This document shows, in pieces, positions 1 to 38,918 of a DNA stretch of 38,918 bases (within the stretch, counting starts at the first letter, position 1; every line of letters begins with the position of its first letter). Below the pieces are notes generated by a model. It searched no databases. It saw nothing but the letters and a program-made list of their open reading frames with translations, and was not told where the DNA came from. The translations under genes and the position numbers were made by a program. Origin of the DNA: Ignavibacteriales bacterium. Its GTDB lineage: Bacteria > Bacteroidota > Ignavibacteria > Ignavibacteriales > Ignavibacteriaceae. The DNA lies in the NCBI GenBank assembly GCA_020061465.1, contig JAGUYG010000046.1:1-38918 (forward strand), in the 5' to 3' direction.

Positions 1-1336
1 CAATCGACATTATCTCGTCCTGCTTTATCTTAACCCACTGCTCTAACAGCTCGTCCGAGAAAATATTTGCTCTGTGAAGAAAATCGTTATCGGCTTTTAG
101 CGCATCTAAAGCTTCTGAAAGATTTCGCGGCAGAAAATGGATGTGATGTTCCGGATCTTCTTTTAAAATGTTTTTATCGCATGGTCCAAAGCCTTCTTTT
201 ACCGGATCAATTTTATTTACAACTCCGTCAATTCCCGCTAACAGTATTGCAATTAGACAGAAATACGGGTTTGCAGTTGCATCCGGCGGACGGTACTCAA
301 ATCTTGTTTCCTCGGGATTAGAAATATATTTTGGAATACGAATTGCCGAAGCGCGGTTTCCCTGTCCGAACGTTAACGCTACCGGAGCTTCAAAACCCGG
401 CACTAATCGTTTGTAAGAGTTTGTGCTTGGATTTGTAAATGCCGATAATGCAGCACCGTGCTTCAACAAACCGCCTATAAAAAATCTTCCTAGTTCGCTT
501 AGGTTTCCATACTCACCTTTTTTGTAGAAAACATTTTTACCGTTCTTTGTAAGAAATAAGTGCAAGTGCATTCCGTTGCCGGCTTGCTGATACATAGGCT
601 TGGGCATAAATGTAATAAATAAATTTTTCTGCCGTGCAAAATTAAACAGGGCATATTTTGTAGTAACTATATTATCGGCAGTTGCAAGCAAATCGGTGAA
701 GTATGTTTCTATTTCCTGCTGACCTCTTTCACCTACTTCATGATGATGATACTTTACTCTGATACCAAATGTTTTCAGCAGCTTACATGCTTCATCTCTG
801 AAATCGTCATAAACATCGAACGGATTTGCAGCATGATATGCTTTCTTATAAAATTCCTCGGCATGTTCAACTTTATAATAAGAAGATGCAGTGCGAGTGT
901 CATATTCAACGTTAGAGAAAATATAAAATTCAAATTCGGGTCCCCACCATGATTTATCTGCACCGGTGCATTCCTTCAATAATTGTTCGGTTCGCTTAGC
1001 AATAAATCTTCCGTCCTGTGAAAATGATGAGCGTTTACCGTCTGTTAAAACGATGTGGGAGTAAAAGCTAAGTGTGGGCGCTTCTCTGAACGGATCGATA
1101 ACTGCAGTTGTTAGGTCAGGCATAAGGATCATATCGCTGTTTTCAACTTTTTTGAATCCATAGCTCGAGCCGTCGAAACCAACTCCTTCGTCCAAAAGTT
1201 TTTCAAGAATGTTATCGTAAACAGGTAATGAAATATGATGAAGTCTTCCGGTTATGTCGATGGCTTTTAGATCAATTATTTCAACTTTATTTTTCTTTAT
1301 AAGGCTGTTGCATTTTTGTAAGTAGTTCTGCGGCAT
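1..1336 (-). CDS. glnA: Glutamine synthetase, type I (3' end outside window)
   Basis: Makes glutamine from glutamate, ammonia and ATP in the cytoplasm. The minus strand is open from an ATG at 1336 to base 1, giving 445 codons without a stop. Visible family signatures are the N-terminal substrate loop with GVGFDGSSYGF, WWGPEFEFYIF, KYHHHEVGERGQQEIE, AGNGMHLHL, the ATP-site segment NPSTNSYKRLVPGFEAP and NRSASIRIP, and YRPPDATANPY. The length suggests only a few tens of residues are missing. No adenylylation-site tyrosine segment was recognised in the part present, as in the short GSI-alpha forms, but this was not aligned. The start is supported by AGGGGA seven to eight bases upstream. It lies just downstream of enolase on the same strand, separated by a hairpin. 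The family call is secure; the subtype is less so. Confidence 0.95.
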   Translation of the reverse strand, partial: MPQNYLQKCNSLIKKNKVEIIDLKAIDITGRLHHISLPVYDNILEKLLDEGVGFDGSSYGFKKVENSDMILMPDLTTAVIDPFREAPTLSFYSHIVLTDGKRSSFSQDGRFIAKRTEQLLKECTGADKSWWGPEFEFYIFSNVEYDTRTASSYYKVEHAEEFYKKAYHAANPFDVYDDFRDEACKLLKTFGIRVKYHHHEVGERGQQEIETYFTDLLATADNIVTTKYALFNFARQKNLFITFMPKPMYQQAGNGMHLHLFLTKNGKNVFYKKGEYGNLSELGRFFIGGLLKHGAALSAFTNPSTNSYKRLVPGFEAPVALTFGQGNRASAIRIPKYISNPEETRFEYRPPDATANPYFCLIAILLAGIDGVVNKIDPVKEGFGPCDKNILKEDPEHHIHFLPRNLSEALDALKADNDFLHRANIFSDELLEQWVKIKQDEIMSI

Positions 1337-1361
1337 AATTTCCCCTTATATTTATATTGAA

Positions 1362-1388
1362 AGCCCGGCAGCTGGATGATGCCGGGTT
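1362..1388 (-). terminator. Hairpin between eno and glnA
   Basis: AGCCCGGCA pairs with TGCCGGGTT across a nine-base loop, with one G-T wobble. It lies right after the enolase stop on the minus strand. The bases following it in that direction (TTTCAATAT) are only weakly U-rich, so it may end transcription only partly and allow some read-through into glnA. Confidence 0.55.
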
Positions 1389-1396
1389 GTAAATTT

Positions 1397-2692
<1,296 letters not shown>

Positions 2693-2917
2693 TCATTCTC
2701 CTTCATTTTCTATGTGAATAATAAATCATAAAATTGTAACGGTAAACTTAAGCAAATTCGGCTATAAATTAATGATTTGAAAATGTCATTTGCAGCAGTT
2801 TTCACTTAATTATTGAACCACTTTGTTTAATTTGATATTAACAATAGTTAGAATCTTTTATTGGGGTATTTCATCATACTTTCAAAAATTTCAATTTATT
2901 AAACTTAGAGGAACAAT

Positions 2918-3358
2918 ATGACTGTAAGGCATGCTTATATTAAACAGGTAAAAGGAATTACATTGGCAGGTAAATCCGATTCAAACCATTGGGTCGTAAT
3001 GGATGGTCCGGAGGAATTTGGAGGCAGTAATGCCGGTTTCCGTCCTAAAGAATTATTACTGCTCGCCTTAGGAGGCTGCACCAGCAGCGATGTTATCAAT
3101 ATATTACAAAAAAAGCGTGTTATCCTTAACGATTATGAAGTGAACATTTCTGCAGATGTTGCAGACGAACATCCGCAGGTTTTTACTAAAATTCATATCG
3201 AGTTTGTTTTTTACGGAAAGGATATTCAACCTAAGGATGTTGAACGTGCAATCGAACTTTCCCAAACAAAATATTGCAGCGCAACTGCTATGCTGCAAAA
3301 GGCAGTGGAGATTACTCACTCATACGTGATTAAAAATGAACAGAAGGAATTAATTTAG
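2918..3358 (+). CDS. OsmC/Ohr family peroxiredoxin-like protein
   Basis: Members reduce organic hydroperoxides with a pair of cysteines and protect against oxidative stress in the cytoplasm. The 146-residue protein has the family core FRPKELLLLALGGCTSSDV with the peroxidatic cysteine at residue 54. A second cysteine at 120 (TKYCSATAML) sits where the resolving cysteine is expected. The start ATG has AGAGGAA seven bases upstream. It resembles the YhfA-like branch rather than classical OsmC or Ohr, but this was not tested. A strong two-way hairpin terminator lies between it and the convergent cytochrome gene. The physiological substrate is unknown. Confidence 0.9.
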   Translation: MTVRHAYIKQVKGITLAGKSDSNHWVVMDGPEEFGGSNAGFRPKELLLLALGGCTSSDVINILQKKRVILNDYEVNISADVADEHPQVFTKIHIEFVFYGKDIQPKDVERAIELSQTKYCSATAMLQKAVEITHSYVIKNEQKELI

Positions 3359-3431
3359 ACCGTCTAATATTATTTAATAATCAAATCAATTTGTAATTAT
3401 TGTAATCTTAAAAAGTAGTAGTTGGCGATTA

Positions 3432-3462
3432 AAAATTTGGGAGAACTAATCTCCCAAATTTT
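3432..3462. terminator. Bidirectional terminator between OsmC and cytochrome c genes
   Basis: A perfect 13-bp stem (AAAATTTGGGAGA with TCTCCCAAATTTT) with the five-base loop ACTAA lies between two convergent genes. The stem ends in A or T runs on both sides, which suits rho-independent termination in both directions. Confidence 0.8.
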
Positions 3463-3510
3463 CAACTGACACTAATAAATAGTCTTTTTTTATTGAAGAA
3501 ATAATAACTA

Positions 3511-3927
3511 CTACTGAATGTCCACGCTGTCCTGGACGGCTTCGTTTTCGCTTTCTATAGTTTCAATGCTGTCAGCAGCTTCTTTTTGGCTTAAACTCAT
3601 CAGCCAGTCTATTAAAGTAATCAAGTCTTCATCGGAGCCTTTATACGTGTACATGTGTTTAACCCCGTTAATAGTCTCTTCCTTCAATATCCATTTTTTA
3701 AAAAAATCAGGGTCTAACTTGGCACCGACATCGGATAAATCGGGTATGTTACCTTTCTTTTTCTTTAGAATAATATCAGCAGCTTCAACAGAGTGGCACA
3801 TTGCACATTTATTTGCAATAAATATTTTTTTGCCAGCAGGGTCATCATCATCAATTTTATTCATCTGAAACCCGAACAAAAAAACTAAGAAAATGAGTGC
3901 TAATAGATATTTAATCGTTCTTTTCAT
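3511..3927 (-). CDS. Small c-type cytochrome, exported, single heme
   Basis: The 138-residue protein begins with a hydrophobic signal or anchor segment (residues 5-20), followed by one heme-attachment site, KCAMCHSV, with cysteines 41 and 44 and histidine 45. KHMYTYKGSDEDLITLIDWLMSL near the C-terminal part is the usual small cytochrome c helix with a nearby methionine as likely sixth ligand. It probably carries electrons in the periplasm. The C-terminal tail is acidic (ESENEAVQDSVDIQ). A GAGGT ribosome-binding site precedes the ATG. It follows the heme-site barrel gene on the same strand with a terminator between them, so the two may be linked in function but are probably not fully co-transcribed. 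The redox partner is not identifiable from sequence. Confidence 0.85.
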   Translation of the reverse strand: MKRTIKYLLALIFLVFLFGFQMNKIDDDDPAGKKIFIANKCAMCHSVEAADIILKKKKGNIPDLSDVGAKLDPDFFKKWILKEETINGVKHMYTYKGSDEDLITLIDWLMSLSQKEAADSIETIESENEAVQDSVDIQ

Positions 3928-3941
3928 TTTACATACCTCGC

Positions 3942-3977
3942 AAAAAATTTGAGGAATGGAATTTTTCCATCCCTCAA
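3942..3977 (-). terminator. Rho-independent terminator after the heme-site barrel gene
   Basis: Read on the minus strand, TTGAGGGATGGAA pairs with TTCCATTCCTCAA (one G-U pair) across a three-base loop, and a six-base T run follows directly. It is ten bases past the stop of the 420-residue gene and before the cytochrome gene. Confidence 0.85.
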
Positions 3978-3987
3978 TTAATAATAA

Positions 3988-5250
3988 TTAAAACATTGTT
4001 CTCATATTTAAATAAAACTTATTTACCTTTGTGTCAGAAGGGATATCGAGCAGATTAGCTTCATAATAGGCACTTAAAGAAATATTGCCATTTATAACGT
4101 GAGTTAATACGGGAATTAACCGATGATAGTCTAGCACTTTTTTACCAGCAACTTCGTTTGTTGACGAATATTTATCATACTGTAAACCGCAAGACCAATC
4201 AGAAGTTATAAAATATCTGGCTGCTATTCCGATGCCGTTAAATTCAAAGTCTTCTGTGGGTGATGCTACTAAACCCCAATTATCTTCTTTCCCAATTACG
4301 TAGGCAGCTTGAATATCGAACATATCTTTATAGCGAATTGTAAGTTGGGGTGAAATTCTCGAATATTTATTTTCAATTTGCTTAGCCGTACCGGTACCTT
4401 TCGTGTCGGTTCCACCGTAGTAGTGAATAGTAAAGGAAGTTCCTGCCAAATCTTTTGTAGCGCTTTCCGGAAGTTTTACGGTTGCACCGCCCCAGTATCC
4501 TAAAGTTTGCCCTATAGATGCAGAACTAGTACCCGGGGAAATACCAGCGTACACTGTTACCCAATCAGTTCTACCATAATATTGAATACCTTTTCGTGCC
4601 GAAGACATATCAACGGATGCTTCACCTTTACCGCTTGAGGATTTAATTCTCATTGCCTCATTTCTAGTAGCCGCAAACATTCTTAAGCGATTTGGATAGG
4701 AGGCAAATTGCATTGGCGAGAGATTTCCAACTTGAAGATTTAGCAGCTTTGAACCGCCTATATTAGTAAAGTTGAAATAAAACCAGGAGAAGTGGAATGC
4801 GCTTTCAGTATATTCCATTTCCGCAAAAAATGACACATCTTTAAAAATTGAGCCTGCCGCGAAAGTTTGTATCCAATTTGGATTACCAAAGGTTAATTTA
4901 GACGTTTTGGCAGAAGCAGAATCTTTTTGAAATGAATTCGTTTCCAGCATAAAGGGAGTGAGATTTATTCTGATTCCAAATAAATTCTGTAATTCATCCA
5001 GAAAAACATCGCCGGCATTAATCGAATATTGATCTTCCCAATTTCTTTTATAGGTGCTTTCTAATTGATAGCCATTTGCTAAGAACTCTTCACCAAATGA
5101 ATTCAACCTTGGGAAAACCGTGTGGCAAGTATTACAAGACACGTTGAATTTTTTTGCCCATTGGCTTGTGGCAAAAGCGTCAGCCGATAAAAACAAGAAT
5201 ATTATTGCTATTCCGGTTGAAAAAAAGAATCCGGTAATTCTATGGTACAT
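3988..5250 (-). CDS. Outer-membrane beta-barrel-like protein with an N-terminal CxxCH heme site
   Basis: Exported protein of 420 residues. After a signal peptide (residues 1-27, ending near DAFA), the mature N-terminus carries FNVSCNTCHTVFPRLN, a heme c attachment site with cysteines 39 and 42 and histidine 43. The rest is rich in alternating aromatic and polar strands (for example FHFSWFYFNFTN, YAGISPGTSSASIGQTLGYWGG, LQYDKYSST) and ends in phenylalanine (LNMRTMF), as outer-membrane barrels do. A plausible role is a porin joined to a cytochrome, passing electrons or anions across the outer membrane, but I do not recognise a characterised family. TAGGAGAT precedes the ATG. A small cytochrome c gene lies immediately downstream. 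The heme site is visible; the barrel topology is inferred. Confidence 0.7.
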   Translation of the reverse strand: MYHRITGFFFSTGIAIIFLFLSADAFATSQWAKKFNVSCNTCHTVFPRLNSFGEEFLANGYQLESTYKRNWEDQYSINAGDVFLDELQNLFGIRINLTPFMLETNSFQKDSASAKTSKLTFGNPNWIQTFAAGSIFKDVSFFAEMEYTESAFHFSWFYFNFTNIGGSKLLNLQVGNLSPMQFASYPNRLRMFAATRNEAMRIKSSSGKGEASVDMSSARKGIQYYGRTDWVTVYAGISPGTSSASIGQTLGYWGGATVKLPESATKDLAGTSFTIHYYGGTDTKGTGTAKQIENKYSRISPQLTIRYKDMFDIQAAYVIGKEDNWGLVASPTEDFEFNGIGIAARYFITSDWSCGLQYDKYSSTNEVAGKKVLDYHRLIPVLTHVINGNISLSAYYEANLLDIPSDTKVNKFYLNMRTMF

Positions 5251-5660
5251 TTTATCTCCTATATAGTTTAATCGTTAATTATTTTTATTAGTTGAGGAGT
5301 GTTAATATTTGACCCAATAACAAATAACATGCCTAAAAAAACAACCATTCATTTGAGGATAGCATAAATATATATCTATCTATCTTTCTTACTATTTAGA
5401 AAAATGTGAAAATTATTTCTCATTCGTAAGAAATTGATAGTACTCAATTATTATCGAGACAATAATATTGGTAGCAATGAAGCTTTTCGATGAGATTTAT
5501 TCTTTAGACTTCAACAAAAAAAACTTGAACTATTAAGGAAATAACAAACTGAGAAAACACCGTGTTTATTAATTCGTTATTCCCTAATGCGAAATACAAC
5601 TAGTTCAGCAGATGACCAGAATCTCCATTTACCCATGTACGATCTTTTCTAATAAATACT
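5251..5660. other. 410-bp intergenic stretch
   Basis: Holds the upstream region of the heme-site barrel gene and the downstream region of the M16 peptidase gene, both on the minus strand. It is AT-rich, with a short (TATC) run near 5375. No convincing ORF, terminator or promoter was recognised. Confidence 0.5.
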
Positions 5661-7160
5661 TCATTCCGCAGTCAACTCCGGAACTTTTCCGAGCACATCT
5701 TCAATAGTATAAAATTTTAATTCTCCAAGATTTAAATCTTTAACTCCCTGTTCTATCTTTTGTCTATCGCCAACAATAATTATTGCCACTTGAACGGGTT
5801 GAATATATTTATCAGCAGCAGCATGAACTTGTTCTGCATTTACCGAAAGAACATCATTCATATAGTTATTAAAGTAATTTTCAGGGAGCGAGTATTGTAA
5901 CATTTCTTCAAGCTGTATAGCAATTCTTGAAATGGTTTGGAAATTTTCCGGATAACCAAGTGCAACATAATTTTTAGCTTTTCCCAATTCTTCTGCAGAA
6001 ATAGGCAGACGAATTGCATTCAACTCATTAAAAAATTCAACTAATGCTTTGTCCGTTACATCGGTTTGAACCGATGCACCTGCCGAAAAAGGACCGGCTT
6101 CATCGCGGAATGCAAAGGAAGAACGAGCTCCATAAGTATAACCATGCTGTTCGCGCAGATTTTGATTTAACCTTGATGAAAAAGAACCTCCGAGAATTGT
6201 ATTCATCACAATAATTGAATTGTAATCATCGGTTAATCTCTTAACTCCGATTCTACCGATGCTGATAACAGATTGAGCCGCGCCCGGTTTATCAACAAGA
6301 TAAATAACTCTATCCGTTACCTGCCGGGCATTCGTAAGTTTTGCCTGTTTTACTTCTGCACGTTTCCATTTCGAAAATTCTTTTTCCAGCTTTTGTTTTA
6401 CTTCGGATTGCTTTACCGAACCAACAACAATTAAGTAAGCATTATTAGGCTTAAAATATCCGGAGTGAAATTTCTTTAAGTCATCAATGCTTAATTCTTT
6501 TATCGAATTTTCATTCCCAAGCGATGGTCTTCCATAGGGATGGTCATCACCATAAAGTACCTTATTGAACATCACCGATGCAATTGCATTTGGCTCATCA
6601 TGCCATTGCATTAGAGTTGTAAGTCTTTCTTTTTTTAATCTCGCAAGTTCTTTTTCGGGAAATGTTGGATGAAGAGCAATTTCGGCAAAAAGTTTTAATG
6701 CATCATTCAATTTTGAATAAGGAGTAAATAAAGAAATTCTTGACGCATGATATCCTGCATTTGTAGAAATCCGCGCCCCAAGAAAATCAATAGCATCAGC
6801 CAACTGAAGAGCATCTTTATCGCCGGCGCCTTCGTCCATCATATCTAAAGTTAAACTCGCCAGTCCGGATTTATCACCTGGGTCATTCACTATTCCTGCT
6901 TTTATAATTAGATTCATTTGTACGAGCGGTACATCATGTTTTTCCATCAGAAATACTTTCAGTCCGTTTGAAAGCTCAAACTTTTGAACTTCCGGTAAAT
7001 TCAGCGGCGAAGGAAGCGGAAGCTCGGGTAATTTGCTTCTATCAGGATGCTGAGCAAATGCGTTCGAGCTGACGAGAAGAAATCCAATTAAAGTTGATGC
7101 CGTAATTAATATTTTACAATACATATAAGAAATCTTTATAACTGATTGGATGGTTTTCAT
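5661..7160 (-). CDS. M16 family peptidase-like subunit lacking the zinc site
   Basis: Insulinase-like (M16) protein of 499 residues with an N-terminal signal sequence ending near SSNAFAQ. The position where active members have HxxEH reads SLTLDMMDEGA, so the zinc ligands are absent. The second-half signature LGGSFSSRLNQNLREQHGYTYGARS is well kept. Such subunits pair with an active M16 partner to form a clam-shell that degrades peptides. The partner is encoded immediately upstream, with a single base between its stop and this ATG. AGGAGA lies inside the end of that upstream gene, so translation is probably coupled. It is probably periplasmic. A second in-frame ATG (MYCKILITAS) could be the real start of the signal peptide. 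Confidence 0.92.
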   Translation of the reverse strand: MKTIQSVIKISYMYCKILITASTLIGFLLVSSNAFAQHPDRSKLPELPLPSPLNLPEVQKFELSNGLKVFLMEKHDVPLVQMNLIIKAGIVNDPGDKSGLASLTLDMMDEGAGDKDALQLADAIDFLGARISTNAGYHASRISLFTPYSKLNDALKLFAEIALHPTFPEKELARLKKERLTTLMQWHDEPNAIASVMFNKVLYGDDHPYGRPSLGNENSIKELSIDDLKKFHSGYFKPNNAYLIVVGSVKQSEVKQKLEKEFSKWKRAEVKQAKLTNARQVTDRVIYLVDKPGAAQSVISIGRIGVKRLTDDYNSIIVMNTILGGSFSSRLNQNLREQHGYTYGARSSFAFRDEAGPFSAGASVQTDVTDKALVEFFNELNAIRLPISAEELGKAKNYVALGYPENFQTISRIAIQLEEMLQYSLPENYFNNYMNDVLSVNAEQVHAAADKYIQPVQVAIIIVGDRQKIEQGVKDLNLGELKFYTIEDVLGKVPELTAE

Positions 7161-7161
7161 C

Positions 7162-8526
7162 TTATTTATCTCCTTTCCTGCTTACGGCAAGTTCCGGTTT
7201 ACCTTGAGGAACTATGCTTAGTATTACGCGTCCGTCGTCAACTAAATATGTTTGAGCCATTGCTCTGATGTCTTCTACATCAACAGCTTTGTACCTCGCA
7301 AGGTCTTCATTAAAGTAATCAGGGTTGCCGGTGTAATAGAAATAAGAATTGAGCAAATCGGCTTTACCGCCAAAGCCGCCTATGTTTTCGAGCCTCGAAA
7401 GAAAGCCGGCTTCATACTGATTTACTGCCCGCTGAAGTTCCCTTTCGGTGGGAGGACTCATTTTCAGCTTATCGATTTCTTCCTGAATAACCGCTTTTAA
7501 TTCATCAAGAGTATGACCGCTTCTGGCAGTAGCGATGATATAAAACTCCGATGAAAGCTTAGCCGATGATTGAAATGCATTTACATCCTGCGCAATCTGA
7601 AGTTCATACACGAGTCTGTTATATAGTCTTGAATTTTTTCCTCCTGTAAGAATATTTGCAAGCAGATCCATTTCTGCATCACCGGGATGAAACTGCGGCG
7701 GTGTTATCCATACCATATATAATCGCGGAAGCTGAACTTTATCTTCCAATAAAAGAATTTTGTCTTCGGATAATTTAGCGGCAGCAGGATTAATCGGAGG
7801 CAGCGGTTCACCCTTAGGAATCTCTCTGAACCATTTCTCTACTAATTCAATCGTTTGATCAATCTCGATATCTCCTGCGATCGATAAACTCGCATTATTA
7901 GGCACATAATACTTTTTGAAAAATTCTACAACATCCTCATAACTCGCCGCACTTAGATCATCCATTGAACCGATTGTAGTCCAACTGTGTGGATGTCCTT
8001 CCGGATAAAGATTTTTGCTTATAGTTTCCCATGCTAAACCATAGGGACGGTTTTCGTAGCTTTGCCTGCGTTCGTTTTTAACAACGTCGCGCTGTCCGTC
8101 AACTTTTTCGGGGGACATGGCATCTAACAGATAGCCCAATCTATCCGAATCTAAAAAAAGTGCAAGCTCCAATGCGTTAGAAGGAACGTTTTCCCAATAG
8201 TTTGTTCTATCTGTATTAGTAGAGCCGTTATTATCTCCCCCTGCGGCTTCAAGCCATTCGTCAAATTTTCCTTCCGGCACATTGCCTGAACCCTCGAACA
8301 TCAAATGCTCAAACAAATGTGCAAATCCCGTTCGTCCGGGTTTTTCATAACCGGAACCGACGTGATACCACATATTAATGCTGATAGTCGGAGTAGTTTT
8401 ATCCTGATGTAAAATTACATTCAGTCCATTGGGCAGCACATGCCTTTCGTAAGGCACTTTTAGTTGTACATCCTGCGCAAGTGAGTATGCTGTAAAGAGT
8501 AAAAAGGAAATGAGAAGATGCTTCAT
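7162..8526 (-). CDS. M16 family zinc peptidase, active subunit
   Basis: Secreted or periplasmic peptidase of 454 residues, with a signal peptide ending near AYSLAQ. The zinc-binding motif HLFEH is at residues 70-74, and the third ligand glutamate is in DVVKNERRQSYENRPYG near residue 152, matching the family spacing. The C-terminal domain has LTGGKNSRLYNRLVYELQIAQDVNA. It most likely acts as a heterodimer with the zinc-less M16 protein encoded one base downstream, degrading oligopeptides. AGGTGA lies about five bases before the ATG. The pair is typical of Bacteroidota-like genomes. Confidence 0.95.
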   Translation of the reverse strand: MKHLLISFLLFTAYSLAQDVQLKVPYERHVLPNGLNVILHQDKTTPTISINMWYHVGSGYEKPGRTGFAHLFEHLMFEGSGNVPEGKFDEWLEAAGGDNNGSTNTDRTNYWENVPSNALELALFLDSDRLGYLLDAMSPEKVDGQRDVVKNERRQSYENRPYGLAWETISKNLYPEGHPHSWTTIGSMDDLSAASYEDVVEFFKKYYVPNNASLSIAGDIEIDQTIELVEKWFREIPKGEPLPPINPAAAKLSEDKILLLEDKVQLPRLYMVWITPPQFHPGDAEMDLLANILTGGKNSRLYNRLVYELQIAQDVNAFQSSAKLSSEFYIIATARSGHTLDELKAVIQEEIDKLKMSPPTERELQRAVNQYEAGFLSRLENIGGFGGKADLLNSYFYYTGNPDYFNEDLARYKAVDVEDIRAMAQTYLVDDGRVILSIVPQGKPELAVSRKGDK

Positions 8527-8851
8527 AATTCACCTAAAAATTATTTGTGTTAATTTTATTCCTTACCAAAACGGAATGAAAAATAAAGATTTTCAAGGTT
8601 GATGCAAATATAAAATTGTTGTAAGGAAAATAATCTGAAGAATTACTTAACCGTTCATCGGTATTCTGAATGCACTAATTACACTTTATGTTGAATACAA
8701 ACTTTGGTTCTAAGGAACAGTTAAGAACAATCAAGATAAATTTGTATAGTGTTTACATCTTCCTCGATTGTTTTTTGATTCTACCCCCCATAATCAAATT
8801 GGAATTAATAAATCAATCGCATAGTTTTCATTGATAATTATCGAGATTTAA
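8527..8851. other. 325-bp divergent intergenic region
   Basis: Lies between the minus-strand M16 operon and the plus-strand small membrane protein gene, so it should hold both promoters. On the minus strand TATATTTG (8612-8605) matches the TAnnTTTG minus-7 element of Bacteroidota promoters, but I see no convincing upstream TTTG. No ORF or hairpin stands out. Confidence 0.35.
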
Positions 8852-9130
8852 ATGGGATTTTTTGAAATAATTACTTTGTTAATCATTGCCGGTATTACAG
8901 GCTCAATAGGTCGATCTCTTTCGGGATTTACTAAACGAGGCTGTCTAATTTCAATCCTGGTTGGTTTTATCGGCGCCTTAATCGGTACGTGGCTCTCGAG
9001 AGAGTTAAACCTGCCGGAGTTATTTATTCTGCATCTTGGTAATACAAAATTTCCGGTTATATGGTCGATAATCGGAGCGGCTCTATTTACCGCATTGCTA
9101 AGTATGTTATCATCAAGAAGTAAAAATTGA
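8852..9130 (+). CDS. GlsB/YeaQ/YmgE-like small membrane protein
   Basis: A 92-residue hydrophobic protein with three predicted membrane segments (near residues 2-18, 30-46 and 68-86). The glycine pattern GITGSIGRSLSGF...ISILVGFIGALIGTWLSR is that of the transglycosylase-associated or GlsB/YeaQ/YmgE stress-response membrane protein family. The exact function of the family is not established. No strong ribosome-binding site is visible before the ATG. It stands alone, followed by a dispersed repeat. Confidence 0.75.
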   Translation: MGFFEIITLLIIAGITGSIGRSLSGFTKRGCLISILVGFIGALIGTWLSRELNLPELFILHLGNTKFPVIWSIIGAALFTALLSMLSSRSKN

Positions 9131-9210
9131 CATAATGATGAAAATATTTTTATATGAATGAGTCTTCTCTTCCGAAGGATCGTTCCGAAAAGAAATGTTT
9201 CGATTATTTC

Positions 9211-9290
9211 CGAAGGATCCCGAAGGCATTCGGGATAGAATATTCGAATATAAAATTTCTGAATAAGACCTTTTTAGATACGCCTCATGA
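9211..9290 (+). repeat. Dispersed intergenic repeat, copy 1
   Basis: Contains the hairpin ATCCCGAA/TTCGGGAT (9217-9236). The stretch 9221-9259 matches the minus strand of 38785-38823 at 37 of 39 bases, and the end TTTTTAGATACGCCTCA (9270-9286) recurs there too. This marks a dispersed genomic repeat lying between genes. Confidence 0.8.
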
Positions 9291-9339
9291 ATAGTTTTCC
9301 ATTTACAGAATTAATTTTAGGTTCAAAATAAATCTCTCT

Positions 9340-12300
9340 ATGTCTCTTATACAAAACATCTGGAATAAACACTTCTCGGAAAAAATACGAAGAAGGGGGT
9401 ACTCTTATTTTAAGGATAATCTTGTTAAAAACTTAAGCATAACCGATAACAAGGTTAAAGCAGTTGTCCACGGTAGTAAGCGATACAAGGTCGAAATAGA
9501 ATTCAGCAATATGCTTGAACCGATTGTAATGTATTGTACTTGCCCGTACTTCGAAACCGATAATTGCAAACATCTTGCCGCGGTTTTATATGCCATAAAT
9601 GATGTCGGTTTTTTCAAGGCGAATCTCAACGCACAAAATATAAAAGATGACAGTGTTGTTCAGAAGTCCCCAAACTCCGCTATCACCACAACCAAGCCTT
9701 CTATTTTTAATGCCCCTAGCGCACAAGTAATTAGTGGTCAAGCTGCAAATGAATCAAAAGAAAAAATTAATTGGGAAAAACACCTTCAGCAAGAAAGAGA
9801 AAAACAAAAGTTTACCGCATTCAAAAACAAAGTTTCGGGATTGATTACTTCTAAAAAAACGAAAATTTCAAAAACTAAATACAAAATAGCTTATGCAATT
9901 GGATTAGGAACCTATGCCCATTCATCAACTATTCATGTTATCAGACAGCGATTATTGAAAGACGGCAGTGTTGGTTCAATGGAATTAGCGCACGATATAA
10001 ATTTTGATAATGTCGAACCGTTAGACTTACAAGAAAGATTAATTGTAAGCTATCTAACAAAAACTACTTACGATAATTACGTTCACTTTGGGGATCATTA
10101 TAACTCTCCAAACGATATCCGGGTGAAACAATCCTTCTCCGACATTTTAACTTTTTTAGCAGATAAGGAAGTGTATTTATATACAGGCTATAATTTAAGT
10201 CACAAAATTTTTATAAAAAAAGAAATCGGGTATTGTGAGCTGCTTATAGAAGACGATGAAAACAATTTAATAATTAAACCGATATTTTATATAGGCGAAG
10301 AAAAAATTCAATCAGGGACAAAAATTCAAGCTGTATTAGATAAACCGTTATGGATACTTGCCGGCAATAACGTGTTCCGGATTTCAAATTTACAGTACAA
10401 CCAACTGGAAAGTTTTTTTAATAAGGAAGGAGCTATCCTAATCCCCAAAGTCTACCTTAATTATTTTGAGGAAAATGTTCTACCTCAAGTTGCTTCAATG
10501 CTTCCCATTGTTTCTTCTAAGTATTCAGCCGAAACTATTAAAAATACACCTAAGAAGAAGCTCTTCCTCGAAGAAAGCGATTCGCTGCTCTTCATTAAGC
10601 TTAAATTCGGTTACGATGCTTTTGACGTTGAATATAACGAGGCAGAAACTATTACAACTTTTATATCCGAAGGGAAAATCCATCGGGTGATCAGAAATAA
10701 AATCTTGGAGGAACAAGCCCGCAGAGAAATAAAAAGCTTTTTCGTAAAAGAATTAAATGCCGGAGTTTTTACTCCCCGTAAAAATCCAATTGATTTTTTG
10801 TTTAACTCCCTTTCCTTATTGCGTGAATTGGGATTTGAGGTTTTTGGCGAAACCGAATTGAAGAAATACAAGCTTAATACTTCAAAACCGAACATATCGT
10901 TGTCGGTTAGCTCAGGAATCGATTGGTTTGATGTAACCGCCAATATCGATTTCAACGGCGCAAATCTTCCGTTTGAAGAATTAATTGAGCTGATCAAAAA
11001 GAAGAAACGCTACGTACAGTTATCTGACGGTTCTGTTGGTATTTTACCCGAACAGTGGATTAATAAATTTATAAGAACGCTGTCGTTAGGCGAACTTGAG
11101 GGGAATAAAATCCGGTTTAATAAATTTCAGGCAAATGCGCTCGACCTTATTTTGAATGAAGCCGATGAAGCGGAAGCCGATGCGGCATTCAAAGAGCAAG
11201 TTGAAAAGCTTAACTCGTTTGAGAAAATCAAAAAACAGCTAGTACCAAAAACTTTCAAAGGGAAATTAAGAAAATATCAGAAAGCCGGTTTGGATTGGCT
11301 CTATTTCCTCCAAGAATATTCTTTCGGCGGTATACTTGCCGATGATATGGGCTTGGGGAAGACTATTCAAGTATTAACATTGCTTGCAAAAGAAAAAACT
11401 TATAGACAAAAAAAACCTAATTTAATTGTTGCTCCAACCTCTGTTGTATTTAACTGGATGCTGGAATCGAAAAGATTTACTCCCTCGCTTAAAATTCTGA
11501 ATCATACCGGAAGCGATAGAATAAAAGATAACGGTTTACATTTCGATAAATACAATGCGGTTGTTACCAGCTATGCTATTTTACTAAGAGATTTTGAATT
11601 GTTTAAACAGCAGCCATTCAACTATGTCGTATTGGATGAATCGCAGAAGATAAAGAATCCGTTTTCAAAGAGTGCCAGATTGGTTAAAAGGTTGAATGCC
11701 GATCACCGCCTTTGTTTAACCGGTACACCTATCGAAAATAATCTAAATGAGCTTTGGTCGCAAATATCGTTTTTGAATCCTGGTATGCTCGGTTCATTAA
11801 AAAAATTCCAGGACGCATTCGTAAAACCGATTCAGAAAATGAACGACAACGAAGCATCTGAATTCTTAAAGAAAACGATTTATCCATTTGTGCTAAGACG
11901 AACAAAAGAGCTTGTTGCCAAAGAGCTTCCGCCAAAAACCGAGATGATTCATTATTGCGAAATGGAAAGCGAGCAAATGAAGGTGTATGAGTTGCTGAAG
12001 GATTCAATTCGTTTTGAAATTATGAAAGAGATAAATGAAAAAGGAATTAAGAAGTCGGGATTTAAAATTATAGAAGGTTTGCTGAGACTTAGACAGGTGT
12101 GCAATCATCCCGTTTTGTTCGATAAAACATACAGAAAGAATTCAGGTAAGTTTGAAGAATTTAAAGAGATGCTTGGTGAAGTGCTAAATGAGGGACATAA
12201 AGTTTTGGTCTTTTCGCAATTCGTAAAGATGTTAGAAGTGATTAAAGAATATTTAAACAACAAAAAAATCTCCTATGAATATCTAACCGGCAATACAAAA

Positions 12301-12648
12301 GACAGGGAAGAAAGAGTAAATAATTTTCAAAAGAACGACAAAGTAAAAATCTTTTTGATAAGCTTAAAAGCAGGCGGATTCGGTTTAAACTTAACTGCAG
12401 CCGATTATGTATTTCATTACGACCCATGGTGGAATCCCGCAGTAGAAATTCAAGCTACCGACAGAGCGCACAGAATAGGACAAAACAAGAATGTTTTCAT
12501 TTACAAGTTCATCACAAAAAATTCGGTCGAAGAAAAAATTCTTCTGCTGCAAGAAAAGAAGAGAGCATTAGTTCAGAATATCATCACAAGCGAAACGGGA
12601 GTATTAAAAAACCTTACCAAAGCCGATATAGATATATTATTTAGTTAA
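9340..12648 (+). CDS. SNF2-family helicase with N-terminal SWIM zinc finger
   Basis: DNA-dependent ATPase of the SNF2/Rad54 type, 1102 residues. A SWIM zinc finger at residues 66-78 (CTCPYFETDNCKH) is expected to bind DNA or protein. A long middle region follows, matching the extra domain usual before bacterial SNF2 cores. The ATPase core has Walker A DDMGLGKT (668-675), the DEAH-box equivalent DESQ (766-769), LTGTPIENN, and the C-terminal lobe with SLKAGGFGLNLTAADYV and DPWWNPAVEIQATDRAHRIGQ. Probably a chromatin or transcription remodelling enzyme of general type. It faces the accessory island but lies outside the IS remnants on the opposite strand, so I treat it as a neighbour rather than part of the system. 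The ribosome-binding site is weak. Confidence 0.95.
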   Translation: MSLIQNIWNKHFSEKIRRRGYSYFKDNLVKNLSITDNKVKAVVHGSKRYKVEIEFSNMLEPIVMYCTCPYFETDNCKHLAAVLYAINDVGFFKANLNAQNIKDDSVVQKSPNSAITTTKPSIFNAPSAQVISGQAANESKEKINWEKHLQQEREKQKFTAFKNKVSGLITSKKTKISKTKYKIAYAIGLGTYAHSSTIHVIRQRLLKDGSVGSMELAHDINFDNVEPLDLQERLIVSYLTKTTYDNYVHFGDHYNSPNDIRVKQSFSDILTFLADKEVYLYTGYNLSHKIFIKKEIGYCELLIEDDENNLIIKPIFYIGEEKIQSGTKIQAVLDKPLWILAGNNVFRISNLQYNQLESFFNKEGAILIPKVYLNYFEENVLPQVASMLPIVSSKYSAETIKNTPKKKLFLEESDSLLFIKLKFGYDAFDVEYNEAETITTFISEGKIHRVIRNKILEEQARREIKSFFVKELNAGVFTPRKNPIDFLFNSLSLLRELGFEVFGETELKKYKLNTSKPNISLSVSSGIDWFDVTANIDFNGANLPFEELIELIKKKKRYVQLSDGSVGILPEQWINKFIRTLSLGELEGNKIRFNKFQANALDLILNEADEAEADAAFKEQVEKLNSFEKIKKQLVPKTFKGKLRKYQKAGLDWLYFLQEYSFGGILADDMGLGKTIQVLTLLAKEKTYRQKKPNLIVAPTSVVFNWMLESKRFTPSLKILNHTGSDRIKDNGLHFDKYNAVVTSYAILLRDFELFKQQPFNYVVLDESQKIKNPFSKSARLVKRLNADHRLCLTGTPIENNLNELWSQISFLNPGMLGSLKKFQDAFVKPIQKMNDNEASEFLKKTIYPFVLRRTKELVAKELPPKTEMIHYCEMESEQMKVYELLKDSIRFEIMKEINEKGIKKSGFKIIEGLLRLRQVCNHPVLFDKTYRKNSGKFEEFKEMLGEVLNEGHKVLVFSQFVKMLEVIKEYLNNKKISYEYLTGNTKDREERVNNFQKNDKVKIFLISLKAGGFGLNLTAADYVFHYDPWWNPAVEIQATDRAHRIGQNKNVFIYKFITKNSVEEKILLLQEKKRALVQNIITSETGVLKNLTKADIDILFS

Positions 12649-12681
12649 ACTCCAAATGAAATTAATGCGCCGATTGTTTAA

Positions 12682-12733
12682 CCCGCCTCCTTTTCAGAAC
12701 CATCTTTGGGAAAAACTTCGGCGGGCAGTTTTT
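12682..12733 (+). terminator. Possible terminator after the SNF2 gene
   Basis: CCCGCC at 12682-12687 can pair with GGCGGG at 12720-12725, followed by a run of eight T after CAG. The loop is long (32 bases), so the structure is only moderately convincing. The position, 34 bases after the stop, fits. Confidence 0.4.
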
Positions 12734-12919
12734 TTTAATTGTTTAATTGGGCAATTCTACAGTGGTTCAATTAATATTAAATTTTATAAATTTAAATCTA
12801 ATTACGTGGTTATATGATAGATAATTTTGGAAGGGGGTTAAAGAACAGTATTTAAAATTATAAATAAAAAAATTTAATTTGGATTTTACTAATTATTATT
12901 ATAAACTTTTTGTGTCAAA

Positions 12920-12935
12920 ATCATTGCTGTCCAAA
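12920..12935 (+). repeat. 16-bp direct repeat, left border of the island
   Basis: ATCATTGCTGTCCAAA is identical to 27041-27056, which overlaps the start codon of the helicase gene. It is also the outermost end of IS copy A, where copy B differs at one base. It may be an insertion footprint or shared IS-derived sequence. Confidence 0.6.
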
Positions 12936-13302
12936 TCTGTATCTACATTGCATTTTCAGTTGTTCCTAAAAAAGATTTGATTTTTAGGTTTTGTTTAAGC
13001 TCTTTGAAAAAGGTTTCGATTGACCAACGCTGTTTATATAGTTTTGCTATCGTTGATGCTGTCCAACCTGCCTGACGGCAAGGCAGGGAAAAATTGTTTG
13101 TTATTATCTCCACTTCTGCTTTTTTTCCTTCTGTCATATACACATATTTGGGCATGCAGCCATCATAATCAAGAAGTGTATGCAGTTTTATAGCTCCTTT
13201 TTCCTTTTTATACTTTGCCCAATCGAATACTTTTATACATACACTGATTATTGTACTATCCAGCATAAATATCTTTTTCTTAATGCCCTTAAACTTTTCC
13301 AT
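12920..13302 (-). pseudogene. IS4-family transposase remnant, copy A
   Basis: A defective DDE transposase fragment. It keeps FMLDST with the first aspartate and LYKQRWSIETFFKELKQNLKIKSFLGT with the catalytic glutamate. The stretch between them carrying the second aspartate is deleted: MTEGKKAEV runs straight into EIITNNFSL. A short insertion, PCRQAGW, is encoded by a small palindrome (CCTGCCT...AGGCAGG). A TAG stop replaces the Trp codon TGG that copy B has after TTENAM. Similarity to copy B runs from 12920 to 13290 at roughly 96 percent by hand alignment. Both ends of the element are missing. It forms the left border of the defence-like island. Confidence 0.85.
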
Positions 13303-13366
13303 TCAGCATTTACTTCTTATAAAAATTTTTTATTGCTTATATACCGGACTGAAAGGTAAAGAAAAT

Positions 13367-13394
13367 GTCCAGTTTTTTAATTAAAAAACTGGAC
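13367..13394. repeat. 28-bp perfect palindrome
   Basis: GTCCAGTTTTTTAA is followed at once by its exact reverse complement. The T-rich centre and position, just past the out-of-frame tail of the RNase H-like gene and before IS copy A, would suit a terminator of the minus-strand operon or an IS end. Confidence 0.8.
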
Positions 13395-13410
13395 AAAATT
13401 ACTTGTCGAT

Positions 13411-13644
13411 TCAGGATGCCGATATTGTGTTGTTAAGGCATTCTTCGGTTTTTTTCTTTATTTCTTTAAAAGTCTTATAAATGATAACGTGATGTTGATG
13501 AACATTTTTAAGTCGTATTTTATATATATGATGTCTATGCAATTTTTTAACCAATTCATCATCTGTGTAAACTTTTAATTTTTTCCCTAAGAATTCACCT
13601 TTGAAAATCTCAGCACTTATTTCCCACTGATCACGGACGGTTCC
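13411..13644 (-). other. Out-of-frame continuation of the RNase H-like gene
   Basis: From the AAAAAGG run at 13649-13643, the minus-one frame stays open for 77 codons to a TGA at 13411. The peptide begins GTVRDQWEISAEIFKGEF, continues GKKLKVYTDDELVKKLH and ends EECLNNTISAS. It has no ATG of its own and looks like protein rather than noise: charged and hydrophobic residues alternate, with a helix-like DDELVKKL. It joins naturally after DEYEIHIYKK of the upstream frame, giving a 291-residue product. This is either a frameshift mutation or sequencing error, or a programmed frameshift. Confidence 0.65.
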
Positions 13645-14285
13645 TTTTTATATATGTGAATTTCATATTCATCTTTTACTTTTAGGAATGAATAATTAAT
13701 TTCTTCACCATCAAATTTTCTTTTACCTTGCTTCAGACCTTTTAATGCAATGGAGTCAGAAGTTAATGCTTTCTTCTTCCCCTTTTTTGATAGTCTATCA
13801 GCAGCCTTATTGAATTTGCTGGGGAGAAATTCAATTCGTACCGGACGATAAGTTTTATCTGATAATTTCTTTCGAGTTTTATCAAGTTTTTCTAGTAAGT
13901 CACTATTCTTTATTGCCTTTCCTTCGTAATTATGCCAATTATTTTTTCGCCAATCTTTAATTCTAAAAGGACTTGTTTTTTCATTATCATTTAAACTATG
14001 TCTGTCGGTTGTTATAATTATGGTATTAACATTTTTAAGTGCGTCGTAGTGACGTTCAAACAATTTCAACACTTCTTCCATTCCCTTAATTATAGCTTCA
14101 AGTTCTAAACGTTCTATATTAGCACTGATATATTTTCCTAACTCTAATTTTATAGGGTCTAAAGCAACGGAATCAGGAAATTCGATTTCGATACCAACAC
14201 CACCCGGACTTTTAGGACCATAATCCATAGCAGCATCGCAGTGAATGTAGAGAGCATAAGGATTTATCTTTCTAATCTTTATCAT
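13617..14285 (-). CDS. RNase H-like protein, last gene of the island operon, apparently frameshifted
   Basis: The first 170 or so residues have the RNase H fold acidic set in order: HCDAAMDYG (first Asp), ERLELEAIIKGMEE (Glu), IITTDRHSL (Asp) and FNKAADRLSKKG (last Asp). It may therefore cut the RNA strand of RNA-DNA hybrids or act as a related nuclease. After it comes a second, unrecognised domain beginning near IALKGLKQGKRKF that stops abruptly at EPSVISGK. A minus-one shift at AAAAAGG extends that domain by 77 residues. The gene is 83 bp downstream of the zinc-ribbon/AlbA_2 gene, on the same strand. In a defence context it could process R-loops or invader transcripts, but that is inference. 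The fold call rests on motif spacing only. Confidence 0.7.
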   Translation of the reverse strand: MIKIRKINPYALYIHCDAAMDYGPKSPGGVGIEIEFPDSVALDPIKLELGKYISANIERLELEAIIKGMEEVLKLFERHYDALKNVNTIIITTDRHSLNDNEKTSPFRIKDWRKNNWHNYEGKAIKNSDLLEKLDKTRKKLSDKTYRPVRIEFLPSKFNKAADRLSKKGKKKALTSDSIALKGLKQGKRKFDGEEINYSFLKVKDEYEIHIYKKEPSVISGK

Positions 14286-14368
14286 AAATGAAAAGAAAGC
14301 TTAAAAATTTTCTATGTGACAACAACAGCTTTATTTATATTTTAAGTTTATTGCTCAAGTGTTTTGTA

Positions 14369-15475
14369 TTAAAATCTTTTGTTCCTATTCTTATAATTGT
14401 CTGCATCATCATCGGTCAATTCCACAGTTCTATTTCCATCGCGAACAAAAAATTTATGATCTAAATAATACCATTTATGGTTTGCTTTATTTACAACTAC
14501 ATTGCAAAAAGTAAATCCCTCAAATTCAGTGAAGTAAATATCTATCAGCCCAGATACTTCTTTTGAAATATGAGAAGATATAAAATCTCTGAGTGTTAGC
14601 TGATAGTTATCAGTATTTTTATTTTCTATTAAAACACCGATTAAATAATAATTTGAGAAAGCCTTGTATCTAATTTTGCTGATTTCACTTAGCTTAAATT
14701 TGTCCATCTCAACTGCACCAATCAGAATGTACCCACCGGAGCTATTTAGAAAAGCTGCAATAGACTTTAACACACCAATCTTAACATCTTTTTGTTTATT
14801 GCTTCCTTTCAATAGGTGATTAAGGTCTAATTGTAAAGAACCTTTTACTTCAAGATTCTTATTCTCCTCTTTTAATAATTTTTCAATTGGTAAAATAGGT
14901 GTGTTAAAATTTATGAATGTTTTTGAATGATTTAACTCATCAACTTTAGCAATACCTTTGCCCGTTAAATGACCACAAAATCCATTAAATGCAGGGCGAT
15001 CGCGTAAATCTATAGTAGGATTTTCCATTTCTATGTAGCCATCTTTTAGCAAACGATCTAATAGGTTTATTACTTGCTGTTGATTTTTAGCACCAATCAA
15101 AGCAGGTAAATTTTTTGTAAACCCATCTATTGAATCTAAAGAATTATTAGATTGGTACCCAAACCATTGAAGTAAGTTATTTAGTTGTTCAGAGGTAGTT
15201 GGCAGTTTAAAAGTGCTTAATATCTCTTCGTATTTGTCACGATCGATAAAAATAGGATTTTCTGAAGATGTATTATTTCTAATAAAATGACTTACTATAG
15301 CTTTAGTATTTGCATCATTAAATATCGGAGTAAATCTGTACGCCATTAATGAAATAATAAAATCCCCACAGTTAGGACATTGATATAACCGTGAGCGACC
15401 AGCACCATGGTATGGAGTTGAAGGAATTCTTTCAAACTCACATACGGGACAGTTTGCAGAAGGTAACTCTATCAT
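14369..15475 (-). CDS. Zinc-ribbon protein with C-terminal AlbA_2 (Schlafen-like) domain
   Basis: A 368-residue protein. The N-terminus has a four-cysteine zinc ribbon (CPVC at 9-12, CPNC at 33-36). The middle region, to about residue 195, contains segments that look helical and may be winged-helix-like. The C-terminal part has NLEVKGSLQLDLNHLL near residue 207 and LKSIAAFLNSSGGYILIGAVE near 240-258. These are the E-x-K and GGxLxIGV signatures of the AlbA_2 (formerly AAA_4 or DUF4) domain shared with Schlafen proteins. It ends FFVRDGNRTVELTDDDA, as members do. Such domains occur in nucleic-acid-binding regulators and some RNA-cutting Schlafens. It lies 57 bp downstream of the DUF499 ATPase gene. 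It could be a sensor or effector; no characterised match is known to me. Confidence 0.72.
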   Translation of the reverse strand: MIELPSANCPVCEFERIPSTPYHGAGRSRLYQCPNCGDFIISLMAYRFTPIFNDANTKAIVSHFIRNNTSSENPIFIDRDKYEEILSTFKLPTTSEQLNNLLQWFGYQSNNSLDSIDGFTKNLPALIGAKNQQQVINLLDRLLKDGYIEMENPTIDLRDRPAFNGFCGHLTGKGIAKVDELNHSKTFINFNTPILPIEKLLKEENKNLEVKGSLQLDLNHLLKGSNKQKDVKIGVLKSIAAFLNSSGGYILIGAVEMDKFKLSEISKIRYKAFSNYYLIGVLIENKNTDNYQLTLRDFISSHISKEVSGLIDIYFTEFEGFTFCNVVVNKANHKWYYLDHKFFVRDGNRTVELTDDDADNYKNRNKRF

Positions 15476-15532
15476 ATCAATGTTTAATTGGTTTCAACTT
15501 TTGTTTGTATTTTATATTGTGTTGTTCGAGCA

Positions 15533-18076
15533 TTATTCTTTTATTCTTATCCCACTCATTGCTAATGCTTCTTTGATTTTATCTTCAAATTCTTGTTCGG
15601 TTATTTTTCCATCTCTGACTTTTATTTCTAATTCTAAAACATTGAACTTGCTTTGTAAGTAATTTAGGATGCCCATTAGATTAGCTATTTTCCCTTTGGG
15701 TATATTAAGATTCAGTGATATAGATTCTAAATATTCTGCTGTAAGAGGTGTAGCAGATGCACCATTTTTAACCCCACTCTCAACCTTTTTTGATTCATCT
15801 TCAGGAAATTGAAATTGAGTGGCTCCAGCCGTTTCAGCTTTTTCCTTCTCTTGTTCTAAACAAATTTTATCTGTGATAAGGATTTCATTACCGGAGAATG
15901 ATAAGGAAGGATATTGTTTGAAGTATCTGCACACAGGTTTATCGTCAATTAGTTCACCAATACCAAATATACCTTGCTTGCATCCTTCTTGAATACCGTG
16001 TTCAATTACTAATTTGCTTATTGGTCTGACTTCTCCAGGTGTTTTTAGAGCTGCTAAGTATAAATTTTCTGTGGGAACGTAATCTTTGTTTGTGAGATAT
16101 TTTGTTTTGATGACAATGGGCGGCATTGATTCAAGAATCTCTTTACCTCTCAAATGTTCATAAATAGCATAATCGAGTTCAACAGTATCACCGTGAATAG
16201 GAGTTCCCAAATCTTCAGGTTCTTTGATTCCTTCTTTATTTGGAATAGCTATAACTCTATATAACCTTCTAATATATTCTTTAAGATTTCCTTCTAATTT
16301 TTTTATTTCTTTTTTAATATCTCTTTTCTGATCTTCGCTTAGGTTTAAGGTTTTGTCTTCCTCTATTTTTTCATACGCAATTTTTCTTCTTAACGTAGTT
16401 AAGAATCCGTAACGTTCACTTTCTAAAGGATATAAAAAGAATAAAGTATTTCTATAAACTCTTGGTGATAATCCCTTATTCTTAATTATTTCAAGAATTG
16501 TATTTTTATTTTCACGCTGATGTATAATTAATTTCAAGTCCTCTGTATCGGGGATGTTTGATGAGGCTTCTTCCCAAATGTATGTTTTAAATTTGCTGCC
16601 GGATATCGAACCTCGTAATAATTTTAATTCCAATTCTTTTAGTTCATCATCCTTAACATTCTCCATTTTATTGAAAAGAATTTTGGTAAGGTTGGGCTGA
16701 TTATCGAAATAATATTTATCATCCTTCACGTGTAAAAAAAAGAGAGATTTTTCGAGCTGCGAAAGTGCGTCGCCAATTACTGCTGCGGGATTATCAAGAG
16801 TAGTGGCGAATCTTTTTATTTCATTTAATGTTGCACCTCTAACTTGTCCGCCGGAGAAAGAACTCATAAAAATAGATGAAGCAATTCTATGACCAAGATT
16901 CAAACCTACATAAGCTCTGCCGAGATTTTTGTCAACACGATGTGCACCGGAATCTTTATTAGTAATATCAACAGCAATAATTCCGTTGAAAGTAGTTTCA
17001 ATATGCTTTAGCAATTCTTGTCTTATTTCTTGAATTGATAAATTAAAATCGGCTAAGCTGATATATGGGATGGGAGATTTGCTTAATGAATGAATTACTA
17101 AAGATAATAATCTTAATACACCTCTGGTTCTCTGAAAAGTTGAGAAGGTTCCCCATCTTGTATAAAGAAAATCCACTACCTCTGGAAGGAAGGGATATGA
17201 AGCAAGAAATTTTTCTTTATATTCATTTGTTTCTGAACCATTCGGTAAGATATTTTCTTTTTCGGCATACTTAACGAAATCATTTACAATTTTTTTAGAG
17301 TTGTTTTCGTTTATCTCTTGAAATAATCTTTGTCTTATTATTTTGGTTATTTCATTTTCTTCTACCGGTGTATAAATAATTTCTTTTCTGCCGGAAACTT
17401 TTTTCAATTGCATATAAAGCTTTTCAGCTTGCTCATCGTAATGCTCTATGATACTTGACGGAAGAGTTACCACTAAAACAGATTTATCTAATTCGGATAC
17501 TATCTCTGTTAGCTCTTGCATAAAAGCGATTGTTTGAGCGCCAAGAGTGCTTCCGCCAACTTTTTCCACAGCAGCTTTTGTAACATATTCGAGCAGCTCA
17601 TCAATTAAAATAATTAATGGCTGGTGCTGAAGTAATAATTCTTTGAGTGCTATTTTGCCAGGTGCAGAGTTTCCCTTCATCTTGTTTACTTTACCGGCGA
17701 GTTGTATTTCCAGCAAACTCCATAAAGTAGTAGATGCGGGAAGTGAAGTCCCTACAATTACGGTAGGTTTCACCTTCCATTCTTTTGATTTATGATACAT
17801 AGCAATAAGAGAGTGGGTTTTTCCACCGCCAAACGGAGTCTGAAGTTGGATAACAGGATCACCGCCTTTTCCATCGAGACGTTTCTTAACAACATCTAAG
17901 AGGTTTGAAAGTCCTTGAGTTAAATATGTTTTTGAGAAGAATGTATCTGCATACTTATATTCTGCCGGACCACTTTTTTGACTTACAGCCCAAAGATCGG
18001 CAGCAAAAACATCCATCGTAAGCCGACCTTCGAGTATGTCTTTATGAGGAATTGCAATTGTGTGAAATGCTTTCAT
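15533..18076 (-). CDS. DUF499 family P-loop ATPase (defence-system ATPase)
   Basis: An 847-residue AAA-like ATPase. Walker A is TPFGGGKTH at residues 80-88 and Walker B is LIILIDE at 154-160, followed by ELLEYVTKA. VVTLPSSIIEHYDEQAEKLY and RTRGVLRLLSLVIHSL match the DUF499 pattern. The C-terminal end (KFNVLELEIKVRDGKITEQEFEDKIKEAL) is the usual small terminal domain. DUF499 proteins accompany DUF1156 methylases and SNF2-type helicases in anti-phage loci, as the ATPase of what I know as the Hma grouping. Its promoter region is unusual: the 148-bp gap upstream carries six TTGGCTAA-like boxes, so it may be transcribed or repressed separately from the first four genes. The exact action of DUF499 ATPases is not established. 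Confidence 0.88.
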   Translation of the reverse strand: MKAFHTIAIPHKDILEGRLTMDVFAADLWAVSQKSGPAEYKYADTFFSKTYLTQGLSNLLDVVKKRLDGKGGDPVIQLQTPFGGGKTHSLIAMYHKSKEWKVKPTVIVGTSLPASTTLWSLLEIQLAGKVNKMKGNSAPGKIALKELLLQHQPLIILIDELLEYVTKAAVEKVGGSTLGAQTIAFMQELTEIVSELDKSVLVVTLPSSIIEHYDEQAEKLYMQLKKVSGRKEIIYTPVEENEITKIIRQRLFQEINENNSKKIVNDFVKYAEKENILPNGSETNEYKEKFLASYPFLPEVVDFLYTRWGTFSTFQRTRGVLRLLSLVIHSLSKSPIPYISLADFNLSIQEIRQELLKHIETTFNGIIAVDITNKDSGAHRVDKNLGRAYVGLNLGHRIASSIFMSSFSGGQVRGATLNEIKRFATTLDNPAAVIGDALSQLEKSLFFLHVKDDKYYFDNQPNLTKILFNKMENVKDDELKELELKLLRGSISGSKFKTYIWEEASSNIPDTEDLKLIIHQRENKNTILEIIKNKGLSPRVYRNTLFFLYPLESERYGFLTTLRRKIAYEKIEEDKTLNLSEDQKRDIKKEIKKLEGNLKEYIRRLYRVIAIPNKEGIKEPEDLGTPIHGDTVELDYAIYEHLRGKEILESMPPIVIKTKYLTNKDYVPTENLYLAALKTPGEVRPISKLVIEHGIQEGCKQGIFGIGELIDDKPVCRYFKQYPSLSFSGNEILITDKICLEQEKEKAETAGATQFQFPEDESKKVESGVKNGASATPLTAEYLESISLNLNIPKGKIANLMGILNYLQSKFNVLELEIKVRDGKITEQEFEDKIKEALAMSGIRIKE

Positions 18077-18090
18077 TTGAGAATTCCTTA

Positions 18091-18216
18091 TTGGCTAAAT
18101 TGTTCTAAATATTGGCTAATCATTGGCTAAAAATATTTTGATTTTTTAACTAGAACTAAACATTTATAAATTTTATTAGCTAAAACATTGGCTAATTATG
18201 GTTAACAATTGACTAA
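18091..18216. promoter_or_regulatory. Array of six TTGGCTAA-type boxes in the DUF499 promoter region
   Basis: TTGGCTAA occurs exactly at 18091, 18112, 18123 and 18188, with one-base variants TTAGCTAA at 18176 and TTGACTAA at 18209. Successive spacings are 21, 11, 53, 12 and 21 bases: near whole helical turns and symmetric about the middle. Such an arrangement suits a cooperative DNA-binding regulator acting on the DUF499 gene. The binding protein is unknown. The AlbA_2/HATPase protein encoded just upstream is one candidate. Confidence 0.65.
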
Positions 18217-18224
18217 TTACAGAA

Positions 18225-19883
18225 TCATTTAAGCTTCCATTCAGATGCCTTAGTCTTGCCAGTCTTGATAATTGTTTTGTCTTTATGAGCCATTTCGAAA
18301 AGTAAATTTTTTACTTTGGCTTTCTTTTGCTTTTCATTAAGTACATCTGAAATCTTTGTAAGCAGCAAATCATGCAATTCCTTACGTGTGGCTTTACCAT
18401 ACTTGGAGATATATTCTATGATCAAATCTTTATAGTATTTTTTATCAAAAGCCCGATTTCGTATATATTTGGCTCTATCACCAGAATAATATGTTACTGA
18501 ATAGCTTACAAAGATATTAGGGAATCGACCTTCAACTAATCTTTTTTGTTTTAAAAGTTTATATGCGTCCTTAGAAATTATTTTTTTCTTTTGCACCGAA
18601 TCCAATAGCATAACGGTTTGCAAACCGAGAGAATCATTGGCACTTAAAACACGCGAATAATTCTCATCCAAAACTTTTCCATAAATTTTAACAGTTACTT
18701 CATCAGGTATATCCAATTCATACGTAGGCAAAGGGAAAAATCTTTCTCTCTGTTTTATAAACATTTTCTTTATTCCGCTGCCAATAGTATCGATCATATT
18801 AACATTAACCATAAGTTCAGCTAATAATTGATTCCGATAATAACGCTGTGGTGCGTCTTGAGTAATTACTGTTTCAATAGATTGAGGTATAAAGCTGCCG
18901 GCATTATTAAAAATTAATTCATCATCTTTTTCAACAATAATGATACGGCTATTAAGAAAGTAATCTTGATGGGCTATGCAGTTGTGCAAAGCTTCACGTA
19001 TTACCCAGGGTTCGTATTTAAGAATTTCCTCGGGGAATAATGTATTATCGGGAAGATACCGATACTTTAGATTTCTTATTTTTTTTAAAATAGCTTCTGA
19101 ATTAAGAATAAATGGCGGATCAAAATGTTCATAGTCAATTTCGAGGTTCTGCTCATTCTTTAATATCCATGACATTTTAGCAACTGATGGTGAAATTAAG
19201 TGAACTGATTCAGGCTTACCTAAAATTATTATTGCAGCTCTGGTGACTTGTCCTTGTACAGCAGCTTTTATTTTGTTAAGAAATGTTTCATCATTCCATT
19301 TATCAACATCATCAGCAAGTTTTTGGTTTTTCTTTTTATACTCTATTCTTGCTTTTTGAATCGCATCTTTATCGAGATCATTTAACGTAGCCCCAGGACA
19401 AACTTCCCCGGACCAGTCAGTTTTCTTTTGGCTTCTTATGATTTCAATTTCTTGAATGCTAAGAGGAACTAAAGATTCACCATCTCTCCCATATGAAATT
19501 CTTTTCCAGGTTACTGGTATTCCGAGAGGGGCAGGTGGTATTTGGAAAAGAATAACCCTACCCTCAGGCAAGTTTAACGTGCGTATTTCAATAAAAGTAA
19601 TATTGCTATTTGTATGCTGCGATATCTCATGTTTTAAACTATGCAGCTTACCAATATCTCTTCTAAAATTAGTACCGACAATCTCTCTTTTATTGTTTAC
19701 ACCAAATACAAGCCAACCGTTCTGCTGGTTTTTTAAGTTAGCTTCATTGCTTAAAGCTGAAAAATATTCTCCAAGATCATCGAAATGAAAACTATCCTTG
19801 GCATGTTTAAATTCAACCCATTCAGTTTCACCTGATAAAGCTAATAATTCAGTTAATGTTATTTTAAGTTCTTCTTCTGTCAT
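18225..19883 (-). CDS. AlbA_2 domain protein with HATPase_c_4-like C-terminal region
   Basis: A 552-residue protein of the type often annotated as ATP-binding or RecG-like transcriptional regulator. The AlbA_2 domain spans about residues 10-150 (ETEWVEFKHAKDSF, NGWLVFGVNNKREIVG, RISYGRDGESLVPLS). A GHKL-like ATP-binding region follows near residues 290-400 (IREALHNCIAHQDY, DDELIFNNAGSFIP, DTIGSGIKKMF), and the C-terminal region is winged-helix-like (YISKYGKATRKELHDLLLTKI). It starts 13 bp after the methylase stop, inside the operon. It could regulate the operon, or take part in sensing invaders as Schlafen-like proteins have been proposed to do. No ribonuclease active site was recognised. The domain call is firm; the role is open. 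Confidence 0.85.
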   Translation of the reverse strand: MTEEELKITLTELLALSGETEWVEFKHAKDSFHFDDLGEYFSALSNEANLKNQQNGWLVFGVNNKREIVGTNFRRDIGKLHSLKHEISQHTNSNITFIEIRTLNLPEGRVILFQIPPAPLGIPVTWKRISYGRDGESLVPLSIQEIEIIRSQKKTDWSGEVCPGATLNDLDKDAIQKARIEYKKKNQKLADDVDKWNDETFLNKIKAAVQGQVTRAAIIILGKPESVHLISPSVAKMSWILKNEQNLEIDYEHFDPPFILNSEAILKKIRNLKYRYLPDNTLFPEEILKYEPWVIREALHNCIAHQDYFLNSRIIIVEKDDELIFNNAGSFIPQSIETVITQDAPQRYYRNQLLAELMVNVNMIDTIGSGIKKMFIKQRERFFPLPTYELDIPDEVTVKIYGKVLDENYSRVLSANDSLGLQTVMLLDSVQKKKIISKDAYKLLKQKRLVEGRFPNIFVSYSVTYYSGDRAKYIRNRAFDKKYYKDLIIEYISKYGKATRKELHDLLLTKISDVLNEKQKKAKVKNLLFEMAHKDKTIIKTGKTKASEWKLK

Positions 19884-19896
19884 AAAACTTTTTAAA

Positions 19897-22605
19897 TTAT
19901 TCTTCGAATAAATCTCCTTGTGGTTTTTTCCTTGGGCCGGTTTCTTCGGTCAGTCTTTCTCTTAAGTTTAAGAAACCATCAAGTAATTTTTTTTCTTTGC
20001 TTTCATTTGGCAGAGTTTCTGAAATAGCTTGTGCTACTCTATAAAATGCTTCGCTCTTACCATATCCGGTGTTAGTTAATAATTGAATAATTTCATTTCG
20101 CTTACTTTTTTCCCAAAGTAGTAATGAATAATGAAGTACGTCAATTAATTCAGTTGCATTTTTTAATTGATCTATTTTTCTATCCTGAGGACCAAGAATA
20201 GAAACAAACTCTTTATCCTTTTTGATAAATCCTTCTTTATTCCATTCGTTTGCTAAATCAATACTGCAACTATGAGAAAGCTTATTCGCTTCATCAAAAG
20301 GAATTTTTGCTGAGCCAAATTCCCAACGAGTGAGAACATAAAACCTTGTTAAATCTGAAATCTCTGAAGCAAAACCATTATGCAATATTTTTCTAACAGC
20401 ATAGTCTGTTACAATTACACGAACTTCCTGTAAAAATTTATCTGCACGGATTTCTCTGCCTTCAAAGTCTATAACTTTCACGTATTTACTATAAACTTCT
20501 AACGATGAACCAATAGCTGCAATGAAGAAGTCTGCACCGCTTATCCCATCAGCCCATAATTTATCAAGTTTTTCGGAAAGATATAATTTTAATTCTTCTT
20601 TAATTTCTTGATAAAATTTAGTTGGTAATTTTTCATACTTCCTGGAAATGATATAAATAGAAGAAGCCAATGCTGCTGATTCACTTGCTCTAAGTCTTGC
20701 TTCTTTCTCAGTATTTAATGGCCAAGCACTCGTAACAATAAGCCCTGAATCAATCAATGAATTTATTAAAGTTTCCCAACCTTCGGTAGATTTATGAGCA
20801 TATACAATTATAGATGTTCCATTATTTTTTAATATTCTAAAAATTTCTTGAAATGATTTCTTAAGCATATCTTCAAAGAATTTTTTACCAGCATCAAAAC
20901 CACCAGGAATATTTGAATAAGCAACAATTTCATCTCTTTTAGGTGTAAGTGGTGTTGAAAATAATTCTGGATAATCATTATTGAGTATTCTTTTTAGCCA
21001 TACATAAAAAAAATCTGATAAATAAGAGTATGGTATATTATCGTAATATGGAGGATCAGTAAAGACGGCATCGAAGGAATTATCCTCATAAGAAAGTTTA
21101 TTTGCCGACATTTGGCTGACATTACCAGATTCACCCGTATTAGAAATAGAATCAATAACTTTCCAGATACTTCTAAAAGCCATACTTTCCCAACTACCAA
21201 CTGATTGTGTAATTGGATTTATTTCAGAATAATCCCAAATAAAAGGTAATGCATTTCTATTTAACATATGATTTGTGATTTCAAAAACATTATTCCATTG
21301 GCACAAATTATTTGTATAATCAGTTACTCTTGATAAGCTTATACCTAAATAAGATTTCACAGCTTTAGAATATTCTTTGTCTTCAGAATTTATATTTATA
21401 GAGCGAATATGTTTTATAAAGGTTAATAGTGATAGTTTTTGACGAGAATTAAATAAATCGCCCCAATTCTTCATATTATAAGCTTGGATTCTAAAACCAA
21501 GCGTACCACGTATTGGTAAACTTTCGTCAGGAATTGGATTTATACCTATTGTGGTTTCAAGTTCAATTTCCAAGTTTTTAAGTTTTTGGTAAGCAAGTTT
21601 GAAAATCTCATAATCATTATTATTTGCAATTCTGTATTTCCTTTCAGAAATACCAGGCTTTTGAGTTACAACTGCAACTAATCTTTCAGATGATGAATAA
21701 TTATGAAACAATTTTTTTGTGGTTTTTGCATCAATTGTATTACCACAAAGAGGACAAGTAACTATTGCTCTATTAACAGTTCCATTTTCTGGTTTAAAAC
21801 CAGAAGGGAAGTTTCCATAAGCATCCCCAACTATTTTAAATTCAACCTTATTGTTATTTACAGAAGGAAAAAGAGCAACCTTTCTTTTAGTTTTTTTAGC
21901 TAACCAGAATTGCCGCATCAAAGGTATTTCCACACCACAAGAAGGATTTTGGCAAGGAATTGTTCTTGCCCAAATGTAAGCAATAGGGACTGATCCATCA
22001 GGATCGTTTGGATAAAATTGAACAAGTTCTTTTTTAGCTTTTTTAAGAATCCAATTTCCCCAAAATTTTACATCTTCTAATAAAACATTATCAACTTTCT
22101 GTTTTATTTTTTTCTTTTTTCCAAATTCTTCAACTTCTCTTTCAATATAACCGGGTTTACCATATTTCTGCGGGTATTCAAGAGTGCATTTTTGTATAAG
22201 CACAGCAACAGGGTTTAAATCGTTAGAGTAAGTCTCGCAGCCAAGACGCAAACATTCAAGAGGGATTGAACCGCCGCCGCCAAAGGGATCTAAAACTTTG
22301 GGCGGTTTGCCACCATAAGCTTTAAGAATTTTCTTGCGTGCTCTTTCAATCATTTTTGGGTTATTAGTGTTTTCCCACTTGGCAAAGTCAATTATAAATT
22401 GTCTTTCCTCATTCCATTCATCAATATCTTTTGGCGCGGGTATTAGCGCAGCATAAGCAGTAGCACGGGAAGCAGCAAGAGGGCGTCTTGCCCACCAGAT
22501 ATGGAGAGTTGAGATATGTCCGTGCCTAATATTTTTTTCTTTAGCAGAAATAGCACTTACTTCTTTAACGGGAAAAGATTCTTCTATGAAGCGTTTATCG
22601 GGCAT
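19897..22605 (-). CDS. DUF1156 adenine-specific DNA methyltransferase
   Basis: A 902-residue methylase. Residues 1-60 are the DUF1156 domain (RHGHISTLHIWWARRPLAASR). The S-adenosylmethionine site is VLDPFGGGGSIPLE near 104-117, with NDLNPVAV at 128-135. Two zinc-binding pairs follow (CQNPSC near 213, CPLCG near 284). The catalytic TDPPYYDNIPYSYLSDFFY lies near 515, an N6-adenine or N4-cytosine type motif. This family is the methylase of several anti-phage loci and probably marks host DNA, by analogy with DISARM and Pgl/BREX. It starts nine bases after the PD-(D/E)XK gene stop. No separate restriction subunit is fused to it; the helicase and nuclease-like neighbours would supply that role. The recognition sequence cannot be read from the gene. 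Confidence 0.93.
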   Translation of the reverse strand: MPDKRFIEESFPVKEVSAISAKEKNIRHGHISTLHIWWARRPLAASRATAYAALIPAPKDIDEWNEERQFIIDFAKWENTNNPKMIERARKKILKAYGGKPPKVLDPFGGGGSIPLECLRLGCETYSNDLNPVAVLIQKCTLEYPQKYGKPGYIEREVEEFGKKKKIKQKVDNVLLEDVKFWGNWILKKAKKELVQFYPNDPDGSVPIAYIWARTIPCQNPSCGVEIPLMRQFWLAKKTKRKVALFPSVNNNKVEFKIVGDAYGNFPSGFKPENGTVNRAIVTCPLCGNTIDAKTTKKLFHNYSSSERLVAVVTQKPGISERKYRIANNNDYEIFKLAYQKLKNLEIELETTIGINPIPDESLPIRGTLGFRIQAYNMKNWGDLFNSRQKLSLLTFIKHIRSININSEDKEYSKAVKSYLGISLSRVTDYTNNLCQWNNVFEITNHMLNRNALPFIWDYSEINPITQSVGSWESMAFRSIWKVIDSISNTGESGNVSQMSANKLSYEDNSFDAVFTDPPYYDNIPYSYLSDFFYVWLKRILNNDYPELFSTPLTPKRDEIVAYSNIPGGFDAGKKFFEDMLKKSFQEIFRILKNNGTSIIVYAHKSTEGWETLINSLIDSGLIVTSAWPLNTEKEARLRASESAALASSIYIISRKYEKLPTKFYQEIKEELKLYLSEKLDKLWADGISGADFFIAAIGSSLEVYSKYVKVIDFEGREIRADKFLQEVRVIVTDYAVRKILHNGFASEISDLTRFYVLTRWEFGSAKIPFDEANKLSHSCSIDLANEWNKEGFIKKDKEFVSILGPQDRKIDQLKNATELIDVLHYSLLLWEKSKRNEIIQLLTNTGYGKSEAFYRVAQAISETLPNESKEKKLLDGFLNLRERLTEETGPRKKPQGDLFEE

Positions 22606-22614
22606 TAAAAACTC

Positions 22615-23607
22615 TTAATTATTTTGCATTAATCTTTTAGTGAACTCTGAAAAGGTGACACAACGGTTCGCGGGAATCATAGCGGCAATCCAATCTTTAC
22701 CTCGCCCTTGCTTTCTTCCGCCATCCTTTTGCAGATTCTTAGTTAGCTTCAAAGGTTTATCTAAAAAGAAATAGGTAAACGTTTCATTGTCACTTCCTAA
22801 TTTGACACCTTTTATCCAATCATTTACTAAAGGCGTATTTGTGGTAAAGTTTTTAATATCTGTTTCAAAATTTTCAATATCTGACGCTTTTAATGTTAGA
22901 ATACCTAAAATTTTTGATAGATATGGAATGCCCACCCCTTCTTCTTGATTAGCATAATTTGTAAAATGCGGTGCAAAATAAAGAGGGCTGCCAAGCGTTT
23001 CCGGTCTTCGATAAACATTAAACTCTTTGAAGCGTTTAATTTCATTTGGTTCAGATAAATCTTGAATAAGAATTTCTTTTTGATATTTCATATTATAGTT
23101 CTTTATTGAAAATGATAAATATTCTTTCATTAAAGGTTTTGTAAGCCAATATTTGGTATCGAATATTAGGTTAATATCTTCCCATCCCACATAATGAATA
23201 ATAATACCTTCAGCTTTTTGTTTATTATGATCTCTTTCTTGAGTTATAAAGCAAAGAAATTTTTCTGGAATATTCGGATCAAACGAATTTAGATACTGCG
23301 TTCTCTGGTGAAGAACTTTATTTTTACGGACCTTTGATTCAATAAAAATTTGAAACCATTCGTCGTATTTCGTTTCTATGTCAATACGACCTTCTTTTCT
23401 ATTATACTCTGTAACTATAGAAATATTCTTAAAATTTTCTTTAGTATTTTTTATTCTAATTCCAAGGTATCTTAAGAAATCAAATAAAGCCACAGGTTCT
23501 GATGCTAAAAGAAACGCAAATGCTTTTGATAGTGCTTTTTCATCATCGCCTAATAAATCAAAGCGATTCAATACCGTTTTAGGATGTCCAGCTTTTTTAA
23601 TTAACAT
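22615..23607 (-). CDS. PD-(D/E)XK nuclease-like protein
   Basis: A 330-residue protein starting three bases after the helicase stop. The N-terminus has DLLGDDEKALSKAFAFLLASEP, a helix with a conserved acidic residue as in PD-(D/E)XK family members. GRIDIETKYDEWFQIFIESKV supplies Asp76 and Glu90-x-Lys92, the core of the fold. A C-terminal half (about 190-330) is unrecognised. It would be the DNA-cutting candidate in a locus that has no phospholipase-D-like DrmC gene. The motif is clear enough to propose the fold, but catalytic activity is unproven. Its tight packing between helicase and methylase suggests co-translation. Confidence 0.75.
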   Translation of the reverse strand: MLIKKAGHPKTVLNRFDLLGDDEKALSKAFAFLLASEPVALFDFLRYLGIRIKNTKENFKNISIVTEYNRKEGRIDIETKYDEWFQIFIESKVRKNKVLHQRTQYLNSFDPNIPEKFLCFITQERDHNKQKAEGIIIHYVGWEDINLIFDTKYWLTKPLMKEYLSFSIKNYNMKYQKEILIQDLSEPNEIKRFKEFNVYRRPETLGSPLYFAPHFTNYANQEEGVGIPYLSKILGILTLKASDIENFETDIKNFTTNTPLVNDWIKGVKLGSDNETFTYFFLDKPLKLTKNLQKDGGRKQGRGKDWIAAMIPANRCVTFSEFTKRLMQNN

Positions 23608-23610
23608 TAG

Positions 23611-26600
23611 CTAATTACTTATTTTACCTTTTGATTGAATTTGATCTATTGAGATTAAATATCTGACTTCAACTTTCTGTTCTGCTGATAAAATTTCAGA
23701 AGGATTATTTATTATATAAAGCTTTGGTTCTTTGGAACAATTCATAACAGCATAGAGATAATATTCATTCTTAAAACGGTTTGCTTTAAACCATTCATTT
23801 TGTGTTAGTGCAACAGCACCATTAGCAGCACGGGATTTAACTTCGATATAACGAATGTTTCCATTCTTGTCCTTTGATCGGATATCGTAACCGAGATTTT
23901 CCTTACAAATGTCTTCTGGAAATCTGCCTTGTTCTATTTCATATTTCATCGCGGCTTCCATTCCAATTTTTTCAATCTCAGGATCGCTTTGCATTACATC
24001 CGGTATTGGTTGCAAAGGAATTACTTTAATTATTCCTCTGAATTTTGGAGAACTCATTGTTAAGCTTTTTTCTCTTACAATTTGTTCTGCTAAATCCTGT
24101 TTGGCTTTTTCATATTCATTTTTGCGTTCTTCTTTATTACGTATAGCAACGTCCATATTTTCACCAGTTTCTTTACGCTGGTAATAAGTAATTAGTTCAC
24201 CATCCAGCTTTACTAATAAAATCTCTAATGATTTAATGCCATACTTTTCTTTAATATCAGCTTGCCGTTTTCTTTCCTGAGTTAATTCTTTTTTATACTC
24301 TTCCAGCATTTTAATGCAAAGTGAAGATGTCTTTTTCTTCAATGAATCTATGTCAACGGATTCGGAATGATTTTCGGTTATTTCAGACAGATCCCAAATA
24401 ATCGAGGAAGGGACAATCTTTATTTCCTTGTCGTCAACATATAAACAAAAGAGACGCTTTCCCGCAACTGTCCCGATTCCATCTTTAATTTCACCCTCAT
24501 AAAAAATAATATATCCGTTCAGGTTGCTATCAGGATCACCAAATACAGCACCCTGAAGAAGTGAATCAAGATGATTCTCTTCTATCCAAACCATTACTGA
24601 TTCAAAGAGAGGATGCCCGAAGGTAACAAATTCAGCATCTGAATTTTTTTGAGCAATGTCTTTATCAAAAGTAATCTTCGGATATTTTTTTAACAATTCA
24701 CCAAAAGATTTTTTAATCGAATCTTTCTCGGCTATTTTTCTTAACTCATAAGGAACGGAATCAATTGAGAGAAAACCTTTTGTTGTAGTTTTATATTTAC
24801 CGGAAATTTTATGGAATGCTTTCTTAAAATAACTTTCTGTGTATTCAGGGATAAGTTTATACTCTCTTGCTTTAGCTTCCATTTCTTTTATGCGGGTGTA
24901 ATCAATAAATCGGGTAGCAAGACTTTCACCAAGACTTTCTTTTACATCTTTAATATAATCTTCATTAACAACTATGTCTATCTCTTTTAATATTTCATCA
25001 ATATCTCTTGCGTTGGCAGCAGCATCCATAAGAAGCTGAGCAAGATTTGTATGAGTCATTATCTCACCCAAAACATCAAATACTTTGTCATTGCCCATCG
25101 CATTTTTAATCTCATCAAGCTTCGCAAAAAGTCGTGTTAAAACTCGTCCTTCACGGGTATCATTAGCAACGAGGTTAAAGATAAATACTTCACGGGTCTG
25201 ACCGTAACGATGGATGCGTCCCATTCTTTGTTCAAGCCGGTTTGGATTCCAAGGTATATCATAGTTAATCATCATATTACAGAACTGAAGGTTAATACCT
25301 TCACCGGCGGCTTCAGTAGCAATTAGAACTTCAGTTTCATTTTTAAAAACTTTTTCAGCATTTACTCTGTCTTCTAACCTCATACCGCCGTGAATAGTAT
25401 TAGAAGAATATCCCCAGTCACTTACTTTTTTCTCCAAATAATCTAAAGTATCTCTTGATTCCGTAAATATCAGAATTTTTCTTTGTTTAGGATTGGAATA
25501 CCTTTCATATAAACTTGAGAGAGATTTTTTAAGTTCTTTTAATTTAATTTCTTCTTCGTTTATAATTATTTCTTTTGCACGCTGAATTAATTTGTCAATA
25601 GTTGAAATTTCTTTTTCTAACTCTTCGCGATTTTCAGCAACACTAAGAGTTTCCCAGATTTCTTCCTCTTGCCATCGTTCCTCTTCGCTAAGATCTTCAT
25701 AATCTTCTATGTCGGTTCGAAAGTTATTTGTTTGTGATCTCTCAAGAGAAGTCTCAAGCAATTCTTCAAGCTTTCTTTTTCTTCTTTCCAAAGATTTTAG
25801 CAAAGCATAAGTACTTGATGCCAAGCGGCGCTGAAGGATAACAAGTGCGAAGGTTACATTTCTTTTTTTATCTCTATTAAGAGCCAAATTATATTGCTGT
25901 TCAACATACCTGGATAATTCATTATAGAGTTCAGCTTCATTCTTTGATTGCCTTCCCAAATTAAATGGTATGGTTTCAACATATCTTGGAAGGAAAAGTG
26001 GTTTTCCCTCAAAATCTTTTAAATCTTCTTTTACTCTACGGATAAATAAAGGGTTATCCTGATTTCGAATTGATTGCTGCACCATATCGTTGTTAGCAAA
26101 GAAACCTGGTTCAAGCAGGTCTAAAAACAATCTAAAATTTTCAGGATCTCCTTTATGAGGAGTTGCGGTTAAGAAAAGAAGATTAGTGGTAATGCGAGAT
26201 AAACTTTCTCCAAGTCTATATCTACCTGTCTTAGTTGTTTTATCACCATAGCGGTAAGCACTCATTTTATGTGCTTCGTCTACAACAATTAAATCAAAAT
26301 GCGCAGCAGCTATGGAAGGAAGTATTTCATCACGTTTAGCAAAATCAATTGAGGTAATAATCTGTCTTTCCCTTGCCCAAACATTCTCGGCATAATGTGC
26401 ATCAAGAATACTCCTATCAACAAGAACAAAATTTTCTTCAAATCTTTCTTTTAACTCTCTACGCCACTGATCTTTAAGATGACCAGGTAAAACAATTAAA
26501 ATTCTACTTACAAGATGGCGCAATTTCAATTCTTTTAAGATCAAACCAGCCATTATAGTTTTACCAGCACCAGGATCGTCAGCAATAAGGAATCTTATTC

Positions 26601-27045
26601 TTGGCATCTTTAGAACAAAGCCATACACAGCTTCAATCTGATGAGGCAAAGGATCAACCTTTGATGTGTTCATTGCAAGCAAAGGATCATAAAGAGAAGC
26701 GAATCTATAGCGAATAGTTTCTAATGAAAGAAAAACTTTCCAGGGTTCATTGGTAAAATATTTTTGAGGTATCTCAATTGAAAAGCTGTTAAGCTCTTCT
26801 TTAGAAATTAACTGATCAATATGTGTGTTACTATAAGTTGTGGAACCAACTATGTGGAAGTAATCCCCATCTTCTTCTACCAATTTCAATTCAACTGGCT
26901 CATTCCAATTGGGACCTTTTAGGATTGTACCGGGTTTGATATTCAATATAAAGATTCCTTCATTTATAAAGATAAATTTAGTTAAATCAGGATGGGATTT
27001 AAAGAGTTTTCCTTCTTTTCTTGCGATTATAATTGCCTTTATCAT
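23611..27045 (-). CDS. SNF2-type superfamily 2 helicase with C-terminal DUF3883 (DrmD-like)
   Basis: A 1144-residue helicase and first gene of the operon. The N-terminal family segment is IKPGTILKGPNWNEPVEL (residues 36-53). Walker A is DDPGAGKT (156-163), DEAH is at 256-259, and FLTATPHKGD follows. The second lobe has TEAAGEGINLQFCNMMINYD and RLEQRMGRIHRYGQ. A long insertion around 380-520 is charged and coiled-coil-like. The C-terminus (GYDIRSKDKNG...YIEVKSRAANG) is DUF3883, a nuclease-fold domain common in defence helicases. It resembles DrmD of class 1 DISARM and the helicase of the Hma grouping. The ATG at 27045 has only a weak ribosome site and sits inside a 16-bp direct repeat. A TTG at 26946 with AAGGA upstream is an alternative start just before the conserved domain. 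Confidence 0.93.
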   Translation of the reverse strand: MIKAIIIARKEGKLFKSHPDLTKFIFINEGIFILNIKPGTILKGPNWNEPVELKLVEEDGDYFHIVGSTTYSNTHIDQLISKEELNSFSIEIPQKYFTNEPWKVFLSLETIRYRFASLYDPLLAMNTSKVDPLPHQIEAVYGFVLKMPRIRFLIADDPGAGKTIMAGLILKELKLRHLVSRILIVLPGHLKDQWRRELKERFEENFVLVDRSILDAHYAENVWARERQIITSIDFAKRDEILPSIAAAHFDLIVVDEAHKMSAYRYGDKTTKTGRYRLGESLSRITTNLLFLTATPHKGDPENFRLFLDLLEPGFFANNDMVQQSIRNQDNPLFIRRVKEDLKDFEGKPLFLPRYVETIPFNLGRQSKNEAELYNELSRYVEQQYNLALNRDKKRNVTFALVILQRRLASSTYALLKSLERRKRKLEELLETSLERSQTNNFRTDIEDYEDLSEEERWQEEEIWETLSVAENREELEKEISTIDKLIQRAKEIIINEEEIKLKELKKSLSSLYERYSNPKQRKILIFTESRDTLDYLEKKVSDWGYSSNTIHGGMRLEDRVNAEKVFKNETEVLIATEAAGEGINLQFCNMMINYDIPWNPNRLEQRMGRIHRYGQTREVFIFNLVANDTREGRVLTRLFAKLDEIKNAMGNDKVFDVLGEIMTHTNLAQLLMDAAANARDIDEILKEIDIVVNEDYIKDVKESLGESLATRFIDYTRIKEMEAKAREYKLIPEYTESYFKKAFHKISGKYKTTTKGFLSIDSVPYELRKIAEKDSIKKSFGELLKKYPKITFDKDIAQKNSDAEFVTFGHPLFESVMVWIEENHLDSLLQGAVFGDPDSNLNGYIIFYEGEIKDGIGTVAGKRLFCLYVDDKEIKIVPSSIIWDLSEITENHSESVDIDSLKKKTSSLCIKMLEEYKKELTQERKRQADIKEKYGIKSLEILLVKLDGELITYYQRKETGENMDVAIRNKEERKNEYEKAKQDLAEQIVREKSLTMSSPKFRGIIKVIPLQPIPDVMQSDPEIEKIGMEAAMKYEIEQGRFPEDICKENLGYDIRSKDKNGNIRYIEVKSRAANGAVALTQNEWFKANRFKNEYYLYAVMNCSKEPKLYIINNPSEILSAEQKVEVRYLISIDQIQSKGKISN

Positions 27046-27056
27046 TGCTGTCCAAA
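27041..27056 (+). repeat. 16-bp direct repeat, right border of the operon
   Basis: ATCATTGCTGTCCAAA is identical to 12920-12935. The two copies flank 14.1 kb holding the whole seven-gene operon and IS copy A. Here it overlaps the annotated start codon of the helicase. Confidence 0.6.
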
Positions 27057-27105
27057 ATAAATTAGAAATAGAGAAAAAGTTTTCTATTTAAGTTGTTTTG
27101 GACAG
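27048..27105. promoter_or_regulatory. Nested inverted repeat upstream of the helicase gene
   Basis: CTGTCCAAAA (27048-27057) and TTTTGGACAG (27096-27105) are perfect ten-base arms. Inside them AAATAGA and TCTATTT form a second pair. It lies directly before the first gene of the operon and after the end of IS copy B. It could be the promoter-operator of the defence operon or a terminal inverted repeat left by the IS; I cannot tell which. Confidence 0.6.
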
Positions 27106-27731
27106 ATTCATTAAATTCCTAAAAACAATCCCTCCTCAGAATAAACTTTCTTGTCTGTTTTTAATAGAAAAATCCTCCGGCGGCTTAAATGGATTATCTA
27201 ACCATTCTGTTAATAGAATCTTTACAAATAGATTCATTCTCAGAAAAGCAATTAAATTTGATAAGCTCCATCCGTATTTAGAAATTTCTTTAAGATATTT
27301 CAACAGCAGCAAAGTTATCATAGCTGTCCAAATCTGTATCCACATTGCATTTTCAGTTGTTCCTAAAAAAGATTTGATTTTTAGGTTTTGTTTAAGCTCT
27401 TTGAAAAAGGTTTCGATTGACCAACGCTGTTTATATAGCTCTGCTATCGTTGATACTGTCCAACCTGCCTGATGGCAAAACAGGGAAAAATTGTTTGTTA
27501 TTATCTCCACATCTGCTTTCTTTCCTTCAGTCATATACACATATTTGGGCATGCAGACATCATAATCAAGAAGCGTATGCAGCTTTATTGCTCCTTTTTT
27601 TTATACTTTGCCCAATCGAATACTTTTATACATACACTGATTATTGTACTATCCAGCATAAATATCTTTTTCTTAATGCCCTTTAAGTTCGGCAAACTAT
27701 CGGCAAAAGTATTCGTGTTTTTTAAATTCAT
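27106..27731 (-). pseudogene. IS4-family transposase remnant, copy B
   Basis: A longer relic of the same element as copy A, in the same orientation. An ATG at 27731 leads MNLKNTNTFADSLPNLKGIKKKIFMLDST, then a four-base deletion near 27600 shifts the frame. The open part 27552-27136 carries LYKQRWSIETFFKELKQ with the catalytic Glu and the normal C-terminus (LLLLKYLKEISKYGWSLSNL). The second catalytic Asp region is deleted at the same point as in copy A, and the same small palindromic insertion is present (FCHQAGW). It cannot encode a working transposase. The N-terminal half of a full-length IS4 transposase is also missing. Confidence 0.85.
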
Positions 27732-27916
27732 AATAGAACTTCACTTTAACATATTGCTTATTGCATCATTAATATTTTTATCGAACAATTTGATTTTATA
27801 ATTCATAACTATTTATTGTTTGCTTTTTTATTAACACTTTCTTCCAGGTAACTAATCCTTAATTTCAGTAATTTTAAAACACAAATTCAATCCATTAAAA
27901 TATTAACAGGTGGAAA

Positions 27917-29797
27917 ATGAAAAGTCTGTTTCTAACTATCGCTGTTTTAATTCTTCTATCAAATCAATCATTCTCACAAAATATAGAAAGAGATAAAGTT
28001 GAGGACAAATATAAATGGGACCTCACAGACATTTATCCCTCAAAAGCCGCATGGCAGGCAGATGTCGATTTGTTAAAAGCCGAAGCCGAAAAGCTTGCAA
28101 ACTTTAAAGGCAAGCTCGGTGTCAGTGCTGAAAATTTGTATAAGGCATTAAAAACTTCATCGGATGTGGTTAAAACGCTTTGGAAAGCCTGGACTTATGC
28201 CAGTAACCTTAGCAATGAAAATCTTAACATCTCGGAGAATCAGGCAATGATGCAGCAAATGGCTGCAGTCGGAACAAAGTTTGGCGAAGCGGCGGCATTC
28301 TTTGAACCGGAAATTCTTCAGATACCAAAAGAGAAGATCGAAAAATTCATTTATGAAAAACCGGAGCTAAAAAATAAATTTGATATGTATCTTAATAACA
28401 TCCAAAGGAAGCGTGAACATACTTTATCGGAACCGGAAGAAATAATGCTTGCCAGTTTCGGATTGATAGCCGGAGTTCAAAGCGATGTTTATGATATATT
28501 CAATAATGCCGAAAAACCATTTCCAAAAGTAACCCTGGCTTCGGGCGAAGAAATTAAATTGTCTCCTGCAGCTTATACAAAGTACCGCACAGTTGAAAAC
28601 CGGGATGACCGCGCAAAAATATTTGATGTATTTTTTAACAGTTACGGCGATTTTAAAAATACTTTAGGCGCAAACCTCGGCGGCAAAGTAAAAAAAGATT
28701 GGGTGTACGCAAAAAACAGAAAGTATGAATCGTCGCTTCACGCCTCGCTTAATGCCGATAATTTACCTGTATCAGTTTATACTACATTGATTGAACAGAT
28801 TAACAACCATCTCCCCACTCTTCATCGTGCGCTTGATTTAAAGAAAAGGATGTTGGGTTTGAATGAACTTCGCTATTACGATTTATACGTTCCGCTTGTT
28901 CAGAAAGTGGATATGAGCTTTACGGTTGAGCAAGGTCAAAAAGTTATTCTTGATGCATTGAAGCCTTTAGGTGAAGAATATGTTTCGGTATTGCAAAGAG
29001 CTAATAATGAAAGATGGATAGACTATATTCCCACTATAGGAAAGAGAAGCGGCGCTTATTCTACCGGCGGTGCTTACGATGTTCATCCGTTTATATTAAT
29101 GAATTGGACCGATGACTATGAATCTGTTTCAACGCTTGCGCATGAACTCGGACATACAATGCATAGTTACTTTTCAAACAAAACCCAGCCGTTTTCAAAA
29201 GCTGACTATGCCACCTTTGTTGCGGAGATTGCTTCGACAGTTAATGAAAATCTTCTCAACAATTACATGGTGAAGAACGTAAAAACCGATGAAGAAAAAC
29301 TTTACCTTCTCGGAAGTTATTTGGAACTGCTTAGAACCACTATTTTCCGCCAAACATCATTTGCAGAATTTGAATGGGAAATACACAAAAAAGTAGAAGC
29401 CGATGAACCGATAACAGGTGAGGATATGTCGGCAATTTATTTTGATATTGTTAAACGATATTACGGACACGATAAAGGTTATTGCATGGTAGACGATTAC
29501 ATTCAATATGAATGGGCATACATTCCTCATTTCTTAGGATATACTTATTACGTTTTTCAGTATGCAACATCGCTTATTTATGGAACTTCTATTGTAGAAA
29601 AGATGATTGAACAAGGACAGCCGGCAGTGGATGCTTACTATAATATTCTTAAAGGCGGCGGCTCAAAATATCCCACAGAACTTATTAAAGATGCCGGCAT
29701 AGATCCGATGTCGTCCGAACCAGTCAAGCTTACTATGCAAAAGATGAACAAGGTGATGGATCAGATGGAAGAAATTTTGAAAAGAATGGGAAAGTAG
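27917..29797 (+). CDS. pepF: Oligoendopeptidase F, M3 family zinc peptidase (exported)
   Basis: Cuts short peptides. The 626-residue protein has a signal peptide (residues 1-20, LILLSNQSFSQ), so this one probably works in the periplasm. The oligoendopeptidase F N-terminal helical domain is followed by the M3 catalytic motif HELGHTMHSYFS at residues 409-420. The third zinc ligand is in FVAEIASTVNENLL near 437. The C-terminal YIPHFLGYTYYVFQYATSLIYG is also typical. AGGTGG lies before the ATG. It stands alone on the plus strand just outside IS copy B. The family call is secure; the peptide substrate is unknown. Confidence 0.95.
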   Translation: MKSLFLTIAVLILLSNQSFSQNIERDKVEDKYKWDLTDIYPSKAAWQADVDLLKAEAEKLANFKGKLGVSAENLYKALKTSSDVVKTLWKAWTYASNLSNENLNISENQAMMQQMAAVGTKFGEAAAFFEPEILQIPKEKIEKFIYEKPELKNKFDMYLNNIQRKREHTLSEPEEIMLASFGLIAGVQSDVYDIFNNAEKPFPKVTLASGEEIKLSPAAYTKYRTVENRDDRAKIFDVFFNSYGDFKNTLGANLGGKVKKDWVYAKNRKYESSLHASLNADNLPVSVYTTLIEQINNHLPTLHRALDLKKRMLGLNELRYYDLYVPLVQKVDMSFTVEQGQKVILDALKPLGEEYVSVLQRANNERWIDYIPTIGKRSGAYSTGGAYDVHPFILMNWTDDYESVSTLAHELGHTMHSYFSNKTQPFSKADYATFVAEIASTVNENLLNNYMVKNVKTDEEKLYLLGSYLELLRTTIFRQTSFAEFEWEIHKKVEADEPITGEDMSAIYFDIVKRYYGHDKGYCMVDDYIQYEWAYIPHFLGYTYYVFQYATSLIYGTSIVEKMIEQGQPAVDAYYNILKGGGSKYPTELIKDAGIDPMSSEPVKLTMQKMNKVMDQMEEILKRMGK

Positions 29798-30013
29798 AAT
29801 AATTTTATTACAGCTAAGTGTTTTAGTAGCGAGCGTTTGTTTTGCTTTTAAGATTAGTGGAATCAAAAATAATTTTATAATCAAAGATTAATTGGGAAAA
29901 AATAAAATATTCTAATTCTTTTTAGTTTTCTCACAAATCATCCTAACGAAGGTGACTGAAAAGTCCTTAAAAGTCTTTCTCTTTTTGAGAGAGAGATTAT
30001 TCCCAAGATTATT

Positions 30014-30031
30014 CCGAAGGACTGCCTTCGG
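30014..30031. repeat. CCGAAGG hairpin element
   Basis: CCGAAGG and CCTTCGG form a perfect seven-base stem around ACTG. The CCGAAGG unit also occurs in the repeats near 9172, 9210 and 35347, so this belongs to a family of small intergenic hairpins in this genome. Confidence 0.6.
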
Positions 30032-30101
30032 CAGAGAAAGTTCTTGTTATTTTAGACAGAGATTGTACAGATATGGTAAACTATATCTTTCTCTTGTTTA
30101 C

Positions 30102-30131
30102 TTGACATCTTAAGTTCAATTTTCTTATATT
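30102..30131 (+). promoter_or_regulatory. Sigma-70-like promoter before the KamA-family gene
   Basis: TTGACA at 30102-30107 and TATATT at 30126-30131 are separated by 18 bases. The start codon at 30215 lies 83 bases further on. The boxes are close to the general bacterial consensus. Confidence 0.55.
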
Positions 30132-30214
30132 AAAATAAAAATACACCCTTTGCCTCTCTTTCAAATCACAAAAAGGGAAACATGCTTAGCCTTAAACAAA
30201 AACAGGAGAGCAAA

Positions 30215-32431
30215 ATGTCACAAGTTTATGAGCTTGATAAAATTGCCATAACAGTAAAATCACACCGCTTATTAAAAGTGCTTTTAAAAGAAAATCCCAG
30301 ACTTGAAGAAATTATGTTCGGTGCTAAAAACGAGACTGAAGCATTGATCGGTGTGAAAGATTGGATCCTCGGTTTGATAAAAGATAGACCCGATGCCATA
30401 AAATATTATGAAGAAGGCATTAACAGCGGAATATCATTTAAGTCTCTGCAATGGAGTGATTTTGCCGCAATTCGAATTCTAGATTACGTAGATAACGCTG
30501 GTCGTGAATTTATTGATCTTAATCTTCGCGGACAATTAGCCGTAAGCAACCCGATTAAACTTTTATGGCTCGGTGTTAACAAAGGAACTGGCGGAGCTAA
30601 ACCGGATTTCTTTGAGGATATGATTCATCTTTTCAGACAACTGATGGGTAAAGAAGCAGCGGAAGAATACAGTAGAGAAAAGCTTGAAGAATGGATGAAT
30701 AGATTCCCATCGGGGTTAGATCCGAGAATCGTAAAACTGCGGGAAGAAAACAGAGAAAGAATATTGAATATTATCATTGATAAAATTGATGAAGGCGAAA
30801 TAAACGATTCTAAATATAAATTCGATCCCGATTTAAGCAGAGCAGAAAAATTTTCAATCGCTCTTGAGTGGTGGAAAGAAAGTTCATTTCATTTAAGATT
30901 TGCCGTAAGATCACCCGATTTATTAAATGAATTTTTAGGTTACTCTCTCGATCCCGATACCATGAAGATTCTTTACGATGCCGAAAAAAAAGGAATTCCT
31001 TTTTTTGTTAATCCGTATTACTTATCTCTATTACACGTGCGCGTTCCCTATTTTGCCATCGGTGCCGATCTGGCTATTCGCCATTATGTTGTTTACAGCA
31101 AACAGCTTATTGATGAATTCGGATACATAACTGCATGGGAAAAAGAAGATAAAGTCGAGCCGGGAAAACCAAATGCAGCAGGCTGGATTCTGCCTTCTCA
31201 TCATAATGTTCATAGAAGATATCCCGATGTTGCTATTCTGATTCCAGATACAATGGGAAGAGCATGCGGCGGATTATGTTCATCCTGCCAGCGTATGTAC
31301 GATTTCCAAAACGGATATCTTAACTTCAATCTTAACAAACTTAAACCTGATGAAAGATGGTCCGAACGCCTTGAGCGATTGATGGAGTATTTTGAAAATG
31401 ATTCCCAGCTTCGTGATATATTAATTACCGGCGGCGATGCATTTATGAGTTCCGATAAATCACTCAAGCAAATACTTGATGCTGTTTATAGAATGGCTAT
31501 AAGGAAAAAAGATAAAAACACTAAGCGAGAAGAAAATAAAAAACATGCAGAGATTCAGCGGGTTAGACTTGGGACAAGAATACCTGCATATCTTCCGCAA
31601 AGAATAACTGATGATCTTGCAGGACTTCTGAAAGAGTTTAAAGTAAAAGCAGAACCAGCAGGGATAAAACAGTTTATTATCCAAACTCATTTTGAATCGC
31701 CGATGGAAATTACACCAGAAGTTGAAGAAGCTGTAAAGAAACTAATCGATGCAGGCTGGCTTATCACAAATCAACATGTTTATACTGCAGCGGCTTCAAG
31801 AAGGGGACATAATCTTAAGCTAAGAAAAGTTCTGAACGATATCGGAATTTTGCCATATTATACTTTTTCGGTTAAAGGATATATGGAAAATTATTTTAAC
31901 TTTGCACCCAATGCACGTGCAGTTCAAGAAAGCATAGAAGAGAAAATATTGGGCGGTCTATCCGGCAGCAGCATTGAGCTGATTAAGAAATTTTCCGAAG
32001 ACGCAGAAAATATTATTGAAAATATTAATTCTATTCGTAAAGCCGAAAACATTCCATTTCTTGCTACCGACAGAAACGTATTAAACCTTCCCGGTGTTGG
32101 AAAAAGTCTCACCTTCCGCATAATTGGCATTACGCGCTATGGAAGAAGAGTTCTGGAATTTGAGCATGACGGCACAAGGCAGCATAGCCCTATAATTGAA
32201 AAAATGAAAAAGATGGTGATTATAGAATCTAAATCAATAAGCGAATATCTCAATCAGCTTGAAGAGATAGGAGAGAATAAGTCGGAATATATAGGCGTAT
32301 ACGGTTACTCAATCGGAGAGACGGAAGCAAGAATGCCTATCTATGAATATCCCGAACAAGATGTTTCGGTTACTAAGGAATTCACTAATCTTGAAATTCC
32401 GGATAAGGATTTTTCGACAGTTGAAGTTTGA
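30215..32431 (+). CDS. Long KamA-family radical SAM protein (lysine 2,3-aminomutase-like)
   Basis: Radical S-adenosylmethionine, probably PLP-dependent, aminomutase-like enzyme. The iron-sulfur cluster motif CGGLCSSC (CxxxCxxC) starts near residue 351, and NLPGVGKS near residue 630 resembles the PLP-lysine segment PGGGGK of lysine 2,3-aminomutase. About 738 residues makes it far longer than the usual 400-470. The N-terminal 250 residues or so are helical and unrecognised. I chose the ATG at 30215 because AGGAGA lies five bases before it; an upstream in-frame ATG at 30182 is possible. Classical KamA makes beta-lysine, used in fermentation or as a compatible solute precursor. Whether this long form uses lysine cannot be read from the sequence. 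Confidence 0.85.
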   Translation: MSQVYELDKIAITVKSHRLLKVLLKENPRLEEIMFGAKNETEALIGVKDWILGLIKDRPDAIKYYEEGINSGISFKSLQWSDFAAIRILDYVDNAGREFIDLNLRGQLAVSNPIKLLWLGVNKGTGGAKPDFFEDMIHLFRQLMGKEAAEEYSREKLEEWMNRFPSGLDPRIVKLREENRERILNIIIDKIDEGEINDSKYKFDPDLSRAEKFSIALEWWKESSFHLRFAVRSPDLLNEFLGYSLDPDTMKILYDAEKKGIPFFVNPYYLSLLHVRVPYFAIGADLAIRHYVVYSKQLIDEFGYITAWEKEDKVEPGKPNAAGWILPSHHNVHRRYPDVAILIPDTMGRACGGLCSSCQRMYDFQNGYLNFNLNKLKPDERWSERLERLMEYFENDSQLRDILITGGDAFMSSDKSLKQILDAVYRMAIRKKDKNTKREENKKHAEIQRVRLGTRIPAYLPQRITDDLAGLLKEFKVKAEPAGIKQFIIQTHFESPMEITPEVEEAVKKLIDAGWLITNQHVYTAAASRRGHNLKLRKVLNDIGILPYYTFSVKGYMENYFNFAPNARAVQESIEEKILGGLSGSSIELIKKFSEDAENIIENINSIRKAENIPFLATDRNVLNLPGVGKSLTFRIIGITRYGRRVLEFEHDGTRQHSPIIEKMKKMVIIESKSISEYLNQLEEIGENKSEYIGVYGYSIGETEARMPIYEYPEQDVSVTKEFTNLEIPDKDFSTVEV

Positions 32432-32432
32432 T

Positions 32433-32858
32433 ATGGAAGAGAAAAAACCGGTTAGTGTAATAATTTTAATTTCTGCGGTGGTCTTTCAGGCAATCAGCGG
32501 TTTAGCCGGTGGTATTGGATTAATTTCCGATCCCTCCGGACAAACATTAGGCATTCCGTCAAGCTGGTTGCATGGCTCCCCGTTCGACGATTATCTTGTT
32601 CCCGGATTTATTCTTTTCTCCGTGCTTGGAATTTTCCCATTAATTTTGACTATCGGTTTAGTTAAAAGAAGTTATTGGTCACGTGGTCTCACTCAAGTTC
32701 TCGGACTTGCCTTAATCATCTGGATAATAGTAGAAATTTTAGTTGTTGGATATCACTCGCAGCCGCCTTTGCAATTAATTTATGGATTGTTAGGCATACT
32801 CATTTTAGCGTTAACATTTCTGCCGAAAGTTAAAAAACATTATTTAACGAATAATTAA
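32433..32858 (+). CDS. Small four-helix membrane protein, function unknown
   Basis: A 141-residue hydrophobic protein with four likely membrane segments (about residues 8-28, 50-70, 82-103 and 112-129), starting MEEKKPVSVIILISAVV. The frame is also open further upstream into the KamA-family gene, but the ATG at 32433 sits one base after that gene's stop and gives a sensible membrane protein, so I chose it. It is probably co-transcribed with the KamA-family gene. No family was recognised. Confidence 0.65.
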   Translation: MEEKKPVSVIILISAVVFQAISGLAGGIGLISDPSGQTLGIPSSWLHGSPFDDYLVPGFILFSVLGIFPLILTIGLVKRSYWSRGLTQVLGLALIIWIIVEILVVGYHSQPPLQLIYGLLGILILALTFLPKVKKHYLTNN

Positions 32859-32900
32859 ATCTATTTCTTAATAATTTTTTACTGATAATTCATTAAGGTT

Positions 32901-33779
32901 ATGAAAAATAAAAAACTGATTACTGTTCTTGTTATTCTAATAGTATTAGCTGCATCAATTGCATCCTCTATCGGAATATTCTCAAACGAAGGAGCCGGTG
33001 AATACGAACACGAATCCATCCGCGGACAAAAAGTAATGATATACGGAAAAGGATTGTATCAACACATGTCTGCAGATGTAGCTATTCAAGGTATTGCTCA
33101 GGATTATGTGACGCTTTTTGTTGGTGTGCCGCTGCTTTTAATCTCACTTTTTATTGCTAGAAAGAATTCACTGCGCGGATTGTTTTTTCTTTCAGGTACG
33201 CTGGGATATTTTCTTGTTACTTATCTTTTCTATCTTGCTATGGGAATGTACAATTGGATGTTCTTAGTCTATGCATTCCTGCTTGGCAGCAGTTTCTTTG
33301 CTTTTATGCTTATAATATTATTGTTAGATTCTGATAAAGTGAAGACAATCTTCAGATCAGAAATGCTTGTGCGCAATGCGGGAATATTTCTAATCATAAA
33401 CGGTGCGTTGGTTGCTTTGCTTTGGCTTAGTATTGTCGTTCCGCCTCTGTTTAACGGAACAATCTATCCACAGCAGCTTCAGCATTATACAACATTAATT
33501 GTTCAAGGACTCGATTTGGGATTGCTGCTGCCAATGGCTTTTGTGATTGGCTTTCTTGCAATTAGCAAAAATTCTTTTGGTTACTTGTTCACACCAATCT
33601 ATATGATCTTCCTTTCATTATTGATGACAGCATTGGTATCTAAAATTCTTTTTATGGCAAATGAAGGACAGAATGTAATCCCGATTATCTTTATTATGCC
33701 GGCAATAGCGTTTGTATCAATTACTTTTTCTGTGTTGTTACTAAAAGATTTAACAAATGGCATTAAGGCTGAAAAGTAA
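32901..33779 (+). CDS. Eight-helix membrane protein, function unknown
   Basis: A 292-residue protein with about eight hydrophobic segments: an N-terminal helix at residues 5-26, then after a short soluble loop (GEYEHESIRGQKVMIYGKG) seven more spread to the end. AAGG lies just before the ATG. It follows the four-helix membrane protein by 42 bp on the same strand and ends two bases from the convergent DUF1697 gene. No conserved motif was recognised. Confidence 0.7.
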   Translation: MKNKKLITVLVILIVLAASIASSIGIFSNEGAGEYEHESIRGQKVMIYGKGLYQHMSADVAIQGIAQDYVTLFVGVPLLLISLFIARKNSLRGLFFLSGTLGYFLVTYLFYLAMGMYNWMFLVYAFLLGSSFFAFMLIILLLDSDKVKTIFRSEMLVRNAGIFLIINGALVALLWLSIVVPPLFNGTIYPQQLQHYTTLIVQGLDLGLLLPMAFVIGFLAISKNSFGYLFTPIYMIFLSLLMTALVSKILFMANEGQNVIPIIFIMPAIAFVSITFSVLLLKDLTNGIKAEK

Positions 33780-33780
33780 T

Positions 33781-34350
33781 TTATCTTTTTTGCGTCTTCC
33801 CTATTTTAACTACCGTATCCCAGGTTCGGGTTGTGATATTTTTTCCGAATTCCTTTTCGAGAAAGCTCATCATGTCAACAGTTTTTGTTTTCGACAGATC
33901 AACAACTGTGTATACGGCATTATCTTTTATTGAAATAATTTTGAATGATTCACCTTCTGCGGAATATGGAATATTCAGCCCGCCTTTTGGTTTTTCTTTA
34001 AGAAAAGTAACATACAGCCTTAAATCCGGTGCCGGTATAATTTCCTTAAATGGATTTTCATCAATAATATTTTGTATTTCTGATAATCTGCGAAGAATAA
34101 CAGGTATCGAAAATTTAAATGTCGATTCAAGCATAGCGGTGATTTTTTTTGCAAGGGCATCGGTGTTTTTATCGGCAGCTTCGAACACTACATTACCCGA
34201 TGCGCGGAGTGTGTGGACGTTTTCAATTCCCATTTTTTCAAATGCTTTTTTTAGATCAGCCATCGGGACTTTCTTATGTCCGCCTACATTAATTCCTCGA
34301 AGCAGAGCGGTATAAGTATAGTGATTACTTGTTGTAATTTTTTTAGTCAT
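33781..34350 (-). CDS. DUF1697 family protein
   Basis: The 189-residue protein begins with the hallmark YTALLRGINVGGHKKVPMADLKK, followed by LRASGNVVFEA and NPFKEIIPAPDLRLYVTFL. DUF1697 proteins are small cytoplasmic proteins with no settled function. It is convergent with the upstream membrane protein gene, only one base apart, so the two transcripts must overlap unless ended inside the genes. No operon partner is on the same strand. Confidence 0.9.
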   Translation of the reverse strand: MTKKITTSNHYTYTALLRGINVGGHKKVPMADLKKAFEKMGIENVHTLRASGNVVFEAADKNTDALAKKITAMLESTFKFSIPVILRRLSEIQNIIDENPFKEIIPAPDLRLYVTFLKEKPKGGLNIPYSAEGESFKIISIKDNAVYTVVDLSKTKTVDMMSFLEKEFGKNITTRTWDTVVKIGKTQKR

Positions 34351-34538
34351 ACTAAATGAACAGAATTAAATTATAGATGATCGATGCTTCATTTATATAT
34401 CAATCTCATCAGAATTTTTATTTAATATTTTCCTTGCCCGTATGAAATTTCTTTTTAAATTTCTCAAAATCTTTACAAAGAGTTTGCATTAATCAACCAT
34501 AATTTAATTATAAATAAACAAAACAGGAGAATAGTTAT

Positions 34539-35141
34539 ATGAAACAACGCTGCCCATGGTCAACGGATGATTCCTTAATGATAAAATACCACGATACAGA
34601 ATGGGGTGTTCCGGTTCATAGTGACAAAAAACTTTTTGAATTTCTGATTCTCGAAGGATTCCAGGCAGGGTTAAGCTGGAGAACAATTCTTCATAAAAGA
34701 GAAAATTTTCGCAAGGCATTCGATAACTTTGATATTAATAAAATTGCCAAGTATGATAAGCGAAAGGTTAACTCATTACTGAAAAATGAAGGAATCATCC
34801 GCAACAGATTGAAGATAGAAGGAGCGATTACTAATGCAAAAGCATTTTTATTGATAAGAAAGGAATTCGGAACTTTTAACAATTACATTTGGAGCTTTGT
34901 TAACGGCAAACCGATAAATAACAAATTCAAATCGTTAAGTGAGCTTCCCGCCCGAACGGAACTTTCCGATAAGATAAGCAGCGATATGAAGAAGAGGGGA
35001 TTCAAATTTGTGGGTTCAACAATAATTTATGCACACATGCAGGCAACGGGAATGGTGAATGACCATGTTGTGAGCTGCTATCGATATAGAGAGCTGCGCA
35101 GCGCATCCAGAGGCTACAAACAAACCAAGAATCAGCCATAA
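34539..35141 (+). CDS. tag: DNA-3-methyladenine glycosylase I
   Basis: Removes 3-methyladenine from alkylated DNA as the first step of base excision repair. The 200-residue protein has RCPWS at the start, YHDTEWGVPVHSDKKLFEFLILEGFQAGLSW with the catalytic glutamate near residue 39, and NDHVVSCYRY near the end. The zinc-snap ligands fall at Cys5, His18, His176 and Cys180, one position off the Escherichia coli enzyme. AGGAG lies about eight bases before the ATG. It is followed by a repeat-rich intergenic region. All key residues are present. Confidence 0.96.
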   Translation: MKQRCPWSTDDSLMIKYHDTEWGVPVHSDKKLFEFLILEGFQAGLSWRTILHKRENFRKAFDNFDINKIAKYDKRKVNSLLKNEGIIRNRLKIEGAITNAKAFLLIRKEFGTFNNYIWSFVNGKPINNKFKSLSELPARTELSDKISSDMKKRGFKFVGSTIIYAHMQATGMVNDHVVSCYRYRELRSASRGYKQTKNQP

Positions 35142-35585
35142 TTCCAAATTATAAACGACAAATGATAAACAATTACCAATTCCAAAATTCAAATTACCAA
35201 ACCGTTTTGTAATTTGATTTTAAGTATTTGAAATTTATTTGGGTTTTGGAATTTGATGTTTGGTGCCTGGCAAAAAAGTTTGTTTTTAAAACAACATTTT
35301 TACATAGTGCTACTACGTCAAAAAAGTTTGTTTTTTCAGCAAACATTTCCGAAGGATCAGTCTGACTGCTACGCCGTGATTCAAAGAGAAATAATCCACG
35401 AATAAAAATCAGATAATCGAAATTGATTGCCATTAGCTTAGTTTAAACTTCTCTTAAACACCTCTGGTACTTTTGCATTTTTGTTTACTATATTTTACCT
35501 CAAGAAAAAAACTTTCAATCATACGGCACATCATGATAAAAATATTACACATAACAAAGACATTTAATTTTTGAGAGGTAATAAA
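35142..35585. repeat. Repeat-rich intergenic region after tag
   Basis: The first part (35175-35265) is an imperfect inverted repeat made of AATTCCAAAATTC/AATTTG-type units around 35205. A 17-base direct repeat, CAAAAAAGTTTGTTTTT, occurs at 35271 and 35319. CCGAAGGATCAG near 35347 links it to the small dispersed hairpins. The last 180 bases lead into the MscS gene. No reliable ORF is seen. Confidence 0.6.
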
Positions 35586-37568
35586 ATGATACTTTCGAGC
35601 CGTTATTTTAAAAAATATTTTACGATTTTATCACTATCGATTTTTATTTATTCGCCAATCAGCAGTTCAGCCCAAACCGATACTGCCTCCGTTTTAAATC
35701 AAAAAGCAACGCCGGTTACACTTGCAGATGATACTTTGTTTTTTGTCAGCCTTCCATTAGGTCCATTTTCTGCTGAGCAGCGTGCCGATGCGATAACTAA
35801 AAGAATAAAAGAAATAATTGATAAGGAATTAAACACTGATTCACTTCAGATAAGGATTAGTGACGGACTTACAAGTATTCACCTGGATAACATTCCCGTA
35901 ATGTCGATAACAAAAGAAGACGCTGCTGTTTTAGGCAGGCTTCCTGCAGACCTGGCTGAAGATTACGTGATGATCTTAAAAACAGAAATTAATGAATATG
36001 TTGAGGAAACCAGTCTTGATAAATTATTGATCAATGCAGGAATTGCAGTACTTCTTTTAATTGGCTTAATTCTTCTCTATTTCGGTATGAGTAAAATATT
36101 TCCTTTAGCTTACACAAAGCTTGAAAGCTGGGAAGGTTCTGTTTTTCGTTCAATTAAATTTCGCACACATGATATTTTAAGCGCAGAAAATATTTCTTCG
36201 TTTTTTATATTTCTCTTTAAAGGCTTGAGATTAGTTCTTTCGCTTGTTCTCCTATACTACTTTATTGTAATTGTATTGGGCTTGTTTCCTTGGACGCGCC
36301 ATTGGGATATCAGAGCCATATTAAGAGGTATTTTCTATTCGATTGTTCTGATTGCTGCGGCAATTGCTTTATTCAAAGCGATGTTCGGATTCTTTAATAT
36401 GGTTCTAAAGAAAATCGGGCAATGGAAAGGAACGATAATAAAACCCGTTACACTTAAAAAAATACAGCTTCTTTCCGAAGATAGAATAGTGGAATTAGTT
36501 GGGCTGTCGATTAAAGCGGCAAAATTTGTGGCGTCTATAGTGCTGCTTTATTTCGCACTTACAATTTTATTCAGCTTTTTCGATTTCAGCAAAACATGGG
36601 CACAAACTTTAATCGATTATATACTCGGTCCGTTGTCAAGCGTAATTATCGCGTTTGTGAGTTATCTCCCAAACCTATTTGCGATAATCGTTATAATTTT
36701 TATAACCCGCTACGTAATAAAATTTATTCGTTTTATCTTTAATGAGGTTGAAAGAGAGAATGTAACAATTCCGGAGTTTCCGGTTGAATGGGCTGAACCT
36801 ACTTTTAAAATTGTACGCTTTCTCATTATTGTTTTTGCCGTTATTGTTATCTTTCCGTACCTGCCTGGCTCTGATTCCCCTATCTTCAGAGGCATTTCAA
36901 TTTTCTTGGGAGTATTATTTTCTTTAGGTTCAACCTCAGCCATTGCGAATATTGTTGCCGGTGTGGTGATAACTTATATGAGACCTTTCAGAATAGGCGA
37001 CCGCGTTAAAATTGCCGATACTGTTGGCGATGTGGTTGAAAAAACTCTTCTAGTTACGCGTGTTAGAACTATAAAAAATGTGGATATAACTATACCGAAC
37101 TCAATGGTACTCGGAAGCCACATAATTAATTTTAGCTCCTCTGTTAAACAAAAAGGATTAATTCTTCACACTACTGTTGCAATCGGATATGTTGTCCCAT
37201 GGAAGAAAGTTCATGAATTATTGATTTCAGCAGCGGAAGCAACAGATGATATTTTGCCTGAACCAAAACCATTCGTTCTGCAAACAAGTTTAGATGATTT
37301 TTATGTAAGTTATGAACTAAATGCCTATACCGATAAACCAAATAGTATGACAATCACTTACTCCGATCTGCATCAGAATATTCAGGATAAATTTAACGAA
37401 GCCGGTGTGGAAATTATGTCGCCGCATTATTCTTCTATAAGAGACGGAAACCAAACCTCAGTACCGGAAGACTATTTACCCAAAAGCTATTCTGCCCCTC
37501 CGTTCAAGATTTTGCCAATCGGTGATTTGCTGAGTAAAAAGGATCCAAAGAATAAAGAAAATAAATAA
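35586..37568 (+). CDS. MscS-family mechanosensitive channel
   Basis: Protein of about 660 residues with a signal peptide (ending near SSSAQ) and a soluble N-terminal domain of roughly 110 residues. Several membrane helices follow. The MscS pore and beta domain is near residues 440-510: SLGSTSAIANIVAGVVITYMR, then PFRIGDRVKIADTVGDVVEKTLL and VDITIPNSMVLGSHIINFSS. Such channels open under membrane tension and release solutes during osmotic downshock. I chose the ATG at 35586, with GAGAGG upstream, over an in-frame TTG at 35571. The following porin-like gene begins 33 bp downstream and may share the transcript. Confidence 0.92.
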   Translation: MILSSRYFKKYFTILSLSIFIYSPISSSAQTDTASVLNQKATPVTLADDTLFFVSLPLGPFSAEQRADAITKRIKEIIDKELNTDSLQIRISDGLTSIHLDNIPVMSITKEDAAVLGRLPADLAEDYVMILKTEINEYVEETSLDKLLINAGIAVLLLIGLILLYFGMSKIFPLAYTKLESWEGSVFRSIKFRTHDILSAENISSFFIFLFKGLRLVLSLVLLYYFIVIVLGLFPWTRHWDIRAILRGIFYSIVLIAAAIALFKAMFGFFNMVLKKIGQWKGTIIKPVTLKKIQLLSEDRIVELVGLSIKAAKFVASIVLLYFALTILFSFFDFSKTWAQTLIDYILGPLSSVIIAFVSYLPNLFAIIVIIFITRYVIKFIRFIFNEVERENVTIPEFPVEWAEPTFKIVRFLIIVFAVIVIFPYLPGSDSPIFRGISIFLGVLFSLGSTSAIANIVAGVVITYMRPFRIGDRVKIADTVGDVVEKTLLVTRVRTIKNVDITIPNSMVLGSHIINFSSSVKQKGLILHTTVAIGYVVPWKKVHELLISAAEATDDILPEPKPFVLQTSLDDFYVSYELNAYTDKPNSMTITYSDLHQNIQDKFNEAGVEIMSPHYSSIRDGNQTSVPEDYLPKSYSAPPFKILPIGDLLSKKDPKNKENK

Positions 37569-37601
37569 CCATACTTTTTTTATTAATTAAATGGGATTTT
37601 A

Positions 37602-38627
37602 ATGAAATATAATTTTTTTAAAACTACATGCTTATTTTTATTTGTTTATCTGCTAACATCAACAAATAATTTTGCACAGGATGAGGGACTTTATTCAGAG
37701 TTAAAAAATACGTTTCAGAAAAAATATTTAAGTCTTGGTGTTTTGTTTCAAACAGTGGGTGATTTTCAAATTGAAAGAAATTTAAGCGGGCATAACGGCT
37801 TCATAATTAAAAATATGCGTGTAAAGATTTACGGTGAACTTGACGAAGGAATAGGATATAATCTTCAAACTGAATTTGTGCGTTCACCGGCAGTTCTGGA
37901 CGCAAAAACATATTATAAATTTTCTCCCGCTGCCATAGTCGATGTAGGCTTATATAAAGCACCATTTAGTTATGAGTATTTAACAAGCTCTAACCAAACA
38001 GATTTTATTTACCGCTCTCAAGTAGTAAACGAATTGAACGTTAACAGACAGATTGGTATACAACTTAGAGGATCTTTAGCCGGTAATTCATTTAAATATG
38101 CGGCGGGAGTTTTTAACGGAAATCGTTTTTCGGCATCCGGAAATGATAACAACGATTTGCTTTCTGCTGCACGGGTTTCTTACAGTACCGATTTGTCGGT
38201 AAATAAAAGCAGTAAAATTGAAGCCGGTGTAAGTGCGGCAGTAAGCAACGACAAATCTGTTTCAATAATGGGAATCAACTTTACAGGAAAACGCTATTTA
38301 TTCGGCGGAGATTTCAGATTAACTCTAAACAAATTTTTACTCAGCGGTGAGGCGATTTACGGAAAGCTAAAACATCCGGATAACATCGAACAAAAACCTC
38401 TCGGCTATCATGTAACTATTGGTTACTCAGCAAATCCCAAATTGCAATTTCTTTTAAGATTAGACAGCTTTAAGCCCGATACGAATTTTAAAAGATTAGA
38501 TAAGATTTTGGTAGGAATAAACATTTTCCCGACTATGATTTCGCAATTTCAAATTAATTATATAATGCCCGAAAAAGAAAATATTAAGCATCATCAGTTG
38601 TTGGTAAAGGCACAGGTTGGCTTTTAA
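37602..38627 (+). CDS. Phosphate-selective porin O/P-like outer-membrane protein
   Basis: A 341-residue exported barrel: signal peptide ending near TNNFAQ, then GFIIKNMRVKIYGELDEGIGYNLQTEF, the pattern of the OprO/OprP porin family. QVVNELNVNRQIGIQLRG and repeated aromatic-rich strands follow, up to a C-terminal LVKAQVGF with the terminal phenylalanine needed for barrel assembly. It probably forms an anion-permeable pore, but substrate preference cannot be read from the sequence. It follows the MscS channel gene by 33 bp. Confidence 0.8.
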   Translation: MKYNFFKTTCLFLFVYLLTSTNNFAQDEGLYSELKNTFQKKYLSLGVLFQTVGDFQIERNLSGHNGFIIKNMRVKIYGELDEGIGYNLQTEFVRSPAVLDAKTYYKFSPAAIVDVGLYKAPFSYEYLTSSNQTDFIYRSQVVNELNVNRQIGIQLRGSLAGNSFKYAAGVFNGNRFSASGNDNNDLLSAARVSYSTDLSVNKSSKIEAGVSAAVSNDKSVSIMGINFTGKRYLFGGDFRLTLNKFLLSGEAIYGKLKHPDNIEQKPLGYHVTIGYSANPKLQFLLRLDSFKPDTNFKRLDKILVGINIFPTMISQFQINYIMPEKENIKHHQLLVKAQVGF

Positions 38628-38730
38628 ATAGCAACTGATGTTACGCAAAATAAAATGATGAAATTTTTTACAATAAATCATCAAACATAGAAAGTGAGTA
38701 TCTATCTGAATCTGATCAAATTTTATTTGT

Positions 38731-38823
38731 GAGGCGTATCTAAAAAGGTTTTATCCCGACAGCAGTCGGGATCGTTCCGATTAGGAAATTTTATTTTCGA
38801 ATATTCTGTCCCGAATGCCTTCG
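38731..38823 (-). repeat. Dispersed intergenic repeat, copy 2 (inverted relative to copy 1)
   Basis: GAGGCGTATCTAAAAAGG and the stretch 38785-38823 match copy 1 at 9211-9290 on the other strand. This copy carries an extra hairpin, ATCCCGAC/GTCGGGAT (38753-38772), between the two conserved parts. It lies 100 bases after the porin-like gene; the rest of the window end holds no gene. Confidence 0.8.
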
Positions 38824-38918
38824 CATAGGCGTCAACTTAATTTTTGAATTAACTGATTATAATTCATTCTATCTTTCCTTTGCTCATAAGTGCAAAAATA
38901 GAGTATTTGTTTATCTAA

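Follow-up and report, generated by a model that had tools for sequence, protein, structure and literature searches.

The largest gap inside a defence operon of the 38,918-nucleotide stretch of Ignavibacteriales DNA analysed here (the window) is filled with a row of near-identical short boxes, raising the question of which neighbouring gene these boxes belong to and what they might do there. The operon carries a Hma system, as HmaA, HmaB and HmaC are encoded on one strand, in that order and in one operon, and the array lies between the gene for a 552-residue protein and hmaC. In the order of transcription, the operon contains the following.

23611..27045, - strand: HmaA helicase with a NOV_C domain, the first operon gene (PADLOC HmaA, 1.1e-201)
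22615..23607, - strand: PDDEXK_4 nuclease-like protein (Pfam)
19897..22605, - strand: HmaB, a DUF1156 DNA methylase (PADLOC HmaB, 2e-135)
18225..19883, - strand: 552-residue SLFN_AlbA_2/HATPase_c_4 protein, the candidate binder of the boxes (Pfam)
18228..18476, - strand: C-terminal tail of that protein, residues 470-552, a predicted winged helix and candidate box reader (swap breakpoint near 18443)
18077..18224, - strand: array-filled gap of 148 bp
15533..18076, - strand: HmaC, a DUF499 ATPase, the first gene past the array (PADLOC HmaC, 4.9e-117)
14369..15475, - strand: 368-residue protein with a Schlafen AlbA_2 domain near its C-terminus (Pfam)
13617..14285, - strand: 222-residue RNase H-like protein (below the Pfam cut-off)

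The 552-residue protein scores well above the Pfam cut-offs for both of its domains (SLFN_AlbA_2, 59.5 bits against 25.3; HATPase_c_4, 41.5 bits against 26), which places it in the AlbA_2/HATPase family. The whole Hma operon is flanked by a 377-bp direct repeat (12920-13296 and 27317-27689, 94% identical) with DDE_Tnp_1 transposase fragments at both copies, as if the operon had been moved or framed by insertion-sequence remnants. A separate 39-bp inverted repeat (95%; 9221-9259 and 38785-38823) links distant parts of the contig.

Within the 148-bp gap we find six TTAGCCAAT-like boxes, four of them exact and two with one change, starting on the + strand at 18091, 18112, 18123, 18176, 18188 and 18209, at spacings of 21, 11, 53, 12 and 21 bp. 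On the coding (-) strand the boxes read TTAGCCAA, and conservation of a ninth base extends this to TTAGCCAAT.

18208..18216, - strand: box 1, TTAGTCAAT, one change, 8 bp past the stop codon of the putative regulator
18187..18195, - strand: box 2, TTAGCCAAT
18175..18183, - strand: box 3, TTAGCTAAT, one change
18131..18174, - strand: AT-rich spacer separating two box clusters
18122..18130, - strand: box 4, TTAGCCAAT
18111..18119, - strand: box 5, TTAGCCAAT
18090..18098, - strand: box 6, TTAGCCAAT, 13 bp ahead of the hmaC start codon

Four exact 9-mers were reached in none of 5000 dinucleotide shuffles of the gap (three were reached in 7), and only 4 of 3877 tiles of 148 bp across the window, all four of them over the array, hold at least four. 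When one mismatch is allowed the excess is milder, with six copies where shuffles average 2.5-2.9 (p = 0.01, the lowest value that these shuffle tests allow). Because one-mismatch matches are not in excess over the window as a whole (48 against 50 expected), it is the clustering of the boxes that is unusual. Indeed, ATTGGCTAA occurs 58 times in the organism's own 4.2-Mb genome, with pairs no more than 30 bp apart at the array only. The first-pass annotation had described six copies at these spacings in the only large gap of the operon, a description that the shuffles, the confinement of clustered copies to this one place in the genome and the lengths of the remaining gaps (3, 9, 13, 57 and 83 bp) all bear out. 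The AT-rich spacer resembles by eye that of the arrays in two related genomes (G431 and G450) and falls within a BLAST alignment to the G431 locus, L079. A scan of 18000-18320 for sigma-70-like promoters found none, a weak pointer, as the promoters of this phylum may differ.

Comparison with other genomes indicates that the boxes go with the 552-residue protein rather than with the DUF499 ATPase. Of 80 genomes of the family, five contain three TTAGMCAA boxes in a row (gaps of at most 30 bp), and none contains the reversed control pattern; every one of the five sites follows a homologue of the 552-residue gene, immediately in four genomes and after about 140 bp in G132. Three of these five genomes (G431, G450 and G132) have no HmaC match at E<=1e-30. 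One genome that has both genes (G409) carries a variant array of TTAGACAAT boxes. The annotation had tied the array to the DUF499 gene and proposed looking for the same boxes ahead of related DUF499 genes, a link that we reject: the same box class is found in the three genomes without an HmaC match, and none of 10 tested gaps before HmaC relatives has an array at p<=0.05 where the AlbA_2/HATPase homologue is absent, that is, where the DNA examined has no tblastn match to this protein at E<=1e-30. Its nomination of the 552-residue protein as the likely binder fared better, since the boxes track the homologues of this protein. By these genomic associations, the boxes belong to the Schlafen-AlbA_2/HATPase protein encoded just upstream of them. 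As for HmaC itself, no relatives were found in phages and viral contigs, and those on plasmids are at most about 31% identical among the matches listed (best 20 of 140).

Homologues of the 552-residue protein were matched in 16 of 80 genomes of the family, 29 of 395 in a phylum sample and 16 of 391 in a class sample, as well as on plasmids and at other loci. These samples overlap, and removal of duplicates left 57 loci, which are not all independent, as close relatives remain (e.g. L126/L148 and L147/L151); most are from genomes of one phylum, together with Alphaproteobacterial plasmids, a few viral contigs and other plasmids. We scored gaps blind, taking the best 9-mer (one mismatch, both strands) against shuffles, with other gaps of the same loci as controls. 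A repeat array lies behind the gene at p<=0.05 in 35 of 57 homologue loci, compared with 19 of 200 control gaps (Fisher p 5e-15), and homologues as distant as about 40% identity still have arrays behind them. The box sequence varies by locus and includes, besides TTAGCCAAT and TTAGACAAT, TTAGAAAAG, TTAGAAGAG, TTATAAGAG, TTATGGACA, TTAGACATT, TTAAGAGAA, TTAGTCGCG, TGCAGAATAA, TTGATAGTA, TTACGATTG, TATGCGAAC and more. Some of the 22 loci below the threshold show two or three boxes by eye (e.g. L053, L130 and L086); the same by-eye reading behind the gene found no boxes in L152, L155 and L117 and weak ones at best in L137. A shared central motif of the TTATAAA kind was present, within the first 150 bp, in 15 of 56 loci against 8.6 expected, too weak to use.

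One alternative is that the repeats reflect chance or low-complexity drift in AT-rich gaps. Shuffles of AT-rich sequence do often give 2-4 one-mismatch copies, and the 19 control gaps exceed the 10 expected by chance at p<=0.05; the best-scoring control matches include second copies of a locus's own array (L145 and L147) and a degraded array (L129). The shuffle result for four exact copies in the window, and the difference between homologue loci and control gaps, with arrays persisting to about 40% identity, already contradict this explanation, and we find it scarcely credible. In one control gap (L005:4487-4770) we noted eight copies of an AAATTAG-type repeat, with no regulator gene linked in the sequence read.

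Beyond these close homologues the picture is mixed. On viral contigs the array is significant in L157 (p 0.010) and L073 (0.005) and not in L158 (0.275), L159, L162, L077 and L076; L074, L075, L160, L161 and L170 (a phage record) were left out of array scoring. Seven records of plasmid relatives at 22-28% identity, taken from among more matches, gave p 0.005 for L165, 0.055 for L167, 0.20 for L169 and 0.985 for L163, and 0.130 for L164, where four boxes are nevertheless plain by eye; in L166 and L168 the homologue gene overlaps the next gene and leaves no gap. Two of three remote genome homologues (L064-L066) reach p 0.01. Arrays, as scored here, are common in the core clade and patchy outside it.

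The spacing of the boxes suggests that they are read on duplex DNA. Hand calling of boxes in 37 loci (with a single box in three of them; 20 of the 57 were left out) yielded 86 neighbour spacings, which fall at 9-13, 20-23, 30-36, 53-56, 65-68 bp and higher, with none at 14-19 or 24-29, and the 37 long spacings in this set have R = 0.70 at a period of 11.0 bp. As hand calling could favour regular spacing, we repeated the analysis on automatically called boxes, keeping a single locus from each group of tails at 80% identity; the 28 long spacings in this thinned set gave R = 0.51 at 10.75 and 11 bp (Rayleigh p ~7e-4, eleven periods tried), a weaker result in which off-phase spacings such as 14, 24, 25, 27, 46 and 58 bp appear. 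L131, a near-perfect 12-bp tandem array, was excluded from the hand-called statistics and from one automatic-spacing row. The helical phasing proposed in the first-pass annotation for the window is thus found across many arrays, and fits proteins stacked along one face of duplex DNA. The near mirror symmetry that it also reported is not strict in relatives, where two box clusters commonly flank a spacer of some 50-90 bp. Most boxes repeat in the same direction on the coding strand, several arrays also contain inverted copies, and many boxes are purine-rich. Of 21 loci, 9 have their last box 8-45 bp ahead of the next start codon, and the other 12 have it 91-229 bp away. A gene upstream is no more than 20 bp away in 22 of the 49 loci with one listed. 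On the downstream side, 50 loci have an ORF listed; in 35 of them one on the same strand begins no more than 340 bp away, and in 15 there is none at that distance. In L079, L080 and L081 the next same-strand ORF of at least 100 residues lies 858-1805 bp off, and these modules, as annotated, are orphan or terminal; the array is not always at the front of a gene.

If the upstream protein reads the boxes, the part of it that does so should change when the box changes, and natural variants point to the C-terminal tail. The proteins of L079 (from G431) and L081 (from G132) are 93% identical over residues 19-389 and 91% over residues 390-465 but 52% in the tail (469-552), and their boxes differ (TTAGCCAAT versus TTAGAAAAG). 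Conversely, the window protein and that of L079 are 56% identical over residues 19-389 and 87% in the tail, and have the same box. L080, L081 and L086, whose tails are 77-83% identical, have a box in common, even though L086 is only 65-66% identical to L080 and L081 over residues 19-389. The corresponding DNA of the window and L079, compared in 60-nt steps, is 48-72% identical up to around nt 1440 and 82-92% thereafter, and a BLAST alignment of the two extends 120 bp beyond the stop codon, into the array. L079 and L081 show the opposite pattern, 80-97% and then 60-68%. These natural domain swaps break sharply near codon 480.

The arrays behind two of these genes are stacked. Past the stop codon of L081 lie a TTTAGAAAAG array at 0-119 bp, a TTAGMCAAT array at 132-230 bp and, at 350-441 bp, a relic of a TTTAGAAAAG array that is 80% identical to the array of L086. 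L079 has its TTAGCCAAT array at 18-116 bp, followed by the same relic at 250-353 bp, again 80% identical to the L086 array. The second array of L081 aligns to the array of L079, and the region 13-436 bp past the stop codon of L079 aligns as a whole to 138-526 bp of L081 at 75%. The simplest reading of these alignments is that new tail-plus-array cassettes were placed ahead of old arrays at least twice.

The association between tail and box extends beyond these cases. Among 30 of the 57 loci (435 pairs; array p<=0.1, identity >39%, protein >500 residues, near-duplicates removed; the automatic box of one of them, L091, falls in coding sequence and is wrong), box similarity tracks tail identity with residues 19-389 allowed for (partial r 0.29, Mantel p 0.001), whereas in the converse comparison, the rest of the protein with the tail allowed for, the signal is weaker (0.13, Mantel p 0.023). 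We conclude that the box reader is probably the C-terminal tail, the last ~85 residues, and the presumed reading head and its boxes seem to have been exchanged together as one cassette.

The predicted structure of the tail is compatible with such a role. In a full model of moderate quality (mean pLDDT 70, pTM 0.48), residues 481-552 (pLDDT about 75-90) form a winged helix, with helices at 477-495, 500-508 and 517-534 and two strands; the tail modelled alone has pLDDT 80. VIA-align places winged-helix chains on the tail, including MecI (Z 9.3, rmsd 2.5 over 66 residues), with MCM and cullin domains scoring above MecI, and a Foldseek search with the tail alone gave no match at E<=0.001, many of its rows being winged helices and several of them DNA complexes. 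The C-terminal winged helix is thus present by prediction only and, as winged helices are common and cullin and MCM domains outscore MecI, the fold does not prove DNA binding. Elsewhere in the protein, residues 4-414 align to DIP2311 (PDB 3lmm; Z 19.1, rmsd 14.8), which is the best match in both the structure searches and the profile search and is a structural-genomics entry named only as an uncharacterised protein. Residues 1-153 align to SAMD9 domains (Z 9.1 and 8.6), and Schlafen structures are weak matches in profile and structure searches.

The AlbA_2 domain invites a different interpretation, in which the array acts as RNA, either as mRNA repeats that a Schlafen-like protein binds or cuts or as an RNA that restrains an RNase in the manner of a Type III toxin-antitoxin system. 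Some of the Schlafen and SAMD9 domains that the AlbA_2 domain resembles are called tRNases, and an RNA role would suit boxes that are mostly coding-strand direct repeats, many of them purine-rich and some adjoining a start codon. Spacing by helical turns over tens of bases, however, is expected for DNA and not for single-stranded RNA, several arrays contain inverted copies, and the box sequence tracks the predicted winged helix. Moreover, the array of the window folds no better than its shuffles (z 0.15), and an Rfam search of the operon region (12000-28000) matched no family. We therefore think it unlikely that the array works as RNA.

Another possibility is that the methylase of the operon itself recognises the boxes, and that their methylation state would report whether the host DNA is protected before the restriction half is switched on. 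Type III and BREX recognition sites are short, asymmetric and different between systems, and the boxes too are short, asymmetric and system-specific. In two Rhodobacterales plasmid systems (L089 and L090) with Res 99% identical, Mod (51%) differs along with the regulator tail (71%) and the box, as this explanation would have it; residues 19-389 of the regulator are 97% identical between the two, kept while Mod and tail diverged. Against it, one box class, TGCAGAAT/TGCAGAAA, lies behind regulators whose upstream genes differ (nearest gene only): an N6_N4 methylase in L147, an Eco57I/PglX-like methylase with PglZ after the array in L133, and a SIS/GATase gene, no methylase, in L141. Likewise, the window and G431 share a box, yet G431 is without an HmaC match, and box identity tracks the regulator tail. 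We regard methylase sites as quite improbable and return to the preferred reading of the boxes as sites for the upstream-encoded protein.

The window is one of several kinds of operon that carry this module. Assigned by Pfam, record annotation or homology, with counts that cover assigned loci, the arrangements are these.

HsdS, regulator, array, HsdR: L125, L128, L143 and the remote L066; HsdR also after L064
Eco57I/PglX-like methylase, regulator, array, PglZ: L133 and L136; L087 with PglZ after the array
Methylase, regulator, array, helicase (Type III mod/res by gene order), on Rhodobacterales plasmids: L089 and L090; L091 by Res homology, 85%
Array ahead of ResIII: L053
MmeI, regulator, array, DEAD helicase: L130
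Hma: the window; L069 and L005 with HmaC after the array

As assigned above, Hma, BREX-like, Type I, Type III and MmeI-like operons all contain the module. In 16 loci the array is followed by a restriction, ATPase or PglZ gene, and in six by a gene for a DNA methylase (L082, L134 and L138, each with ResIII upstream, and L148, L127 and L153); in L147, L151 and L131 the next gene encodes a YhcG nuclease (YhcG/DUF1016 by Pfam in L147 and L151). The array tends, in these gene orders, to part the methylase from the restriction or ATPase genes, in either order. This supports the idea in the first-pass annotation that the site splits the operon. Its rationale, that the methylase must act first, does not generalise, because the split occurs in either gene order and the gene past the array is itself a DNA methylase in those six loci. 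In L145 and L147 a second array copy lies ahead of a long ORF (1033 and 1029 residues) whose start reads like Res, which fits an operator that needs to precede the gene it controls. The full layout in L147, and likewise in L145, is array, fragment resembling the start of res, YhcG/DUF1016 nuclease gene, second array and Res-like ORF. Separately, in L126, L127 and L154 the gene for a second AlbA_2/HATPase protein, of 416-499 residues, precedes the main homologue at a distance of 97-141 bp; judged from these ORFs, the family does have tandem members, and five genomes of the phylum sample have two or three homologue matches.

Taking the arrays, their phasing, their link to the gene, their co-inheritance with the tail and the tail's predicted fold as what the sequences themselves provide, we infer that the boxes form an operator array read by the protein encoded upstream and controlling the second half of the operon, a reading to which we give a probability of roughly 0.7. 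Several copies of the Schlafen-AlbA_2/HATPase protein would line up along one face of the DNA, with the C-terminal winged helix of each copy recognising a single box. Because the array lies between the 552-residue gene and hmaC, the complex would control transcription entering the DUF499 ATPase gene and the two later genes, apart from the helicase, nuclease and methylase genes. Repression of an internal promoter, or a roadblock to elongation, would be likelier than activation, since the box clusters flank an AT-rich spacer and often lie close to the next start codon. A signal of infection or of metabolic state may act through the ATP-binding domain to release the complex or hold it tighter. 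Joint exchange of the reading head and the adjoining array would keep co-resident systems from regulating each other; diversification of the boxes is expected if such cross-talk is harmful. More broadly, the module may be a plug-in control unit that has spread to orphan sites and to no fewer than five classes of defence operon (Hma, BREX-like, Type I, Type III in both gene orders, and MmeI-like Type II), evolving as an orthogonal operator code in which the arrays stacked behind the gene record earlier exchanges. The protein may also serve as an RNase effector that is kept on the array until disturbance of the DNA by phage frees it. We consider this extension possible but doubtful.

Less is known of how large defence systems such as BREX, Hma, Type I and Type III are controlled than of how they stop phage. 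The present analysis adds one family of candidate regulators: most of the gene copies examined (35 of 57) are followed by a row of repeats that resembles an operator, and natural domain swaps connect the box sequence to a segment of about 85 residues. Three questions become testable: does a protein classed as a backup RNase regulate transcription, in what way does its DNA code change, and are the two halves of a defence operon expressed under separate control? Among the literature matches listed, titles and the openings of abstracts give no account of these arrays, with most subscription papers and bioRxiv outside the coverage; the arrays look new, while regulated RM operons as such are already known.

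The closest relatives described are the Schlafen-HATPase-wHTH proteins of BREX and BREX-related systems, present in at least 1017 taxa, in a survey that treats Hma as a DUF499-centred BREX-related system (PMC12839542). By their description these proteins have the same architecture and the same neighbourhoods as those studied here. They are classed there as backup RNase effectors and not as regulators, which counts against the operator reading; the words operator, intergenic and promoter are absent from the main text of that source as available (PMC12839542). COG2865 has one mention in the available text of PMC7641849, in a figure legend.

A functional parallel is RptR, a 9-kDa protein, homodimeric in its solved structure; according to the available text it acts on three 9-bp direct repeats, TTTAGCTAA, to repress a defence island of Type I RM genes, and its minimal site is the palindrome TAGCTA at the operon's main promoter (PMC12255303). 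Both cases involve a dedicated regulator of an RM operon and a short row of 9-bp repeats, and TTTAGCTAA is near one of the window boxes. The protein here, in contrast, has 552 residues with AlbA_2, HATPase and predicted winged-helix parts, and its boxes are mostly non-palindromic, locus-specific and placed inside the operon, behind the regulator gene. The likeness does raise the question of whether the boxes are sites of a small separate regulator such as RptR, or of a host factor, and TAGCTA is indeed contained in the window box at 18175-18183 and in the boxes of L140. An RptR operator would carry it in every repeat, and only 1 of 6 window boxes has it; clustered boxes occur nowhere else in the window's own genome, and the site of a host factor should not vary with the tail of a neighbouring protein. 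We judge a separate regulator highly improbable and retain the 552-residue protein as the candidate. Within the operon, no gap exceeds 148 bp, where a small HTH controller gene would not fit, and among ORFs of at least 80 residues the first operon gene found is HmaA.

The C (controller) proteins of Type II RM systems are small HTH proteins. They differ from the window protein in having no AlbA_2/HATPase part, and we know of no exchangeable tail-plus-array cassette among them. They are likewise local regulators of RM expression, as far as the available text of the two sources describes them (PMC3874152, PMC12707154). C proteins that act on each other's systems can cause mutual exclusion of RM systems, and such exclusion would supply a motive for operators as diversified as those described here (PMC12707154, available text).
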